Assembly: GCA_017560255.1 (NCBI GenBank) | Contig: JAFYOI010000050.1 | Coordinates: forward strand, 1-64,000 | Length of the DNA: 64,000 nt | Direction: 5' to 3' | DNA from: Clostridia bacterium | Lineage (GTDB): Bacteria; Bacillota; Clostridia; Oscillospirales; Acutalibacteraceae | In this document: positions 1-64,000 of the stretch, piece after piece | How the letters are laid out: every line of letters begins with the position of its first letter | Position numbering within the stretch: the stretch's first letter is position 1 | Translations under genes and position numbers: made by a program | Notes under the pieces: generated by a model | What the model saw: only the letters and a program-made list of their open reading frames with translations | Told to the model about the DNA's origin: nothing | Databases searched by the model: none

Positions 1-15
1 ACAATCGCATACAAT

Positions 16-216
16 CTATCTCGGTGAGCAGAGGAGCGTTTTGATAGAAACACAAAAAAGCTCTGACAAAAGTATAAGTGTTTCCGTATAGGGTATCGTT
101 TCGCCGTTCTCCCAACGGGAAACTGCCTGACGGGTTACAAACACTTTCTCCGCAAGTTCGTCTTGGGATAGTCCTTTCCTCGTTCTAAGTTCAAGAATAA
201 TATCTTTTGTTTCCAT
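16..216 (-). pseudogene. XRE-family HTH regulator, apparently truncated by an in-frame TAG
   Basis: A 66-residue Cro/C1-type helix-turn-helix protein; the DNA-binding helices fall around residues 15-50 (SQDELAEKVFVTRQAVSRWE). GAGGTG lies 8 bases before the ATG. Many clostridial relatives continue from an LLGSPR-like segment into a CxxC zinc ribbon (from memory of the family). Here LLCSPR is followed by a TAG stop, and the same frame then reads I-V-C-D-C up to the window edge, which looks like the start of that ribbon. I read it as a gene broken by one nonsense mutation, or one that makes only the HTH part. The rest lies outside the window. HTH call firm; broken state is inference. Confidence 0.7.
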
Positions 217-288
217 GGCATTATCACCTCAATACCTATTATATCGTAAGAGTTCCAAAAAACAAGCAACCACCTGTTGCCATAAAAA

Positions 289-320
289 ATCCGCCCGAAG
301 AAATTCGGGCGGATAATTTT
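289..320 (-). terminator. Rho-independent terminator
   Basis: A hairpin with arms ATCCGCCCGAA/TTCGGGCGGAT is followed on the minus strand by a run of T. It insulates the XRE gene from minus-strand transcription coming from the lipoprotein side. Apart from this hairpin and the copy of the dispersed repeat at 407-545, I see nothing in the 217-566 stretch. Confidence 0.8.
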
Positions 321-406
321 TGCTTTATAAATCTAATTACTTAGATTCTTTAATAGCAGCCTGTGCTGTAACTAAGCGTGTAATTGTTATAAATCTTTTC
401 TAAGCC

Positions 407-545
407 CTTATGTATCAAGGGCTTTTGGGCATCTTTTTGAATTGGTAAGATTGGTGAGGGTTTGCAATTGACAACCGACAGATTGAACAGTAAAAACTTC
501 TACGCCTTCAACCCGAGTTTTGATAAAAAGGGTAATATGAGGAAG
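407..545. repeat. Dispersed ~139-bp repeat, copy 1
   Basis: This stretch is nearly identical (roughly 85-90 percent by eye) to 1415-1553. The two copies flank the lipoprotein gene in the same orientation. It has no convincing ORF; its minus strand reads like a decayed coding sequence. Origin unknown. Direct copies around one gene would allow its loss or duplication by recombination. Confidence 0.8.
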
Positions 546-568
546 AGGTAAAAAAGAAAACAAAAAGA

Positions 569-600
569 TATGAGAGATTTTGTTTCTCTCATATCTTTTT
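569..600 (-). terminator. Terminator of the lipoprotein gene
   Basis: Arms AAAAAGATATGAGAGA and its complement with a short loop, followed by T-rich sequence on the minus strand, directly after the lipoprotein stop codon. Confidence 0.85.
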
Positions 601-602
601 AA

Positions 603-1343
603 TTAACTCTTTTCGGTTATCAGTATATCTACCCATTCTTGTGGTAAAACATACTCTGTATCATCAATAGTAATCGAATATGCTTTATCATCAAAGGATG
701 TTACCCTCAAAGGAATAATTATGTTAACATCATCCTGTATAACACCACAAACATATCCGTAAAGATAGCAATTTTTATACATACCATTCGGCTGCCTGAC
801 CAAATCATAGAGCCCTGCTTCCTTTGCCCTTTGTCCGCTTTTTATCTCATTTAGGAACTGTGCGCATTCGGTTATGCCCTCGTTTGAAAGAGTTGTTTCA
901 TCACTGTTAAACCACGGCCATTTTACAAACTCAAATCTGATGCAATTATCAAGCGAAACCTCCGTTTTGAGTAAATCCTTTTTGGCATATATAAAAGCAA
1001 ATTCATTGCGCGGAAAATATCTTACCATAACGTCCTGCTTACCATTAACGCTATACATTCCCGTTTTAGTATCGCCGCCAAGATGGTTAAGTGTCTTTTC
1101 TTCTCCCTCCACATGTCCGACAAAATCCCACTTGCCAAGGCATCCGACCTGACCCTCAACACCAACACAAGTATATACTGTGCCATCGTTTGCAACTACA
1201 ATTCCGTTTTCGCTTTGTGTAAACTTGACGTTGTTATCCTCAACGTTGTTATCCTCAACATTGTTATCCTCAACATTGTTATCACACGCATAGAAAGAAA
1301 ATACAATTACCAAACAAGTCAAAATAGCAATCACTTTTTTCAT
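603..1343 (-). CDS. Predicted lipoprotein with a 5-residue tandem repeat after the lipobox
   Basis: A 246-residue secreted lipoprotein of unknown function. Residues 1-20 are a signal peptide ending in a lipobox (SFYAC), so the Cys should be lipidated and the protein held on the outer face of the membrane. Directly after it comes NNVED repeated three times plus a partial copy, encoded by a 15-bp tandem repeat (about 1230-1283), probably a spacer lifting the domain off the membrane. The rest has no family I recognise. I start at the ATG at 1343, which has GAGGTG 7 bases upstream, rather than the TTG two codons earlier. Monocistronic, with its own terminator. Confidence 0.75.
   Translation of the reverse strand: MKKVIAILTCLVIVFSFYACDNNVEDNNVEDNNVEDNNVKFTQSENGIVVANDGTVYTCVGVEGQVGCLGKWDFVGHVEGEEKTLNHLGGDTKTGMYSVNGKQDVMVRYFPRNEFAFIYAKKDLLKTEVSLDNCIRFEFVKWPWFNSDETTLSNEGITECAQFLNEIKSGQRAKEAGLYDLVRQPNGMYKNCYLYGYVCGVIQDDVNIIIPLRVTSFDDKAYSITIDDTEYVLPQEWVDILITEKS
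1230..1283. repeat. 15-bp tandem repeat inside the lipoprotein gene
   Basis: Three full copies and one partial copy of a 15-bp unit (GTTGTTATCCTCAAC on the plus strand), differing only at the first base. The unit is a multiple of three, so copy-number change keeps the frame and alters only the linker length. Confidence 0.9.
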
Positions 1344-1414
1344 AGCCAATCACCTCAATATAATTATAACAAATTTCCCACGAAAGTAAAGAACTTTATA
1401 AACACTCAAAACAG

Positions 1415-1553
1415 CTTATGTATTAATGGCTTTTGGTCATCTTTTTGATTTGGTAAGATTGGCAAGGGACTCCGCATGACAACCGACAGATTGAACAGCA
1501 AAAACTTCTACGCCTTCAACCCGGGCTTTGATAAAAAGGGTAATATAAAGAGG
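1415..1553. repeat. Dispersed ~139-bp repeat, copy 2
   Basis: Second copy of the 407-545 repeat, in the same orientation. It runs directly into the palindromic element at 1568-1699, so several mobile or relic repeats are stacked here. Confidence 0.8.
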
Positions 1554-1567
1554 AAACAGAATAAAAA

Positions 1568-1699
1568 GGCTCCCTCTGACGAGGGAGCGCTTGAGCGTAG
1601 CGAAACTGAGGGAGAGATACACAAAGCCTCTATCCCCTGCATCTTCTCTCCCTCCGTCTGTGGCAGAGCCACAGCCACCTCCCTCGTCAGAGGGAGGCT
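1568..1699. repeat. Small palindromic (MITE-like) element
   Basis: About 132 bp bounded by inverted ends built on GGCTCCCTCTGACGAGGGAG, each end itself a perfect short palindrome, with an inner hairpin (CTGTGGC/GCCACAG). Short elements ending in CTCCCT...AGGGAG are common in clostridial genomes (family knowledge). No transposase. ORFs reading through it are artefacts. Just right of it, 1720-1746 holds a GGGCGTCGGGGACGTC palindrome of the type also found at 51199. Confidence 0.8.
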
Positions 1700-1814
1700 G
1701 ATTGTCATTATCAATATTCAGGGCGTCGGGGACGTCACCCCCTACAATAACAAGAAGCAGATGAGCAAAGCCCATCTGCCTTCTGGTTGATGTTTTATAT
1801 TCAAAAATCTGAAA

Positions 1815-2180
1815 CTAACTGATCCAGGTTGCATGTATCTCCGCCATCGGAATAAACCAGTAACCGTAATCATACTCCGGTCTGTCAGGAAGCACCAATC
1901 TCCACAAAGCGTAGCCGTTGTCAATCTCACACTCCCAGCCGAATCTGTCCTCTCCGCCGTTAAAAGACTCATAAAGCTCGTCCTCGTCATCATAGAAGAA
2001 TCTGTCATCCAGGTCACGCATATTGCGTGCTATGTCATAAACAAGGAGTTTGAATTCATGCACCGCATTGTCCCAATCATCAAAAACACTGCGGAATTCA
2101 ACCTCGTTGCCGCCCTCTCCCCAGTCAGTATTTTTAATTTCTTCTCTGCCGATCAATACATAATGCCACTCCGCACGCAT
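1815..2180 (-). CDS. Acidic protein of unknown function, paralogue of the next gene
   Basis: A 121-residue acidic, soluble protein with no signal peptide. It shares with the 2302-2655 product the N-terminal NxDWG segment, a GGEDxFGWECxI core and a C-terminal EYDYGxW segment, so the two are tandem duplicates. GGTGGAG precedes the ATG. I recognise no domain; the pattern of conserved W, D and G suggests a small globular binding domain. Whether the two products act together, for instance as immunity-like or DUF-type neighbours, cannot be told from sequence. Confidence 0.6.
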   Translation of the reverse strand: MRAEWHYVLIGREEIKNTDWGEGGNEVEFRSVFDDWDNAVHEFKLLVYDIARNMRDLDDRFFYDDEDELYESFNGGEDRFGWECEIDNGYALWRLVLPDRPEYDYGYWFIPMAEIHATWIS

Positions 2181-2252
2181 TTTATCTCCACCTTCAAGGA
2201 AACTTTGTTTTCATTATAAAAAATAAAAACAAAAAAATCAACATCAAACACA

Positions 2253-2284
2253 AAATCCCCGCTGATTTCAGCAGGGATTTTTTA
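2253..2284. terminator. Hairpin terminator between the paralogous genes
   Basis: Arms AAATCCCCGCTGA and TCAGCAGGGATTT followed by Ts. It ends the 2302-2655 transcript on the minus strand and separates the two paralogues into distinct units. Confidence 0.75.
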
Positions 2285-2301
2285 ATTTGTAAGTAATAAT
2301 A

Positions 2302-2655
2302 TTATTCAACTGTGCGTTTTTCAAGAATTACAATCGGATTGAGCCAGAAGCCGTAATCATACTCATCGCTTTCGGGGATAAACACAATCCACTCACTGCG
2401 ACTTTCGCCGATATAACATTCCCAGCCGAAGCAGTCCTCGCCGCCTTCGTAGTCTTCAAACAAAACATCCTCGCTATACTGAAAGTCGCCCTGTGATTCA
2501 GCAAGTTCCTCCGCGATTGATACAACAAGATTTTTGAACGCTTCAACACCTTTTTCAAAACTGTCGTAAACGCCCATAACTGCAACGTCATCGCAAACGC
2601 CCCAGTCGCTGTTACCAAGATTTTCCCTTGCACTTAATACGTAAACATCAGCCAT
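2302..2655 (-). CDS. Acidic protein of unknown function, paralogue of the 1815-2180 product
   Basis: A 117-residue acidic, cytosolic-looking protein. The shared core is GGEDCFGWECYI with a downstream EYDYGFWLNP. Good ribosome site (GGAGGT) before the ATG. Divergence from its paralogue is large outside the core, so the duplication is old or the family is represented twice by transfer. No catalytic motif seen; function unknown. Confidence 0.6.
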   Translation of the reverse strand: MADVYVLSARENLGNSDWGVCDDVAVMGVYDSFEKGVEAFKNLVVSIAEELAESQGDFQYSEDVLFEDYEGGEDCFGWECYIGESRSEWIVFIPESDEYDYGFWLNPIVILEKRTVE

Positions 2656-2749
2656 AATATAACCTCCGAAATTTTATTTGCCCATATTATATGAAATAAA
2701 AATTCAAAAGTCCACTAAAATACCAAGCGAATGAAAATAATTTTATTTA

Positions 2750-4027
2750 TTACGATTCCATCATCAATCGGATGATTTCTTCGTCCGTCTGTTTCATGCC
2801 GATACGTGCAAGTCTGCCAACGGTTTCAATCGTTTTTTCAACGCCTTTTTTAACAATACCGTCACCGCCGAAAAATTGATTGCCGTTCTGATACATCGCA
2901 AATCCCAGCAATCCCGCATCCACCGCTGCGGCAATTTTGGCGGCACAACTTGCCTTCGCCCCGTCACAGATTATGCCGGACGCAACAGCAATTGCGTTGA
3001 CAACCGTATGCGCGACGGTTTTGACTCCCCCGCCCGACAGATACGCCAGTGCGGCACCGGCGCCAACCCCCGCGCTGACCGCACCACAATACGCGGACAA
3101 TCTGCCGATATCGGTTTTCAGGTGCGTTGTCACAAGGTTTGAAACGCAAAGCGCTCTGAGCAGTTCTTCGTGCGTTCTGCCCGTTTCACGTGCGTAGACA
3201 ATCACGGGCACACTTGCGGTTATGCCCTGATTTCCGCTGCCCGAATTGATGATAACGGGCATTTCACAACCGTTCATTCGTGCGTCACTTCCCGCCGCAG
3301 CCCACGCACGCATTTTGTAATTTATATCATTTTCTCTGTTAAGCAAAATCGTTTTGCCGATGTTTGCGCCATAATCACCGTTAAGCCCCTCTTGTGCGAT
3401 TGCCATATTGTACTCAATCTGGCGTTCAAGCAACTGTCTGACGTCGTCAGGATTTACGCAATCGGCAAATTCGACGATGCCCTCAATTGACAAGCACGTG
3501 CGGTCCGTCAGTCCTTCCTCCCTGTTCACACATTCCTTTTCAAACAAGGTTTCACCGTTGCGTTGCAGGAGAACGATGTTAGTATGATAATCAACGATTC
3601 GCACACAGGCGTTGTCCTGCCCACAAAATGCAGTGATGCGAATGTCAAAAGTGTAAGGAGTAGCCGCGTAACTTACGTCAATCGGCGCGTTTTCAAGATA
3701 GGTTTCAATCGCTTTGATTTCATCTTCCGTCACGTGAGAAAGAACTTCAAGTTCGCCGTCAGCATTACCCGCCACAGCACCCGCCGCAACAGCCGCAGGA
3801 ATTCCGCGCAGACCGCCCGTGTGGGGAATGACTACGCTCTTGACGTTTTTGATAATGTTGCCGCTCACCTCAACGGTCAATCTTTCGGGCAACGCGCCAA
3901 GAAGTGCTCTCGCTTTCGCCGCCGCATACGCAAGGGCGATCGGCTCGGTACATCCCATTGCGGGTTGCAACTCCTCATTTAATATCTGAATATATTTTGA
4001 ATAACGCTCATCACGGCAATCCATCAC
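2750..4027 (-). CDS. cyuA: L-cysteine desulfidase family protein (CyuA/YhaM, UPF0597)
   Basis: A 425-residue member of the serine dehydratase alpha-like family. Such enzymes degrade L-cysteine to pyruvate, ammonia and sulfide with a [4Fe-4S] cluster in the cytosol. The N-terminal MGCTEP motif (Cys26) is the family signature, and further Cys plus glycine-rich segments (INSGSGNQGITASVP, YCGAVSAGVGAGAA) match the family. Length is normal for the full protein. It starts 18 bases after the stop of the TIR-TPR gene, so the two could share a transcript, although a functional tie is doubtful. The start could be either of two adjacent ATGs. Family firm; substrate from the family. Confidence 0.9.
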   Translation of the reverse strand: MMDCRDERYSKYIQILNEELQPAMGCTEPIALAYAAAKARALLGALPERLTVEVSGNIIKNVKSVVIPHTGGLRGIPAAVAAGAVAGNADGELEVLSHVTEDEIKAIETYLENAPIDVSYAATPYTFDIRITAFCGQDNACVRIVDYHTNIVLLQRNGETLFEKECVNREEGLTDRTCLSIEGIVEFADCVNPDDVRQLLERQIEYNMAIAQEGLNGDYGANIGKTILLNRENDINYKMRAWAAAGSDARMNGCEMPVIINSGSGNQGITASVPVIVYARETGRTHEELLRALCVSNLVTTHLKTDIGRLSAYCGAVSAGVGAGAALAYLSGGGVKTVAHTVVNAIAVASGIICDGAKASCAAKIAAAVDAGLLGFAMYQNGNQFFGGDGIVKKGVEKTIETVGRLARIGMKQTDEEIIRLMMES

Positions 4028-4045
4028 TCTTCCTCCCGTCCGTAA

Positions 4046-5239
4046 CTACAATCTTTTTCTTATCTCTATCGCCTTCAGGCGATACTCTTCTGCTTTTTTC
4101 TTGTCGCCTTTGCAATCATACAGTTCGGAAACGTTTTTACAACCAATCACAAGATATTCGCTATAACGCTTTGGATTTTTTTCAGCGAGATGTTCATATA
4201 TTTCCAAGGCTTTAAGACAATATTTCTCTGCCCTTTTCGGTAAAGTCTGTCTGACATAAAGATTTCCCAGATTGTTACAGATATTTGCATAATCAAGGAT
4301 ATGTTGCACCGGGTTTTCTGCCACAAGTTTTTCTCTTATTTCCAATGCTTCAAGGTAGTATTGCTCCGCTTCCTGCAACATTCCCTGGCAGTCGTAAAAA
4401 ATAGCCGCATTGTAACAGGTATTCGCAAGTTGTGAACTGTACTCTCTTGGATCTGCCTGCGCAAGATGACGTCTTATCGCTATCGCTTTAAGGTAATACT
4501 TCTCCGCATCTTGCATCGCGCCTTGTTTCTTATAAAACAAGCCCATATTACTATAAACAAGCGCAAGTTCCGCGTTATAATCCGTCGGGTTTTCATAAGC
4601 AAGAAATTCATATATTTCAATTGCTTTAAGATAACATGACTCCGCCTGTTTCATTTCTCCCCGATCGAAATAAAAACTACCTAAATTGTTGTACCGACCC
4701 GCAGCTGTTGGATTATAAGATCCGTGGTATTGGTTAATTCCGTCTATATCGCCGTAATTCGTAGTGGGAGCAACACGTCGATCATTCCGACTTTGGGGCG
4801 AGGTTGCATTTGACTGTATTTTCGTATCTGCCACACTTTTCCTTGTAAATCCAATTACACTATTTAAAATTTTCTGAATTTCTACTGAACGTTCATCAAT
4901 GGTGTGAACAGGAACGATCTGTTGATCATTAAGGTACAATTTCATACTGCTGTTAAGTTCAACATCTTCCAGTTTGACGGGAATTACTGTTTTTCCGTTG
5001 GTAATTGCAATATTAACCTCTTTCTTGACCCATTGCGAATTCTGAGAAACGTCCGTCAGCATCAATACAAGACAGGAACAGCCGGTCAAAGCATCATATA
5101 AAACTTCCGCATATTCACTGCCCGCTGGTATATCATACGGTGCCATCCAAGTGTCAATATTATGTTTTTTGAAAAGTTCACGCATTGCGTCTGCAGACGT
5201 CTGATTTTTGGAACTATAACTTATAAACGCATATCCCAT
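4046..5239 (-). CDS. TIR-domain protein with C-terminal TPR repeats
   Basis: A 397-residue cytosolic protein. Residues 1-125 are a TIR domain: GYAFISYSSKN start, WMAPYDIPAGS loop, then SQWVKKE with Glu74 where NAD-cleaving TIRs carry the catalytic Glu. A Ser/Gln-rich linker follows, then about five TPR-like repeats of ~45 residues (NNLGSFYFDRGEMKQAESCY and similar). Bacterial TIR proteins with sensor repeats often consume NAD or make NAD-derived signals in defence (family knowledge). Here the TPRs would bind a partner or trigger. Its place upstream of RyR-domain genes on the same strand is notable because RyR domains have been proposed to bind NAD-derived nucleotides. NADase activity is inferred. 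Confidence 0.85.
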   Translation of the reverse strand: MGYAFISYSSKNQTSADAMRELFKKHNIDTWMAPYDIPAGSEYAEVLYDALTGCSCLVLMLTDVSQNSQWVKKEVNIAITNGKTVIPVKLEDVELNSSMKLYLNDQQIVPVHTIDERSVEIQKILNSVIGFTRKSVADTKIQSNATSPQSRNDRRVAPTTNYGDIDGINQYHGSYNPTAAGRYNNLGSFYFDRGEMKQAESCYLKAIEIYEFLAYENPTDYNAELALVYSNMGLFYKKQGAMQDAEKYYLKAIAIRRHLAQADPREYSSQLANTCYNAAIFYDCQGMLQEAEQYYLEALEIREKLVAENPVQHILDYANICNNLGNLYVRQTLPKRAEKYCLKALEIYEHLAEKNPKRYSEYLVIGCKNVSELYDCKGDKKKAEEYRLKAIEIRKRL

Positions 5240-5288
5240 TTATACATCTCCCGACCTTTTTCGCCACTACCATCTTTTTGATGTCAAA

Positions 5289-5570
5289 TTACTCGATTAC
5301 GTCAAATTCGGATTCAAATCTCTCCTTGAAGATTTCAAACACTGCCATCAGGGTTTCTTCGTCGTCAATTCCGACGTAGTTATTTTCGTCCACGCTGTCG
5401 CCCGCCTCAATTTTCAGAATTACAACGTCGAAGTTTTCTTCCTCACCCACGGGGAAAAGCACAACGTACTCTCCGCCCTTGTACTCGACGTGGTCAAGAA
5501 ATTCAAAATCCACTCTGTTGCCATTTTCATCGGTGAGAGTGATGATATTGTCAAAGCCATCGTTTTTCAT
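5289..5570 (-). CDS. DUF1292-family small acidic protein
   Basis: A 93-residue acidic protein matching the DUF1292 (YrzB-like) pattern: ITLTDENGNRVDFEFLD, then EGKEYVVLFP-like and EENFDVVILKI segments, ending in a helix with DDEETLMAVFEIF. The family is common in Firmicutes, usually near core genes; biochemical role unknown. A good ribosome site precedes the ATG. Adjacent to the TIR-TPR gene (49 bp from its start) on the same strand, so likely the first gene of that transcript. Confidence 0.85.
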   Translation of the reverse strand: MKNDGFDNIITLTDENGNRVDFEFLDHVEYKGGEYVVLFPVGEEENFDVVILKIEAGDSVDENNYVGIDDEETLMAVFEIFKERFESEFDVIE

Positions 5571-5639
5571 GGTAAATCCTCCTGCAAAAATTATATCGAT
5601 ATTGTACCAAAACCGAGCCGTTTAGTCAATCGTATTTAT

Positions 5640-5671
5640 TTTGAACGGCAGGTTTGAACCCCTGCCCTACA
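5640..5671. repeat. Short dispersed palindromic repeat
   Basis: GGCAGGTTTGAACCCCTGCC plus CTAC and flanking TTTTCA-rich sequence closely resembles 51126-51160. It is a REP-like hairpin with no coding content. The rest of 5571-5809 holds no gene I can support. Confidence 0.6.
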
Positions 5672-5809
5672 GTTTTCACTCTTTGTCGGCTTTTTCGATG
5701 AATATTTAAACTCGTCACCTAAGGGGGAAATCGAAATTCCCCCTTAGCCAAAGCATCGGTTAACCTCTTTTGAACCACGCGGCTATCGTACGGTTTTCGT
5801 TATACAAAA

Positions 5810-5837
5810 AATCCCTGCCCGTTACCGAGCAGGGATT
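5810..5837 (-). terminator. Terminator of the RyR gene
   Basis: Arms AATCCCTGC and GCAGGGATT followed on the minus strand by six Ts, immediately after the stop of the small RyR gene. It marks the end of the RyR transcript. Confidence 0.85.
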
Positions 5838-5842
5838 TTCTA

Positions 5843-6124
5843 TTATTTCTTTTCGATTTTGTAACCGAGCGCCACAATAAGTTTCAGCGTTTCAAACGCT
5901 GTCACGCGGTCAAATTCCTTTTCTTCCTCGGTCAACTGACTGTACGGCACAAGGCAGGGCGTGGTCTTTTTTTCATCGTCACGTTCCTCACCGTAAACCC
6001 AGCCGTCCTTGATTCTGCCCGCCGACCAGTTTTCGTGCACGTTTTCCGCAATCTTCTCGGTCAGGTCAAGCAATTCCTGCGGCAATTCAACTCCGCTCAG
6101 ATCAATCGGTTTAGGTTCGTACAT
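5843..6124 (-). CDS. Stand-alone RyR (ryanodine receptor-type) domain protein
   Basis: A 93-residue protein that is a single RyR domain. The family pattern is visible: YEPKPIDLSGVELP lead, then ENVHENWSAGRIKDGWVYG, CLVPYSQLTEEEKEFDR and the terminal helix TLKLIVALGY. RyR domains occur in bacterial proteins outside eukaryotic calcium channels and are thought to bind small, possibly nucleotide-derived, ligands (from memory). It lies 51 bp after the stop of a large membrane protein that also ends in an RyR domain, and would share its transcript. Possible role: soluble ligand binder or competitor. Domain call firm, role unknown. Confidence 0.85.
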   Translation of the reverse strand: MYEPKPIDLSGVELPQELLDLTEKIAENVHENWSAGRIKDGWVYGEERDDEKKTTPCLVPYSQLTEEEKEFDRVTAFETLKLIVALGYKIEKK

Positions 6125-6175
6125 ATTATCTCCCCTTTATCTCAATTATAAAATTGTACGCTATCCGTGTTTAAT

Positions 6176-8785
6176 TTATTCTTTGGAGAAACTATCTTTT
6201 ATTTTTTTGTACACTCCGTTGGTTTCACTGACTTTTACAATCTTTGTTCCCAAGCCGTCCTGCGCGTTTTCAAGAACTTTTAAAGCAACGTCGTACTCAT
6301 CAGCCGTAATGCCGTCCTTTTTAAGTTTTTTGCAGATAATTTCATTTAAACGAGCAGCGGAAATGTACCACACTTCTTTATGGTAGTACAAATTTACCGA
6401 AAGTGTTTTGTGAAGAACGTGACCTTCCTTAAAAATCGGTGCGGGGTATTTTTCGTTCAGAATTTCCGAAATTTTCTCCGCTTTAACGTCCTCCATAGGA
6501 TAATCCCAACGCTTGAAATCGTCCATAACTTCCCACACGGGTTCTTTTCCCTTCTTATCCTCATATTCCTGAGTTTTGCGCTTCCGCAGATCAAGACTAA
6601 GATCGTCAAGGAAATCGTGCGACTCGAACGCCGTAAATTCGGACTCGGTAACCATTATACCTCTGTCATCAATTTGTGAACTTATATCACCATTTCTGTT
6701 TGTTTCAACCAGACAAGGATGAATTTTTAGCGGCAACATTTTGTGACCTACGCCAAGCGACCAATACTTTGTATAATCACCCCATCTGAAGCCGTTTGCT
6801 CTGAGGAACGCATTCCAGCGGCGGTGCTCAAGCCAAGCAAGCGAAACAATCTCACTGCGGTTATCCGGATGGTCTTTATGGTGTTCAACAACGTAGCGCG
6901 CATATTTTTCCCTTGCGACACTTACAGCATCAAAATATTCCTTTGCATTCTTACTCTCAAAAATTGATTTTTCAAATATTCCTGCAGAAAAGACTTTGTA
7001 GTTGTAGTGGTGTGAACGGGCAATATTTGCCTTATATGAGTAAATATCCTTGAATCTATTTGCGTTTGACTCGGCACGGTATTTATCGGAAGTTTTAGAC
7101 TTTTCATCGTAACTGTTGCCAATTGCAAGCGCCGCTTCCAATTCCTCGCCGAAGAACACGTTTTTAACGCTGTAAACCTCATCCATACAACCAAACGCCC
7201 ACATAAAGACGTTCTCCAGGCCTTTCTGCTTCGGCTTTTTGTTGAGAGAACGGCAAAGTTCGGAGTTGTAAACAACGTACGCGATGATTGCTTTCTTTTT
7301 CGGATTTTCATAGATAACGTGCGTTCCGACGCTCTGTCTGATTTTGTCGGCAACTGCGAAATTGTCCTCATCCGAACCGAGTGCAACGATGAAATAATCC
7401 GAATCTATCAAGCGGAAACCGTCGTCAATCTCATCATTCATAAGTTTTGAAAAATTATCGCTGAGAACGTCTGAGCGATGGTATCGGTATCTGAAATACG
7501 GCGGATTTTTGTCACCGTTTTTATTGTAACTCAAAATCTCGTCGTTCGGATCGGCGGTTCGGAAAATGTCTGGGTTGACGTAATTTATCCTGCCCTCAAA
7601 ATCGCCCTCATCAAAATTCTTGCCATCGCATTTTTGCTTTTCCTTTGATACAACGTTTATACACAGTTCACAGTCAAGTATCTGACCGAACCAATACGTC
7701 GCAAGGAAGAACTGCGTACCGATTGCGCCACTGCCGAAAATTGTGACGTTGAGTTTCTTTTTACCCTGTGTTCCGGAATTAATCAGAGGCTCATACAAGG
7801 GCAAATCGCGCAGCAAAGTGTACGCCATATTTCGTGTGCCATCAACAGGAACGACTGTGGGCAATCTCTTTTCGGCATCTTCGCCGAGTGTGTCAGTCCT
7901 CTGCTTTACTATATATGTAATCTCCTCACCGATAAGTGAGAACTTTTTATCGGTTGAAAAAACGTAAATTTCCGTATCGGAAATTGGCTCTGTGCTCTTT
8001 TCAAGTATTTCCGTGAGCACCTGCAGATTTCTGTTTTCATCGTTACTGATAAGCAGGATTTTTCTGTTTGCGCTCTTGTTGCCGATTGCTTCCACAATGT
8101 CCTTTTTGACGCAGACAGCCCCTGCACTTTTTGCCGCTCTCAAAAGGCTTTCGTCGGTGTTGTCATCAACCCCTGCAAAGATAAAGAACTTTTTTACATC
8201 AACGTTAAAGGTGTCAATTATATTGTTCATCAAAGCAACGGATTGTTCGTTGAGTTCACTGAAATAATATCTCTCCTTGCGCTTTTTCTTGTTGACAAAC
8301 CAAAGACGAAGCGATGGGAAGAAATTGGCAAGCACTTCCAACACGATTGCACCGCCGACGATGGGAGAAACGAAGTTGATAACGCTTGTATACGCACTGT
8401 AAGCGCCAACCCACGCCTCACTGTCATTCTCACGAAGTTCGCTCACCATTTGTTTGCCGTCAGCAAGGTAGTCGGTATACTCTTCATCCATACTGAACGT
8501 CTGCAAAGAGTGGATAAAACTGTTCACTATTTCCTCGGACCAGTGCAGTCCGTCATCAGCCGTTTCCGCCGACGTACTGTTCTGCGGCTTGTTATACGTT
8601 CTGTAAAGTCCGACGGGGTAGCGCAGGCACCACACCGCCGCAAGCAATATCATAATAAAAACGAGCATTGACTTTCCTTTGCCTCGGTTCTTCGGTTTGC
8701 GCAAAGCAAACACAACAGCACCAACCGTGGCCAATGCCGACAAAATCAAACAAATTATTATTGCAATTTTTACGCAACAATCCAT
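6176..8785 (-). CDS. Membrane protein with tandem TrkA-N-like Rossmann domains and a C-terminal RyR domain
   Basis: An 869-residue protein. Three hydrophobic segments lie in the first ~150 residues (about 5-28, 40-62 and 115-150). Then come two Rossmann-like domains: about 200-330, and from 347 with a glycine motif GSGAIG (349-354) and YFIVALGSDEDN later. A RyR-like domain begins at EHRRW (653-657) and includes a KIHPCLVET segment. Two nucleotide-binding domains behind a membrane region recall RCK-gated CASTOR/POLLUX-type channels, but no pore filter is visible. It is clearly homologous to the 56326-58158 product (VVYNS, LGSDE, LEHRRW). I start at the ATG at 8785 with GGCGGAG upstream; a TTG at 8851 is possible. 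Likely a ligand-sensing membrane protein. Confidence 0.75.
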   Translation of the reverse strand: MDCCVKIAIIICLILSALATVGAVVFALRKPKNRGKGKSMLVFIMILLAAVWCLRYPVGLYRTYNKPQNSTSAETADDGLHWSEEIVNSFIHSLQTFSMDEEYTDYLADGKQMVSELRENDSEAWVGAYSAYTSVINFVSPIVGGAIVLEVLANFFPSLRLWFVNKKKRKERYYFSELNEQSVALMNNIIDTFNVDVKKFFIFAGVDDNTDESLLRAAKSAGAVCVKKDIVEAIGNKSANRKILLISNDENRNLQVLTEILEKSTEPISDTEIYVFSTDKKFSLIGEEITYIVKQRTDTLGEDAEKRLPTVVPVDGTRNMAYTLLRDLPLYEPLINSGTQGKKKLNVTIFGSGAIGTQFFLATYWFGQILDCELCINVVSKEKQKCDGKNFDEGDFEGRINYVNPDIFRTADPNDEILSYNKNGDKNPPYFRYRYHRSDVLSDNFSKLMNDEIDDGFRLIDSDYFIVALGSDEDNFAVADKIRQSVGTHVIYENPKKKAIIAYVVYNSELCRSLNKKPKQKGLENVFMWAFGCMDEVYSVKNVFFGEELEAALAIGNSYDEKSKTSDKYRAESNANRFKDIYSYKANIARSHHYNYKVFSAGIFEKSIFESKNAKEYFDAVSVAREKYARYVVEHHKDHPDNRSEIVSLAWLEHRRWNAFLRANGFRWGDYTKYWSLGVGHKMLPLKIHPCLVETNRNGDISSQIDDRGIMVTESEFTAFESHDFLDDLSLDLRKRKTQEYEDKKGKEPVWEVMDDFKRWDYPMEDVKAEKISEILNEKYPAPIFKEGHVLHKTLSVNLYYHKEVWYISAARLNEIICKKLKKDGITADEYDVALKVLENAQDGLGTKIVKVSETNGVYKKIKDSFSKE

Positions 8786-8845
8786 AAACTCCGCCGCCTT
8801 TCGACAAAATCTTACTATTTCTATTCTACTGCCACCAATACACAA

Positions 8846-8878
8846 TGTCAATGTTGAACTTTATATTCAACATTGACA
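8846..8878. promoter_or_regulatory. Perfect 13-bp inverted repeat between the VirD4-like and RyR membrane genes
   Basis: Arms TGTCAATGTTGAA and TTCAACATTGACA with a 7-base loop, centred in the gap after the VirD4-like stop codon. No T-run follows on the minus strand, so it is not a standard terminator. It could be an operator, an RNA processing site or an attenuator that sets the ratio of the two halves of the operon. Confidence 0.7.
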
Positions 8879-8890
8879 CCGGCTTTATTT

Positions 8891-10537
8891 TTAATCGATT
8901 TTATAGATGTATTTCTTGTTGGAAAAATCAAGTTTTGCGGGTCTGTCGCTTGTGTCTGCAAGGCGGTGAGTAAACTCTTTACAAAGGTAACTGCGCTCCA
9001 TTCTTGACCACAGAACATCCGCTCGCATCTGGGTAACCACACATTCGCCGGGGGCTATCTTCGTCAATTTGCTGACGGGCACAAGCGGTACGACGTCCTT
9101 TTCGTACACCTCGATACTCTCGCCCTTACCGTTGAGTGCGGAAGTCGGTGCGATGACCGTTTTAAGTCCGCATTCCTCGGAGAAATCACGCTTCGTCTGC
9201 GGATTGTTCGTACCGAAAAACAAGTGTGTATTAAGGTTGTCCTTGATAATCTCCGCCGTTTCTTTGCCGTACACGTTGTAAAGTTGTGCGTATGACTGCA
9301 AGATAAGCAAAAACCAGATGTTACGACCACCACAAGCGGAAATTACCTTATCAAAACTGTTGAACGGCGGCAGGTTGCCGAACTCGTCAAGCAGGAAGTA
9401 AAACGGGCGGTCAAGTTGTGAGCCCTTTGAGCGTGCAATCGCAATCAGTTCTGTGTAGAGAGTGCTCAAAAACATTGTGATAATTTCGTAATGCAGTTCC
9501 TCCTCGTCCTTGAACGCCACGAAAATTGCCGTCGGCGCACCGTCATCAAGTTCGGACATCTCAAAAGTGTTGGCGCAGGTAATTCTGCGCACGCTCGTGT
9601 CACGGAATTTATTCATCTTTGTGGCAAGGGTTGAAGTGATGCATCTTCTTGTGTTTTCCGCTTGCTCGAGAATACACTTATGAGCAAGGTTTCTCGCTTT
9701 GGAAGTCGCTTTGTCACGCTGTGAAAAATATCCGTTATCATAACCGCTGATTCGTCCGCGTGCATCGGAAAAACTGTCCATAATTCGAAGTGCGGTATCG
9801 AACGAGAAATTGTCCTCAGTAATCTTACCCGTCTTGCTGTCCTCAAGCATACCGTACAGAATCGCTTTGAGCAGATCTCGTGCAGAATCTTCCCAGAACG
9901 GATCTTTTGTGTCCATTTTGGGCACGATAGCAGCAACGAGGGTTGTAAGACCCTTCTCAACCTCGTCAAAATAACCGTCACTTTTCTCGTCCGCATAGCG
10001 AAGCATTGCCGACAGACTTCTGAACTTTTTATCGTCCATCTGGAATCCGTTACCGTTCGGCATACTGTTTTCCATCACCTCGTTTGTAATGTTGCAATAC
10101 TTGCGGTACAAACGGAAATATTTTGTAAGCGGATTCCAGCAATCGCTGTGACGATAGTCGGTAAAGTCGAGCAAAAGCACTCTGTAACCCTGCTTTTCAA
10201 GCATTTTCGCGTTGCGCTCGTACAACTCTTTCTTCGGGTCACTGATTACCATATTAGGTTTATTCTTTTTAGCGGCAAGCACGTTGATTGTGGGGATAAC
10301 GTAACCCGTTGTCTTACCGCTTCGTGTAGCACCGATTGCAAGAAGGTGTGTGTCGGGCGTGAATGTAACGTCCAATTTTCCATCGTCCCCCCTTGTAATG
10401 CAAAGCGGGATACCGTCGATATTCTTCTTGCCAAGTTCGTCAAACTTGAACGTTGCATCGGTGTGCTGCTGTCTGTATTCTTCAACCGTCAGAAGTTTGG
10501 TATTCTCGTAATCCTTAAAAACGTCAATTTTTCGCAT
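8891..10537 (-). CDS. VirD4/TraG-like coupling ATPase without membrane anchor
   Basis: A 548-residue P-loop ATPase of the type IV coupling protein group. Walker A is GATRSGKT (69-76); Walker B is FYFLLDEFGNLP (Asp384-Glu385); the QSYAQL and later TAEIIKDN segments also fit TraG/VirD4. In conjugation these hexamers pump DNA or protein through a type IV secretion channel at the membrane. Here there is no N-terminal membrane segment, and no relaxase, VirB4 or other transfer gene in the window. It overlaps the upstream Lon-like gene by 14 bases, so they are translationally coupled. I infer a recruited motor in a non-conjugative system, perhaps using the RyR membrane protein as its anchor. Confidence 0.85.
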   Translation of the reverse strand: MRKIDVFKDYENTKLLTVEEYRQQHTDATFKFDELGKKNIDGIPLCITRGDDGKLDVTFTPDTHLLAIGATRSGKTTGYVIPTINVLAAKKNKPNMVISDPKKELYERNAKMLEKQGYRVLLLDFTDYRHSDCWNPLTKYFRLYRKYCNITNEVMENSMPNGNGFQMDDKKFRSLSAMLRYADEKSDGYFDEVEKGLTTLVAAIVPKMDTKDPFWEDSARDLLKAILYGMLEDSKTGKITEDNFSFDTALRIMDSFSDARGRISGYDNGYFSQRDKATSKARNLAHKCILEQAENTRRCITSTLATKMNKFRDTSVRRITCANTFEMSELDDGAPTAIFVAFKDEEELHYEIITMFLSTLYTELIAIARSKGSQLDRPFYFLLDEFGNLPPFNSFDKVISACGGRNIWFLLILQSYAQLYNVYGKETAEIIKDNLNTHLFFGTNNPQTKRDFSEECGLKTVIAPTSALNGKGESIEVYEKDVVPLVPVSKLTKIAPGECVVTQMRADVLWSRMERSYLCKEFTHRLADTSDRPAKLDFSNKKYIYKID

Positions 10538-12191
10538 CGTAGTTTCCTCCTATATAACCGAAACCGCCACGCTTTGTGCTTGCGGGGGTCTTCTCCTTGC
10601 AAACCGCCTTGATCACGTCAAGTGTGACAACGTCTTTCTTCTCAAAAATCGTCTTTTTAATTGCGCTGTCGATGATATTTCGGATAAGGCGCGAATCGTA
10701 ATCAGCCAAAAACTGCTTGCAACCCTCATCCATCGTCATACCAATGCAACCAAAGGAATTGATGCGTGAAGCGAAAATTGAAGCGACGACGAGCGTTTTC
10801 TCATCGGTTTCAATATTCTTTGCCCACACTGTGTCGCACACCTTGGACAATCTGAGCGATGCGCTGTTTCTCTCGTTTGCAAAGAGTACGAAAGTGGATT
10901 CCGACAAGTCAAGAGTAACGTTGGGATTGAACATCTTGAAACTCTTTCTGTGGTTATAATCAAGCATGCTGAAAATTCTGTCGAGTTTTTCGCCCTCAAG
11001 TTCATCACAATGGGTGATAACAAAAACGGTGTGCGCGGATTTAGTCTTTGCAAGGCCGCGCAAAAAGACGTTCTCTCTGGACGGCACAAGGTCTACGTCG
11101 GTAAGGTTGGAAGCGTCGACCTCCACCACCGAATCCGCGCCATAACCGCTTTCAATCATCCGACGATACATCTGCAAAACGTAACCGTCGGACGATACGA
11201 TGAGAAGCGGCGTTCTTGCCACGGCGGGACAAGAGGTTGTGATAGTCACGTTCTGCAAAACCTCGTTGATTTCGTCCTCTCTTGTGAGCACAATTTCTTT
11301 TACGCTTGCGCCGTCAAACTCGTGACAACCGCTCCAATCAACGTCAAAGGGAATGTCGGCAAGGGCGGCGATTGCACCCTCCTGACGAGTGAGGAGAAGT
11401 TTCTCTTTATCCTGCGCGGAAATGAGCGAGGAAAAGGCAATCTTTGCAAAACTCTTGTCGTAAGTACTGCGGTCGATTATCTCCATTGCAAAAGCCTTAT
11501 CGATAAGCCTTGCGGTTGAATTGCGAGGGATATCGGTACTGTGCGAATAGGTTAAACAGATATGTTCAAGCGCTTTCTTCTGACTTGACGTTTTGAGTAC
11601 GGTGCGGAGAATCTCATAATAGAGTTCAGTGTTTTCCGCATCGTATCTGATGCCGAGCAAGTTACCGAAAAGGTTGTTCCACTTTGCACACGCCTTCATT
11701 CTTTTAAGTGCGGCATATTTGTCCTCGCACAAGCCGAGTCCGTGGTATTCCATATATGAAAGAGTAGCCATCGCGTCGATGTTGCCGTTGACCGCCGTTG
11801 TGAGAAGCGCCTCGAAAACGCCCTCCAAAGTCAGGTTTTTCTCTTCCTTGAAAATATTTGTGCGAATCTGCATCGCCTCACGCTTCTGCACCATAATCAT
11901 TCGGTCAACGTCCGTCAGTTCAATATCCTGACCGCTTTTAAGCGCAAACTCGACCATTCTGCTGAAACGCTCGTACGAGGTGATGTCGGTTATGTCACGA
12001 AAGTGGTCCTCGCAGGACTGGGTAAAATATTCTTCAAGTTCTTCATCGTGCGGCAGGCAAAAAACGCTTGAAAGTTCAAAGAAAAGTTTTCTTCTCTCCT
12101 CGTCCGTCAACGCTCTGCCGAGAATTGCCTCAATAAAGTAGTAATACTTAAGGAAGCATTCAAACAAATAATCGTTAATCATACGAATCAT
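10524..12191 (-). CDS. Sel1-like repeat plus degenerate Lon-type AAA+ protein
   Basis: A 555-residue protein. Residues ~136-171 resemble a Sel1 repeat (AMATLSYMEYHGLGLCEDKY). Residues ~326-535 align by eye with the AAA+ module of LonA: a Walker B-like VFVITHCDELEG (Asp396-Glu397), then FSMLDYNHRKSF...VTLDLSESTFVLFAN, matching Lon LLEVLDPEQN...YDLSDVMFVATAN, and an AAA lid. The Walker A position (LLIVSSDGYVLQ, 329-340) lacks GxxGxGK[S/T], so ATP hydrolysis is unlikely. The Lon protease domain is absent. It starts inside the last codons of the ClpP-like gene (4-base overlap), which suggests an adaptor or unfoldase-like partner for that peptidase. Lon relation is inference from motif order. Confidence 0.6.
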   Translation of the reverse strand: MIRMINDYLFECFLKYYYFIEAILGRALTDEERRKLFFELSSVFCLPHDEELEEYFTQSCEDHFRDITDITSYERFSRMVEFALKSGQDIELTDVDRMIMVQKREAMQIRTNIFKEEKNLTLEGVFEALLTTAVNGNIDAMATLSYMEYHGLGLCEDKYAALKRMKACAKWNNLFGNLLGIRYDAENTELYYEILRTVLKTSSQKKALEHICLTYSHSTDIPRNSTARLIDKAFAMEIIDRSTYDKSFAKIAFSSLISAQDKEKLLLTRQEGAIAALADIPFDVDWSGCHEFDGASVKEIVLTREDEINEVLQNVTITTSCPAVARTPLLIVSSDGYVLQMYRRMIESGYGADSVVEVDASNLTDVDLVPSRENVFLRGLAKTKSAHTVFVITHCDELEGEKLDRIFSMLDYNHRKSFKMFNPNVTLDLSESTFVLFANERNSASLRLSKVCDTVWAKNIETDEKTLVVASIFASRINSFGCIGMTMDEGCKQFLADYDSRLIRNIIDSAIKKTIFEKKDVVTLDVIKAVCKEKTPASTKRGGFGYIGGNYDAKN

Positions 12192-12784
12192 CCTCCAATT
12201 GCTTTGATAATTTTTGGTGTAAGCACCGCATCGACAAGGCCGTACTCAACCGCTTCCTGAGCGGTCATCGTGTAATCTCTGTCCGTGTCGGCGGCAATCT
12301 GTTCAATCGTCTTGCCCGTATTCATGGCAAGGATTGAGTTGAGTGTGCCTCTGGTGCGCTCAATGTGGCGTGCAGCGATGATGATATCGGACGCCTGACC
12401 CTGCGCGCCTCCCAAGGGCTGATGAATAAGAATCTCACTGTTCGGCAGTGCAAGTCGCAAGCCCTTTGAACCCGACGAGAGCAGGAACGCGCCCATCGAA
12501 GCGGCAAGACCGACACAAATTGTACGTACTCTGCAGTTAAGCGAGTTGATTGTGTCGTATATTGCAAGTCCATCGCTTACACAACCACCGGGACTGTTGA
12601 TAAGTATTGTCAGTACGCGCTCCTCCTCGGGCAGATTTTCATCAATCATCTTCTGCTCGATATAGTGCATCTGCGGAATGACGCGCGCCGCCATACCCGT
12701 TTCTATCGGACCGAAGATATACACCTGATTTTTGCTGAGCAAATACTGGTCCGACAATACCTCTCTCATTCTTTCTCTTGACAT
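12188..12784 (-). CDS. ClpP-type serine peptidase (accessory paralogue)
   Basis: A 198-residue ClpP family protein with the full triad: Ser96 in GLAASMG, His121 in LIHQPLGG, Asp170 in DTDRDYTM, spaced as in E. coli ClpP. The INSPGG oxyanion segment is present. The N-terminus lacks the usual RLL-type axial loop sequence and starts differently (SDQYLLSKNQVYIFGPI), so it may not dock ClpX or ClpA and may pair with a dedicated AAA+ protein. No clpX lies nearby; the next gene is the Lon-like AAA+ protein with a 4-base overlap, followed by the VirD4-like ATPase. First gene of this transcript. Enzyme class firm; special pairing inferred. Confidence 0.9.
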   Translation of the reverse strand: MSRERMREVLSDQYLLSKNQVYIFGPIETGMAARVIPQMHYIEQKMIDENLPEEERVLTILINSPGGCVSDGLAIYDTINSLNCRVRTICVGLAASMGAFLLSSGSKGLRLALPNSEILIHQPLGGAQGQASDIIIAARHIERTRGTLNSILAMNTGKTIEQIAADTDRDYTMTAQEAVEYGLVDAVLTPKIIKAIGG

Positions 12785-12961
12785 TTTTACAACATCCTTT
12801 CTTAATTTATTTCAAATGTATAACGCAAGACCCACGCCCGATTTCGCGTAAATTTGCGTTGAATATGGGAATATTTTGTAAAACATTGACGATGACTACC
12901 CTTAGAAAACAACGCCCGGTCAGGCCTTTTTTCGCACGAAAAAAATACATTTGCAAAAACA

Positions 12962-12991
12962 AAAAGGAACGACACACAGGTCGTTCCTTTT
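12962..12991 (-). terminator. Terminator of the membrane coiled-coil gene
   Basis: Arms AAAAGGAACGAC and GTCGTTCCTTTT followed by T-rich sequence on the minus strand. It separates the 13011-14141 gene from the ClpP-like transcript. The 12785-12960 stretch should hold the ClpP operon promoter, which I could not pin down. Confidence 0.85.
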
Positions 12992-13010
12992 AATATTTTA
13001 TAATCAATAT

Positions 13011-14141
13011 TTATCTCGGTCTGTATGAAGCACACCCAAGGGCATCCTTTCCCCTTATCTTACATCTTCCAGAAAAAACACATTGTGCACATTTTCTACC
13101 CTGTGCCTCCACATCCATTTTTTCAATCAATCTTTGTTTACATTTTTCCACTTCCTGTTGTTCGTCCTCTTCGCGTCTGCGTCGGGCATCAAGCCCTCTC
13201 TGCAACTCCAGCTCACGTTCACGGTGCTGAATTTCCTCATACAGATTTATTGCTTCCTTGAGTGAATCCGCTCTGCCGTTTTTTATAAGAGCAATAAACT
13301 CTCCAATAGCATAAACATAATCATCGCTCACAAGGTCATTGTTTTCCTCAAACGCTTCAAAAGCAGGGATATATTCCTCGCGGTATATCCTGTCTTTCTC
13401 CTGTGCACGTTTCTGTTCAAGTTTGCGGCTGATATCAGCCTCTTCTTCCTCGATTGATTTTTGTACTGCCAACAATTCCTCGCAATCCTTTATAAATGAT
13501 TCCTGATTATCATTATACTCTTTAACTTTGGCGTTGTAAGCCTCCATCTCTTTTTCATACTGCTCGTTAATCGCTGCCACCTTTTGATTATATTTCTCAA
13601 GTTTCGCTTCATATTTTTCCGTTCTGTTTTCGGCATTCTCTTTCAACTTAACTTTGCCCTTGATATAACTTGCCATAGCAAAAAACAAAAGTGCGACCGC
13701 AAGGATAAGCCACAACCACGCTTCCCCTGTGTTGCCTCCCTTTTTAACGAAAAAATATACCAGACAAATAAAAGCAACAATAGCAATTATCACCGATTTT
13801 AACAGTACCGATTTGTGATTATTCTTTTCGTTTTCTTTTTCTTTTTTCTTGTACTCCATCGGCTTGGTCGGCATTTTTTTCGTAGGCTTCTCCGGAGTAA
13901 AATAATCTTTATAAATTGTGAGCAAATCCTCCTGTGTGCCGGATTTCAGCACCGCACGGTAAACCCTCTCTCCCCATCTGCCTTTAAAATCGGGTTCGTG
14001 GACCGTTCTTTCGTAATCATCAACCACCGTATGTTTAACGTTATTCATCTTTGTTTTCGCTGCAGACACACGAGAATACAAATCCTTAATCATTTCAAGT
14101 TTTATCACAAGGTCTTTACAACTAAGATTGTTGTCACCCAT
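13011..14141 (-). CDS. Membrane-anchored coiled-coil protein with a C-terminal Cys cluster
   Basis: A 376-residue protein of unknown function. Residues 1-105 are helical and basic; two hydrophobic segments lie at about 115-135 (SVIIAIVAFICLVYFF) and 145-163 (AWLWLILAVALLFFAMAS); then a long charged coiled coil (about 165-335); then a C-terminal CAQCVFSGRC...GC cluster that could bind a metal. AAGGTG precedes the ATG. It sits upstream of the ClpP-AAA-VirD4-RyR set on the same strand but ends in its own terminator, so membership of that system is only possible. The coiled coil style resembles that of the 38950-40668 product. Confidence 0.6.
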   Translation of the reverse strand: MGDNNLSCKDLVIKLEMIKDLYSRVSAAKTKMNNVKHTVVDDYERTVHEPDFKGRWGERVYRAVLKSGTQEDLLTIYKDYFTPEKPTKKMPTKPMEYKKKEKENEKNNHKSVLLKSVIIAIVAFICLVYFFVKKGGNTGEAWLWLILAVALLFFAMASYIKGKVKLKENAENRTEKYEAKLEKYNQKVAAINEQYEKEMEAYNAKVKEYNDNQESFIKDCEELLAVQKSIEEEEADISRKLEQKRAQEKDRIYREEYIPAFEAFEENNDLVSDDYVYAIGEFIALIKNGRADSLKEAINLYEEIQHRERELELQRGLDARRRREEDEQQEVEKCKQRLIEKMDVEAQGRKCAQCVFSGRCKIRGKDALGCASYRPR

Positions 14142-14230
14142 AACGGCACCTTCTTTTCAAATATTTATATTATACATTGTATTGCAGCAAAACAAAAATT
14201 TCAACCTTTTCCTACACGATAAAAACAAAA

Positions 14231-14256
14231 AGCACTCCGCTTTTGCGAAGTGCCTT
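14231..14256 (-). terminator. Terminator of uraA-upp
   Basis: Arms GCACTCCGC and GCGAAGTGC followed on the minus strand by a T-run, 17 bp after the upp stop codon. Confidence 0.85.
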
Positions 14257-14272
14257 CTGATTTAATTATATT

Positions 14273-14917
14273 TTATTTTGTGCCAAACAATCTGTCGCCC
14301 GCATCGCCAAGTCCGGGAAGAATGTAGCCATGCTCATTGAGACCCCTGTCAAGCGTTGACACGTAGGTCATTACGTCGGGGTGCGCCTCGGCAACCTTTG
14401 TTACGCCCTCGGGCGAGCCGATAATTGCCATAAATTTGATACGTTTGCAACCCTTGTCCTTCAGAAGTTGAATTGCATCGCAAGCGCTACCGCCAGTTGC
14501 AAGCATCGGGTCAACGAGAAGTATCAACTTGTCCTCAATACCTTCGGGCAACTTGCAATAATAAGTTTCGGGCATAAGGGTTTCTTCGTTCCTGTACATA
14601 CCGATATGTCCGACCTTTGCCGACGGGAAAAGCACGTGAATACCGTTTACCATACCGAGTCCCGCACGAAGAATCGGCACGATTACGATTGAATTATCCG
14701 CAACAACCGTCTGTGTACAGGTTTCAAGCGGAGTTTTTACCTCAATTTCGGTTGTGGTCACTCCGTCTTTAAGGCTTTCGTAAGTCATAAGAGTCGTGAT
14801 TTCTTCAACAAGTTCACGAAACTCCTTCATACTTGTTCTCTCATCGCGCAAAATCGCAATTTTGTGACGAATAAGAGGATGGTCAAAAATAACAACGTTG
14901 TCGTAATTTTTCATCAT
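14273..14917 (-). CDS. upp: Uracil phosphoribosyltransferase
   Basis: A 214-residue enzyme of normal length that salvages uracil: uracil plus PRPP gives UMP and pyrophosphate, in the cytosol. The PRPP-binding loop is LLVDPMLATGGSA and the uracil-side C-terminal segment is LPGLGDAGDRLFGTK; VPILRAGLGM is also conserved. It abuts the uracil permease gene (start codon within its last bases), with the ribosome site GGAGAA inside the permease end, so uptake and salvage are coupled. Confidence 0.97.
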   Translation of the reverse strand: MMKNYDNVVIFDHPLIRHKIAILRDERTSMKEFRELVEEITTLMTYESLKDGVTTTEIEVKTPLETCTQTVVADNSIVIVPILRAGLGMVNGIHVLFPSAKVGHIGMYRNEETLMPETYYCKLPEGIEDKLILLVDPMLATGGSACDAIQLLKDKGCKRIKFMAIIGSPEGVTKVAEAHPDVMTYVSTLDRGLNEHGYILPGLGDAGDRLFGTK

Positions 14918-16314
14918 TATTCTCCTTTGTTGTCACCGGTTTCAACCTTCTTGAATTTGTTCAAAAGAATATTTACGATGATGCCGAGAATCAAAGCGCA
15001 AGCAATCGCCGTAATTGTAACCTTGCCGATAGCAAGTGACATACCGCCGACACCGCTGATAAGAATAACGGAAACCGTGAAGAGATTTGCATTGTCCTCA
15101 AGGTCAACATTCTTAATCATCTTAAGACCGGAAACAGCGATGAAGCCATAGAGAGTTATGCAAACGCCGCCCATAACACAACCGGGGATTGAGTCAAGGA
15201 AAGCGACGAACGGAGATACGAATGAAATGAGAATTGCCATAACAGCGGTTGTTGTGATTGTAGCAACGGATGCGTTTCTGGTGATAGCAACACAGCCTAC
15301 GGATTCACCGTAAGTTGTATTCGGGCAACCGCCGAAAATTGCGCCAACAAATGAGCCGACACCGTCACCGAGAAGTGTGCGGTGAAGTCCGGGATTTTCA
15401 AGCAAATCTTCACCGATGATGGAAGAAAGGTTCTTGTGGTCAGCGATATGCTCAGCAAACACAACGAACGCAACGGGAACGTATGCAACAAGTACAGTTA
15501 CAAGATAATTTACGTCAAAATCCTTAATGCCGTCAATAGCGGTAAGGAAAGTAAAATCGGGAACAGCGATAAAAGTGCTGAGATTTACGCCGCCATCAGC
15601 AAGTGCTCCAAACGGTGCAAAATCAATAACTTTGAGCGCATCAATACCTGCAGCGTTACCGATAAGCGTGAAGATAAGAGCCAATACGTAGCCCGAAAGA
15701 ACGCCGATGATGAACGGAATGAGTTTTGTCATTTTCTTACCATAAGTTGAGCAAAGAACAACAACGAGGAGAGTTACAATTGCGCAAACGAATGATACCC
15801 AGATATTACCGGTCATAATAAATGCGCCGTTACCGTCCTGCGCACCGTATGAGAATACGTCCTTAACTGCCGCACCGGAAAGCGAAAGACCGATGAGAGC
15901 AACTGTCGGGCCGATAACTGCTGCGGGCATAAGTTTGTTAATCCACGCAACACCGACAAATTTTACAACGATTGAGATAATAACGTAAACAAGTGCCGCA
16001 AAAGCCGCACCGATAACAAGGCCGAGATAGCCGAGGCTCATTGACGCCGCACCCGCAAAAGCAGCGGACATAGAACCGATGAATGCGAAAGAAGAGCCGA
16101 GGAATACGGGACTACGGAATTTGGTGAAAAGTTGATAAACAAGCGTACCTACGCCTGCACCGAAAAGCGCGGCCGAAGCCGTCATGTCGTTACCGACAAT
16201 TGCGGGCACCGCGATAGTAGCCGCCATAATTGCAAGCAACTGCTGAATAGCAAACACTATGAGTTTGCCAAACTTGGGCTTGTCCTTGACACCGAAAACA
16301 AGATTGTTGTTCAT
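14917..16314 (-). CDS. uraA: Uracil/xanthine permease family transporter
   Basis: A 465-residue polytopic NCS2-family transporter with about 14 hydrophobic segments. Signatures include LGSSFAFIGS and the central GVGSFVGAIFGGCPNTTYGESVG loop, typical of proton-coupled uracil symporters (UraA/PyrP). It brings uracil to the adjacent upp product. I start at the ATG at 16314, 5 codons inside a GTG frame, because GGGGGAA sits just upstream. The promoter at 16344-16372 leaves a very short leader, so no PyrR attenuator is present. Confidence 0.95.
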   Translation of the reverse strand: MNNNLVFGVKDKPKFGKLIVFAIQQLLAIMAATIAVPAIVGNDMTASAALFGAGVGTLVYQLFTKFRSPVFLGSSFAFIGSMSAAFAGAASMSLGYLGLVIGAAFAALVYVIISIVVKFVGVAWINKLMPAAVIGPTVALIGLSLSGAAVKDVFSYGAQDGNGAFIMTGNIWVSFVCAIVTLLVVVLCSTYGKKMTKLIPFIIGVLSGYVLALIFTLIGNAAGIDALKVIDFAPFGALADGGVNLSTFIAVPDFTFLTAIDGIKDFDVNYLVTVLVAYVPVAFVVFAEHIADHKNLSSIIGEDLLENPGLHRTLLGDGVGSFVGAIFGGCPNTTYGESVGCVAITRNASVATITTTAVMAILISFVSPFVAFLDSIPGCVMGGVCITLYGFIAVSGLKMIKNVDLEDNANLFTVSVILISGVGGMSLAIGKVTITAIACALILGIIVNILLNKFKKVETGDNKGE

Positions 16315-16343
16315 TTTACATTCCCCCACAATATTTTTCTGTT

Positions 16344-16372
16344 ATTTTATCACACTCGTCAGAATAAGTCAA
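16344..16372 (-). promoter_or_regulatory. Sigma-A promoter of uraA-upp
   Basis: On the minus strand TTGACT and TAAAAT are 17 bp apart, about 25-30 bp before the uraA start codon. Confidence 0.75.
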
Positions 16373-16476
16373 TTAACGACAATGTGATTGAAACATTTTT
16401 TGCTCAATCATAATAAATTTTTATGTTAATTTTTACATTATTGTACACTAAATATATAGTAATTTGTAAAATATAG

Positions 16477-16485
16477 TGGTATAAT
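16477..16485 (+). promoter_or_regulatory. Extended -10 promoter of the pilus operon
   Basis: TGGTATAAT gives a TGn extended -10 without a strong -35. The ~145-bp leader that follows has a hairpin (AAAACCGAC/GTCGGTTTT, about 16523-16558), a possible attenuator, before the first gene. Confidence 0.6.
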
Positions 16486-16630
16486 AACGTCAAATGGCGA
16501 AAACTGACGCCAAAATATCGAAAACCGACGGATAACGCCACGTTTTCTGTCGGTTTTAACAGACAAAGTGTGCGAACTTTTTTAAAAAAGTAACCGTACG
16601 CTTTGTGGGCGTTGTTTATAAGGAGTTATT

Positions 16631-16924
16631 ATGACGGAAAAAGAGTTAAAAAAACTGAACCGCAAACAACTGCTCGAACTGCTTCTCAGGCAGACCGAGC
16701 GCGTTGATAAACTTGAATCCGAACTTGCCGAAACCAAGAAGCAACTTGAGGACAGAAAGATAACAGAAATGGAAGCGGGCTCAATCGCCGAAGCGGCGCT
16801 CAGGCTCAACGGCATTTTCGAGGCGGCTGAGAAAGCAGCGGCGCAATACGTTGAAAACGTAAAATCTATGGGCGGCAGTAAAAAAGTTACAGGAATGCCC
16901 GGCAAGAAAAAGAAGAAAAAGTAA
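16631..16924 (+). CDS. Small coiled-coil protein at the head of the pilus operon
   Basis: A 97-residue protein. Residues 1-55 form a charged coiled coil (KLESELAETKKQLED), followed by an Ala-rich helix and a very basic Lys-rich tail. No signal peptide. A ribosome site AAGGAGTT precedes the ATG. It is 32 bp from the signal peptidase gene. Similar short coiled-coil ORFs stand before pilus-type signal peptidases in clostridia (from memory); function unknown. Confidence 0.7.
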   Translation: MTEKELKKLNRKQLLELLLRQTERVDKLESELAETKKQLEDRKITEMEAGSIAEAALRLNGIFEAAEKAAAQYVENVKSMGGSKKVTGMPGKKKKKK

Positions 16925-16956
16925 TACTGAATTTTTTGAAACTTCGGTGAGGAAAT

Positions 16957-17538
16957 ATGAAGAATAAACAAATTGAGTTGCCAACTTCTCAGGAAATACA
17001 GGGCGAACTTAAAAGAGAGCGCAACAAAATGCGCTACAAGAAAATCCTGAAAAGTACGGTTTACGCACTTATCATCGTTGCGGCTGTTGCAGTGCTTATT
17101 GCAACACTCGTTATGCCCGTGCTTCAGATTTCAGGCACAAGTATGGAACCAACCCTTGAAAACGGACAGATCGTTGCGCTCATAAAAACAAATAAATTAG
17201 ACCGCGGGGATTTATGCGGATTTTACTACTCAAACAAAATCCTGATAAAACGCGTTATCGGACTGCCCGGTGACGTAATAGTAATCGACGCGGAGGGTAC
17301 GGTGTACGTAAACAACATTGTTATTGACGAGCCGTATTTAACCGAAAAAATGCTCGGTGACTGTGACCTTGAATTTCCGTACACAGTGCCCGAACAAAGT
17401 TACTTTGTGCTTGGTGACCAACGCTCAAACTCGGTTGACAGCCGAAACTCCGTTGTCGGCTCAATCCCGTTTGAAGACGTTATGGGAAAAGTAGTAATAA
17501 GAGTCTGGCCATTCTCCGACATAGGTTTTGTTTCATAA
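16957..17538 (+). CDS. lepB: Signal peptidase I, pilus operon-linked
   Basis: A 193-residue type I signal peptidase. One N-terminal membrane segment (about 30-53) anchors it with the active site outside. The nucleophile Ser is in ISGTSMEPTL and the general-base Lys in ILIKRVIGLPGD; the C-terminal FVLGDQRSNSVDSR box is present. GGTGAGG precedes the ATG. Its position ahead of LPxTG genes suggests it processes pilin signal peptides. Confidence 0.93.
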   Translation: MKNKQIELPTSQEIQGELKRERNKMRYKKILKSTVYALIIVAAVAVLIATLVMPVLQISGTSMEPTLENGQIVALIKTNKLDRGDLCGFYYSNKILIKRVIGLPGDVIVIDAEGTVYVNNIVIDEPYLTEKMLGDCDLEFPYTVPEQSYFVLGDQRSNSVDSRNSVVGSIPFEDVMGKVVIRVWPFSDIGFVS

Positions 17539-17580
17539 AGAAACTTTTTATTAACCAAAACACTGAAAGGAGGGAGAGGC

Positions 17581-20500
17581 TTGCACGAACTTCTGGACGA
17601 AAGTCTGAGACAACTGAAAAAGAACCGGGTCCGCAGGTTGCGCTTTATTGCCGTTGTGCTTGTGCTCTCCCTTATCGTTTCACTCGACGTGTTCTGGGTG
17701 CTGCGTCAACCCGGACTTACCCTGGCGGGAGATGCGGATTGTAAAATCACGGAGCATACGCACTCTCACGCTTGCTATCAGTCAAACGAGATACGCGCAA
17801 GCGACGCTGCAACGTGTGGTTTTGCAGAACACGTACATAGCGTTGAATGTTATTCCGACGACACCGCGGACGTTGAAAATCCGCTCAGTTGGCAGGAAAC
17901 TTTTGCAAACTATCCCTATACGGGCAGTTTGCGTCAGGACCTTGTGGGCATCGCACAGACACAGGTCGGCTACACCGAAAGCAAACTCAATTTTGAAGTC
18001 GGCAACGACGGTATCCGCAGAGGTTATACCCGTTACGGCGATTGGTACGGAGTGCCTTACAACGACTGGTCGGCTCTGTTCGTATCATTCTGTCTGAACT
18101 ATGCGGGCGCAACAAACGACACTGCGCCAATCAACATCGGCGCTTCCTCAATGGCAAAACTCTGGAGAAGTCTTGGTAAATACGCACCCGCCAAAGCATA
18201 CACCCCCGTAAGCGGTGACCTCGTATTCTTCTGCGACAACACGGTGGGTATAGTCGCAAAGGTCTACACCTCATCGTTCTACGTAATACGTGGTGACGTT
18301 GAAAACACAGTACGCGGCGATATGATGCCCCTGAACGAACCGTCAATCATCGGTTGGGGCATAACGGAGGGAACGATAACTCCGCAGAACCCGCATAGTA
18401 ACAATTCGGAATTGCTCGATATTACCAATGGTCCCGCGGTGTTCATCTTTGAGGGCGAACAGACATCCCAGGCAAAGCCGCAATTGATGCGATTCTCTCT
18501 GAGAAATGCACGCGCAGCCACGGACTTGCTCCCCTACCTTGAAGCAAACGGCGGAACATATTTCTTTACCCTGCTTGACACCAACAACCAGGAACTTCCA
18601 AAGGATGCAAACGGCAATTACGTCGTTCAGACGGGAGCAAATTATAAATTGACAATCAGTTTCACAAGCCCCGAGGGATTCCACCCCGGCGTTTATCAGT
18701 ACAACACACCGCAAGGATTGATAGTTGACGGCGGTGAGGGTACTTTCATACTGAAAGACGGAACAACCGTCGGCGACTGGACGGTAACGGACGAAGGTCT
18801 TATAACGATGAACTTCAACGATCATATGAACAGCCGTTCGGATATCACAATCAGCGCAACTCTCGGCGTAAGTTTCCCCGACAGCGACTCCCCGATTGAC
18901 TTTGACGGTAAAATCACCGTAACCATAGAAAAGCCACCACAGGACGTTCCCGGCACACAGGTAAATAAATGGGGTTCGCAGGGCAGCGATGCAAACGGCA
19001 AAGATGCCTCAAAACTTCATTGGACGGTTTACATCGTCGGACGTGAGGGCTCAAACCTCCCCGGAAGCACCATAACCGACAACGTTATAAAGGGTGAATA
19101 TCTCGGAACTCATATCTATACGCAATCGGATATGGCAAACGGTCTCACAATCGGCGTATCCGAATACGACCCTGTAACGTGGCAGGCAATAGACTGGCAC
19201 AGTTGGACGGTATATCCCGGTGACCCGAACCTGACGTGGACTGAAACGGGCTGGTCCTACGTGCTACCCGAACACGCACAATGCGACTGGTGCGGAAATA
19301 TTACCCCGGGCAATCTCGGTTGGGAGTATTACATTGAGTACTCCTCCACCCCAACGGACTTCAACGTTTCGGGCGGTATCGGTTATATGAACCACGTTGC
19401 TGTTGATAAAGCGGCTGTGGATGGTTGGGCAGAATTCGTCCACGGCGAAATCCACGCTGACATCGAAAAAAACGGTGACTTCATCTCCGATGCGCAGGGC
19501 GGTTCTTTCGTCTGGGAATTCCAGGCACTCATCCCCGGTATAAAACAGGGACAGAAAGCGGAATACTTCTGGTATTTTATGGACTATATGGACATTCACG
19601 ACAGTAGCGGTGGCGCTATCGGCTACGTCACAAACGATGCCGACCACGCCCGTGTCACCGCAAGCCACAACGGTGCAACCATTCCCGTCCCACGTGTTCA
19701 GGATGCTACGGCAAACGACCCGTTTGCGTGGGATCCGTACTGGAGTATGGACCACGGCGACGGCATCTACTACGGACACCAGATGAATATTCTGTGCCGT
19801 TGTCACTGTACCGAGGCAACCTGTCCGTTCTGGAGTAACGGCCGTTGCGGCAGTGAATACTGGTTCGAGGGGGACGACGGTTACTGGTACACCAACGGCT
19901 ACTGTCAGTGCTGGACCGAGCCCGAAAACACAATGTTCACTTTCACTTATAAGACGGACGATTTAAGCACCATTGAAGCGTACGGCGGTTTTGATCATCA
20001 GTTGAGAAACAGGATTGAGTTGTACAACAAAATCATTATGCCCAACGGCACAATAAGCGGTGCAATGATTGCAAATTCGCAGGACTCAGTTCCAATCCCC
20101 GACCTGTTTACAAAGAAACTGACCCACGACTTCGACGGATATACGGCAAATTACAATATCACGATAAACGAAGCGAAAATAGTGCTGACCGACGGCTCAC
20201 CGCTGACGATTCACGACACTATGACGCAAACGCTTGCATATATTCAAGGTTCGCTCGTAATCACCGCGGAGGATGCAAACGGCAACGTGACCACTTTGCA
20301 TCAAGGCGTTGACTACACTCTCCATTACGACGGAACGGGAAATGAAACGAACGAAAACGGAGAACCCGTGCACGTGCTCGACATTGTGGTTCTCCACCCT
20401 CAACCCGTTAAGTACGTACTTTCTTACGATGCAACGCTCATTATTCCGCCGGGCACAACCCAGGCAATCAAATACGACAACGCCGCAAAAATCACGCTCT

Positions 20501-21060
20501 GGGGTCAGGACATCACTGACACCACCGTTGAAAAGGTTTTTGCCGATATCAATATTTCCGCAAAAAGTTATAAAGTACATTTGTATAAAATGGACTCCAA
20601 AACCGGCGCACCGCTTGAGGGCGCATTGTTCGGGCTTTATAACGAACACGGCGGACAGATTACGACAAGTCTGAGCAGCGTTGACGGCGAACTGGTATTC
20701 CAGACAAACGTCACCGAGGGTATCATCCTGCGCGACCACGTACTATACTACGTGCAGGAACTTAAAGCCCCCGACAGATACAGGCTGGATACAGACCCTC
20801 ACTGGTTCTGCTTCTGTGACACGTCGGACGAGCATTGTGCAGCCTGCAACGAACTTCTTGCAGATGTCAATGGACTTCGTATCCCACACGATACCCCGAC
20901 CAAAATGAAGATATCAAATGAACTGATGGGCTATATCCTGCCATCGACCGGTTCAATCGGTCAGACCCCATTGATACTTTGCGGACTCGGCTTAATGCTG
21001 ATTTCGCTTGTATGTGGATGTGCATTGAGGCGTAAAAGAGAAAGGAGGGCTGAAAAGTAA
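17581..21060 (+). CDS. LPxTG surface protein, likely pilus tip adhesin, with a degenerate CHAP domain
   Basis: A 1159-residue cell-wall protein, read from a TTG with a strong AAAGGAGGGAG site. Residues 20-42 are the export segment. Two Cys/His motifs (HTHSHACY, HVHSVECY) follow. Residues ~115-260 look like a CHAP amidase domain, but the nucleophile Cys is Ser164 (DWSALFVSFC) and the His before VGIV is missing, so it should bind rather than cut. A long middle part includes a Cys-rich patch near 735-780. A SpaA/CnaB-like domain lies near 995-1085, and the sorting signal is ILPSTG plus a hydrophobic stretch and RRKRERR. First and largest of the operon's pilin-type genes, fitting a tip subunit. 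Confidence 0.85.
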   Translation: MHELLDESLRQLKKNRVRRLRFIAVVLVLSLIVSLDVFWVLRQPGLTLAGDADCKITEHTHSHACYQSNEIRASDAATCGFAEHVHSVECYSDDTADVENPLSWQETFANYPYTGSLRQDLVGIAQTQVGYTESKLNFEVGNDGIRRGYTRYGDWYGVPYNDWSALFVSFCLNYAGATNDTAPINIGASSMAKLWRSLGKYAPAKAYTPVSGDLVFFCDNTVGIVAKVYTSSFYVIRGDVENTVRGDMMPLNEPSIIGWGITEGTITPQNPHSNNSELLDITNGPAVFIFEGEQTSQAKPQLMRFSLRNARAATDLLPYLEANGGTYFFTLLDTNNQELPKDANGNYVVQTGANYKLTISFTSPEGFHPGVYQYNTPQGLIVDGGEGTFILKDGTTVGDWTVTDEGLITMNFNDHMNSRSDITISATLGVSFPDSDSPIDFDGKITVTIEKPPQDVPGTQVNKWGSQGSDANGKDASKLHWTVYIVGREGSNLPGSTITDNVIKGEYLGTHIYTQSDMANGLTIGVSEYDPVTWQAIDWHSWTVYPGDPNLTWTETGWSYVLPEHAQCDWCGNITPGNLGWEYYIEYSSTPTDFNVSGGIGYMNHVAVDKAAVDGWAEFVHGEIHADIEKNGDFISDAQGGSFVWEFQALIPGIKQGQKAEYFWYFMDYMDIHDSSGGAIGYVTNDADHARVTASHNGATIPVPRVQDATANDPFAWDPYWSMDHGDGIYYGHQMNILCRCHCTEATCPFWSNGRCGSEYWFEGDDGYWYTNGYCQCWTEPENTMFTFTYKTDDLSTIEAYGGFDHQLRNRIELYNKIIMPNGTISGAMIANSQDSVPIPDLFTKKLTHDFDGYTANYNITINEAKIVLTDGSPLTIHDTMTQTLAYIQGSLVITAEDANGNVTTLHQGVDYTLHYDGTGNETNENGEPVHVLDIVVLHPQPVKYVLSYDATLIIPPGTTQAIKYDNAAKITLWGQDITDTTVEKVFADINISAKSYKVHLYKMDSKTGAPLEGALFGLYNEHGGQITTSLSSVDGELVFQTNVTEGIILRDHVLYYVQELKAPDRYRLDTDPHWFCFCDTSDEHCAACNELLADVNGLRIPHDTPTKMKISNELMGYILPSTGSIGQTPLILCGLGLMLISLVCGCALRRKRERRAEK

Positions 21061-21068
21061 CCTCCTGA

Positions 21069-21093
21069 CTCACGGCAACTCTCTTACGCCGTG
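21069..21093 (+). promoter_or_regulatory. Hairpin between tip protein and major pilin genes
   Basis: Arms TCACGGC and GCCGTGA with a 10-11-base loop and no T-run. It could stabilise the downstream pilin mRNA or mark a processing point. Confidence 0.45.
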
Positions 21094-21142
21094 ATTGTTC
21101 ATCCGAATTATAAAAAAATATTTTAGAAGGGACTAAAAGACT

Positions 21143-22639
21143 ATGAAAAAATTATTCGTAACACTTCTTGCTATTGTTATGATGTTGACAATGGCGGCTC
21201 CTGCTTTCGCAGATGATACGGTAACACTTGGTACAATTACAATGAACAATGTAATGGACGATGCAACTTACGACATCTACCGTCTTCTCGACCTTGAGAG
21301 TTACAACGTTGCAAGCGGCGCTTACTCCTACAAAATCAACGCTGAGTGGGACGACTTCTTCGCTACACCCGAGGCTCTCGCTTACGTTACAATCGACAAC
21401 GCAGGCTACGTAACATGGGTTAACGGCGACGACGATGCAAGCATTGCAGCATTTGCAAAACTCGCTCTCGATTACGCTAAGAACAACGGCATTGCTCCCG
21501 TTAAGTCCTCCGCTAACGACGGCGATATGACAAAAACAGAGAATGCAGAAACAGGCAAAACCGAAGGCAAGTTCGCTGACCTTCCCCTCGGCTGGTACCT
21601 CGTTGACTCGACAGTCGGCGCTCTCTGCGGTCTTACAACAACAAACCCGCACGCTTCCGTAAACGCTAAGAACGGCATCCCCACAATTGACAAGCAGGTT
21701 CAGGAAGACTCCACACAGCAGTGGGCTGACCAGAACACCGCTGACATCGGTCAGACCGTTTACTTCCGCGTTACAATCAACGTACACGCAGGTGCTGAGA
21801 ACTACGTTCTCCACGATATTATGTCCGCAGGTCTTACCTTCGACAAGGTAACAAAAGTTGAGCACCTCGTTCCTAGCGAAAACAAAACAACTGAGGTAAC
21901 CGATTACTCCGTTTTCACCGCTCCCGGCATCACAGAGACAACTGATGACGACGTTGAGGACAACTGCACATTGGAAGTTCGCTTCTCCAAAGATTTCTGC
22001 GACTCCCTTGAAACAAACGACAAGATCATCGTTTACTATCAGGCAATGCTCAACCGTAACGCTATTGTTTCAGGCGAAGGCAACACCAACGAAGCGTTCC
22101 TTGAATACGGTGAAGAACACTTCACAACTCACGACAAGACCCAGACTTTCACTTTCGGTATCGACATCGTTAAAACCGACTCTCAGAACACACTCATCGA
22201 CGGCGCTGAGTTCAGAATTTACGACGCAGCAGCAGGCGGTGCAGAGGTAAAGGTTGTTCTTATGGATGACGGCGTTACATACCGCAGAGCAAGAGAAGAC
22301 GAGGATGGCATCGCTATCGTTGTTACAAACGGTAAGGTAAGAGTTGTTGGTTTTGACAACGGCACTTACTACCTCGAAGAAACAGTTGCTCCGGAAGGTT
22401 ACAACAAACTCGTTGCTCGTCAGAGATTTATCATTTCCGACGCTAACCTCGACTCTGTATTCAACGGCGACGTATTCTCCACAGGTTCCGGTGTTCACGT
22501 TGTAAATAAGACCGGTTCTATGCTCCCCGAAACAGGTGGTCTTGGCACAACTCTCTTCATCACTCTCGGCGGTATCGCAGTGCTCTTTGCAGGCGTACTC
22601 CTCTTTGCTAAGAAGAGAATGGCTCAGGTTGCTGAATAA
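21143..22639 (+). CDS. Major pilin, SpaA/FimA-type isopeptide-forming
   Basis: A 498-residue backbone pilin. Signal peptide to about residue 23 (AAPAFA). Lys176 in NAKNGIPTIDKQV sits where the pilin-motif lysine that joins subunits is expected. CnaB-type domains follow, the last with a candidate isopeptide Lys in GIDIVKTD and the E-box YYLEETVAPEGYN. The sorting signal is LPETGG, a hydrophobic segment and AKKR. The sortase C encoded next should polymerise it. Codon use is visibly more biased (AAC, TTC, GTT, CTC) than in neighbours, as expected for a highly expressed protein. AGAAGGGAC precedes the ATG. Confidence 0.92.
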   Translation: MKKLFVTLLAIVMMLTMAAPAFADDTVTLGTITMNNVMDDATYDIYRLLDLESYNVASGAYSYKINAEWDDFFATPEALAYVTIDNAGYVTWVNGDDDASIAAFAKLALDYAKNNGIAPVKSSANDGDMTKTENAETGKTEGKFADLPLGWYLVDSTVGALCGLTTTNPHASVNAKNGIPTIDKQVQEDSTQQWADQNTADIGQTVYFRVTINVHAGAENYVLHDIMSAGLTFDKVTKVEHLVPSENKTTEVTDYSVFTAPGITETTDDDVEDNCTLEVRFSKDFCDSLETNDKIIVYYQAMLNRNAIVSGEGNTNEAFLEYGEEHFTTHDKTQTFTFGIDIVKTDSQNTLIDGAEFRIYDAAAGGAEVKVVLMDDGVTYRRAREDEDGIAIVVTNGKVRVVGFDNGTYYLEETVAPEGYNKLVARQRFIISDANLDSVFNGDVFSTGSGVHVVNKTGSMLPETGGLGTTLFITLGGIAVLFAGVLLFAKKRMAQVAE

Positions 22640-22673
22640 TCATCAAGGCTGATAATATAATCTGATGACTTTT

Positions 22674-22704
22674 GCAATGGGTGTGGTTCACCCACACCCA
22701 TTGC
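22674..22704 (+). promoter_or_regulatory. Perfect 13-bp hairpin after the major pilin gene
   Basis: Arms GCAATGGGTGTGG and CCACACCCATTGC with a 5-base loop, 34 bases after the pilin stop. No U-run follows, so it is more likely a 3'-end stabiliser or partial terminator that lets the pilin be made in excess over sortase. The rest of the 22705-22862 gap has a CTCCCTCAGTC-type repeat piece and no gene. Confidence 0.7.
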
Positions 22705-22862
22705 GCTAAACGGCATATTCAGAGGGAGAACTATGGCAAAGCGAACCTCATCCTCCACTTATCAGGAGGGAGTGTGAGGCAAAACAGTGAGGGGCACCTT
22801 GCCTTTCTCCCTCAGTCAGTATGCTTCTTTAAAAATACCAAAATAACTTTAGGGGGAGGCTT

Positions 22863-23699
22863 ATGAAAAAGAAAAGAAAATGGTCAACTTTCATCCTGCT
22901 TTTTGTGTTTTTCGTAGGTCTGTCCGTAATGTTATACCCTACGATAAGTAGTTACTGGAACTCGCGCACACAGTCGCAGGCAATCGTTGACTATGAAAAA
23001 ATGCTTGAAAGCATAACACCCGAGGATTATTCGTCCATCTTCGCCGAAGCCGATGAGTATAACAAGGAACTTGCAAAACTCAATTTTCCGCTTACGGAAC
23101 ACACAAAACTTAACGGCTACGACGATATTCTCGACCTCAGCGGGACGGGAATGATGGGCTACATTTCAATCGAAACGATAGGCGTTGAACTGCCCGTTTA
23201 TCACGGCACTGCCGACGACGTGCTGAGTATTGCCGTCGGTCACCTTGAGGGCACAAGTTTTCCCGTAGGTGGCAACAACACCCACAGCGTTGTTTCCGCC
23301 CACCGCGGTTTGCCCAACGCAACCCTTTTCACCAACCTCGACCATCTTGAAATCGGTGACACGTTCCAGTTTAAAATCCTTGACCGCACAATCACCTATC
23401 AGGTTGACCAGATAAAGATTATCGTTCCGTCCGACGTGTCGGATCTCAAAATCGAAGAGGGTAAGGAGTATTGCACTCTCCTTACCTGCACGCCATACGG
23501 AATCAACACCCACCGCTTGCTTGTGCGTGGTCACAAGATTGATTCCGCTCAGCAAAAAACTCTTTACGTTACCTCGGGCGCATATCAGATTGAGCCACTG
23601 ATTGTAACGCCCATAGTCGCGTTGCCCATTCTGTTTACTCTGATGGTAATCGTACTGCTCAAGCCCGTTAAGAAAGACGATCTGGGAGATGATTTATAA
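22863..23699 (+). CDS. srtC: Class C sortase (pilin polymerase)
   Basis: A 278-residue membrane transpeptidase. N-terminal membrane segment (about 8-28) and a second one at the C-terminus (about 247-268), typical of class C. Catalytic His in VVSAHRGLP, Cys in LLTCTPYG and Arg in HRLLVRG are all present. It joins pilin subunits through the LPxTG threonine and the pilin-motif lysine. AGGGGGAGG precedes the ATG; its stop overlaps the start of the minor pilin gene by one base. Confidence 0.95.
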   Translation: MKKKRKWSTFILLFVFFVGLSVMLYPTISSYWNSRTQSQAIVDYEKMLESITPEDYSSIFAEADEYNKELAKLNFPLTEHTKLNGYDDILDLSGTGMMGYISIETIGVELPVYHGTADDVLSIAVGHLEGTSFPVGGNNTHSVVSAHRGLPNATLFTNLDHLEIGDTFQFKILDRTITYQVDQIKIIVPSDVSDLKIEEGKEYCTLLTCTPYGINTHRLLVRGHKIDSAQQKTLYVTSGAYQIEPLIVTPIVALPILFTLMVIVLLKPVKKDDLGDDL

Positions 23700-24613
23700 T
23701 GAAGAAAATTAAATCTTTGCTCGCCGTGCTCCTTGCGCTGACTTTTATCGCTTGCCTTTCCGCAGGCGTATTTGCCGCGCCCGTTGAGCCGACGAAGCCC
23801 TCCTCCCTCACCTTGCACTACAAGCAGGGGGAAACGTATTATAGCGGCACAGAAATAAAAATCTACCGCGTTGCCGAGGTTTTTCCCGACGGCACTTATG
23901 CGCTGTGCGGTGATTTTAAAAACTACCCCGTGAACATCTACGGCATTACCGCTCAAAGCGAATGGCGCGGCGTTACAACCGCCCTGGCTGCTTACGTTGC
24001 CGCCGACTCACTCTCCCCCACACACGTCGGAACAACCGATGAAAACGGCGTTGTTAAATTTTCGGACATTCTCCCCGGAATGTACCTGACACTTGCCGTA
24101 AGAGTTGAAACAGATAAAGAAATTGCGATATTTGAGAATTTCCTCACCGTAATCCCCGCTCCGAGTGAAAGCGGAGAGCATAATTACGACGTGACCGCAT
24201 ATCCGAAATGTGAAAAATACACCCCGAAGCCTGACCCGATTGAGTATAAGGTTGTCAAGAATTGGCAGGACAACGGACAGAGCGAAAACCGCCCCGAATA
24301 TATTGAAGTGGATATAATCAGAAACGGCGAAATTCAGCACAGTGTAAGGATTTCCGCTCAGAATAACTGGGCGTATAAATGGACTGCCGAGGACGACGGG
24401 AGCGAATGGCAGGCGGTTGAAAGAAACGTGCCCGAGGGTTATTCCGTATCCGTCGCAAAGGACGCAAACACTATAATTATCACCAACATTTATGATTACA
24501 ACGACGACCCGCCTCCAACGGGTGACACAACAGTTATCTGGCATTACGTGCTGATAATGTGTGTTGCGGGCCTTGTCCTCATTATGATTGCCGCTCGGCG
24601 CAAGAAGGCGTAA
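23699..24613 (+). CDS. Minor (base or anchor) pilin with CnaB-type domain
   Basis: A 304-residue surface protein. Signal peptide to about residue 26 (AGVFAAP). A prealbumin-like domain with the segment YDVTAYPKCEKY is followed by a CnaB-type repeat (VKNWQDNGQSENRPEYIEVD) and a C-terminal sorting region with PPPTGD instead of LPxTG, then a hydrophobic span and RRKK. The altered motif and last place among the pilin genes suit the subunit that ends the fibre and is passed to the wall. Translationally coupled to srtC. Confidence 0.8.
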   Translation: MKKIKSLLAVLLALTFIACLSAGVFAAPVEPTKPSSLTLHYKQGETYYSGTEIKIYRVAEVFPDGTYALCGDFKNYPVNIYGITAQSEWRGVTTALAAYVAADSLSPTHVGTTDENGVVKFSDILPGMYLTLAVRVETDKEIAIFENFLTVIPAPSESGEHNYDVTAYPKCEKYTPKPDPIEYKVVKNWQDNGQSENRPEYIEVDIIRNGEIQHSVRISAQNNWAYKWTAEDDGSEWQAVERNVPEGYSVSVAKDANTIIITNIYDYNDDPPPTGDTTVIWHYVLIMCVAGLVLIMIAARRKKA

Positions 24614-24616
24614 AGT

Positions 24617-25204
24617 ATGAAAAAAACAGCGAACAAAAAGTTTACGGTAATTCTCACCTGCATTGGCGTTATGTTGATTCTGGCGGCGGTGGGATTGATG
24701 CTTTTCTCCCACCTTGGCGGCAAAAACGCACAGACCAATGCAAAGGAAATCGTCAATAAAATGTATTCTCTTATGCCCGACGTCAAAAACTCCGCACCCG
24801 ACGGACGTTCAAACGTCAATATGCCGATGCTCGAAATTGACGGCACTGATTTTGTGGGTATAATCGAAGCGTCTGAAAACACTCTCCCGATTTACTGCAA
24901 ATGGGATTCTTCCGAAGTCACGAAATACCCTTGCAGATATATGGGCAGTATGCACGACGGAAGCCTGATTATAGGCGGAAGCGACAATAAGGGACAATTC
25001 GACTTTGTGAAAACGATATCCAACGGCGAAAGTATTTTCATCACCGACACTACGGGCCTGCGCTTCAGATACACGGTCACCGACATAAACAGGACAAAGG
25101 ATGTGTCAACAGACTATCTTTCGTCACAGGAAGCCGACCTTATACTCTTTGCAAGAAACACCTACTCGCTCGACTATACGGTGATTCTTTGCGACTTATT
25201 GTAA
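24617..25204 (+). CDS. Sortase-fold membrane protein lacking the catalytic residues
   Basis: A 195-residue protein with one N-terminal membrane segment (about 9-31). The order of segments follows sortases: FVGIIEASENTLPIY, then MHDGSLIIGG, GESIFITDTTGLRFRYTVTDI. Where a sortase has the GH motif there is GGSDNKGQFD with no His, and where it has TLxTC there is LILFARNTYS with no Cys; the C-terminal Arg is also not evident. I read it as a pseudosortase, perhaps a scaffold or regulator of pilus assembly. It follows the minor pilin gene after 3 bases. Confidence 0.65.
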   Translation: MKKTANKKFTVILTCIGVMLILAAVGLMLFSHLGGKNAQTNAKEIVNKMYSLMPDVKNSAPDGRSNVNMPMLEIDGTDFVGIIEASENTLPIYCKWDSSEVTKYPCRYMGSMHDGSLIIGGSDNKGQFDFVKTISNGESIFITDTTGLRFRYTVTDINRTKDVSTDYLSSQEADLILFARNTYSLDYTVILCDLL

Positions 25205-25255
25205 ACAGAATGAAAAACAGAATGAAAAACAGAAACAAATAAATCAACACAAAAA

Positions 25256-25303
25256 CAGACACATCACCCGGGGAAACTCCAGAATGATGTGTCTGACTTT
25301 TTA
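25256..25303 (+). terminator. Terminator of the pilus operon
   Basis: Arms CAGACACATCA and TGATGTGTCTG followed by ACTTTTTA, 50 bases after the last stop codon. Confidence 0.85.
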
Positions 25304-25322
25304 TATTGACCATACAAGTGGT

Positions 25323-26618
25323 CTAATTATGACTCCAGTGATAATCTTTATAATCATCTCTTAAATATTGTGCGGCAAGTGTTTTGTCGGAGAGATCATC
25401 GCTTGAAAATGTTGTTGTAGTCGACATACCTGCGCTAAGAACACCCGACCAGCCGCTTGCACTTTCAAATGCTACGCTTATCAAATCACCACAGTTATTG
25501 AACGCATGAGCCATAATCGTGTTAACGCTGCTCGGAATGTTGATGCTTGTCAGGTTTACACAAGACTGAAATGCTCCCGAACCAATATATGTTACGCTGC
25601 TCGGAAGAGTTATATTTTTGAGAGAATATTCACGCTGAAACGCATACCAGCCTATTTTTTCTACACCATACGGCACGGTAAAACTTGTTGCAGTTTTGCC
25701 CGTTGCATACTGTATCAATTCTTTCCCATCCTTTGAGTATAAATTACCATCAATGGACTTGTAGTTCTTATTGTCTTCATCCACTGTGATACTTAAAAGG
25801 CTTGTACAATCACGAAATGAAAAATAGCCTACATTCGTTACTCCCTTTCCGATCGTAACATAGCGGAGGCTAAGGCACTCCTCAAAAGCCTGAGAACCAA
25901 TTTCTATCACATTGTCAGGTATAGTCAGGCTTGTGATTGTTGTTCCCTTGAATGCATTAACAGCAATTTTAGTTACTGTGTAACCATCAATATTATCCGG
26001 AATTATTATATTGGTATTCCTCATTTCCTTCACCCCTGTAATGGTGCAGGTTTTCAGATCGGAATTTATACGATATGACAATATACTGGCATTTGAAACT
26101 ATAACCTTTGTTTCAGTCTTTTTACAAGCGGAACAACTGCGCTGTTCTTCTCCGTGCTGATAAGCTGTAGGCTGCGTTGTGATTTTCCATTCTGAAAATT
26201 TATGTCCCTTAGCCGGAATCTGCTCGGTTTTGATAGTTTCGTTGCAAACAGAGCAAACCCAACGTTTGCTGCCTGTGTCGGTACACGTTGCTTCGCGGTC
26301 GGTTATCCACTTACCTGCGGTATGACCGATTGAATCGATGCTCTGAAATTCCTTTGCTCCGCATGAGCAAGAGCGCTCTTGCTCACCCTTGTCGGTACAA
26401 GTAGCGGCCTTAATTACTACCCACTGACCAAATGCGTGAACGTGGGTGGTGGATTCGGAATTAGTTGAAGTATTCGTTGTGTGTGTTGTTGAGGTTGTTG
26501 AGGTTGTTGAATTGTTTTGATCCTTTTCACTGTTTTCCGTTGAGTTTGTTGAGTTAGCACAAGCCGCAAATGTTAAAAATAAGCATATCAATAAGAAGAT
26601 AAAAATTACTTTTTTCAC
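25323..26618 (-). CDS. BspA-like leucine-rich-repeat lipoprotein
   Basis: A 431-residue lipoprotein. Signal peptide with lipobox LTFAAC, a Ser/Thr-rich linker, then three Cys/His-rich segments of the form CTDKGEQERSCSCGA...GH and CTDTGSKRWVCSVC, and finally BspA-type LRRs (IEIGSQAFEECLSLRYVTIG and following). Such repeats commonly mediate adhesion. The Cys-rich module also occurs in the 29244-30809 product. Start taken at the GTG at 26618, with AAGGTGG upstream. Ends facing the pilus operon terminator. Confidence 0.85.
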   Translation of the reverse strand: MKKVIFIFLLICLFLTFAACANSTNSTENSEKDQNNSTTSTTSTTHTTNTSTNSESTTHVHAFGQWVVIKAATCTDKGEQERSCSCGAKEFQSIDSIGHTAGKWITDREATCTDTGSKRWVCSVCNETIKTEQIPAKGHKFSEWKITTQPTAYQHGEEQRSCSACKKTETKVIVSNASILSYRINSDLKTCTITGVKEMRNTNIIIPDNIDGYTVTKIAVNAFKGTTITSLTIPDNVIEIGSQAFEECLSLRYVTIGKGVTNVGYFSFRDCTSLLSITVDEDNKNYKSIDGNLYSKDGKELIQYATGKTATSFTVPYGVEKIGWYAFQREYSLKNITLPSSVTYIGSGAFQSCVNLTSINIPSSVNTIMAHAFNNCGDLISVAFESASGWSGVLSAGMSTTTTFSSDDLSDKTLAAQYLRDDYKDYHWSHN

Positions 26619-26702
26619 AAAAACCACCTTCACAAATTCCGCCTTTATACATTTCTGATTTTATATAGGGCGCTCAACCTTTGTAAACCAAAATGTTGAA
26701 CG

Positions 26703-26835
26703 TCAACACTTTTAATCTTTTGATAAAAATGATTAGCCACATTATTGCATACCCTGAATGTGCCCATCGTGCTTTTGGCAACCTGATTATAGAATCGAAT
26801 CATCCGAAGGTCAAGAATCAGGCAAGTTTTTAAAT
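26703..26835. repeat. Dispersed ~130-bp repeat, copy 1
   Basis: Closely similar (about 85 percent by eye) to 33200-33330, including GCTTTTGGCAACCTGATTAT and AGAATCGAATCATCC. The second copy lies at the left end of the integrated element. The 87-residue minus-strand reading frame across it does not look like a gene. Confidence 0.8.
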
Positions 26836-26843
26836 CAAGTCCT

Positions 26844-27824
26844 TTACTCTTCTTCAGGACAAGAGACAGTGGAAGCGATGCTGACCGCAACGCGACACTC
26901 CGGCACACGCTCCATTATCTCGGTGTGGACTTCATTAACAAAGCGACGTATCTCAACGGCAGTTGTATCATCAGAAAACCCGATACGAAGGTCAACGTAA
27001 ACGATACCTCCGCTGACACGGGTGTCAACACCGTCAAAGGTGACGAAATTGTCGTATTTCGTCGTGAGTGCGTGTAAAATCGCCATCTGGACTTCTTCAT
27101 TTGCGGTTTTGTCCAGCACCTCACGGGCAGCGTCACGCACACGCTTGACAATGGTCACAATCAGATAGACAGAAAGCAATATGCACACTACCGGGGAAAG
27201 ATACCAGATCGGTCTGAAAGCACTGAAGAAGTGAAGCAAAACGAGTGCGACCAAGGATATTGCATCAAAAATGAGGCTCTTAAGACGCACTGCAAGTTCC
27301 GCCTTGCAAACCAGGCTGTTGGTGCTGCGGCTGAGATTACGCTGTTTTACATACACAAAGACGTCAAGCGCAACACAGATGACCTTGAAGATAACGGCAA
27401 AGCCCAGCGCTTCCGGCTCTTTGGGCGAAACAATATCGCCACAGGCAACGCCAAGCATAATCAGCACACTCACCAGAAAGATCAGGTCAAAACCCATTGA
27501 GGTAAGCGCCTCAACCTTGCCAATGCCGTAGTTATATTCATACCGCAGATCTTTTCTCAATTTGTGAGAAAGAAAAAGCAAAATAACGGTACGGAAAAGA
27601 CTGCCCAGACTATCAAGCACATCCGCATACATAACCAGCGAGCCGGTTGAAACAGCAAGATAGATTACGATAATGCAGTTAGGCACCGCGCCCAGCAATT
27701 GCAGAAACGAGAGTCTTGCCTGCTGGCGGTAAGTTCTGTTTTCAGGCGTAGCGTTTCCTTTTTCCACGTCCTGCTGATCATTACCGCCGATCAGCGAGGA
27801 GAGTTTATCTTTTAAGTTTGCCAT
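26844..27824 (-). CDS. Cation diffusion facilitator family transporter
   Basis: A 326-residue membrane protein. About six hydrophobic segments span residues 35-205; YADVLDSLGSL in the second fits the CDF metal-site helix, and a cytosolic C-terminal domain (from about 225) has the CDF ferredoxin-like pattern. Such proteins export Zn, Fe, Mn or similar divalent cations by proton exchange; the metal cannot be told. I start at the ATG at 27824 with AAGGGTGAT upstream, dropping 35 residues of a longer frame. No linked gene. Confidence 0.8.
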   Translation of the reverse strand: MANLKDKLSSLIGGNDQQDVEKGNATPENRTYRQQARLSFLQLLGAVPNCIIVIYLAVSTGSLVMYADVLDSLGSLFRTVILLFLSHKLRKDLRYEYNYGIGKVEALTSMGFDLIFLVSVLIMLGVACGDIVSPKEPEALGFAVIFKVICVALDVFVYVKQRNLSRSTNSLVCKAELAVRLKSLIFDAISLVALVLLHFFSAFRPIWYLSPVVCILLSVYLIVTIVKRVRDAAREVLDKTANEEVQMAILHALTTKYDNFVTFDGVDTRVSGGIVYVDLRIGFSDDTTAVEIRRFVNEVHTEIMERVPECRVAVSIASTVSCPEEE

Positions 27825-27978
27825 TTTATCACCCTTGATAACACATAAAATCTGTTCTGATTGTTTTGTATATTTGATAAAGATTATATCACAGCCGACA
27901 AATTTTATCAACCCTGAGCCCAAAAGCATTTGTAAAATGTCTCTCTTTTTATCAACGATTAAATTTTATCTTTTCGCA

Positions 27979-28326
27979 GGGGCAGGTTTCCACGCCCGCC
28001 CGCAAAACACCGCCGTGTCATCCTGAGCGGAGTGCAGCAGCACGCAGTCGAACCCGTAGGGCGATGCGACAGCATCGGGATCTTATATTAAATAGGGGCG
28101 GGTTTCCACGCCCGCCCGCAAAACACCGCCATGTCATCCTGAGCGGAGTGCAACAGCACGCAGTCGAACCCGTAGGGCGATGCGACAGCATCGGGATCTT
28201 ATATTAAATAGGGGCGGGTTTCCACGCCCGCCCACAAAACACCGCCATGTCATCCTGAGCGGAGTGCAGCAGCACGCAGTCGAACCCGCAGGGCGATGCG
28301 ACAGCATCGGGATCTTATATTCGTCC
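27979..28326. repeat. Three tandem copies of a 116-bp unit
   Basis: Units begin at 27979, 28095 and 28211 and differ at only a few bases. Each holds a GGGGCGGGTTTCCACGCCCGCC hairpin and a TGTCATCCTGAGCGGAGTG segment. The 28327-28495 stretch carries inverted copies of the CAGGATGACA part. No gene is supported in 27825-28533; this is intergenic repeat DNA typical of clostridia. Confidence 0.9.
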
Positions 28327-28533
28327 GGGATCCTGCTCGGCTACACCTCGCACTTTTTCGTTTGAGATCCCAAATGTCGTTACACTCCATTTGATCCTCA
28401 CTCCGCTCGGATTTCGACTACGCTCAGGATGACAAAAACGAAAAAGCTCGATTCCGCTTCGCTCCACTCAGGATGACACGGACGAAACAAAAACGGCCCG
28501 GAGCAATCCGAGCCGTTGATTTTTTGTTATCCG

Positions 28534-29247
28534 TCACAGTGCCGAGCGTAACGCATAAGCAGTCCGATAACGCTCATCAGGATTGATGGCGGTGCATTTA
28601 CGCACAATCCTGCCAGATTTTCCCGAGGCAATAAAAACACTCGGGTGTTGTCCGGTCAGCATAACATTATACAGCACACCCGCGGCGTAAATATCTGTCC
28701 GCGCATCAGTGCCGGAAATTCCCATTTGCTCCGGCGATGCATAGCCCACAGTGCCCATAACTACCGTATCCTTACTTGCTACGGACGCCATTCGTGAAGC
28801 GTTGAAATCAATCAGCACAACCCGTCCGGAATTATCAATCATCACATTCTCCGGCTTCACATCGCGGTGAACAATGCCCCGCTCGTGCAAAACCGCCAAC
28901 GCATCGCACACCCCTGACAACACTTTTCTTGCACCCGCGGAGCGATATTTATCAATCTCCATCACCTGCGCAACAGTGACACCGTCAATATATTCCTCAA
29001 GCACAATCTGACCGTCATCCATTTCCAGAACGTCATATATCTCGGGCAGATTTGTGCAGCGGATATCCTGCATCTTATCATAAGCAGCCAACGGGCAGGG
29101 ATAACTTCGCAACACAAGGTCTTTGCCAACTTTTTTGTTCCTCAACCGCAAAACCTTACATCCGTTTTTCTGGCTGAGCACCGCCACCAGAGAGTAGGAT
29201 TTAAGGATATTTTCTATGTATTCTTCTCGTTTCATACTTTTCCTCAA
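28534..29247 (-). CDS. Small Ser/Thr protein kinase
   Basis: A 237-residue Hanks-type kinase with the catalytic loop HRDVKPEN, the metal motif as LIDFNAS (DFN rather than DFG), and the P+1 segment GTVGYASPEQ. The N-lobe is reduced: a Lys for VAIK is not obvious in VLRLRNKKVGKDLVLRSY and no glycine loop is visible, so activity may be weak. No membrane segment. Last gene of a three-gene operon; its start overlaps the previous stop by 4 bases. Confidence 0.85.
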   Translation of the reverse strand: MRKSMKREEYIENILKSYSLVAVLSQKNGCKVLRLRNKKVGKDLVLRSYPCPLAAYDKMQDIRCTNLPEIYDVLEMDDGQIVLEEYIDGVTVAQVMEIDKYRSAGARKVLSGVCDALAVLHERGIVHRDVKPENVMIDNSGRVVLIDFNASRMASVASKDTVVMGTVGYASPEQMGISGTDARTDIYAAGVLYNVMLTGQHPSVFIASGKSGRIVRKCTAINPDERYRTAYALRSAL

Positions 29248-30809
29248 CTGATTTCTAATTTATACTCCTCCATATCAACAGGAATATATATGGTTACATA
29301 GCATGTTCCGGATTCATTCGGCTCCAGATACACTTCTTCATTAGAACCTCTTACCCCGCTCCAATAACCTTTCGGATTATAAAACTCTACACTTCCGTCC
29401 GCCATTGAATAACCCGCCACGGAAGAAACATTCGTGCAGTTTATCGCAACGCGAACAATCCACGTTTCTTCAACTGTTGAGCGACGAATCGTATAAGTAA
29501 TGCTATCAATACGAAATCTGTCATCATTAAAGCACAAGGCATCCGGCGCCTGAATAATTATTGTTCCTTCTTTTCCACAGACCTGGCAGATGGGCAAACT
29601 ATCGCCCGGCTCAAAAGTATGTCCCAACTCACGAAGTTCCAGATGAGGATAGGACACAAGCTGACAAACGGAGCAATACTTTTTATCCGTCAAGCCCATT
29701 GCATCACAAGTGGCCGGACGGCCCGCCACCGTTACGATAGTGTGCTCCCCCTTATTGCCAATTGTAAATATTTCGCTCCCCTTTTCGCCACAAGCACAAG
29801 AATAACAGTATGTAGCGGGAGTAAGGCAATTTGCCTCCGACAACCGATATTCAGCAGCCGTATTTTTCTCAGAAAAATTATGAACGTGCGGCGATGCCGC
29901 TCCGCAAACCGAGCAGGGAGCAAGAACATTTGCAGAATCAAAAGAATGTCCCGATGCAAGAATGGTTTGCTGATAAACTAAAACAACTCCGCAGACAGAG
30001 CAGTGTTTGCCCTCCGTCCTGCCATTGACTGTGCAAGTGGGAGCGACCGCCTTGTCTGTAACTTCGGTATGTCCCGAGGTGGCAAGTGCAACCTGCGGAA
30101 CAAGTATCTCTTCGCAAAGGGCACATTTCTTGCCCTCGGTCAGACCACCGGATGTGCAGGTCGAAGCGACCGCCTCCAGCTTAACGGTTTTTGTGTGACT
30201 ACAATTTAGCACACGGATATAATTGCACACGTTACAACTCTCATCCTGATTATTGTCGTATGTGTGACTGATGACAGGAATCTGCACCTGTGACGAAATC
30301 ACAGCGTTGCAAGCCGAGCAATACGCCCCGTCCGTCAAGCCCGCTTTTTCACACGTTGCGGGATAACCCCTCTCCGTTACTATTGTGTGCTCCGCCGCAT
30401 CGCCATAGAAAAAGACGCTCTCACCCTTCTCGCCGCAGACACAGGAATAGTAAAAGGTGGCGGGGGCGGCACAATCAGCCTCCGTCTTTTGATATTCATC
30501 CGCCGTGTTTTCCACGGAAAAATCGTGAACGTGCAACGGGTCGGAGGAATTTGCCTGATTTGACGTTGTGGTGGTTTCAGACGGGGGATTATCGGATGAT
30601 GTTTCGTTTCCCGTCAGAAATTTACTACCCAGCAACACAAACGCCAGTATCAGAGCCACTGCAAAAAGAGCCGCAACAATCAGCAACCATCGCGGCTTTT
30701 TCTTCGGATGTAAAAGCACCTGCTCTTTTTCCGTCAAGGACTGCATGCAGTACAGACAAAATCGCGCAGACTCCTCAATATCGGCACCACAAAAAGGACA
30801 TTTACTCAT
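29244..30809 (-). CDS. Zinc-ribbon membrane protein with repeated Cys/His-rich extracellular modules
   Basis: A 521-residue protein. Residues 1-25 are a zinc ribbon (CPFCGADIEESARFCLYC), then a membrane segment (about 42-62), then an outside part with repeated modules containing TEADCAAPATFYYSCVCGEKG, HTIVTERGYPATCEKAGLTDG and CSVC/H patterns, and a C-terminal beta-rich domain. The module is shared with the BspA-like protein. Overlaps both neighbours by 4 bases. Topology suggests a signal passing from outside to the cytosolic ribbon and the kinase, which is inference. Confidence 0.75.
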   Translation of the reverse strand: MSKCPFCGADIEESARFCLYCMQSLTEKEQVLLHPKKKPRWLLIVAALFAVALILAFVLLGSKFLTGNETSSDNPPSETTTTSNQANSSDPLHVHDFSVENTADEYQKTEADCAAPATFYYSCVCGEKGESVFFYGDAAEHTIVTERGYPATCEKAGLTDGAYCSACNAVISSQVQIPVISHTYDNNQDESCNVCNYIRVLNCSHTKTVKLEAVASTCTSGGLTEGKKCALCEEILVPQVALATSGHTEVTDKAVAPTCTVNGRTEGKHCSVCGVVLVYQQTILASGHSFDSANVLAPCSVCGAASPHVHNFSEKNTAAEYRLSEANCLTPATYCYSCACGEKGSEIFTIGNKGEHTIVTVAGRPATCDAMGLTDKKYCSVCQLVSYPHLELRELGHTFEPGDSLPICQVCGKEGTIIIQAPDALCFNDDRFRIDSITYTIRRSTVEETWIVRVAINCTNVSSVAGYSMADGSVEFYNPKGYWSGVRGSNEEVYLEPNESGTCYVTIYIPVDMEEYKLEIS

Positions 30810-31231
30810 ACCAAAGTCTCCAAATCGTATCTATATAACAGTTCATTGGTTTCCACAACAGTCAGGCCTTTACAAAAGCCGTAAAGCACAACACTGTCAA
30901 AAGGCTTCTTTACATACAGCGGAGGGTAACCGCCACATTTAAGCAGTTGCTGCACCTCATCAATATTCAGCCCCATACTGAGAGCAAGACATATAAGTTT
31001 TTTACGCTCCGGCACACGTATACCAGAAAAAATCTGATAGCCATAAACCTCTGACAATTCTGCATTTTTGATTACGCCTGATTTACGCAATCCCTTACGC
31101 TGCAAAAGTTCTGCAAGCAACTGTGCAAGATTGCCAGAAATCATATACTCCTTGTTCTCATTATAAAAGGTCTGAAAATCAGGGCAAAGCCCCAATTCCT
31201 TCACAATTTCAGATGTATCTTTCCCTACCAT
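30806..31231 (-). CDS. HTH-like regulator heading the kinase operon
   Basis: A 141-residue protein with an XRE-like core: LLAELLQRKGLRKSGVIKNA, then YGYQIFSGIRVPERKKLICLALSMGL, then DEVQQLLKCGGYPPLY. I recall this type of protein beside Ser/Thr kinases in Firmicutes. It may bind DNA or act as an adaptor or kinase substrate. First gene of the operon. Confidence 0.65.
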   Translation of the reverse strand: MVGKDTSEIVKELGLCPDFQTFYNENKEYMISGNLAQLLAELLQRKGLRKSGVIKNAELSEVYGYQIFSGIRVPERKKLICLALSMGLNIDEVQQLLKCGGYPPLYVKKPFDSVVLYGFCKGLTVVETNELLYRYDLETLV

Positions 31232-31283
31232 AATTTCACTCCATTCACCTTTTCAATATACCATATCCGACAAAAGTTTTCAA

Positions 31284-31300
31284 CTATGCTGTCAGCATAG
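31284..31300. promoter_or_regulatory. Palindrome between divergent operons
   Basis: CTATGCT-GTC-AGCATAG, arms of 7 bases, sits between the HTH gene (minus) and the 31365 gene (plus). A likely operator position, although it could be chance. Confidence 0.4.
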
Positions 31301-31364
31301 GACTTTTGAGTTTTATTGCGGTATTATGGTGATACAAACATTAAAACTGAAAGGTTGATGCTTT

Positions 31365-32525
31365 ATGGGATTTATGGATAAACTGCGAGAAGCAAAAAAT
31401 ACCGCCGGGAAATTTATCAATGACAAATTGGAAGAAATAACTAAAAATTCATCTTCTAAGTACGACCCTGAGGCAAGTGCAAGAGAACTGCTGTCCGACG
31501 AAACTGTAAAAAATTATTTTGAAAATATCTGCGATATGGAATGGTCGATATCCAAAGCCGGCGGCTTAAGTACGGAAACAACACTCACCAAAAATATCGA
31601 ACTGGTCAAAACTTATATTGAACATTTTTATGGCAAAATCTGTGATGAGGAAAAATTCCAGACCGCCTTTGACACATATATACGCACAAAAAATATTAAC
31701 GCCAAAACAGACAGTAAAGAATGGCTTTTGGAGTGTGCCATAGCAGGATTAGTTACGAGCAGACAAAAAGAATTTACAGAATCGCTCGAAAAAGATGATG
31801 AATTCAAATCATCTGCTACACTACAAAGAATCAGGAATACCAAAAGATTTCAGGCGTACAGGGTGTTGTTTGCAGATGACATCGCCGCTGCCACAACAGA
31901 ATACCAAAAAGTTCTTGATGTTATCAAAGACAACGTTAATCGCAACCACTATAGTCAAGGATTAGAAAAGATTTCTTTTTCAAATGATATCATAAAAAAT
32001 GAGGGCATAAAAGACGAGCTTATAGACATCATAGAGATCGAATACTTTTTAAACAATAATCCTATCACACAAGAAATGATATTCCATTCAACAGAATATG
32101 GAATGTTCTTTAATATGAATTGGAAAAACCGTGATTATCGTTGCTACATTTCTATGCTCATACTCAGAGCCTTACATTTTGAAAAGCACGGTCACGTCGG
32201 TCGCGAAAACTACATTTCTATCAGCAACGACGATATCCGCAACTATGTATTAAATGTTGATTATTTTAAAAACAAGATAAATGACCATCCGTTTGATATA
32301 GATAAATATATCGGATACGCTATCGAAGAGATAAAACCCTGCGATGTTGTTATGCATTACGAACCCGATGAGTATTTCAGCGATGCCGTATGTAATATGA
32401 TGTGGAAAAGAATTGCCAAAAGCAAAAACTGGAGCAAAGACGGAAAAATCATCAGCGACTCCAAAGATTTGAACGACATTTTTGACATTATCTGCACATA
32501 TTTCCAACAGCAATACAATAGCTAA
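31365..32525 (+). CDS. Cytosolic protein of unknown function
   Basis: A 386-residue soluble, charged, mostly helical protein that I do not recognise. It starts with an amphipathic helix (MGFMDKLREAKNTAGKFIN) of the kind seen in membrane-surface or PspA-like proteins. No catalytic motif found. It is followed after 30 and 49 bases by two very small genes on the same strand, so a three-gene unit. AAAGGTTGATGCTTT precedes the ATG. Confidence 0.65.
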   Translation: MGFMDKLREAKNTAGKFINDKLEEITKNSSSKYDPEASARELLSDETVKNYFENICDMEWSISKAGGLSTETTLTKNIELVKTYIEHFYGKICDEEKFQTAFDTYIRTKNINAKTDSKEWLLECAIAGLVTSRQKEFTESLEKDDEFKSSATLQRIRNTKRFQAYRVLFADDIAAATTEYQKVLDVIKDNVNRNHYSQGLEKISFSNDIIKNEGIKDELIDIIEIEYFLNNNPITQEMIFHSTEYGMFFNMNWKNRDYRCYISMLILRALHFEKHGHVGRENYISISNDDIRNYVLNVDYFKNKINDHPFDIDKYIGYAIEEIKPCDVVMHYEPDEYFSDAVCNMMWKRIAKSKNWSKDGKIISDSKDLNDIFDIICTYFQQQYNS

Positions 32526-32555
32526 AAGATACTATTTTTATAAGGAGGTGTTATT

Positions 32556-32738
32556 ATGGGTTACTACGGACCGAGTTCAACATGGAAAATCGTTTATATT
32601 CCCAAAATTATGAACAATGGTGCACGAGGCGTTGCGCTTGTTGAGGCAGATTGCCACCAGATGGCGATGTCAACTTTTCAGCAGCAGTATGCAGGACAGT
32701 ACCTCACTGTTGAAAAATGCGAAAAACTTGTTAAATAA
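32556..32738 (+). CDS. Small protein of unknown function
   Basis: A 60-residue protein with an excellent ribosome site (AAGGAGGTG) and a stop well separated from the next gene. N-terminal beta-like segment STWKIVYIPKIM and a C-terminal helix. No membrane span; one Cys at each end of the second half. Function unknown. Confidence 0.6.
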   Translation: MGYYGPSSTWKIVYIPKIMNNGARGVALVEADCHQMAMSTFQQQYAGQYLTVEKCEKLVK

Positions 32739-32787
32739 AAAGCGACTATATGCTTTTTGAAATTATAAAAATCAGGAGGACGATATT

Positions 32788-32994
32788 GTGTATTACTCTA
32801 AAACATGGAAACAATGTGCAACCTGTGCTTTTTGGTGCGGTCCAAGAGGAACGGACCATTGGGCGGACAACGTTGAAGTAGAAAACACAAATACAATGGG
32901 CAAATGCGGAATACCCTCAGGAGGGTGGAAAGGCGTTCAGATGGCCGCAAGTGCCACTTGTAACAGTTGGCAGAAATGGCCTGTCTTAAAATAA
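32788..32994 (+). CDS. Small Cys/Trp-rich protein, possible metal binder
   Basis: A 68-residue protein read from a GTG with AGGAGGACG upstream. CATCAFWCGPRG in the first part and GKCGIP and ATCNSW further on give five Cys that could hold zinc or iron-sulfur. Function unknown. Last gene before a strong terminator. Confidence 0.6.
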   Translation: MYYSKTWKQCATCAFWCGPRGTDHWADNVEVENTNTMGKCGIPSGGWKGVQMAASATCNSWQKWPVLK

Positions 32995-33012
32995 TTCATA
33001 ACAGCCAATCAA

Positions 33013-33040
33013 AAACGGCTCGGGATTTCCCGAGCCGTTT
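33013..33040. terminator. Bidirectional terminator left of the integrated element
   Basis: Perfect arms AAACGGCTCGGGA and TCCCGAGCCGTTT with T-runs on both sides. It ends the small-gene operon and, before integration, probably also the GGGtGRT operon, whose 3' end remnant lies just to the right. Confidence 0.9.
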
Positions 33041-33056
33041 GGTTTATTTAGGGTTT

Positions 33057-33150
33057 ATTACTTCACAGCCTCTTCAACTGCTACTGCGCAAGCAACTGTT
33101 GCGCCAACCATGGGGTTGTTACCCATACCGATAAGTCCCATCATTTCTTT
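33057..33150 (-). pseudogene. Residual 3' end of the GGGtGRT gene (left att repeat)
   Basis: 94 bp matching the 3' end of the GGGtGRT gene at 43071-43164 with about three mismatches, including the stop codon, in the same orientation. Homology ends abruptly at both sides. Best explained as the displaced gene end left by site-specific integration. Confidence 0.85.
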
Positions 33151-33199
33151 GAGAATAGAGGGTTGCCTATTTGTATCAGATGACCTTAAGCCGTGAATA

Positions 33200-33330
33200 T
33201 CAACACTTTTAACCTCTTGATAAAAATGATTAAGCACATTATTACCTACCCTTAAATGTGCCCATCATGCTTTTGGCAACCTGATTATAGAATCGAATCA
33301 TCCAAAAGTCAAGAATCAAGCAAGTTTTAA
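33200..33330. repeat. Dispersed ~130-bp repeat, copy 2
   Basis: Same repeat as 26703-26835, here just inside the left end of the integrated element. It may be a scar of related insertions, or the element may have picked up a host repeat. Confidence 0.8.
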
Positions 33331-33742
33331 TCACATCAAAATCAACATAGAATCAAGAATCAACCAAGTCAGAACCAAATTTTGATAGGAGTTCGTGCGT
33401 TTCAGCCGCCCAACCGCATAGTAAATCAAGCCAAGAGCAGAGGATTAGATAATAGTTCTCCGCCCTTTTTATTTTATTAAAACAAGCCGCTCTAAAAGGC
33501 GAATTATACACTCCGAGGATTTTTGATATGAGATATAATAAAGGTGTCAGATGAGAGAGAGCGGCCGCTCAAACGGTGCGAAACCTGAAAGTTAAACAAT
33601 ACACTATCAGGAAATAGCACAACTGATATACTTAACCCAGAAGGTCGGGAAAAAGACCTTACAATAAAAATTTAGTGGCGACTACAAAACGCATAATAAA
33701 AAATATGCTGGCGAGCATGGTACGCAGAAAGGGTGTAAAACT

Positions 33743-34180
33743 ATGTACATTTCAAAAACAAAAAAGGAAATCATTATCACAAAGACAGAATACGCAAAGG
33801 CATTCACAATCGGAACAGACGAATTTGATTCGTTGAGCAAAGCGATGGCGATGTTCCCGAAGGCAAAGGTTGTTATTAAGAAGTCTAACAACAGAAGCAA
33901 CTACCCGAGAATTACAAAGGACTTTATGATTGACTATATCACAAATCATGACAAAACCTACCTCGATGAATTTAAGAATTTGTTTGATATGATCGGCCAA
34001 AATTATAAGGACGAGGCCAAAGACGAGTGGAAAGAGATTAGTTTCTTCTCTATTCGTGCGGTGTTCCTGAACAGATACCCCCAGTTCATGACCAAAAAGG
34101 ATCGTGAGGAATACGAGGCGAAAAAGAAAGAAAAGAACAACGCAAAAGAAACCTCCACAAAGCCAGAAATGGCCGAGTAA
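33743..34180 (+). CDS. Element protein of unknown function, paralogue of the next gene
   Basis: A 145-residue basic soluble protein. Its middle, YPRITKDFMIDYITNHDKTYL then EISFFSIRAVFLNRYPQF, matches the 34199-34675 product (YRGLTYRFIEAYIYCHELDD and EVRAWFLYKYPEF), so the two are duplicates. The tail is Lys/Glu-rich. AAAGGGTG precedes the ATG. First gene of the element; function unknown. Confidence 0.65.
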   Translation: MYISKTKKEIIITKTEYAKAFTIGTDEFDSLSKAMAMFPKAKVVIKKSNNRSNYPRITKDFMIDYITNHDKTYLDEFKNLFDMIGQNYKDEAKDEWKEISFFSIRAVFLNRYPQFMTKKDREEYEAKKKEKNNAKETSTKPEMAE

Positions 34181-34198
34181 TCAGAAAGGAGTAAAATT

Positions 34199-34675
34199 AT
34201 GAACGGAATTAAGGTAGATGTTATCAACAAGAAGGTTATCATGAACAAGAGGTTTGCTCAGAGGATGGCGAACACATCCTCTGAGGAATACAGAGAGTAT
34301 GAGAGAATTATGAGCATCAACCCCGCATTTGCGGTTGAAGTCAGAGTTCAGAGAACGTATGAGGGCAACAGATACAGAGGCCTGACTTACAGATTCATTG
34401 AAGCCTACATCTATTGTCATGAACTTGATGACGAGAGCAGAAGAGTTGTTTTTTCTGAGTATGTTGAAGAGAGATGGAAGGCGCTTGCTCACACTTGCGG
34501 TTTTCAGGAAGTCCGTGCGTGGTTTCTCTACAAATATCCCGAGTTTGACAATCTGTATTTCACCACACATGAAGAGCCGCCCCGAGATAAGATTGAGGAA
34601 CTGATGATGTATAGTGCCCATCTTTCAAACGGCAAACTTATTCCCAAGAGTGAGCCGTTGTTATTATCAGCATAA
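34199..34675 (+). CDS. Element protein of unknown function, paralogue of the previous gene
   Basis: A 158-residue soluble protein with the same core as its neighbour (an aromatic helix pair ending in YPEF). Strong ribosome site GAAAGGAG. The 18-base gap indicates co-transcription. No domain recognised. Confidence 0.65.
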   Translation: MNGIKVDVINKKVIMNKRFAQRMANTSSEEYREYERIMSINPAFAVEVRVQRTYEGNRYRGLTYRFIEAYIYCHELDDESRRVVFSEYVEERWKALAHTCGFQEVRAWFLYKYPEFDNLYFTTHEEPPRDKIEELMMYSAHLSNGKLIPKSEPLLLSA

Positions 34676-34704
34676 CAAATCGGCCTTGCCATCACATGAA
34701 AATT

Positions 34705-34750
34705 AAGTCAGACAATTAACAGTAATTATAATAAATATTGGTGTTAATAC
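34705..34750 (+). promoter_or_regulatory. TTAACA repeat, left of the 34776 gene
   Basis: AAGTCAGACAATTAACA ... TTGGTGTTAATA resembles the sequence just after the same gene (35424-35471). TTAACA and TGTTAA form an inverted pair. Candidate operator or recombination repeat. Confidence 0.5.
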
Positions 34751-34775
34751 TATGACTAAAAGAAAGGAATGGATT

Positions 34776-35426
34776 ATGTTAGAATCAGGAAGAACGTACA
34801 CAAAACCAGAATTGGCGGAAATGTTTGGAACAAGAGATATGCAAGGGCTGCAAAGAAAGTTTGACAGATATGGTGTGGCGTTCTCCGTTGAGGGTAGAGG
34901 CGAAGGCGCAACCTTTACGATAACTAATATCGAAAATCCATTCAAGATCTATTGCATCACCGAATTGGGATTTAACGCTCAAACCGATTTTTACAAATTA
35001 CGAAACTACTATTACTATTTTTTTAATGATGCAGAATTCAGATCAATGCCGGCCGAAGTGCAAGAGGCAAGGATGCGGTTAGTGCATAGAGATGTTTCAA
35101 GACAAACAATCGCATCGTATTTACAAAAACTTGATGATAAAAATTTTATAGAATTAAACACAAACAACTTTATTTACTACTTTGCATATAAGAATACCCA
35201 GAGAATCGTTGAAAGAGATGAATACACTGGAGCGTGGCATGGATATTGGGAAGATATAAAAAATGGTTATTCTTCATTCCACGCAATAAATAACATGCGA
35301 AATAATTATGGTGGCGTTGCAAGGAAACAAGCAATTCCAGAAATCAACGGAATACATAATAATGAAATTGAATTTTTGTGCAATCTTATTCAGAGGGATA
35401 TTGAGCAAGAATTGGATAACGATTAA
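34776..35426 (+). CDS. Element protein with a possible N-terminal DNA-binding region
   Basis: A 216-residue soluble protein. The start MLESGRTYTKPELAEMFGTRD followed by MQGLQRKFDRYG resembles a MerR- or HTH-like fold; a second helical part (SRQTIASYLQKLDDKNFIE) looks like a winged helix, as in replication or regulatory proteins of mobile elements. I start at the ATG at 34776, which has AGAAAGGA upstream, not the frame's first ATG at 34752. Flanking TTAACA-type repeats could be its binding sites. Function unknown. Confidence 0.6.
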   Translation: MLESGRTYTKPELAEMFGTRDMQGLQRKFDRYGVAFSVEGRGEGATFTITNIENPFKIYCITELGFNAQTDFYKLRNYYYYFFNDAEFRSMPAEVQEARMRLVHRDVSRQTIASYLQKLDDKNFIELNTNNFIYYFAYKNTQRIVERDEYTGAWHGYWEDIKNGYSSFHAINNMRNNYGGVARKQAIPEINGIHNNEIEFLCNLIQRDIEQELDND

Positions 35427-35471
35427 GTCAAACAATTAACACCAATAATTAGATATAATTAGTGTTAAATA
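35424..35471. promoter_or_regulatory. TTAACAC...GTGTTAA inverted repeat after the 34776 gene
   Basis: AAGTCAAACAATTAACACC repeats the start of 34705-34750; TTAACAC and GTGTTAA arms lie about 19 bases apart with an AT-rich centre. Confidence 0.5.
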
Positions 35472-35562
35472 TATAACTCAATTCGTAAAAACTATCTTAA
35501 TCAATTATCTTTAATTCCGCTCTTCTGAAAATCAATATAATATGACGGCATGACTTATTCAT

Positions 35563-35634
35563 TAGCAAAACCGCAACAGCGGTTTTGGATGAATAAGCCA
35601 ATGCCCGATAAAACCGCATCGGCGGTTTTATCGA
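35563..35634. repeat. Two adjacent strong hairpins sharing AAAACCGC arms
   Basis: The first has TTATTCAT plus CAAAACCGC paired with GCGGTTTTG plus ATGAATAA around an AACA loop. The second has CGATAAAACCGC paired with GCGGTTTTATCG. They stand just before the 31-residue ORF. Candidates: structured leader RNA, a replication or nicking origin, or an antisense target. The rest of 35472-35562 shows nothing clear. Confidence 0.65.
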
Positions 35635-35652
35635 TAATTGAAAAAGGAGATT

Positions 35653-35748
35653 ATGATAATGTATTACAAAAAGGAACTTCCAGACTATTCAGATGATATG
35701 TATTTACAAGGATATTCCCCAGAGGAAATCCTGATGGCGGCGAGGTAG
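35653..35748 (+). CDS. Tiny 31-residue element protein
   Basis: Reads MIMYYKKELPDYSDDMYLQG and ends SPEEILMAAR. AAAAGGAG precedes the ATG. Short proteins of the form YKKELPDYSxDMYLxGY are found in mobile elements of Firmicutes (from memory). Function unknown; length and ribosome site support it as real. Confidence 0.6.
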   Translation: MIMYYKKELPDYSDDMYLQGYSPEEILMAAR

Positions 35749-35754
35749 AGTATT

Positions 35755-35871
35755 ATGAAGAAAAAAAGAGAAGAGGATTTTCTTGAAAAGGAAATTTTGA
35801 AACTTGTGGAAAGTATGCTGAGTGTATCAGTCCAACACGCAATAGACGGTCTTTTCAAGGATTGGAAATAA
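35755..35871 (+). CDS. Tiny 38-residue charged helical protein
   Basis: Starts MKKKREEDFLEKEILKLVES and ends GLFKDWK; a single amphipathic helix pair. It begins 6 bases after the preceding tiny ORF, with GAGGTAGAG as ribosome site, and is followed by a strong terminator. Function unknown. Confidence 0.55.
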   Translation: MKKKREEDFLEKEILKLVESMLSVSVQHAIDGLFKDWK

Positions 35872-35874
35872 CAG

Positions 35875-35913
35875 AACGGCAAACCGAGAGAAATCTTGGT
35901 TTGCCGTTTTTTT
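35875..35913 (+). terminator. Terminator after the tiny ORFs
   Basis: Arms AACGGCAAACC and GGTTTGCCGTT followed by seven Ts. From here to 36182 I see no gene. Confidence 0.9.
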
Positions 35914-36182
35914 CGTTTATATTCATTTGCGCCCGTCTGACGGGGAGAAAAGTTTTTCTATCATTGGCGACCGCACAAATCGTCTTTCAGAATAAAAATC
36001 ACATTTCAAAACGAAGCCGCCCACCTAAAAGCCAAGAGCATGGGAAAAAGTTTTTTCTTCCCAGAATATACCCCCTATGTCCGCAAAAGGGTGTAATCAA
36101 TTTCCTGAACAAAAACACCGTGTTTTCCGCCCATTTTGCGCCTTTTGGAATACCGCTCCCGCCGTCCATGAAAGCAAGTGTT

Positions 36183-36407
36183 TTATTGAACACCCTCCGT
36201 ATCGTCTGACACATACTCAATGAGGTCGCCCACCTGACACTCCAGAATGCGACACAAGGTATCAATGGTTTTCCATGAAACCAGTTCGTTGTGTCTTATC
36301 TGTTGTAAGTATGATTGACCGATTAGTTTTTCTTCACGTATTTTCGTTGAGGAATAACCACGCTTTTTAAGTTCAGCCATAATATCAATCTTGTATCGTA
36401 TAGCCAT
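36183..36407 (-). CDS. XRE-family repressor of the element
   Basis: A 74-residue Cro/C1-type regulator: IMAELKKRGYSSTKIREEKL with recognition region QSYLQQIRHNELVSWKTIDTLC and the common C-terminal CQVGDLIEYV. I start at MAIRYK (ATG at 36407), which has AAGGTGG upstream. Divergent from the 36591 gene across a region with repeated CACTAA/TTAGTG half-sites, so it likely represses both directions. Confidence 0.85.
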   Translation of the reverse strand: MAIRYKIDIMAELKKRGYSSTKIREEKLIGQSYLQQIRHNELVSWKTIDTLCRILECQVGDLIEYVSDDTEGVQ

Positions 36408-36454
36408 TTTTGCCGCCACCTTCCCTATTTTACTCAATTCTATCATAGGATTGC

Positions 36455-36542
36455 ACTAAAATCAAGTGTCAATTTGCACAAACAAAACACTAAAAGTTAG
36501 TGCAAATTGCCAATAGACAACACTAACATTTAGTGCTATAAT
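36455..36542 (+). promoter_or_regulatory. Operator-promoter region of the element
   Basis: TAGACA (36514-36519) and TATAAT (36537-36542) are 17 bp apart. The spacer holds CACTAACATTTAGTG; further sites are CACTAAAAGTTAGTG (36489-36503) and GCACTAAAATC to the left. Repeated GCACTAA/TTAGTGC half-sites on a promoter between a repressor gene and a divergent gene are the layout of a lysogeny-type switch. Confidence 0.8.
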
Positions 36543-36590
36543 GAGTACAGTTGATAAACAACAAATAAAAACGCAAAGGAGTTAATCACT

Positions 36591-36866
36591 ATGTCAACAA
36601 ACGAAATCGCAACAAAAATCGAGGCTCTCAGAGATATGGAAAATCTCATTGAAGAGGCAAAGGCGGAGGCCGAGGCACTCAGGGACGAAATCAAGGCAGA
36701 AATGCTCAAGCGTGATACCGAAGAGTTAGAGGCGGGCACATACATTGTACGTTGGACGTCAGTTCTCTCTCAGAGGTTCGACACAACAAGTTTCAAGAAG
36801 GTTATGCCCGAACTCTACAAGGAATACACCAAGCAAGTGTCAAGCCGTAGATTTACAATAGCATAA
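36591..36866 (+). CDS. Phage/ICE-type small coiled-coil protein
   Basis: A 91-residue protein: an N-terminal coiled coil (DMENLIEEAKAEAEALRDEI) and a C-terminal part with GTYIVRWTSVLSQRFDTTSF and a SSRRFTIA ending. This layout is common for short proteins of siphophages and ICEs, in the style of Gp157/Gam-like proteins (from memory). AAAGGAG precedes the ATG. Under control of the operator-promoter above. Confidence 0.65.
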   Translation: MSTNEIATKIEALRDMENLIEEAKAEAEALRDEIKAEMLKRDTEELEAGTYIVRWTSVLSQRFDTTSFKKVMPELYKEYTKQVSSRRFTIA

Positions 36867-36993
36867 GAAAAGCCCCTTGCCAGAACGCCGACCAAAGCAA
36901 CTGGCAAGAGGGCAAACCCTCAGAACCAATAGGAGAGGGTGAGTACATTATAACTTACTCTCTCCGCCAAGTCAAACAAAAGGAGTAATAACT

Positions 36994-37290
36994 ATGTATG
37001 TATTAAAGGATTTGTGGTATGGCAACGTATCACCGATAGAACGCTATGTCCGCTCTGATTCTGAGTACAGAGCATTGTTAATCAAGTCTGGCGATGTAAT
37101 AGACGAGTTTGTTTGCGGATTGCCAACAGACAAGGTGGAGAAATGGGAAAAGGTCAGGGAGTTATTACAGAAGATGTCTATGCTCGAAGAAGAGGATGCG
37201 TTTGTTTGCGGTTTCCGCCTCGGTGCGAAAATGATTATGGACGTATTTGAGGAATACAAGGGACAGTTCAACAGATTTAGTGAGGTGTGA
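36994..37290 (+). CDS. DUF6809-like small protein
   Basis: A 98-residue protein with LKDLWYGNVSPIERYVRSDS, a central helix, and DAFVCGFRLGAKMIMDVFE at the end, matching a family common in phage and ICE regions of Firmicutes. Function unknown. AAAGGAG precedes the ATG, and its stop lies one base before the recombinase ATG, so the two are coupled. Confidence 0.7.
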   Translation: MYVLKDLWYGNVSPIERYVRSDSEYRALLIKSGDVIDEFVCGLPTDKVEKWEKVRELLQKMSMLEEEDAFVCGFRLGAKMIMDVFEEYKGQFNRFSEV

Positions 37291-37291
37291 T

Positions 37292-37882
37292 ATGAATTAC
37301 GGATATGCGAGATGCTCCACAAACGAAAACAAGCAAGATATTGAACGTCAGGTGCGGGAACTCAGAACGGCGGGTGCGCAAGAGGTATTCCTCGAATATG
37401 AGCACGGCGACTCCGCAATTAAAGAACAACTCTCTTTACTCTTGGAACAAGCGCAAATGGGCGACACAATATACACAACCGAGGTTTCCCGACTTGCCAG
37501 AAGTACAAAGCAACTTTGTGAGATAATCGAAACCGTGCGAGAAAAACGCCTCCGCCTTGTGATAATAGGGAGTATTACAGTTGATTGCTCGGGCGGTCAG
37601 ATTGACCCTATGACAAATGCGTTTATCCAGATGTCAGGTGTATTTGCGGAATTGGAATTGCGCATTATCAGAGCACGTGTCCGCTCAGGAATGGAGAACG
37701 CCAGAGCAAAGGGCGCACGCATCGGGCGACCGCACACAACGGTTGATAATATCCCCGTGATATTCCTTAAACATTATCCTACATACAAGAGCGGAGTGCT
37801 GAATATCTCAGAGTTCGCCAGAGTGTGTAATATGAGCCGAACAACGGTCTATAAATATCTTGAACTATTGGAGAAGGCATAG
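37292..37882 (+). CDS. Serine recombinase, resolvase/invertase type
   Basis: A 196-residue small serine recombinase: YGYARCST with the nucleophile Ser, EVSRLARSTKQLCEII, AELELRIIRARVRSGMENA, GARIGRP and a C-terminal HTH (NISEFARVCNMSRTTVYKYL). It would resolve, invert or integrate DNA through a Ser-DNA link. I start at the ATG at 37292 with GAGGTG just before; a longer frame overlaps the previous gene. May act on the element's own resolution or an invertible site; no res site identified. Confidence 0.93.
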   Translation: MNYGYARCSTNENKQDIERQVRELRTAGAQEVFLEYEHGDSAIKEQLSLLLEQAQMGDTIYTTEVSRLARSTKQLCEIIETVREKRLRLVIIGSITVDCSGGQIDPMTNAFIQMSGVFAELELRIIRARVRSGMENARAKGARIGRPHTTVDNIPVIFLKHYPTYKSGVLNISEFARVCNMSRTTVYKYLELLEKA

Positions 37883-37942
37883 CGATTTAATCGTAAGACC
37901 AATTCAATTCATAACAGAGGATTAGAAAATATAGATTGTTTC

Positions 37943-37963
37943 ACATCATTATGGTATAATGAA
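37943..37963 (+). promoter_or_regulatory. Extended -10 promoter of the pentapeptide-repeat gene
   Basis: TATGGTATAAT, a TGn extended -10, lies about 35 bases before the GTG start. Confidence 0.55.
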
Positions 37964-37989
37964 AAAAATCTAAACGAGGTGTATCAATC

Positions 37990-38697
37990 GTGGGGAAAGC
38001 AAGAAAGAAGCTTTTAGCGAAAAGGAAAGCTAAACGGATAAATAGAGAACAGATCAAATTAGCTATGAATAAAAGGATATATTTTACTTTAACAAGATGT
38101 TTAAAGAAACTGCAAGGAATATCCCATAAATATTGCTATAAATCAAATATGCATAACTTAATTTATAAAGATGCAAAATTTAAAAATGTTAGATATCAAT
38201 CATCTATTATTACAAAATGCAATTTTAATCAAGCAGAACTAATTGGTGTTGATTTTTGTAATTGTAATTTAAGAAAATCTTCTTTCAAAAATGCTAAATT
38301 AAAAAATGTGTGTTTTATAAATTGCAATATCGAAGATGCGGATTTCTTAAATGCAAATTTTGAAAATGTTGTATTTGTTTGTGTTGGAACAAATAAGGCG
38401 AAAAATCTATCCATAAATTCAGGATGTAAATGTTATAATACCTATCCTAAGTTTGACTTGGAAAAAGATATGCAAGCTCAGTTACTGCAGTTGTCTGAAG
38501 ATCCTTTATTGTATGAACCACATGTTTTGCATGTAACCAAAAACAAGTTGAATTTTTGGACACTCAAAATACTTGAGGATTTATATGGAGAAAATGTATT
38601 TGAAGCATTGTCTGCGATAAAAAGTAGAAAGCAGAAAAAAGGATTTTATACCCTCCACTCCTACATGAAACATATTGAAAGCTATTTGAAACTATGA
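37990..38697 (+). CDS. Pentapeptide-repeat protein
   Basis: A 235-residue protein with a basic N-terminus (RKKLLAKRKAKRINRE), then pentapeptide repeats at about 55-138 (AKFKN, CNFNQ, VDFCN, SSFKN, ADFLN, ANFEN) forming a right-handed beta helix, then a helical C-terminus. It reads from a GTG with GAGGTG upstream. It is clearly richer in AT than neighbours, a sign of recent transfer. Some such proteins mimic DNA or protect gyrase; others serve in defence. Role here unknown. Confidence 0.8.
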   Translation: MGKARKKLLAKRKAKRINREQIKLAMNKRIYFTLTRCLKKLQGISHKYCYKSNMHNLIYKDAKFKNVRYQSSIITKCNFNQAELIGVDFCNCNLRKSSFKNAKLKNVCFINCNIEDADFLNANFENVVFVCVGTNKAKNLSINSGCKCYNTYPKFDLEKDMQAQLLQLSEDPLLYEPHVLHVTKNKLNFWTLKILEDLYGENVFEALSAIKSRKQKKGFYTLHSYMKHIESYLKL

Positions 38698-38794
38698 TAT
38701 AATAATATCGTCCTGCTCCGGAACCTGCAAAGGGGATTGTTAATTGTATAAATGAGGACATATAACATTAGCAAGTATTCGAGGGGGGATGTCT

Positions 38795-38896
38795 ATGATA
38801 AATGATGTTTTAGCTTTTGTATCTTTTGGTGCTTTTTTGTTGGAATTGTTGTTTAGTAGTAGCTTCCTGCCCCGATTACTCGGGGTTATCATTTAG
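38795..38896 (+). CDS. Short hydrophobic peptide, possible type I toxin-like
   Basis: 33 residues, MINDVLAFVSFGAFLLELLF then a short tail, with a very strong GAGGGGGGA ribosome site. One membrane helix is predicted from its composition. A CCCCGATTACTCGGGG hairpin overlaps its end. Size and hydrophobicity resemble holin-like type I toxins, but an antisense RNA is not shown. Confidence 0.45.
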   Translation: MINDVLAFVSFGAFLLELLFSSSFLPRLLGVII

Positions 38897-38949
38897 GTTA
38901 ATAGTGTTTTGATCTTTCTTTGGAAAAATTTATTTTTGGGGAGGATTTT

Positions 38950-40668
38950 ATGCGAATTAGGTGGAACAAACTCGGTTTATCGGATCGAGAAACAAAAGAT
39001 ATACTTGGTGCCCGTACACGTTGTAAGAACACCGTTACATCAGTATATTTTTGTCCGGAATGTGGAACGGAAATCTATGGAGAATGGAAATACACTCTGT
39101 ATTATGCTCCACAAAACGAGGCTGATATTGCTACAAAGAAAGCAGTAAACAACTCCGTTGCTGAATTTCAAAAATTGCAGAAAGAAGCAGAAGCTTTCGC
39201 CGAACTTGAAAAGTGCCCAATTTGTAATGGCCAACTGATTCACGATAACGGTTATTTTATCCAAAACGATTTATCTATAGATGAATCGCAATTTTTTACA
39301 AATCCTATCTGTCGAAATTCAATGAAGCCTGCAGGAAGCAGGGCTATATTTCTACGAGGATTAGAAGAAATATCTTCTTTTCTATCTAACGCTCGTAGCG
39401 GAATAGCCGAGAAGAAGGCCACCGTTTCTCTTTTGGAACTGAATAATAGATGCGATATTCCCGTTGATGTAGCGGTTAACCCCGATGCTACAACTAATAT
39501 AAAGACAGATTCAAAAAAACTTCAGGAATATCTTTTAAAAATCATCAATATTGAAAAGAATATTCGCTCTATAAAACAGCGTTTGTTCTTTCTGTTTTTG
39601 TCAAGTTATGTGGTCAATCAAGAAGCCAGGTTTGCACAATCTTATCCTTTGATGGTTGAAAAACAGAAGGCCTCTGAAAAAATTGACGAATTACAGATGG
39701 CACTACAGAGAAGAACAAGCGAGATTGTCGAACTCCAAGAACGCAGAGATCGCCTTCACGCTTCAAGTGTTATTTCACCATCTGTCACAATGCCCGTTAA
39801 ACCGACTGCGCCTGTAGAACCCGTTTATGCAACTGCAAATCTTTTTAACAAGAAAAAGATAGCAGTAGAAAACGAAACAAAAAGCGCAAAATATAATGCT
39901 GAGGTGGCTTTATACAATAAAGCCTTATCTGAATACCCCATGCTATTGGAGCAAGCAAAAAAGCAACAAGAAGAGTTACGTGAAAAGGCTATTCAGGAAA
40001 GAAACATAGAAATCCTTGAACTTGACACTATAATAAAAGAGAAAAACCTTGCACTTGAAAAATTAAGGAATGAAATAGAGGCTCATCAAATTGCTATCGA
40101 AAGTAATATTTCACAGCTACAAAACAATACGGATTATGCTGCTGTTCAGTTGAAAACCAATTTAGATAAAGAAATTGAAGCAGCGTCAGAATTGCTTGCG
40201 AAATTATTTAAGCAAAAAAATCAACTTTATGCTACAGAGGTTATATTTGGTAAGTATCGTGATTTAACCGCTGTTACGAGTTTTTACGAGTATTTACTAT
40301 CTGGACGTTGCGAAGCTTTGGACGGCGTAAACGGATGCTATAATTTATACGAATCTGAACTTCGAGCAAATATAATTATTAACAAGTTGGAGGCCATAGG
40401 AGATTCGTTAGAACAAATTAAAGGAAATCAATATATGCTGTATTCACAGTTGAGCCAGATCAATACAGAATTGAATTCTTTGAATTCTACCACCACAGCA
40501 ATGCTAAACGGTATTAGAGATACGGCTGAAATTTTTCTGGAGCATAGCACTGTTGTTGCACATAATAGTGCGATTATTGCATATAATAGCGCTGTTTCTG
40601 CTTATTACTCAAAACTAAATGCCGAAATTGCAAGCTCAGATAGATACATAAGCATAATTTGTTGGTAA
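38950..40668 (+). CDS. Large coiled-coil protein with N-terminal zinc-binding Cys pairs
   Basis: A 572-residue protein. The N-terminus has FCPECGTEIYG and, after a helix, KCPICNGQLI: two CxxC pairs that could hold one zinc. A long charged coiled coil follows (about 160-450) with a Pro-rich insert (MPVKPTAPVEPVY), then a helical C-terminus with IKGNQYMLYSQLSQINTEL. I start at the ATG at 38950, with GGGGAGGA upstream, rather than 10 codons earlier. No membrane span. AT-rich cargo of the element; it ends in a strong terminator. Function unknown; a role as scaffold or sensor is a guess. Confidence 0.65.
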   Translation: MRIRWNKLGLSDRETKDILGARTRCKNTVTSVYFCPECGTEIYGEWKYTLYYAPQNEADIATKKAVNNSVAEFQKLQKEAEAFAELEKCPICNGQLIHDNGYFIQNDLSIDESQFFTNPICRNSMKPAGSRAIFLRGLEEISSFLSNARSGIAEKKATVSLLELNNRCDIPVDVAVNPDATTNIKTDSKKLQEYLLKIINIEKNIRSIKQRLFFLFLSSYVVNQEARFAQSYPLMVEKQKASEKIDELQMALQRRTSEIVELQERRDRLHASSVISPSVTMPVKPTAPVEPVYATANLFNKKKIAVENETKSAKYNAEVALYNKALSEYPMLLEQAKKQQEELREKAIQERNIEILELDTIIKEKNLALEKLRNEIEAHQIAIESNISQLQNNTDYAAVQLKTNLDKEIEAASELLAKLFKQKNQLYATEVIFGKYRDLTAVTSFYEYLLSGRCEALDGVNGCYNLYESELRANIIINKLEAIGDSLEQIKGNQYMLYSQLSQINTELNSLNSTTTAMLNGIRDTAEIFLEHSTVVAHNSAIIAYNSAVSAYYSKLNAEIASSDRYISIICW

Positions 40669-40713
40669 AACATCTTTTGTTAAATTTAGTCCTAATTTTA
40701 TATACACAAAAGC

Positions 40714-40757
40714 AAACCAGCAAGATAGCATTTGAAACTATCTTGCTGGTTTTTTAA
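40714..40757 (+). terminator. Terminator of the coiled-coil gene
   Basis: Arms AAACCAGCAAGATAG and CTATCTTGCTGGTTT with TTTT after. Confidence 0.9.
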
Positions 40758-40831
40758 AATTCAAAAACACCTTATTATATATGTAATAGAGGATAATTTC
40801 AAAACAAAATTTTCAAAAGGAGAGCCACTCT

Positions 40832-41947
40832 ATGCCAGAGGAAAGAAAAAGAGGCCGACAAGAAGATCAGAAAATGAAAACGTATTTGGTTATGCGATTG
40901 TTCCAAAAGAAAACGGACGTTGAGCATTTACTGACGTCCGCACAAATGGCCGAATTGTTGAAAAGTTATGGCATTTCCGCTCAGGAAAAAACTATACAAA
41001 GAGATATTAAGGCAATCAACGCAATACTGGAACTGGAACAAGCCATTCTGAACGGCGAGGATGACTACACCATTGACGAGGCGAAAGAGTGCGTTGAAGA
41101 GGATAAAGAGTTCAGAAGCATAAGGTTCAAAAGTGATGGCAAGCAAGACCGTGGATATTATTTCCAGAGGGAAGAAGGCTATTTTGAACTTATCAGATTG
41201 CTATTGGAGAGCGTGTATGCCTCTAAATTCATCAACAAGACCAACTCTGACTATCTCAAAAAGTTTATTCTTAAGGACGTAAGCGATTTTGATGCGGAGC
41301 GGTTAGACCACATTTCACCCATCGTCAATAAGGATAAGACAAAGAATTCCCAGATGTTTGACAATGTAAAATTGCTGAGTGATGCCATCACCGCAAGATG
41401 TAAGGTTGAGTTTAATTACAACGAGTTTTACATACCAGAGGGAACAACCAAGCCAAAAGTAAAGCATGGCAGAAAAGGCAGTAAATACATAGTCAGCCCG
41501 TATCATTTGCTTATCAACGAGGGTTATTATTACTTACTCTGTTATGACGAAAAGAACAAGAAAAAATGGACGTATCGCATAGACAGAATGGAGAATGTGC
41601 GGTTGCTCCCTGACGAGAAGAGAGAGGGAGCGGAGTTTTTCTATGACTTCAACGCAAGCGAATACGCAAAAACAAACTTCTCAATGTTTGAGGGTGAAAA
41701 CTGTTCTATCAAAATCCAGTTTGTAAATACTTGTATGAACGCCGTTGTTGAAAAGTTAGGAACGGATAAGGTGTCCTATGAAACCGCAGACAAAGGCCAT
41801 TTCACCGTGTCAATGCGTGCGGGCGTGAATAAGCAATTCTATGGCTGGCTCTGTACTTTTGGAAACAAGGCCAAGGTAATAGAACCGCCCGAGCAAGTCA
41901 GCGCATTTCAGGAATATATCAAATCAATAACAATGCTTTATGAATAA
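40832..41947 (+). CDS. WYL-domain transcriptional regulator
   Basis: A 371-residue regulator. An N-terminal winged helix (TSAQMAELLKSYGISAQEKTIQRDIKAI) is followed by a WYL domain (YIVSPYHLLINEGYYYLLCYDEKNKKKWTYRIDRM), in which W, Y and R-rich strands bind nucleic acid or another ligand, and a WCX-like C-terminus (FTVSMRAGVNKQFYGWLCTFG). WYL regulators often watch over phage-like and defence loci. AAAAGGAGAG precedes the ATG. It could govern the element or its cargo. Confidence 0.92.
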   Translation: MPEERKRGRQEDQKMKTYLVMRLFQKKTDVEHLLTSAQMAELLKSYGISAQEKTIQRDIKAINAILELEQAILNGEDDYTIDEAKECVEEDKEFRSIRFKSDGKQDRGYYFQREEGYFELIRLLLESVYASKFINKTNSDYLKKFILKDVSDFDAERLDHISPIVNKDKTKNSQMFDNVKLLSDAITARCKVEFNYNEFYIPEGTTKPKVKHGRKGSKYIVSPYHLLINEGYYYLLCYDEKNKKKWTYRIDRMENVRLLPDEKREGAEFFYDFNASEYAKTNFSMFEGENCSIKIQFVNTCMNAVVEKLGTDKVSYETADKGHFTVSMRAGVNKQFYGWLCTFGNKAKVIEPPEQVSAFQEYIKSITMLYE

Positions 41948-41948
41948 G

Positions 41949-41976
41949 AATAAGCCCGCTCTGATGCGGGCTTATT
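41949..41976. terminator. Bidirectional terminator between WYL and integrase genes
   Basis: AATAAGCCCGC and GCGGGCTTATT arms with T-runs on both sides, between convergent genes. Confidence 0.88.
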
Positions 41977-42924
41977 TTATCTTTTGCGCATATTCATTTT
42001 GTAGGTTCTTGTTTCGGTAAATTTATCAATCAGATTTATGGCATTTACCTCTTCCGCCGTTTCGCTTACAAGCATATTGATATAGTTCTGAGTTATTGCC
42101 AGATTGCTATGACCTAATATCTTTTGGAGTGCTACCACGTTTCCGCCATTCAAAATCCATTGTTTCGCAAACGTGTGGCGATAACGGTGAATGCCCGTTG
42201 TTTCCACGCCACGTCCTTTGTTGTATGTGTAGAGTTGGTGATAACTTGTGCTCTTGGTTAATTGCTTGCCGAATACATTACAGAACAAGAAGTCCTCTCC
42301 CGATTCGTGTTGCCTATAAGTCAGATATTCTTTTAAGATGTTTGCCATTGTCTGGCTGATAGGGACAACAAGGGCTTTGCGGTTTTTGGTTGTATTGATA
42401 TTTACAATGTTATTGAACAAATCAACATCTTTTACTCTGATATGAGTTAAACTGCGTTGTCTGATGCCAGTAGAGAACAATAGATTTGTCTGAACCCAAC
42501 ATTGATATTCCACAAAACCGCACTTCTTCACGTCTGGCTTTTGGAGTAAAATTCTAAGTTCTGAGTTTGAATACGTATCAATGCTATGCTTATCAACTTT
42601 TATTGAGTTCATCTTGAAATGAGGAATTAAACCCTCGTTCATCCAGAAGTGAAAAGTGGTAATCAAATCACGTAAATAGGAATTTACGCTGACCTCATTT
42701 TCGATTGTAGAGCAGAGATAAACAACGTAATCTTTGTATGTCCGCTCTGTAATTTCACTCACTAACATATTACGGTCAAAATACTTGTAAAACTGATTAT
42801 AACTTTGTTTGTAGTGATTGATTGTTCCTTGTCTGAGGTTTCTCTGCTTACAATTAAGCAAATACATATCACAACCTTGCTCGAATGTGATTGAAACTTG
42901 ACAAACCATTGATAATTTCTTCAT
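41977..42924 (-). CDS. Tyrosine site-specific integrase
   Basis: A 315-residue integrase. The N-terminal SAM-like core-binding domain covers ~15-110; catalytic residues include Arg in STGIRQRSLTHIR, the HRYRH box (HxxR), His in KILGHSNLAITQNY and the Tyr nucleophile there. It lies beside the right att repeat, pointing inward, the usual place for an element integrase. It should insert and excise the element at the 3' end of the GGGtGRT gene. Confidence 0.94.
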   Translation of the reverse strand: MKKLSMVCQVSITFEQGCDMYLLNCKQRNLRQGTINHYKQSYNQFYKYFDRNMLVSEITERTYKDYVVYLCSTIENEVSVNSYLRDLITTFHFWMNEGLIPHFKMNSIKVDKHSIDTYSNSELRILLQKPDVKKCGFVEYQCWVQTNLLFSTGIRQRSLTHIRVKDVDLFNNIVNINTTKNRKALVVPISQTMANILKEYLTYRQHESGEDFLFCNVFGKQLTKSTSYHQLYTYNKGRGVETTGIHRYRHTFAKQWILNGGNVVALQKILGHSNLAITQNYINMLVSETAEEVNAINLIDKFTETRTYKMNMRKR

Positions 42925-42965
42925 AAAAACTTGACCTCAACTTGATATTTTTTACTCAAAAACAT

Positions 42966-43012
42966 CAGACCCATCATGATGGCATAAGCCAAAATGATGG
43001 GTCTGACTTTTT
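42966..43012. terminator. Terminator near the element's right end
   Basis: CAGACCCATCAT and ATGATGGGTCTG arms followed by ACTTTTTAT on the plus strand and T-rich sequence on the minus strand. On the minus strand it ends the GGGtGRT operon after integration, in place of the displaced 33013 terminator. Confidence 0.75.
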
Positions 43013-43070
43013 ATCAATGATTAAATTTAGGACTTAAGGTTTCAAAGTTGTAAAAAACCTCGAAAGCCTT

Positions 43071-43164
43071 ATTACTTCACAGCCTCTTCAACTGCAACTG
43101 CACAAGCAACTGTTGCGCCAACCATGGGGTTGTTACCCATACCGATAAGTCCCATCATCTCTAC
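43071..43164 (-). repeat. Right att repeat, forming the 3' end of the GGGtGRT gene
   Basis: Direct repeat of 33057-33150 with about three mismatches. It encodes the last ~31 codons of the GGGtGRT protein, so integration leaves the gene intact. Confidence 0.85.
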
Positions 43165-44076
43165 GTGAGCGGGAACGGAGGATGAGCCTGCGAACTGTGC
43201 GTCACCGTGCATACGACCCATTGAGTCGGTAAGGCCGTAGGAAGCGGGGCCTGCCGCAACGTTGTCGGGGTGGAGAGTTCTGCCCGTGCCGCCGCCTGAT
43301 GCAACAGAGAAATACTTTTTGCCGTTTTCAAGAACCCACTTCTTGTAAGTGCCTGCAACAAGGTGCTGGAATCTTGTGGGGTTGGTTGAGTTACCTGTGA
43401 TTGAAACGTCAACGCTCTCCTGCTTCATGATTGCAACGCCCTCAAGAACGTCGTTTGCACCGTAGCAACGAACCTTTGATCTCTCACCGTCGGAGAATGC
43501 TTTTTCTCTTACGATTTTGAGTTCATCTGTATAGAAATCATACTCTGTTTCAACATAAGTGAAGCCGTTGATTCTTGAAATGATATAAGCCGCGTCCTTG
43601 CCAAGACCGTTGAGGATTACCTGCAAGGGTTCTGTACGGACTTTATTAGCAGTTCTTGCAATACCGATTGCGCCCTCTGCCGCTGCGAAAGACTCGTGAC
43701 CTGCAAGGAATGCAAAGCACTTTGTTTCGTTGCTCAGGAGCATAGCGGCAAGGTTGCCGTGTCCGAGTCCAACTTTTCTGTTCTCAGCAACGGAGCCGGG
43801 AACACAGAATGCCTGCAAGCCGATGCCGATTGCACCTGCTGCTTCACAAGCGTTCTTTACGCCTTTTTTAAGTGCGATTGCAACGCCGAGGGTATACGCC
43901 CATACAGCGTTTTCAAAAGCGATGGGCTGAACGCCCTTTACAATCTGCTCAACGTCAATGCCCTTTTCGGTGCAGATTGCCTTTGCCTCGGCAAGACTTG
44001 CAATACCGTATTCAGCAAGGCATTTTTCAATTTTGGGCATTCTTCTTTCAATACCCTCAAATGTGATGTTAGACAT
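43072..44076 (-). CDS. GGGtGRT protein
   Basis: A 334-residue conserved clostridial protein named for its motif, seen here as SGGGTGRTLHPDNVAAG. Its enzymatic role is not established. It is almost always next to an Fe-S scaffold-type protein (from memory), as here with a 14-base gap, which suggests a cluster-related or redox function. The last codons coincide with the element's attachment repeat. Ribosome site GGAGGTGG before the ATG. Confidence 0.92.
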   Translation of the reverse strand: MSNITFEGIERRMPKIEKCLAEYGIASLAEAKAICTEKGIDVEQIVKGVQPIAFENAVWAYTLGVAIALKKGVKNACEAAGAIGIGLQAFCVPGSVAENRKVGLGHGNLAAMLLSNETKCFAFLAGHESFAAAEGAIGIARTANKVRTEPLQVILNGLGKDAAYIISRINGFTYVETEYDFYTDELKIVREKAFSDGERSKVRCYGANDVLEGVAIMKQESVDVSITGNSTNPTRFQHLVAGTYKKWVLENGKKYFSVASGGGTGRTLHPDNVAAGPASYGLTDSMGRMHGDAQFAGSSSVPAHVEMMGLIGMGNNPMVGATVACAVAVEEAVK

Positions 44077-44090
44077 ATTCAGCCACCTCC

Positions 44091-44786
44091 TTATTCTTCT
44101 CTCGGGTCAACGTACTTAGCGGCTGCGTCAAATCTGCCGTAAGTGCCCTTGTTCTTCTCATAAGCGTCGGTCGGGTTTGCGCCGTGACGGATGTCCTCAA
44201 GCATCTTGCCAACTCTTACAAATTCGTATCCGATAACCTCGTTGTTCTCATCAAGAGCGATTCGGGTTACATAACCCTCCGCCATCTCCATGTAACGAAC
44301 GCCTTTTTCCTTTGTGCTGTACATTGTGCCGACCTGTGAACGAAGGCCTTTACCAAGGTCCTCCATAGCAGCGCCGATTACAAGGCCATCCTCAGAGAAA
44401 GCGGACTGTGTTCTGCCGTAAACGAGTTGGAGGAAAATCTCTCTCATAGCAACGTTGATTGCGTCACAAACAAGGTCTGTATTAAGACACTCAAGCAGTG
44501 TTTTGCCGGGGAGGATTTCTGCCGCCATAGCCGCAGAGTGAGTCATACCCGAGCAACCGATTGTTTCAACAAGCGCTTCCTCAACAATACCGTTCTTTAC
44601 GTTAAGAGAAATCTTACAAGCACCCTGCTGCGGTGCACACGCGCCAACACCGTGGGACATACCGCTGATGTCTGCAATCTGGTAAGCCTTGACCCATCTG
44701 CCCTCCTCAGGGATGGGAGCCGGTCCGTGGTTAGGCCCTTTTGCGATAGGGCACATCTTTTGTACCTCATGTGAATAATTCATCAT
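44091..44786 (-). CDS. Iron-sulfur cluster assembly scaffold family protein (IscU/NifU-like)
   Basis: A 231-residue protein related to NifU-type scaffolds: the segment IGCSGMTHSAAMAAEILPGKTLLE resembles the scaffold Cys loop, with further Cys at CAPQQGACK and LVCDAIN. It is the usual partner of the GGGtGRT protein. Predicted to hold or transfer a cluster in the cytosol. A perfect palindrome lies just upstream (44829-44844), a possible operator of the pair. Confidence 0.88.
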   Translation of the reverse strand: MMNYSHEVQKMCPIAKGPNHGPAPIPEEGRWVKAYQIADISGMSHGVGACAPQQGACKISLNVKNGIVEEALVETIGCSGMTHSAAMAAEILPGKTLLECLNTDLVCDAINVAMREIFLQLVYGRTQSAFSEDGLVIGAAMEDLGKGLRSQVGTMYSTKEKGVRYMEMAEGYVTRIALDENNEVIGYEFVRVGKMLEDIRHGANPTDAYEKNKGTYGRFDAAAKYVDPREE

Positions 44787-44828
44787 ACAAGCCTCTTTTC
44801 TGAAAAGTTTTGTTTTTATAAATTCAAT

Positions 44829-44844
44829 TTCGGAACGTTCCGAA
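44829..44844. promoter_or_regulatory. Perfect 16-bp palindrome upstream of the scaffold gene
   Basis: TTCGGAACGTTCCGAA is fully self-complementary, in the 66-bp gap between the thioesterase and scaffold genes. Likely a dimeric regulator site controlling the scaffold/GGGtGRT pair. Confidence 0.6.
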
Positions 44845-44852
44845 TAAGTTAC

Positions 44853-45242
44853 TTAAATTCCCGACTTTGCACAGAACTTTGCAATATCAATCACAAATCT
44901 CTCGTGCTTGCCGCTGCCGATTTCCCACTTGTCCGTTTTTGCATTAACGTCAAAAACAATTCTCTTGCGGTCAACCTCAGTAATGGTTGCCGTTACGTAA
45001 ACTTTCTCTCCGCATCCGCAAGCGGCAACGTGATTAACGTTGACCTGAGTGCCGACGGTTGTTTCGCCCTCGTCCATAAACGGCTCGGCACAGTGAAGCG
45101 CGGCAAGTTCCATATACGCAATCATCCATGGAGTTGCAAAAACGTCGAGCGTACCGCTTCCCGCAACGGAAGCGAGTTGCTCCTTGGTGACAACAAGTTC
45201 GGTTGAATAACTTGTGCCGACTACGATTTCTTTCATAATCAA
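44853..45242 (-). CDS. Hot-dog thioesterase, fluoroacetyl-CoA-thioesterase-like
   Basis: A 129-residue hot-dog fold protein. STELVVTKEQLASVAGSG, TPWMIAYMELAALHCAEPFM and GETTVGTQVNVNHVAACGCGEKVYVTA match the FlK-like group. It probably hydrolyses a small acyl-CoA; substrate unknown. It begins 7 bases after proS, on the same transcript. Confidence 0.9.
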   Translation of the reverse strand: MIMKEIVVGTSYSTELVVTKEQLASVAGSGTLDVFATPWMIAYMELAALHCAEPFMDEGETTVGTQVNVNHVAACGCGEKVYVTATITEVDRKRIVFDVNAKTDKWEIGSGKHERFVIDIAKFCAKSGI

Positions 45243-45249
45243 TTCTCCT

Positions 45250-46689
45250 TTAATATGCCTTACCCCAATAGGTCATAGCCTTTGCGGGTTTGCCACAGCA
45301 AACGCAAATGTCGCTGAGTTGCTCCTGCTCAAAGGGCATACATCTTGAAGTAACACCGGCAATCTCTTTGAGTTTTTCCTCACACTCACGCTCACAGCAC
45401 CACATCGCCTTAATGAAACCTGTCTGCGGGCGGGATGCGATTGCGATAAACTCGTCAAGGTCGGTGACGCGTGTTGTCATACTCTCGCGATGTTTGAGCG
45501 CTTTCTCATACAAACCGTCCTGAACCGCTTTGAGAAGTGCGGGAATCTCGGTTTCAAGGGCATCAAGGCTGACAACAATCTTCTCTCTGTTATCTCTGCG
45601 TACAACTACGCACTGATTATTTTCAATATCTCTCGGGCCGATTTCAATTCTCAGCGGAACGCCCTTCATCTCATACTCGGCAAACTTCCATCCGGGAGAG
45701 TTGTTTGAATCATCAACTTTGATGCGGCAAACTTTTGAAAGTCTTTCCATAATCTCATTCGCTTTATCAAGCACGCCCTCTTTATGCTGAGCAATCGGAA
45801 CGAGCACAACCTGAGTTGGCGCAATGAACGGCGGGAGTACAAGTCCGTTATCATCGCCGTGAGTCATAATGATAGCGCCGATGATACGCGTTGACATACC
45901 CCATGAGGTCTGGTGCGGATAACTGAGAGTGTTATCCCTGCCCGTGAATTTAATATCAAACGCTCTTGCAAAACCATCGCCGAAATAGTGGCTTGTGCCG
46001 CTCTGCAACGCTTTGCCGTCGTGCATAAGCGCTTCAATCGTGTAGGTCGCTTCTGCACCCGCGAACTTCTCTTTCTCGCTCTTTCTGCCCTTGATTACAG
46101 GGATTGCAAGGCACTGCTCACAGAAGTCGGCGTAAACGTTGAGCATCTGCTCAGTTTCATCCATAGCCTCCTGCGCGGTTTCGTGCATTGTGTGTCCCTC
46201 CTGCCAGAAGAACTCGGTTGTGCGAAGGAAGGGACGGGTCGTCTTTTCCCAACGGACAACGCTGCACCACTGATTATAGAGTTTAGGCAAATCTCTGTAA
46301 GAATGGATAATTTCCGCATAATGCTCACAGAAAAGTGTTTCGGAAGTCGGACGAACGCAGATGCGCTCAGCAAGTTTTTCTTCGCCGCCGTGGGTTACCC
46401 AGGCAACCTCGGGCGCAAAACCGACAACGTGATCCTTTTCCCTCTGGAGCAAACTCTCGGGAATAAACATCGGCATCATTATATTCTCGTGTCCGAGTTC
46501 TTTGAAACGGCGGTCAAGTTCGTTGCGGATATTCTCCCAGATAGCCGTAGCATATGGGCGCACAACCATACAACCTTTAAGACCGGAATAGGAAGCCAAC
46601 TCCGCCTTTTTGACAATGTCGGTATACCATTTCGCAAAGTCCTCGTCCATTGAGGTAATTTCATTTACTAATTTTTTCTGTTCACTCAT
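45250..46689 (-). CDS. proS: Prolyl-tRNA synthetase, archaeal/eukaryotic-like type
   Basis: A 479-residue class II synthetase that charges tRNA-Pro. Motif 2 is [31 protein letters not shown] is the proline-site segment; the C-terminal zinc-type domain ends in the Tyr common to this type (TYWGKAY). The bacterial-type editing insertion is absent, as expected of this class. Short upstream gap, no T-box. Confidence 0.97.
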
Positions 46690-46850
46690 TTACAACACCC
46701 TTATATAAAATTACATAATTATAATAATTATAATGGTTTTACTTCGCATTTGCAATAGGTTATTTTTATAATTTTATTGCCCGCGCGCGTATTGAGTTTT
46801 GATGAAAACTGTGATACCATAAAAGGCAGCATTTTATTAGGAGTGGTAAT

Positions 46851-48509
46851 ATGGAAAGTTTGAGAAACCCCAATCCCGCCGCTGTCACCGAGCATTTTGT
46901 CAGCGACATTCACGGCGAGCATGAGGCGTTTATACATATCCTTCGCAGCGCATCGGGCGAAATTCGAAGAAAGATTGATTCCACTCTCGGCGCTATGCCC
47001 GAAGATGACCGCAGAGAACTTGCTTCACTCATCTGTTATCCCGAGGAGAAACTGGCTTTCGTAAAAAGCAAAAACACGGATATGAACCCTTGGTACAGCA
47101 AGGTCATCGCTGACCTGACCTGCATTTACCACGCGTTTTCAAAGCAGTTTGTCGGCACAATAACCTTTGACAAAGCGGATGAATTCATAGTCACACTTTC
47201 AAAGAAAATACAGCGTTTTGCTATTGAGCATCTTCACGTGGTTGGCGACATTTACGACAGAGGCCCGCGCGCCGATATCATTATGGACGAACTTTGCTCT
47301 TTCCACAGCGTCGACATTCAGTGGGGCAACCACGACATCGTATGGATGGGTGCTGCGGCAGGCAGTGAAATCTGCGTTGCAAACGCGCTGAGAATCGCGC
47401 TGAGATACAACGGATTTGATATGTTTGAACTCGGTTACGGCATTGACCTTAAAGACCTTGCCGATTTTGCTGACAGGACGTACAACGACGACGGTTTCAA
47501 TAAATTCAAGCCGTCAAGTGACTACGATATAACGGGCACACCCGTTGACCCCTACCTCACCGCCAAAATGCACAAGGCGGTTTCGATAATTCAGTTCAAA
47601 CTTGAAGGTCAACTCGCTATGCGTAATCCGTCATTGGCTCTTGACCACCGCCGACTACTTGAAAGAATTAATTTTGACGACTACACCATTGACATTGACG
47701 GCGTTATTCACCCCTTGCTCAGCAGGGATTTCCCAACCGTAGACCCCAAGAACCCCTACGAATTGTCGGCTGAAGAGGATGCTTTGATAAAGAAATTCAC
47801 TGCCGAATTCCGCAACAACGCACTTGTCAAAAAGCATATTGACCTGCTTTTCCAAAAAGGCAGCGTTTACCTTGCGTACAACGGAAATTTGCTTTTCCAC
47901 GGATGTGTGCCGCTCACCGAGGACGGTGAAATTGCAAGCGTTGAACTGTTCGGCAAAACGATGAAGGGCAAGGAGTATTTTGATTTCTGCGACGAGATGA
48001 CAAGAAAGGCGTACTTCCTTGACGATGCCGATGCGGACAAGCAGAATGCGCTTGACTTCATCTGGTATCTCTGGTGCGGTGAAAAATCCCCACTTTTCGG
48101 CAAGAGCAGAATGACAACTTTTGAGAGATATTACGTTGAGGACAAAGCAACGCACGAAGAAGTTAAAAACCCCTACTTCAAACTCCTTGACCGTGTTGAC
48201 GTTGCCGAAAAAATCCTCACGGAATTCGGGCTTGATGCAAAAACGGGTCATATAATCAATGGCCACGTGCCCGTAAAGGTTGTCAAAAAAGGTGAAAACC
48301 CCGTCAAAGCGCAGGGCAAACTGATTGTAATTGACGGCGGTATTGCAAAACCCTACCAGAAAGAAACGGGACTTGCAGGCTTTGCCCTCGTCAAAGACCC
48401 CAAAGCGCTCACCCTCTACGCCCACAGAAACCCAATCACCACAAAAGGTGCAATTGAGGAAAACCTTGACTTCAACTCCACAAAAGAATTTGTGGACGAA
48501 GCAAAATAA
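46851..48509 (+). CDS. fbp: Fructose-1,6-bisphosphatase class III
   Basis: A 552-residue metallo-phosphoesterase that turns fructose-1,6-bisphosphate into fructose-6-phosphate in gluconeogenesis. Metal-site motifs SDIHGEHEAF, GDIYDRGPRAD and WGNHDIVWMG are intact. It is shorter than B. subtilis Fbp (about 670 residues); the helical N-terminus before the first motif is nearly missing, starting only 18 residues ahead. The ATG has AGGAGTGG upstream and no good earlier start. Confidence 0.95.
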   Translation: MESLRNPNPAAVTEHFVSDIHGEHEAFIHILRSASGEIRRKIDSTLGAMPEDDRRELASLICYPEEKLAFVKSKNTDMNPWYSKVIADLTCIYHAFSKQFVGTITFDKADEFIVTLSKKIQRFAIEHLHVVGDIYDRGPRADIIMDELCSFHSVDIQWGNHDIVWMGAAAGSEICVANALRIALRYNGFDMFELGYGIDLKDLADFADRTYNDDGFNKFKPSSDYDITGTPVDPYLTAKMHKAVSIIQFKLEGQLAMRNPSLALDHRRLLERINFDDYTIDIDGVIHPLLSRDFPTVDPKNPYELSAEEDALIKKFTAEFRNNALVKKHIDLLFQKGSVYLAYNGNLLFHGCVPLTEDGEIASVELFGKTMKGKEYFDFCDEMTRKAYFLDDADADKQNALDFIWYLWCGEKSPLFGKSRMTTFERYYVEDKATHEEVKNPYFKLLDRVDVAEKILTEFGLDAKTGHIINGHVPVKVVKKGENPVKAQGKLIVIDGGIAKPYQKETGLAGFALVKDPKALTLYAHRNPITTKGAIEENLDFNSTKEFVDEAK

Positions 48510-48524
48510 ATCGGTGTTTGGAAA

Positions 48525-49619
48525 ATGAAACCTATCGGACTTTATTTACACGTCCCGTTTTGTAAATCAAAATGCGACTACTGCGATTTTTATTCGCTCG
48601 CGGGCAGGGACGATTTGTTTGAAAAATACACCCTTGCGGTGATAGAATCGCTCGGAAAATGGGGTGAAAGGCTTAATCGAAACGCCTCTACTCTCTACTT
48701 CGGTGGCGGTACTCCGTCGCTCCTCTCCCCCGAACAAATCGGCAGAATAATAAAAACGGCAAGGGAGAATTTCTCCCTCACCGATGCGGAAATCACACTT
48801 GAATGTAATCCGTCCACAATTTACGACGGATTTTTCGATGCGGTGGCGCAACACGGCGTCAACCGCATTTCGCTCGGTTTGCAGTCGGCAAATCTTGCGG
48901 AAAGACGTTCGCTCGGCAGAAAAGCGACACCTGATCAGGCGCAGCACGCCGTCCAATCGGCGCAAAAAAGCGGTATACACAATATTTCACTTGACCTTAT
49001 GCTCGCTCTCCCCCATCAGACACGGGAGAGTCTTGCACAGTCGGTCAGATTCTGCGCCGACCTTGGCGCAAAGCATATCTCCGCTTACATTCTCAAAGCG
49101 GAGGAAGGCACACCTTTTGCCAAAAGGACAAGTGAGCATCCCGACGACGATTTTGCGGCAGATATGTACCTTGCAGCCTGTGAGATGATTGAAAACTACG
49201 GCTACAAGCAGTACGAGATTTCAAACTTCTGCAAAGACGGGTTTGAAAGCCGCCACAACCTCAAATATTGGCTGGGTGAAGAATATCTCGGTTTAGGCCC
49301 TGCCGCTCACTCTTTTTTAGACGGAAAGAGATTTTGTTTTGAGCGTAATCTTGACGCTTTTTTAAACGGTGCAGAGCCGATTTTCGACTCGGCAGGCGGC
49401 GATTTTGAGGAATTCTGTATGCTTCGTCTACGACTTGCCGACGGACTTAAAAATGCTGATACACAAAGGGTTTTCGGCTTCACGATACCCGAAAATATGC
49501 TAAAAAAAGCAAGGGCGCTCGAAAAGCATACCCTCACCGTTTGCACTGAGGATTCAATCCGCCTGACTAAGCAGGGGTTTCTACTCTCAAATGCGGTCAT
49601 TTTGGAAATTCTTTCATAG
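48525..49619 (+). CDS. hemW: Radical SAM heme chaperone HemW-like
   Basis: A 364-residue radical SAM protein with CKSKCDYCDF (CxxxCxxC), the GGGTPS SAM segment and the HemW C-terminal domain. HemW inserts heme into respiratory enzymes; in anaerobes without heme its role is unclear. Separated from fbp by 15 bases. Confidence 0.93.
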   Translation: MKPIGLYLHVPFCKSKCDYCDFYSLAGRDDLFEKYTLAVIESLGKWGERLNRNASTLYFGGGTPSLLSPEQIGRIIKTARENFSLTDAEITLECNPSTIYDGFFDAVAQHGVNRISLGLQSANLAERRSLGRKATPDQAQHAVQSAQKSGIHNISLDLMLALPHQTRESLAQSVRFCADLGAKHISAYILKAEEGTPFAKRTSEHPDDDFAADMYLAACEMIENYGYKQYEISNFCKDGFESRHNLKYWLGEEYLGLGPAAHSFLDGKRFCFERNLDAFLNGAEPIFDSAGGDFEEFCMLRLRLADGLKNADTQRVFGFTIPENMLKKARALEKHTLTVCTEDSIRLTKQGFLLSNAVILEILS

Positions 49620-49676
49620 GGTAAGCAGTACAACCCAAACCCGCCTCAAAGCAGAGTTTTGATTATTCTTCCTGCC

Positions 49677-49802
49677 CTAACGCTCACTTGGTTTAAGTTC
49701 AATTTTGCCGAAGATGAGATCATCTATATCACCCGACGGAAACTCTATGTTATCATAACAATTTATCAGTTCGTCGGAATTTTGCTCGGATTCATTTCTC
49801 AT
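49677..49802 (-). CDS. Small acidic protein (41 residues)
   Basis: Starts MRNESEQNSDELINCYDNIE and ends FGKIELKPSER. A near-perfect AGGAGGGG ribosome site lies 5 bases before the ATG. Very acidic middle (SGDIDDLIFG). Situated between convergent or divergent core genes. Function unknown; the ribosome site is the main support. Confidence 0.55.
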   Translation of the reverse strand: MRNESEQNSDELINCYDNIEFPSGDIDDLIFGKIELKPSER

Positions 49803-49862
49803 TGAGTCCCCTCCTTTTCGGTTTATATTTTTGCTAATCTTTTCTTATCTATTCACAAAGGG

Positions 49863-51023
49863 ATGAGTTTTTTGGAATACAATAAAGACGAAAATTTTTT
49901 AAGGCGCACCTGGGCGGAAATCGACCTAACAGCGCTCAGAGAAAACTACGAAAACATCCGCATTGCCGCTTCGGGCGGAGCAAAAATAATGGCGGTTGTA
50001 AAGGCGGACGCGTACGGCCACGGCGCAGTACGTTGCTCAAAAGTGCTTGACGAATGCGGCGCGGACTGGTTTGCCGTTTCAAACCTTGAGGAAGCACTCG
50101 AATTGCGCAGGGGCGGTATTGAAAAGCCGATTTTGATTCTCGGTTACACTCCCCCGCAGTACGCTGCATCACTTGCCGTAAACAATATTTCGCAGGCGGT
50201 TTTCTCGTTATCCTACGCGGAATCTCTATCCGCAGAGGCAGTAAAACTCGGCTTGCAAGTCAATATTCATATAAAGGTTGATACGGGCATGTCACGAATC
50301 GGCTTTGTCTACCATGACAGCGTTGATAACGACGATTCCATTGACGAGATTGCCGCTGCGGTAACCCTTGACGGACTTTATCCCGAGGGAATTTTTACTC
50401 ATTTTGCCCGTGCTGATGAAGTTTCGGGCGAAGTGTATACGCGCCTTCAATTCGCTCTGTTTATGGACGCAATCGCAAGGCTTGAGGGGCGCGGAATACG
50501 TTTTGAAATCCGCCATTGTGCCAACTCTGCCGCTTGCCTTGACTACCCCGAAATGCATCTTGACATGGTGCGAACGGGAATCATTATGTACGGACTGTGG
50601 CCGTCGGGCGAAGTGAAAAACAAAATCAAGTTAACCCCTGTTATGACGGTTAAATCTGTTGTTGCTCAGATAAAAACTCTTGACGCAGAAACACCCGTCA
50701 GTTACGGCGGCACCGCTCTGACACAGGACGGTGCATTCCTTGCGACAATACCCATCGGCTACGCGGATGGATATTCGCGCCGCCTGAGCAACGTGGGAGA
50801 GATGCTCGTAGGCGGTGAGCGCGCAAAAATCCTCGGCAGAGTGTGTATGGATCAGACAGTTGTTGACGTGAGCAAAATTGAAAACGTAAACGTCGGTGAC
50901 GAGGTAACGGTTTTCGGTAAAGCGCCCGCAATGACAACCGATGACGTTGCAAAAACACTTGGCACAATCAATTACGAAATTGTTTGCGACGTTGGCAAAC
51001 GTGTACCGAGAATTTACGGATAG
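49863..51023 (+). CDS. alr: Alanine racemase
   Basis: A 386-residue PLP enzyme making D-alanine for the wall. PLP Lys in MAVVKADAYGHGA, the catalytic Tyr in VSYGGTA, and RVCMDQTVVDVS near the end are present. Normal length. AAAGGGATGAGTTTTTTGG surrounds the start. Confidence 0.97.
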   Translation: MSFLEYNKDENFLRRTWAEIDLTALRENYENIRIAASGGAKIMAVVKADAYGHGAVRCSKVLDECGADWFAVSNLEEALELRRGGIEKPILILGYTPPQYAASLAVNNISQAVFSLSYAESLSAEAVKLGLQVNIHIKVDTGMSRIGFVYHDSVDNDDSIDEIAAAVTLDGLYPEGIFTHFARADEVSGEVYTRLQFALFMDAIARLEGRGIRFEIRHCANSAACLDYPEMHLDMVRTGIIMYGLWPSGEVKNKIKLTPVMTVKSVVAQIKTLDAETPVSYGGTALTQDGAFLATIPIGYADGYSRRLSNVGEMLVGGERAKILGRVCMDQTVVDVSKIENVNVGDEVTVFGKAPAMTTDDVAKTLGTINYEIVCDVGKRVPRIYG

Positions 51024-51083
51024 CACTTATTTATTCATTCTATGAGCGCACAAATCAAAAAGTGATGGATAAAATAAAAAATC

Positions 51084-51111
51084 AGCACCTTGAAAATCCA
51101 AGGTGCTTTTT
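51084..51111 (+). terminator. Terminator of alr
   Basis: AGCACCTTG and CAAGGTGCT arms with seven Ts. After it, 51126-51160 and 51199-51220 hold two dispersed palindromic repeats (CAGCAGG...CCTGCC, and GGGGCGTCGAGGACGTCGCCCC); the remaining sequence up to 51344 holds no gene I can support. Confidence 0.9.
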
Positions 51112-51344
51112 TTGTATAACGAAACCAGCAGGTTTAAGCCCTGCCCTACGGTTTTCATTTTCATTTTTGTGGGAGAATTTAGGTTTTATACGTTTTTCGG
51201 GGCGTCGAGGACGTCGCCCCCTACGATAAGATTTGAATTTTAATTAAAATTTATGTTGTTTCGTAATGCAGTACAAGAGCGATTTTATTGACCCGTTTTG
51301 CATTTAATTTTATTTTGTTCTGCCAATTTGACCGCCCCTTTATT

Positions 51345-51857
51345 TTATCGTCTGTCCTCCTGCGGAAAGACCTTGCGGATTATCTCCTCAACAACCTTTT
51401 CTGTACCCTGCGTTACGTCAACGGTATGGTCGGCATATTTTTTGTAAAGCGGCATTCTCAAATTATAAATGTCGCTCAGAGTATTATTCGGGCCAAATGC
51501 GATTCCCCTTGTTTTGATATTCGTAAGCCTTCTGCGGATTTCATCAAGAGGCGCGTCAAGAAAAACAACAACACTGTCGTTTTTAAGACGTTTCATCGCG
51601 TTTTCACACAGCACCATTGAGCCGCCCGTCGCAATAACTGTCTTTTCACAGTCAAGCGAAAGAGCCGCCGCTTCCTCAACCTTTAAAAACCCCTCGTAAT
51701 CGAGTGTATCCACAAGGTGCTGCAAAGTGCACCCCTCGCGGTTACTGATAACTATATCCGTATCTACAAAATTGTAGCCTATCGTCTTTGCCAGAATTAC
51801 GCCCACGGTGCTTTTTCCTGCCGCAGGCATACCAACCAGAATTATATTGTTTTTCAT
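51345..51857 (-). CDS. aroK: Shikimate kinase family protein
   Basis: A 170-residue P-loop kinase. Walker A GMPAAGKST, DTD in NFVDTDIVI, ATGGS and the C-terminal LRMPLYKKYAD arginine segment match shikimate kinase, which phosphorylates shikimate in aromatic amino acid synthesis. Start taken at the ATG at 51857 with GGGGTG upstream, not the longer frame. Alone here; no other aro genes nearby. Confidence 0.88.
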   Translation of the reverse strand: MKNNIILVGMPAAGKSTVGVILAKTIGYNFVDTDIVISNREGCTLQHLVDTLDYEGFLKVEEAAALSLDCEKTVIATGGSMVLCENAMKRLKNDSVVVFLDAPLDEIRRRLTNIKTRGIAFGPNNTLSDIYNLRMPLYKKYADHTVDVTQGTEKVVEEIIRKVFPQEDRR

Positions 51858-51941
51858 AATAAACACCCCATAATTGATGCTAAAACAATAGGGTTGCCGC
51901 ACCAACGCAACAACCCATTGTGTTTTAGTTAAGCACAGAAA

Positions 51942-52109
51942 TTAGAGAGAGATTGCACCTACCGGACAAGCACCCTCACAAGCGCCACACTCAACGCAAG
52001 CGCCCTCATTGATTACGCACTTGCCGTCTGCCTCAGAGATAGCGCCAATCGGACAAGCGTCCATGCAAGCACCACAACCTACGCACTGGTCGGAAATTTT
52101 GTAAGCCAT
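51942..52109 (-). CDS. 2[4Fe-4S] ferredoxin
   Basis: A 55-residue clostridial ferredoxin with two CxxCxxCxxxC motifs (CVGCGACMDACP and CVECGACEGACP). A low-potential electron carrier of anaerobic metabolism. Start at 52109 with GGAGGAGG upstream rather than the longer frame. Confidence 0.96.
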   Translation of the reverse strand: MAYKISDQCVGCGACMDACPIGAISEADGKCVINEGACVECGACEGACPVGAISL

Positions 52110-52305
52110 TCTCAGCACCTCCTCCAACTAAAAATTCAAACTTGTTAAAATGATTCCAACAAATTACACCATAATTCTATCACAAACAACAGAAAATGCA
52201 AGAAAATTTATGAAATTATTGCATTATTAAGATTTTTTTATTTCTTTCGTTTGTTTTTTGCGCAATATATGTTACAATAAAAGTTAATGCAAAGGGGTGT
52301 AAACG

Positions 52306-53280
52306 GTGAAAAGTTTTACAATAACCAAAAACGACGCTAATCAGCGACTTGACAAATTCATCTCAAAATCGGTGCCGTTGTTGCCGCAAGCGCTGATGTA
52401 TAAATACATACGTTTGAAGAGAATCAAAGTAAACGGCAAGCGTGCCGAAATTTCAACGCGCCTCACTGTCGGCGACGTTATAGATATGTATATAAACGAT
52501 GAGTTTTTTGCACCGAGTGCAGTAAAGTATGACTTTCTGCGCGCACCCGCACACGTTGATATAGTATATGAGGACGAAAATATAATATTACTCAACAAAA
52601 AGGTCGGTATGCTGTGCCACCCCGACGGAAACGAGTACGTAAACACCCTTATCGCAAGTGTTCAGCGCTATCTCTATGAAAAGGGTGAATACGACCCGGG
52701 TAATGAGAACTCATTTGCACCCGCGCTTGCAAACCGAATTGACAGAAACACCTGCGGCATTGTTATCTGCGCCAAAAACGCTCAGGCATTGCGTGTACTT
52801 AACCAGAAGATAAAAGACAGGGAGATTTCAAAATTCTACCTTTGCATCGTTCATGGCGTACCCAGGAAAAAGCAGGCGGTGCTTGAAGGATTCCTTGAAA
52901 AGAACGAGAGCAAAAACAAGGTTTTTATCTCAAACAAAAAGAACGCCGACAACCGAACGATACTTACAAAATATACGGTCATTGAGTCGAAAAACGGCTT
53001 TTCCCTCCTGGAAATTGATTTGCTGACGGGCAGAACGCATCAGATAAGAGCGCACCTTGCCTCAATCGGTCATCCCCTCCTCGGTGACGGAAAATACGGC
53101 GTAAAAGAAAGCAACAAGGGTACGGGATTCAAGAAGCAGGCGCTTTGTTCCTACAAACTGCGCTTTGACTTCACAACGGACGGCGACGTGCTGGAGTACC
53201 TCAACGGACGGGAATTTCAGATTGACGACGTGCCATTTTTGCAAGAATTTTACAGCGGCAAAATTGACAGACGCAAATAG
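52306..53280 (+). CDS. RluA-family pseudouridine synthase
   Basis: A 324-residue enzyme with an N-terminal S4 RNA-binding domain (DANQRLDKFI) and the catalytic domain; the catalytic Asp is in NRIDRNTCG, and LTGRTHQIRAHLASIGHPLLGD is the family motif. It isomerises uridine in rRNA or tRNA. First gene of a run of RNA-modification genes. Confidence 0.93.
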   Translation: MKSFTITKNDANQRLDKFISKSVPLLPQALMYKYIRLKRIKVNGKRAEISTRLTVGDVIDMYINDEFFAPSAVKYDFLRAPAHVDIVYEDENIILLNKKVGMLCHPDGNEYVNTLIASVQRYLYEKGEYDPGNENSFAPALANRIDRNTCGIVICAKNAQALRVLNQKIKDREISKFYLCIVHGVPRKKQAVLEGFLEKNESKNKVFISNKKNADNRTILTKYTVIESKNGFSLLEIDLLTGRTHQIRAHLASIGHPLLGDGKYGVKESNKGTGFKKQALCSYKLRFDFTTDGDVLEYLNGREFQIDDVPFLQEFYSGKIDRRK

Positions 53281-53292
53281 TGGGAGTTTTTT

Positions 53293-54024
53293 ATGGCAGA
53301 GAAATGCTTTCAGATTTCAAAAAACGTTTTTGTAACGGTCAATGACGTCCACCGATTCGGCACGGATGCGGTTTTACTTGCAAATTTTGCCGCACCGAAA
53401 AGCCGTGACGTTGCCTGCGACATGGGCACAGGCTGCGGAATCATTCCGTTTGTCTGGTGTGCAAAGCCGACACCGAAGAAGATTACCGCAATCGAAATTC
53501 AGCCCGATGCGTGCGAACTTGTCAGAAAATCCGCACAGATGAGCGGTCTTGAGGACAGAATCAATATTTTCTGCGGTGATTTACGGGAGATAACGGGCGA
53601 AGTCGGACACGGTCAATTTACACTTGTTACGATGAATCCGCCCTACAAACAAATAGGCGGTGGTATCATAAGTGAGATGGACGGGGAAAAACTCACCCGC
53701 CACGAAACGACCTGCACACTTGACGATGCCGCAAACGCGGCGGCAAAACTGCTCAATTTCGGCGGCAGATTTTGTTTGTGCCACCGTCCCGAAAGGCTGA
53801 CGGACATTCTTTGTTCTCTGCGACTTGCGGGACTTGAGCCGAAACGGTTGCGCTTTGTTGTTCAACGTGAAGGACGTGCGCCGTGGCTCGTATTGGTTGA
53901 GGGTAAAAAGGGTGCTAAATCGGGCATTATTACCCTGCCCCAACTCGTTATGGAGGACGAAAACGGCGATCCGACACGGGAGATTGACGAAATTTACGCT
54001 GAATACAGGGAGATGAGAAAATGA
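53293..54024 (+). CDS. trmN6: tRNA(Val) adenine-N6 methyltransferase-like (TrmN6/YfiC)
   Basis: A 243-residue class I SAM methyltransferase. DMGTGCGIIPF is the SAM motif and MNPPY the N6-adenine catalytic motif; VNDVHRFGTDAVLLANF at the start fits TrmN6. It methylates A37 of tRNA-Val in relatives. It overlaps rsmI by 4 bases. Confidence 0.88.
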   Translation: MAEKCFQISKNVFVTVNDVHRFGTDAVLLANFAAPKSRDVACDMGTGCGIIPFVWCAKPTPKKITAIEIQPDACELVRKSAQMSGLEDRINIFCGDLREITGEVGHGQFTLVTMNPPYKQIGGGIISEMDGEKLTRHETTCTLDDAANAAAKLLNFGGRFCLCHRPERLTDILCSLRLAGLEPKRLRFVVQREGRAPWLVLVEGKKGAKSGIITLPQLVMEDENGDPTREIDEIYAEYREMRK

Positions 54025-54839
54025 GCGGAACACTCTACGTACTGGGCACACCCATAGGAAACCTCGGCGACTTTTCGCCAAGAGCGCTCGAAACACTTGA
54101 AGCGGTTGATTTTATTGCCGCGGAGGACACGCGAGTGACCGCCAAACTGCTCAATCATTTCAATATAAAGAAACCGATGATAAGTTACCACGAGCACAAC
54201 AAACTGCAAAAAGCGGAGATTATAATTTCCCGTATTCAAGGCGGTGAAAGTTGTGCGCTTGTCACCGATGCGGGTATGCCCGCAATTTCAGACCCGGGCG
54301 AAGACCTTGTCCGTCAGTGTCACGAACAGAACGTGCCCGTGGCGTGTATTCCGGGCCCGAGCGCCGTTATATCCGCGCTTGCGCTGTCAGGTATGCCGTC
54401 GGGCAGATTCACTTTCGAGGGCTTTCTGAGTATGAATAAAAACAAGCGCCGTGAGCATCTTGAAGAACTTGTGGATGAGCGCAGGACGATGATTTTCTAC
54501 GAAGCACCGCACAAACTGTACTCAACACTCTGCGATATGAAAACGTATTTTGGCGGTGAGAGAAAAATTGCGCTCGTAAAGGAAATAACCAAAATTTACG
54601 AGCAGGTTATCCGCACAACTCTTGACGATGCCGTTGTAAAATTCGAGGACGGCGCAAAGGGTGAATTTGTCATCATTGTTGAGGGCGCGCCCGAAAAGCA
54701 GGAGGAAATAACGCTTGACTACGCGGTAAAACTTGCCGAAGAACTTATGGAAAACGGACTTTCCGTTGCCGATGCTTCAAAGGCGGCGGCGAAACAAACG
54801 GGATTCAAAAAGTCCGATATTTACAAACAACTTATTTAA
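54021..54839 (+). CDS. rsmI: 16S rRNA (cytidine-1402-2'-O)-methyltransferase
   Basis: A 272-residue SAM enzyme: LYVLGTPIGNLGDFSPRALE, AAEDTRVT and GPSAVISALALSG match RsmI, which modifies C1402 in the decoding centre. Normal length. Coupled to the previous gene by ATGA overlap. Confidence 0.96.
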   Translation: MSGTLYVLGTPIGNLGDFSPRALETLEAVDFIAAEDTRVTAKLLNHFNIKKPMISYHEHNKLQKAEIIISRIQGGESCALVTDAGMPAISDPGEDLVRQCHEQNVPVACIPGPSAVISALALSGMPSGRFTFEGFLSMNKNKRREHLEELVDERRTMIFYEAPHKLYSTLCDMKTYFGGERKIALVKEITKIYEQVIRTTLDDAVVKFEDGAKGEFVIIVEGAPEKQEEITLDYAVKLAEELMENGLSVADASKAAAKQTGFKKSDIYKQLI

Positions 54840-54856
54840 AGAAACGGAGAATTGCT

Positions 54857-55501
54857 ATGAACCCTTATATTTTCATTCTTATTTTTGTTGCCGTACTTGC
54901 TCTGGCGATTTTCGTATGGTATCAGGCAATCAAGGCATCACAGAGGTCGGGTAAAATCCGCCGCGAAATGCTTGCAAAAATGGACAGATTCAACGCCCTG
55001 TCAAACCGCTATCAGACACTTATAAAAGACGAACTCGGTGCTATGGACAACGCCGACCTTTTTGACGTTGCGGTTATCCGAATCTGGAAAAAACTCGGCA
55101 CTGCCGAGGAAGAAATGGCAAATTTTGAGGCGCTTTCCTCTGAGGAAAAACAGATTTATACTGCGTGGTACATTCGTGAGGAAGTTGCAAACGACGGCTT
55201 CGCTTCATATTTCCGCAACTGCGTCACTCTTAAAGAGTTGAGCGTAAACGTGCTTGAAACCCTTGGTTTATCAACACTTGACTCCATTGTAAAACGCGCG
55301 TGCGAAATGTTTGATGAAAATTCTTCCGTTTCCTGCGACAAGCAAAGCATTGCGGTAATCGACAGCGAATTCAAAGCCGCTTACAATTTTGATGAATACT
55401 GCGCGGCGGCGGCGAACTATATCCGCGCTAACAGTGATTTCTTCGTTGACGGCGACGATGCGCTCGTTGAAATGGGCGAAGTTGACGGCGAAAACGAATA
55501 G
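54857..55501 (+). CDS. Membrane-anchored DMP19-like protein
   Basis: A 214-residue protein: an N-terminal membrane helix (about 4-24), then a soluble helical domain with YIREEVANDGFASYFRNC and VLETLGL, resembling DUF4375/DMP19-type proteins. Acidic tail. Function unknown. GAAACGGAGA precedes the ATG. Following it, 55515-55564 has arms GACGGCAT/ATGCCGTC around a G-rich loop, a repeat-type structure with no gene. Confidence 0.7.
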   Translation: MNPYIFILIFVAVLALAIFVWYQAIKASQRSGKIRREMLAKMDRFNALSNRYQTLIKDELGAMDNADLFDVAVIRIWKKLGTAEEEMANFEALSSEEKQIYTAWYIREEVANDGFASYFRNCVTLKELSVNVLETLGLSTLDSIVKRACEMFDENSSVSCDKQSIAVIDSEFKAAYNFDEYCAAAANYIRANSDFFVDGDDALVEMGEVDGENE

Positions 55502-55659
55502 CACAAAAATACGCGACGGCATATTATAAACGGAGGGGGAAGGGACTTTCTCCGCGGATGCCGTCCTGATATACGGGGAGCAAACCCTCAACGTCCGCTT
55601 TATTATAGATAGGGGGCGGGGTTTCTCCGTCCTCTCATTTTTTATTCGGAAGTGATATA

Positions 55660-56286
55660 ATGACAAAGAAAGAAATTGCACTTGCGGCGGTCCTGGCGCT
55701 CAAAAAAGAATATCCCGATGCGCTCTGTTCGCTCGACTACTCCTCCCCCCTGCAACTGCTGATTGCGGCGCGACTTTCGGCGCAGTGTACGGACGCACGG
55801 GTAAATCTCGTCACTCCCGCTCTCTTTGACCGATACAAAACGATGAGGGATTTTGCCGGGGCAGACCCCGATGAAGTTGCAAAATACATACACTCCTGCG
55901 GCTTTTATGCTACGAAGTCGAAGGACATCGTCGGTATGTGCAGGATGATGATTGAAGATTTTGGCGGCGAATTACCGTCAACGCTTGACGACCTTACTAA
56001 ATTGCCCGGCATCGGACGCAAGACGGCAAATCTCATTATGGGCGACGTTTACGGCAAACCCGCCGTTGTGACGGACACGCATATGATACGCCTTTGCAAC
56101 CGCCTCGGACTTGTAACGACGAAAGAACCAAAAAAGGTTGAGGATGCGATGAGAAAATTATTGCCGCCCGAGGAATCAAACGATTTCTGTCACCGCACCG
56201 TGCTGCACGGGCGTGCAGTATGCTCCGCCCGCAAGCCGAAATGCGACGAGTGTTGTATGAAAGAATTCTGCAGAAAGTGTATATAA
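55660..56286 (+). CDS. nth: Endonuclease III
   Basis: A 208-residue base-excision glycosylase/lyase for oxidised pyrimidines. The HhH motif is LPGIGRKTANLIMG with the catalytic Lys, the catalytic Asp lies in VVTDTHMIRL, and the C-terminal cluster is C-x6-C-x2-C-x5-C (CSARKPKCDECCMKEFC). Confidence 0.96.
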   Translation: MTKKEIALAAVLALKKEYPDALCSLDYSSPLQLLIAARLSAQCTDARVNLVTPALFDRYKTMRDFAGADPDEVAKYIHSCGFYATKSKDIVGMCRMMIEDFGGELPSTLDDLTKLPGIGRKTANLIMGDVYGKPAVVTDTHMIRLCNRLGLVTTKEPKKVEDAMRKLLPPEESNDFCHRTVLHGRAVCSARKPKCDECCMKEFCRKCI

Positions 56287-56292
56287 AAACAG

Positions 56293-56325
56293 AAAAGCCG
56301 TGGGCGGTTGCCCACGGCTTTTGTT
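56293..56325. terminator. Terminator shared by nth and the second RyR operon
   Basis: AAAAGCCGTGGGC and GCCCACGGCTTTT arms with T-runs on both sides, between convergent genes. Confidence 0.9.
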
Positions 56326-58158
56326 TTATTTCTTGCTCTCTGCGGAAACGCGGTAATCTTTTGCTTTATCATCGTCGGTCAACTCATCGGTTAAGTTGTT
56401 GTGCATCTTACCAAGGTCGTTACGACTGCTCCTTTCGGGACTGCCGCTGTAAACGTATCCATCCGCGCGCATATACGCTTCCCATCTGCGATGTTCAAGC
56501 GCGCCGAGCGTTTCTCTCTCGTAGTCCGTCATTTCGTCCTCGCTCTTGCCCGCGCCGGGAATATTACAACTGATTCGCGCCTTTGCGTGAACCGCCGTTG
56601 CAATTGACGAGCGGTAGCAATACTCATACTTCCAGAAATCGTCCTCTTTCTCCTTGTCGCCGTAGCAATACGCAACGTGACGGGCAAACGCATCTTTTTC
56701 AAGCGCCGAGGCAATAATAACATCCTTTGAGTAAAGCGAATTTATATCTCCGACAAACTCAATATCATAACTCTGCGCCTTGCTCTTACGCGCGTTTGAC
56801 AGCAACTCTCTGGCGTTACTGTTATACACAACCGTCTGAATTATCGGTTTTATATTCATTCTCTCAAACAACATACGGAGCATTACTGCCGTTGCAACGT
56901 TTTTCTCGTCCGAGCCGAGCGATACGAAAACGTAGGTTGCATCGGTTAGTTTTGAAATCTCATCCGCAAACTTCTTTGTGTCAACGTCAACGTCGGACTT
57001 GACTTCTATTCCGTAATTATTTTTTATAAGTCCGGGTGCCTGCGCCTCAAATTTATCTGCCGCCGCTTTGTCGCGGTCAAATGCGGTTATATTGAGCAGG
57101 TATCCGTCCATCTGACCGTACCACGAAAGAGCCTTGACCATCTCCGTGCCGTGACCGCCCATTCCGACAACTACGGCGGAAATATGTTTGAGAGTTTCGG
57201 AAACGGGGGTTGCGCGTGCAAAAACCCGGTCGCCCTTTTCGTACAGAATTCGGGTTACAAGTGAACGTACCTCGTCAATTCGGTGAATTTTCATCTTACC
57301 CGCAGACTTGCCCGCAAGGAGAAGTTCGCTCTCCGTACCCTTTGAGAAAATATACAAGCGGGTATGGGCGCGGTTATTGTAAATGCTTATAAGTTTGAGT
57401 GAATCGTTCACGTTGACGATATCGTCGCCGCTCATTGTGAAAAAGAGTATACGCTTTTTCTTGCTATGCAGTCCGAATTTGATTTCCGTAATATCCTTTT
57501 TAAAACAAATTGCGCCAAGTGCCCTCGCCTCTCCCATCAGTTCCTCGGAAACCTGAGCAACTCCATCGGAAGTTACGGTAAATACAATGCGCACCATGGG
57601 GTCATCTGCCAGAACGTCCTTTGCAAGCGCAAGCGAACGCTCATTGACACGGGAGAAAACGTAAATTTCACGCCTCCAACTCATAAGATAGCGCACGTAT
57701 GCCGAAACGTTTTTGAAGAACGAAAGCACAAAACTGACGGCAAGAAGCGGCGCTATGAACTGCGTTACGTAAGTAATCACAAGATAGGGCTTTGCTATCC
57801 ACACAGGCGCTGCCGAGATGTTTTCAACAATCGGCGCATAAATGCCGTCCGCTGCAAACACACGGATTGCCTTCTGAAACGCCACGACGATGGATTTTAA
57901 TATGCCCAACGCATCCGTGCCGTTTGCCGTAAAGTATGCCGGCAGGGCAAGTGTCACCGACAAGACGAAGCACAATCCGAACAGAATGTGAATCGCATTT
58001 ATTCGCTTGCCGTATTTGCCGATTGATGCAAGTATCAGAACGAATGCAAGCACAATCGCAAACAACGACAACAAGAAAAAGATTGTCCAAATCAAATTAA
58101 TCACCTGACTAAATTTACTTAAAGTGAAAGCGATTTGCTCGGGACAAACCGCTTTCAC
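56326..58158 (-). CDS. Second membrane protein with Rossmann/TrkA-N-like and RyR domains
   Basis: A 610-residue paralogue of the 6176-8785 product. Three membrane segments in the first ~160 residues (about 20-45, 52-78, 116-150) are followed by two Rossmann-like domains (from about 165, REIYVFSRVNE; and from 327 with GMGGHG at 332-337), with SLGSDEKN and VVYNSNAREL, and a short RyR-like domain (EHRRW at 555-559, KMHNNLTDELTDDDKAKD). It lacks the ~200-residue C-terminal extension of its paralogue. Read from a GTG at 58158, but no clear ribosome site; a GTG at 58104 is possible. It follows the giant protein by 18 bases, so the pair are co-transcribed. Confidence 0.72.
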   Translation of the reverse strand: MKAVCPEQIAFTLSKFSQVINLIWTIFFLLSLFAIVLAFVLILASIGKYGKRINAIHILFGLCFVLSVTLALPAYFTANGTDALGILKSIVVAFQKAIRVFAADGIYAPIVENISAAPVWIAKPYLVITYVTQFIAPLLAVSFVLSFFKNVSAYVRYLMSWRREIYVFSRVNERSLALAKDVLADDPMVRIVFTVTSDGVAQVSEELMGEARALGAICFKKDITEIKFGLHSKKKRILFFTMSGDDIVNVNDSLKLISIYNNRAHTRLYIFSKGTESELLLAGKSAGKMKIHRIDEVRSLVTRILYEKGDRVFARATPVSETLKHISAVVVGMGGHGTEMVKALSWYGQMDGYLLNITAFDRDKAAADKFEAQAPGLIKNNYGIEVKSDVDVDTKKFADEISKLTDATYVFVSLGSDEKNVATAVMLRMLFERMNIKPIIQTVVYNSNARELLSNARKSKAQSYDIEFVGDINSLYSKDVIIASALEKDAFARHVAYCYGDKEKEDDFWKYEYCYRSSIATAVHAKARISCNIPGAGKSEDEMTDYERETLGALEHRRWEAYMRADGYVYSGSPERSSRNDLGKMHNNLTDELTDDDKAKDYRVSAESKK

Positions 58159-58176
58159 AAATTGAATTAATATGTT

Positions 58177-61100
58177 TTATTCGTACTTGAACCAGATGGT
58201 CGCGGTGTACAATCTGTCAAGGAAAAGATAACTTTCCGCGTTTGTTTCACAAATCTTCCTGTCACCTTTCGATGCGGCTCTGAGCATCTCAAAAACGTCG
58301 GAACGGTTGAGAAGTTTGTCCCTTGCGGTGCCGTAAGACATTTTGTCAGCAAACTTGAAGCAGACGTACTTGCTGCCTCGTTTTGCCGCCGCTTTCGCAA
58401 GTTCCTTGATTTTGTCAAGGTCGTAAGTGTCAAATACAAGTCCGTTGTGAACGAAGTAATTGCAACGTGTTGCCGTACACTTTGTGGGCTCAACGGGACA
58501 ATACTCCAGATTTCTCGTTCTGAGCAACTCCTCCGTAGTGATACAGAAGAAGGAGTGATGGTAACAGTTATCCTTTACCTTCTGGCTGGTGCTGGACTGG
58601 TCGTTGTGAGTGACGTCGAGGTAGTAATAATCGCCGTCCATTTTTACAATATTCCACGCGTGACCTCCGCCGAGCGAACCGTCCTTTTCAATCACCTTGC
58701 CCGCACAATAACCACACTCAACGCCGCAGCGCTGGAGAAGATACTGAATAGCCTTTGCATAACCCGCGCAAACAACCTTGCGATTGAGGAACACTCCGCA
58801 AATCGTGCGTAAGTAGTCAAGTTTATTTTCCGTGGGCCCGCCCATCGACTCCTCTATATGCAGAGAAACTGTGTCGTAGTCCACAAGATCAATCATTTTT
58901 GTCTGCAAACGCAAGGCAACGTCATATGCGCTCATTGAATCGTCAACACAGGCAAGATACGTCTGAATCTCCGCCTCCATCTTGTTATTCATCGCCTGCA
59001 CTTCCTCTTCTGTGAACAGATAATGCAGTTCAAGATGGTCAGTATAAATAAGCGTAGCGTTGTAGTTGAAATAATACAACTCGGGGTGGTCGTAGCAGAC
59101 CGATTTAAGCGCGGTTTCCACGTTACGTGTGTTGCTGCAATCAATATTTACAGTGGACTGGAAATTGACCATAGCGTCAAAGATTGCAGTATACATTTCA
59201 CGTAAATTTGCGGACAACAAGGAATAGTAATAATAGTTCAGTTTTTCGGGAGCAACTCTATCGTGAGTTTCGGGGGTGTAGGAACGTCCGAAATCAACGT
59301 CATCATAGGTCGTCTTTTTAGGAACGGTCACAACGGGTTTGTCACCAGATCCACCCGAACCACCCGTTCCGCCCATACCGTAAACGTCCGTCAGATAAAG
59401 GAACGGATTGTTGTTGTACTTGGGATTTGCAAGCAATTCGCGGACAAGGCGGCGATAACCCACGCCCGATATTTCACGTGAAGTTTCATAATGTCTTGCC
59501 CTGACGGTTGCAAGCGCATTCTCGTTAAGGAAGCGCAGATACTGAATTCCGACCAAGGCAACGTGTCCCTGCGCAAGTTCATCCTCAAGATTCGGCAGAT
59601 GCTTGCTCTGCCATATCTGAGTCAACTGGCGCACTATCATTTCGGAAAGCAGAGGCGACGTTACGCTCTCCTCTATGTAAACTTTCTTCTTATCAACGTA
59701 ACTCTTTGCAGGATAATCCGTCGAATTTGATGCAAGTTCGGGATTCTTTTTGAGAGAGTTGATTATCTTTATCGTTGACTCGAAACAGAAGTCGTAATCA
59801 TCTCCGAGTTCAATTCCGTAGGTGCTTTCAAGGAAGAATTTTGCACGTTTGAGGTGCTCTTCCAACTCCCTCTTATTATTTTTTACAAGGCTCTTTGCAC
59901 AGTCCGGGCACATATATCTGCCGTCTTCAAGTTCGATTACGCCCGAGCCCTTTGAGTAGCGTTTTCCGCAGAAATTACATTCAACGCTCTCAATAAATTC
60001 CTCAGGTTCAAGGAATTCGTACTTGCTCATATCGTCGGCAAAAACTCTGAGCACTTCGCGCAAGGATTCAAAATCGAAGCAGTCCGGAGCAGTATCAAAA
60101 CCGAGGTTGAGATAACCGCTCTGCGCGCCCGAGCCAAAATACCATTCGATATAGGAAAGAAGCGGGGTATAAAGAGTCTTGAAAACGTGGTCACCCGCAA
60201 GCACAAGGGTTGAAACTACGCCGAGTTCTTCCGCACTGTCCTCAATAATCAAAACTTCAATTTCGTCTTCACCGTCACCCTCGCGGCTGAGAAGTGAAAG
60301 TTGCGGATACATACCAAGCGTATCCTTTGTTTTTTCCGCAAATTCCTTGCTCCATACGGGGCAGACTACAACACTGTCTGCAACGGACGGGAACATTGCA
60401 CGGAGTAATTCGCAAAGCGCAACCGCCATAGCCGTTGCAGTAACGTCCTTTTTGCCGCCGTAATTACCGCGGATTTTGAGCGACATTGTCAACGCGCCGT
60501 TACGGTAAGCGTTAAGATCAGCCACCTTCATTATCTCGTCCGCCGAGTAGGTTCGCTCCTCGTCCTTCATTCCGTAAACGCGGTACGTCTGTTTTGCCAA
60601 TACGTCCTTGCCCGGATCGGAAATAGACCAGTATCTTGACTGCTCAATATGCGGGTCAAGGGTATAGGGGTCAACTATATAATATCCGCGTGTCAGTACC
60701 TCCGTGGGCGCTCTGAATACGGAAACAAAAGCCTCACTAATGCCGAGTTTGTTGTCCTTTCGGTCACGTATCAACAAATGCCTTCTCGGCACGCACTCAA
60801 CGACACTGTCCTCGGAATCGTCAACTCTGTACACTCTTGACTGAATATACTTATACGCCTCGTTATTATTGCCGCCATCGGCAAGATGAGCGTAAATTTT
60901 TCCGTTCGCAGCGTCAATCCTTACCACTGAATAAATACTACCATTATAAATGAACTTCTGGCCCTCAATATAATTCTGTGTAAGGCGGCACTTCGGCACG
61001 TTCAATTTGACTTCCTCGTCACCGACAACCATAACAACCATATCACGACCGTTGATGATGTCAAAAACAGTTCCTCTCTGTCTGAGGATAACCTTGTTCT

Positions 61101-63414
61101 CCGTTACAAACTTGCCTTTTTCATCAAAATCCCTGACAGTTACGAATTCAAAATAGTCGTGGGTATTGATGAAGTTAACCGACACGTTGAGGTAAACAGA
61201 AAGCACTTCTCTGAGAATTCCGTTGACGTTTTCGTCCGCAACGTATTGTCTGTACGCCGCCACAGTGCCCGCAAGACGCAAAATTTCCACTTCGGAAATA
61301 CCGCCCGCATTCGCCCTGACAATAATCTTCTGCGCAACCTCATTCTCTTTTCCGTTCAGTGCGGGTATGCGCTCAATCTGTGTACTTTTCCACAATTCAT
61401 CAACTTTGTCAACGTAATAATCGCGCAACATATATTTGGGCGAGAAAATCATTACAAGTGTTTTCTTATCACCCGCCATTGCGGTATATTTGCGGATTGT
61501 TGCGGGCAGATTGTTGTCTGAATCAACCGCTATGATTACCGAGTATTCGTCGGGATTATAGAAAGGTTTGTTAAGTCTGAGTCTGCCGTCGGCAAGGACA
61601 CTGAGATTTGCCTCGTTTGCGGCAATCGTTTCTCTCATATTGCCATATGGAACTTCATCATCAACGAATACAGTTACGTTTTTAGCGCCTTTTGTAAGGC
61701 AAAGAAGCGCCATATTGAGAACTACACTGATTTCTTCCTCGGTGGGCAACAGACGGATTCGATTAGGTTCTTCGCCGCCAACCGCTCTGCCCTCATAACT
61801 GTAACAACGAACCATTGCTCCGCTGTCTGCCATCGCATCTGCCGAATTGAAATCAACCGACAACATATTTTTTAGAACCCTGTCAATACCGGGTGTTCTC
61901 GTATCATCAAAGCAGATGTATCGTACCTGTTTTGACATATAGCGCAGGCCGAAATTCCTGTTACGGTTGCTCTTTGCAAGCACCGCGTTATTCTTTGTGA
62001 TGTTGAGAAGTCGGGTGTTGAGAATTGCCATCTTCCTTGGATAATTGTTGATTGTGTTGAGCACGTCAACGAAAACAATCGTATCAAGAAGATTTGCAAA
62101 GCGATCATTCTCACGCTCAAATTCATTGGAACAAATATAATCAAGCGTTGTAACAAGAATACTGCTGTTATCAACGTTTGTGTTTTCTTCCTCTTCGCCA
62201 CCCGCTTTATCGTTACCGCCGACTTTTGACATTTTCCAGATTGTTGTGTCAAAATTCTGCGCGCCGTTTGCAGTGCCTGCATAGAGGCTTGTAAGTTCGG
62301 AAAATCCTTGCTTTACGTAGTTATAAACGTCCTCAACCTGCTCTGCGTTATTGCAGACAAGCGCAATATTCTCGCCTCTTGCAAGAATGATGGACAAATA
62401 TCTGAACAAGTACATTGAAAACTCGGAGAAGAAGCAACCGTTAACGAGAATACTCTTGTCCGTGCCGACAATGGCGTTCATACACTTCATATACGTTTCT
62501 TTTTTATTTTTGGGGTTGCGGCTGTCATTTTCTACCGCCGCACCGATAAACCCGACGTTTTCATCATAGCCGTCGTTTGCAACATCTTTTCCCTCGTCAG
62601 CGGTCACCTCGCCCATATAATGAGCGGCAAAAAGCCTGCGGCACTCCTTGTCGAGTTCATCAAGGTCAATGTCGGTTTCGTCGGTCTTCGTTTCCTCAAT
62701 TTCCTCAAGCAATTCGGGGCATTCTTCCTCGACACAACGGATTCCGTCGACAAAGAAATAGAATTCCCACAAAATGAGCAGGGAAAGCATCGGATACATA
62801 TACGACGATCTGAACAGTGACAAAATAAAGGAATACGGCAACCAATCCGCAGTGAAAAGTGCAGGAACCTGATGCCACATAAACAATAAAGCGTAAGCAA
62901 CGGAGAGCAGAATAGTAAACCATTTCACAACGCGGCTGACAAAGAACCACGTTTCATTGTGAAGCAACTTTACAAGTTTACGCTCAAACTTCTGACGTCT
63001 TGTGAACTGATTACGCTTCTTATCCTCGGGAACAACGAGGCTCTTTTTTCTCAGGCGCAATCTGATAAACGCTTTGATAATACGGAACACAAATCCGATT
63101 ATAATGTTGACAAGCACCGCACAATAAACGTTTGCAAAGTAGATTGCTCTGCCGTACGGCGCAAATTTCCTGCCGAGCCACTTGAAAACTTCAAGTTGAC
63201 TCAGACTGAATTTAAGATCACCGAGCACATGCAAAACGAGCGCAACTACGAAAACGTAAGCGATTGTAAAAAGCACAATACGCAATCTCTTATGTCTGAT
63301 TTTATGCTTCTTGTCTTTCTTTATCGCCTTGATTTCAAACAGCAAGGGAGTTGCCATCAGGAATACCACTGACAGCATTACGATTATTTTAATAATGAAT
63401 TTCAATAATTCCAT
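58177..63414 (-). CDS. Giant membrane protein: degenerate helicase-like, LIM-like, DA1-like and transglutaminase-like domains
   Basis: A 1745-residue protein. About five membrane segments lie before residue 240. A helicase-like region follows (about 300-730) with recognisable core order (SILVTTLDYICSN, TIVFVDVL, NLPATIRKYTAMAGDKKTLV) but no Walker A or DExH. A beta segment with IEGQKFIYNGSIYSVVRID recalls YprA/DUF1998 helicases. A LIM-like finger starts at Cys1146 (CNFCGKRY...YMCPDC). A DA1-like stretch follows (ISGVGYRRLVREL) without its HExxH. The C-terminus is a transglutaminase-like fold with Cys1549, His1585 and Asp1600. Start at the ATG at 63414 with GGGGGGTC upstream; a longer frame begins at 63459. 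It overlaps the upstream gene. Confidence 0.65.
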   Translation of the reverse strand: MELLKFIIKIIVMLSVVFLMATPLLFEIKAIKKDKKHKIRHKRLRIVLFTIAYVFVVALVLHVLGDLKFSLSQLEVFKWLGRKFAPYGRAIYFANVYCAVLVNIIIGFVFRIIKAFIRLRLRKKSLVVPEDKKRNQFTRRQKFERKLVKLLHNETWFFVSRVVKWFTILLSVAYALLFMWHQVPALFTADWLPYSFILSLFRSSYMYPMLSLLILWEFYFFVDGIRCVEEECPELLEEIEETKTDETDIDLDELDKECRRLFAAHYMGEVTADEGKDVANDGYDENVGFIGAAVENDSRNPKNKKETYMKCMNAIVGTDKSILVNGCFFSEFSMYLFRYLSIILARGENIALVCNNAEQVEDVYNYVKQGFSELTSLYAGTANGAQNFDTTIWKMSKVGGNDKAGGEEEENTNVDNSSILVTTLDYICSNEFERENDRFANLLDTIVFVDVLNTINNYPRKMAILNTRLLNITKNNAVLAKSNRNRNFGLRYMSKQVRYICFDDTRTPGIDRVLKNMLSVDFNSADAMADSGAMVRCYSYEGRAVGGEEPNRIRLLPTEEEISVVLNMALLCLTKGAKNVTVFVDDEVPYGNMRETIAANEANLSVLADGRLRLNKPFYNPDEYSVIIAVDSDNNLPATIRKYTAMAGDKKTLVMIFSPKYMLRDYYVDKVDELWKSTQIERIPALNGKENEVAQKIIVRANAGGISEVEILRLAGTVAAYRQYVADENVNGILREVLSVYLNVSVNFINTHDYFEFVTVRDFDEKGKFVTENKVILRQRGTVFDIINGRDMVVMVVGDEEVKLNVPKCRLTQNYIEGQKFIYNGSIYSVVRIDAANGKIYAHLADGGNNNEAYKYIQSRVYRVDDSEDSVVECVPRRHLLIRDRKDNKLGISEAFVSVFRAPTEVLTRGYYIVDPYTLDPHIEQSRYWSISDPGKDVLAKQTYRVYGMKDEERTYSADEIMKVADLNAYRNGALTMSLKIRGNYGGKKDVTATAMAVALCELLRAMFPSVADSVVVCPVWSKEFAEKTKDTLGMYPQLSLLSREGDGEDEIEVLIIEDSAEELGVVSTLVLAGDHVFKTLYTPLLSYIEWYFGSGAQSGYLNLGFDTAPDCFDFESLREVLRVFADDMSKYEFLEPEEFIESVECNFCGKRYSKGSGVIELEDGRYMCPDCAKSLVKNNKRELEEHLKRAKFFLESTYGIELGDDYDFCFESTIKIINSLKKNPELASNSTDYPAKSYVDKKKVYIEESVTSPLLSEMIVRQLTQIWQSKHLPNLEDELAQGHVALVGIQYLRFLNENALATVRARHYETSREISGVGYRRLVRELLANPKYNNNPFLYLTDVYGMGGTGGSGGSGDKPVVTVPKKTTYDDVDFGRSYTPETHDRVAPEKLNYYYYSLLSANLREMYTAIFDAMVNFQSTVNIDCSNTRNVETALKSVCYDHPELYYFNYNATLIYTDHLELHYLFTEEEVQAMNNKMEAEIQTYLACVDDSMSAYDVALRLQTKMIDLVDYDTVSLHIEESMGGPTENKLDYLRTICGVFLNRKVVCAGYAKAIQYLLQRCGVECGYCAGKVIEKDGSLGGGHAWNIVKMDGDYYYLDVTHNDQSSTSQKVKDNCYHHSFFCITTEELLRTRNLEYCPVEPTKCTATRCNYFVHNGLVFDTYDLDKIKELAKAAAKRGSKYVCFKFADKMSYGTARDKLLNRSDVFEMLRAASKGDRKICETNAESYLFLDRLYTATIWFKYE

Positions 63415-64000
63415 CAATCTGACCCCCCTTGGTTTTTGTTTGGCACTTGATTGCTTCAATTACGGATACATCAAGCACGGTATAGAATTTAATATTATCT
63501 TCACCAACACAGAACGGCACTGTGTAATCAATCTTCATCGGCACGTCGTGGGTTGAAGCGTTATTATCAAATTCCATACTCAGATCCTGCATAATGTTAC
63601 CGATAGCATTTACTCTGTCATGCATTTTCTGTGCGTGATGCTTAACCTTTGCCGTTGCCATATCGCAACAATCACGGAAAAATTCAACGTCCAGTTTGTG
63701 CTCATAAACAGCCCTGAGCGACGGGATTTTTATGCTGAGCAAGGTTTCATACGCTTTTGCGGCGGCAACGTTGCGCGCAAGTTGCTTGTTCGTGTCTTCA
63801 AGAAGTTTCTGCCACGCCTCAAAGCATCGCCTCATCTGTCGCTTTTTCAGAACAAAATAAATAACGTAAAGCAACACACCCGGAAGAACGAACGAGCCCA
63901 CAAACAAAAGTTTTGTAACGGGATTTGCCATAAAATCAAACCACTGGCTGATAACGAAGGGCGCATAGACGAAAATAAGTGCAATCCACATAAATACGCC
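63389..64000 (-). CDS. Membrane protein with coiled region, cut by the window edge
   Basis: The reading frame stays open to the end of the window, so the true start is probably outside. The visible part (about 203 residues) has two hydrophobic segments near its start (MWIALIFVYAPFVISQWF, LLFVGSFVLPGVLLYVIYFV), then a charged helical domain and a beta-rich tail. Its 3' end overlaps the giant gene's start by 26 bases, so it belongs to the same operon. No domain recognised. Confidence 0.6.
   Translation of the reverse strand, partial: GVFMWIALIFVYAPFVISQWFDFMANPVTKLLFVGSFVLPGVLLYVIYFVLKKRQMRRCFEAWQKLLEDTNKQLARNVAAAKAYETLLSIKIPSLRAVYEHKLDVEFFRDCCDMATAKVKHHAQKMHDRVNAIGNIMQDLSMEFDNNASTHDVPMKIDYTVPFCVGEDNIKFYTVLDVSVIEAIKCQTKTKGGQIDGIIEIHY

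What the first reader, a model, noticed from the sequence alone, without database searches (positions are those of the whole stretch)
4046..14141. Candidate undescribed system: TIR-TPR, RyR proteins, soluble VirD4-like motor, Lon-like AAA+ and ClpP in one strand-aligned locus
Seen: ClpP, degenerate AAA+, VirD4-like ATPase, RyR/TrkA-N membrane protein and a single-domain RyR protein follow one another with overlaps or short gaps, with a TIR-TPR gene just beyond. Known: TIR domains can make NAD-derived signals, RyR and TrkA-N domains bind small ligands, and ClpP needs an AAA+ partner. I infer a membrane-anchored, ligand-triggered machine that couples a DNA/protein motor to proteolysis, possibly in conflict or stress response. 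I know of no named system with this composition, but I cannot search.
Basis: partly seen in the sequence, partly recalled or inferred. Interest (0 to 1): 0.9.

Follow-up and report, generated by a model that had tools for sequence, protein, structure and literature searches.

The report
Signal-gated ClpP protease with VirD4 motor
A protein-shredding chamber, a Lon-like protein that has lost its energy-using motifs and a DNA-pump-like motor are encoded back to back in eight bacterial genomes, in four of them near a membrane protein that likely carries the same small domain as our muscle calcium-release channels; together they are predicted to form a protease that a nucleotide alarm signal would switch on, likely in defence against invaders.

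Summary
Five same-strand genes (window 12784 down to 5843) encode a dedicated ClpP, a Lon-type AAA+ module without protease domain and with ruined ATPase motifs, a soluble VirD4-like ATPase, a membrane RCK-gating-ring-like protein with a divergent RyR-like end, and a single-domain RyR protein. Terminator-like hairpins bracket exactly these five. TIR-TPR and the 376-aa gene lie outside, so the TIR link is weaker than claimed.

In samples of 384-394 genomes of the order, the locus-type ClpP, Lon-like and VirD4-like proteins were found, at the cut-offs used, in the same four genomes only. In 10 loci the Lon-VirD4 pair is constant, ClpP adjacent in 8, RyR/RCK in 4. No relaxase was found on a core contig. 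The locus ClpP keeps its catalytic residues but has a replaced N-terminus, an insertion and a lost tyrosine; the Lon-like protein has a disordered tail with a conserved FG(Y)xGG-type motif.

Best reading: a nucleotide-triggered protease whose only intact motor is VirD4-like. Other RyR/RCK loci hold AAA/M41 proteases, TIR, CARF nucleases and sigma/anti-sigma-like pairs. Function is inferred; eight literature searches found no description of this set.

The parts
12188..12784 (-). Dedicated ClpP peptidase, 198 aa; catalytic Ser/His/Asp kept (by alignment, roles recalled), canonical N-terminal segment replaced, 6-7 residue insertion before INSPGG, Leu for a Tyr conserved in housekeeping ClpPs
   Evidence: PF00574 1.1e-61; alignment of 8 locus and 10 housekeeping ClpPs; second ClpP elsewhere in the genome, 54% identical
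10524..12191 (-). Lon-type AAA+ module (likely 552 aa from 12182): helical N-terminus with a Sel1-like repeat, AAA+ fold, no Lon protease domain, Walker A and B lost
10545..10562 (-). Conserved C-terminal tail motif FGYIGG in a predicted disordered tail; candidate ClpP-docking peptide (role inferred)
   Evidence: residues 532-552 pLDDT under 50; F in 46 of 46, Y in 41 of 46 rows
8891..10537 (-). Soluble VirD4-like ATPase, 548 aa, GATRSGKT and YFLLDE present, no membrane anchor
   Evidence: PF02534 1.8e-49, PF12696 7.4e-27; motifs and hydropathy
6176..8785 (-). RyR/RCK membrane protein, 869 aa (ORF opens at 8851): 3 hydrophobic helices, pore-helix-like segment, two RCK-like Rossmann domains, C-terminal RyR-like region
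8468..8536 (-). Pore-helix-like segment of the RyR/RCK protein (residues 84-106, consensus EExxNSxxHxLQTFSMDEDYTxY); role inferred
   Evidence: T96 67, D100 66, E101 68 of 70 rows
6503..6829 (-). RyR-like C-terminal region of the RyR/RCK protein (residues 653-761: EHRRW, KxHPCLVE, FKxxDYP)
   Evidence: H654 68, W657 70, H689 70, D761 70 of 70 rows; pairwise hhalign to single RyR only E 0.007, probability 5.5
5843..6124 (-). Single-domain RyR protein, 93 aa; H30, W33, T55, D72
   Evidence: PF02026 1.7e-36, 124.8 bits against cut-off 27.4; matches animal RyR and bacterial RyR structures; residues
5803..5843 (-). Terminator-like hairpin after the RyR gene
   Evidence: -27.8 kcal/mol, z -9.9, U run; not listed by the pattern scan
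12955..12995 (-). Terminator-like hairpin between the 376-aa gene and ClpP
   Evidence: -16 kcal/mol, z -6.4
4046..5239 (-). TIR-TPR protein, 397 aa, WVKKE motif (E74); outside the unit, possible signal maker
   Evidence: TIR_2 4.5e-17 and TPRs; E74; beyond the terminator and DUF1292

Best explanation
Five adjacent genes encode a ClpP peptidase, a Lon-type AAA+ module that lacks both the Lon protease domain and its ATPase motifs, a soluble VirD4-like ATPase, a membrane protein with a predicted RCK gating ring and a likely RyR-type end, and a single RyR-domain protein; they are predicted to form a protease that an adenine-nucleotide signal (likely of the ADP-ribose type) would switch on, with the VirD4-like motor likely driving substrate through the dead Lon-type module into ClpP. 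Shown: the gene set, its recurrence, the intact ClpP and VirD4 motifs, the ruined ATPase motifs, the altered ClpP and the conserved partner tail. Predicted by model: the AAA+ and RCK folds. Inferred: that these proteins form rings and a complex, that the FG(Y)xGG tail docks ClpP, that VirD4 supplies the power, that RyR/RCK and RyR read a NAD-derived nucleotide, that the response is anti-invader. In relatives with sigma-like and anti-sigma-like genes the likely substrate is the anti-sigma-like protein; in this window no such pair was found and the substrate is unknown.
For: Order samples: Lon-like in 4 of 394 genomes (E<=1e-20), locus-type VirD4 (52% identity or more) in 4 of 384, locus-type ClpP (70% or more) in 4 of 384: the same four, G000, G392, G517, G570. 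All 10 core loci keep Lon-VirD4, 8 of 10 with ClpP directly before. In 8 of 8 ClpP-bearing genomes a second ClpP of housekeeping type exists; the two genomes with ClpP-less loci have no locus-type ClpP. ClpP tree: 8 locus and 10 housekeeping rows split with support 100/100. Tail reads FGY in 8 of 8 ClpP-linked loci, FGQ in 2 of 2 without. VirD4-like: 120 of 120 listed cluster members keep both Walker motifs; Lon-like: 0 of 46 rows a P-loop, 1 of 46 both Walker B acids. RyR residues H30, W33, D72 stand at the spacing of RyDEP H75, W78, D117, residues of a phage RyR-domain enzyme that cleaves 2'/3'cADPR (PMC13232231, sections 4-5 read). RyR/RCK beside other proteases: AAA/AAA/M41 in L055, L057, L061, the last also with RyR and TIR at gaps of 16-44 bp.
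Against: No complex was modelled and no assay exists. RyR/RCK is near the core in 4 of 10 loci, and those of L003, L005, L006 are a shorter class, 22-24% identical to this one. A promoter-like site lies before the likely RyR/RCK start (8851-8823, 11 of 12), so it may be transcribed on its own. The RyR-like end of the 869-aa protein has no PF02026 hit and a weak hhalign score. Foldseek found nothing at E<=0.001 for the RyR/RCK model. The single RyR lacks RyDEP's H100 (T55), and the other phage homologues tested did not cleave the signals, though 6 of 8 bound them. The FGY/FGQ contrast rests on two related ClpP-less loci; the context of at least three of the five non-FGY rows is unknown. TIR is outside the unit.
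Confidence: 0.4

Rival explanations
1. A proteolytic transcription switch that works like CalpL/T/S: a signal makes the ClpP complex destroy a zinc-type anti-sigma protein and frees a sigma factor.
For: Sigma-like genes overlap or abut anti-sigma-like genes (Hx3Cx2C in 9 of 9 aligned); by BLAST sigma-like in 4 of 10 and anti-sigma-like in 7 of 10 core loci, and both in RyR/RCK loci L057 and L071. Best family hits of 4 sigma-like proteins: sigma70-ECF 1.6e-5 (L071) and 0.001-0.008 (L003, L005, L057); of 4 anti-sigma-like proteins one hits RsrA, 0.0023 (L071). CalpL cleaves anti-sigma CalpT on cA4 (PMC11417357, PMC11229360, passages).
Against: All sigma and anti-sigma hits are below the curated cut-offs, and most anti-sigma-like proteins hit no anti-sigma model. 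No such gene was found in this window at E<=0.01. It is a special case of the main reading for relatives.
Confidence: 0.25
2. Two neighbouring defence-island modules: the ClpP-Lon-VirD4 core is one unit, RyR/RCK plus RyR another, without physical coupling.
For: RyR/RCK relatives are found in 20 of 394 genomes against 4 for the core and with other neighbours: M41 proteases, vWA- and tubulin-like genes, transglutaminase-like giants, CARF nucleases. Promoter-like site before RyR/RCK; 105 bp between VirD4 and the likely start.
Confidence: 0.25
3. A relic or accessory of a conjugative element, with VirD4 still a coupling protein.
For: VirD4 superfamily (conju_CD1115 248.2 bits, cut-off 250); PcfJ-like gene at the cut-off (25 bits) in L023.
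Against: Relaxase PF03432 found in 3 of 10 core genomes, each time on a contig other than the core's; AAA_10 (VirB4-type) never over its cut-off in the 10 genomes, a weak test as a relaxase-bearing genome also shows none; no membrane anchor in 120 of 120 listed relatives; longer relatives (open frames 667-717 aa) are 30-34% identical.
Confidence: 0.05

Closest known systems
ClpXP/ClpAP proteases
   Same: ClpP with catalytic residues, AAA+-fold partner encoded next to it
   Different: Partner is Lon-type, without working ATPase motifs; ClpP has a replaced N-terminus, an insertion and Leu for a conserved Tyr; a VirD4-like ATPase is added
Lon protease
   Different: No protease domain; no Walker A/B; Sel1-like helical N-terminus; FG(Y)xGG tail
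CalpL/T/S (type III CRISPR)
   Same: Nucleotide-linked, Lon-related proteolysis with sigma/anti-sigma-like genes in some loci
   Different: No SAVED or Lon protease domain in the unit; ClpP and VirD4-like instead; no Csm1 over cut-off in 5 genomes tested (sub-cut-off matches in 2)
Thoeris
   Same: TIR protein nearby and a predicted ADP-ribose-type signal
   Different: No ThsA among the 8 proteins scanned; TIR outside the unit; predicted sensor is RyR/RCK
CASTOR/DMI1, TrkA, BK RCK gating rings
   Different: RyR-like end; pore-like segment QTFSMDEDY; channel activity untested
Phage RyDEP (PF02026)
   Same: RyR domain with H, W and D at the same spacing
   Different: Bacterial operon; H100 replaced by T55 in the single RyR; a related region ends an RCK membrane protein
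VirD4/TraG coupling proteins
   Same: Motor domain, TraG-D_C domain, Walker motifs
   Different: No membrane anchor, no relaxase found on core contigs

Membership tests
Conjugative VirD4 coupling protein | Coupling-protein ATPase domain | tested here: met
   PF02534 1.8e-49, PF12696 7.4e-27
Conjugative VirD4 coupling protein | N-terminal membrane anchor | tested here: not met
   0 of 120 listed relatives with a 19-residue stretch of mean hydropathy 1.6 or more in the first 120 aa
Conjugative VirD4 coupling protein | Relaxase nearby | tested here: not met
   PF03432 in 3 of 10 core genomes, all on other contigs than the core
Conjugative VirD4 coupling protein | T4SS (VirB4-type) genes nearby | tested here: inconclusive
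   PF12846 over cut-off in 0 of 10 genomes, weak matches in 5; a relaxase-bearing genome (G000) shows none, so the test is weak
ClpP | Clp protease domain with Ser-His-Asp | tested here: met
   PF00574 1.1e-61; aligned to solved ClpPs and to 10 housekeeping ClpPs
ClpXP-type protease | AAA+ partner with Walker A and B | tested here: not met
   Lon-like partner: 0 of 46 rows with P-loop, 1 of 46 with both Walker B acids
ClpXP-type protease | Canonical docking face of ClpP (N-terminal segment, cleft Tyr; roles recalled) | tested here: not met
   8 of 8 locus ClpPs differ, 10 of 10 housekeeping ClpPs keep the Tyr
Lon | Lon AAA+ fold | tested here: met
Lon | Lon protease domain | tested here: not met
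   Model aligns to Lon mostly up to residues 533-541 and ends at 552 in a disordered tail; no Pfam hit
RyR domain (PF02026) | PF02026 over cut-off, single RyR protein | tested here: met
   124.8 bits, cut-off 27.4
RyR domain (PF02026) | PF02026 in the 869-aa membrane protein | tested here: inconclusive
   No hit; 5 of 120 listed relatives carry it; H/W/H/D columns 68-70 of 70; members of the shorter class match RyR by blastp, best 7e-7
RCK gating-ring protein | Two tandem RCK folds | tested here: met
RCK gating-ring protein | Ion conduction | not testable with these tools
   needs electrophysiology or flux assay
Thoeris | ThsB-type TIR in the unit | tested here: not met
   TIR-TPR lies beyond a terminator-like hairpin; Thoeris ThcB4 29.6 bits, cut-off 220
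Thoeris | ThsA effector | tested here: not met
   none among the 8 proteins scanned against PADLOC
CalpL/T/S | SAVED-Lon protease | tested here: not met
   no SAVED or Lon protease match to the five proteins of the unit
CalpL/T/S | Sigma/anti-sigma pair | tested here: inconclusive
   not found in the window; sub-cut-off pairs in relatives

The most novel reading that the evidence does not exclude
A new class of ATP-dependent protease in which ClpP is fed by a VirD4/FtsK-type motor through a dead, protease-less Lon ring, and which is gated by a bacterial ryanodine-receptor-like channel: an RCK gating ring with an RyR domain that reads cyclic-ADP-ribose-type immune signals, the prokaryotic parallel of cADPR acting on animal RyR.
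Probability: 0.2. Interest if true: 0.93.

Novelty: categorically new. Interest (0 to 1): 0.8.

Why it matters
ClpP is known to be driven by Clp-type unfoldases (recalled). A ClpP lineage with a remodelled docking face that was found only with a dead Lon-type module and a VirD4-type motor would widen what can power a compartmental protease, and would give soluble VirD4-like proteins a job outside conjugation. The RyR/RCK proteins place RyR-type regions on predicted gating rings, in some loci beside TIR, CARF and protease genes, which makes it directly testable whether RyR domains are ancient sensors of NAD-derived signals and whether bacteria have RyR-type nucleotide-gated channels.

Tried and rejected
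Whole-locus unit from 4046 to 14141: rejected, because terminator-like hairpins bracket 12784-5843 and BLAST matches neither TIR-TPR, DUF1292 nor the 376-aa protein in the other nine core loci.

Plasmid or phage origin: the Lon-like protein gives no match in 72,556 plasmid records and no relative in the viral contigs scanned; the RyR/RCK protein none in plasmids and one 24% match in an unannotated 'Bacteriophage sp.' scaffold.

Wide distribution of the core: a class sample gave 1 full-length match (the own genome) in 391 genomes plus 7 partial matches, mostly to Lon-sized ORFs; one scan of the species genomes gave 8 loci.

Type III CRISPR as partner of the CARF nucleases: Csm1 model over cut-off in 0 of 5 genomes, sub-cut-off in 2.

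TIR as a fixed part: the 12 genomes tested hold 1-10 TIR matches each, so a TIR within some kilobases is not rare. By BLAST a TIR gene lies beside RyR/RCK in the window region, L058 and L061, that is 3 of 20 genomes with RyR/RCK; BLAST is a lower bound (one search shows a second TIR gene in the L061 stretch that it missed), and several of the 19 other stretches are cut by contig ends.

RyR end by fold: no RyR chain is among the 50 rows shown for the RyR/RCK model, which says nothing, as that end was not folded alone.

Literature: (listings; passages of PMC12419801, PMC7016017, PMC8195603, PMC9503650, PMC11229360 searched by term) gave no paper with this composition; the library lacks most subscription papers, so earlier domain surveys may mention parts of it. 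One search (ClpP docking tyrosine) returned nothing, so the roles of that residue, of the ClpP triad and N-terminus and of the TIR glutamate are recalled.

Rows dropped: A1 holds the window protein and 23, A2 46 of 77 Lon-like homologues; A3 70 of 120 listed RyR/RCK homologues (320 found). They were thinned by hand, fragments left out. The three homologue searches scored only the 7988-8000 candidates sharing most words, so counts are lower bounds; genome searches score only a few candidates per genome.

Full report
WHAT IS THERE. On the minus strand, ClpP (12188-12784), a Lon-like AAA+ protein (10524-12191), a VirD4-like ATPase (8891-10537), a RyR/TrkA-like membrane protein (6176-8851, likely from 8785) and a single-domain RyR protein (5843-6124) follow each other with ORF spacings of -4, -14, +39 (105 bp to the likely start) and +51 bp. 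A very stable hairpin with a T-run follows the RyR gene (-27.8 kcal/mol, z -9.9) and another precedes ClpP (-16 kcal/mol, z -6.4). DUF1292, TIR-TPR (4046-5239) and the 376-aa TM gene (13011-14141) are therefore predicted to be separate units. A promoter-like site (8851-8823) leaves open that RyR/RCK is also transcribed on its own. GC content of the unit's parts (0.43-0.49) is near the window's 2-kb mean of 0.446, sd 0.039.

CONSERVATION OF THE CORE. A scan of species genomes with the Lon-like alignment A1 gave eight loci, all titled as Clostridia-type metagenome assemblies; a sample of 394 genomes of the order added one, L023. With the window that makes 10 core loci. All 10 have a Lon-like ORF directly followed by an overlapping VirD4-like ORF (in L002 the VirD4 gene is split into two ORFs); 8 of 10 have ClpP directly before. 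In the order samples the Lon-like protein is in 4 of 394 genomes (E<=1e-20), VirD4-like of 52-100% identity in 4 of 384 (five more genomes have only 30-34% relatives in 667-717 aa frames), locus-type ClpP in 4 of 384 (E<=1e-60); these are the same four genomes, of four families. Among protein clusters, 17 of 77 Lon-like clusters share their longest-contig length with one of 120 listed VirD4-like clusters (one is the own contig), against a mean of 0.35 and a maximum of 3 for shifted lengths; this is indirect evidence for further linked copies.

CLPP. All 8 ClpP-bearing core genomes hold a second ClpP at 48-63% identity (the G767 match contains a stop codon); the two genomes whose locus lacks ClpP (L007, L008) have a 51-52% housekeeping match, one of them also a weak 26% match, and no locus type. 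Locus and housekeeping ClpPs fall on two sides of one branch (support 100/100). The locus type keeps the catalytic residues but replaces the N-terminal EQTxRGERxYDI-like segment, inserts 6-7 residues before INSPGG, and has Leu where 10 of 10 housekeeping ClpPs have Tyr (8 of 8). That this Tyr lies in the cleft where AAA+ partners dock is recalled. I infer a changed partner.

VIRD4-LIKE PROTEIN. GATRSGKT and YFLLDE are present; 120 of 120 listed cluster members (of 980 found) keep both motifs, none has an N-terminal hydrophobic helix, lengths 518-570. Relaxases occur in 3 of 10 core genomes, each time on another contig. As the only intact ATPase of the core it is the likely power source; this is inference.

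SINGLE RYR. PF02026, 124.8 bits. H30, W33, T55 and D72 stand at the same spacing as RyDEP H75, W78, H100 and D117, read from the paper's text, not from an alignment with its sequence. RyDEP cleaves 2'/3'cADPR; of 8 other phage homologues tested 6 bind these signals and, by the paper, none cleaves them (PMC13232231, preprint; abstract and sections 4-5 read). T in place of H100 is shared by all 7 single RyR proteins aligned, so ligand and activity are open.

WHAT SURROUNDS RYR/RCK ELSEWHERE. RyR/RCK relatives are in 20 of 394 genomes of the order (E<=1e-10); one stretch of each of the 19 others was read, several cut by contig ends. An AAA/AAA/peptidase M41 protein of 1124-1172 aa lies next to it or one gene away in L055, L057 and L061. 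L058 has two RyR/RCK genes and a TIR-LRR gene. Most of the other stretches show no such partner by BLAST. CARF-PD-(D/E)XK (Card1-like; L004: PF09002 28.3 bits, cut-off 26.4; PADLOC 2.4e-28) occurs in core loci L002-L005 and near RyR/RCK in L053 and L054, which are one genus. Of the core loci, RyR/RCK is in the window, L003, L005 and L006; L007 and L023 are short contigs whose further part cannot be seen. Sigma-like and Hx3Cx2C anti-sigma-like genes are in 4 and 7 of 10 core loci and in L057 and L071; those scanned stay below curated cut-offs, and none was found in this window.

HOW IT LIKELY WORKS. A NAD- or oligoadenylate-derived signal, made by a TIR or other enzyme that may lie elsewhere, is sensed by RyR/RCK and RyR; this activates, at the membrane, a ClpP assembly whose entry is formed by the dead Lon-type module and whose motor is VirD4-like; the substrate is degraded (anti-sigma-like protein in some relatives; unknown here). 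Each step after the gene content is inference.

COMPARISON. It works like signal-triggered proteolysis systems such as CalpL/T/S but fails their defining features (no SAVED, no Lon protease domain). It is not Thoeris (no ThsA among the proteins scanned, TIR outside), not a T4SS coupling protein (no anchor, no relaxase on core contigs), not ClpXP (partner without ATPase motifs). Searches listed no paper that describes the set. I rate it categorically new as a predicted machine, with moderate confidence in the mechanism (0.4).

Noticed in passing
window 56326-64000 (-): A second RyR/RCK-type membrane protein (610 aa, 43% identical to the L005 one) lies beside a 1760-aa protein with four hydrophobic stretches and weak transglutaminase-like and ClpX-zinc-finger hits, and a further TM gene; relatives of these recur next to or near RyR/RCK in L059, L069, L070, L071. 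A TIR match lies about 10 kb beyond the window.
   Followed up: partly
L060 9514-19901, L070 8977-19901: RyR/RCK genes followed by a 792-919 aa protein (weak vWA hit in L060) and a 1193-1198 aa protein (Tubulin_2 4.1e-57 in L060): possibly another RyR/RCK-linked system.
   Followed up: no
L061 (G408:C62) 6567-14431: Tight operon RCK598, AAA/AAA/M41 protease, RCK659, RyR94, TIR110 with gaps of 16-44 bp; a second TIR gene lies upstream.
   Followed up: partly
L002 13771-14892, L003 9129-10388, L004 15257-16513, L005 16966-18174: Card1-like CARF nucleases in core loci although no Csm1 over cut-off was found in these four genomes; the source of their ligand is unknown.
   Followed up: partly
L002 16518-17423, L008 9948-10748: Genes that look by eye like ADP-ribosylglycohydrolases (no family scan made) lie downstream of the core in two loci, which would fit ADP-ribose-type signalling.
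   Followed up: no
L026 (MT835673.1 16848-18410): A scaffold labelled Bacteriophage sp. encodes a distant RyR/RCK relative (24% identity, E 3e-16).
   Followed up: no
L003 5197-5757, L004 13314-13847, L006 13327-13860, L009 13328-13885, L023 1825-2379: A ~180-aa protein (weak winged-helix hit in L003, HTH_45 0.012) directly follows VirD4 in 5 of 10 core loci: a possible DNA-binding partner.
   Followed up: no
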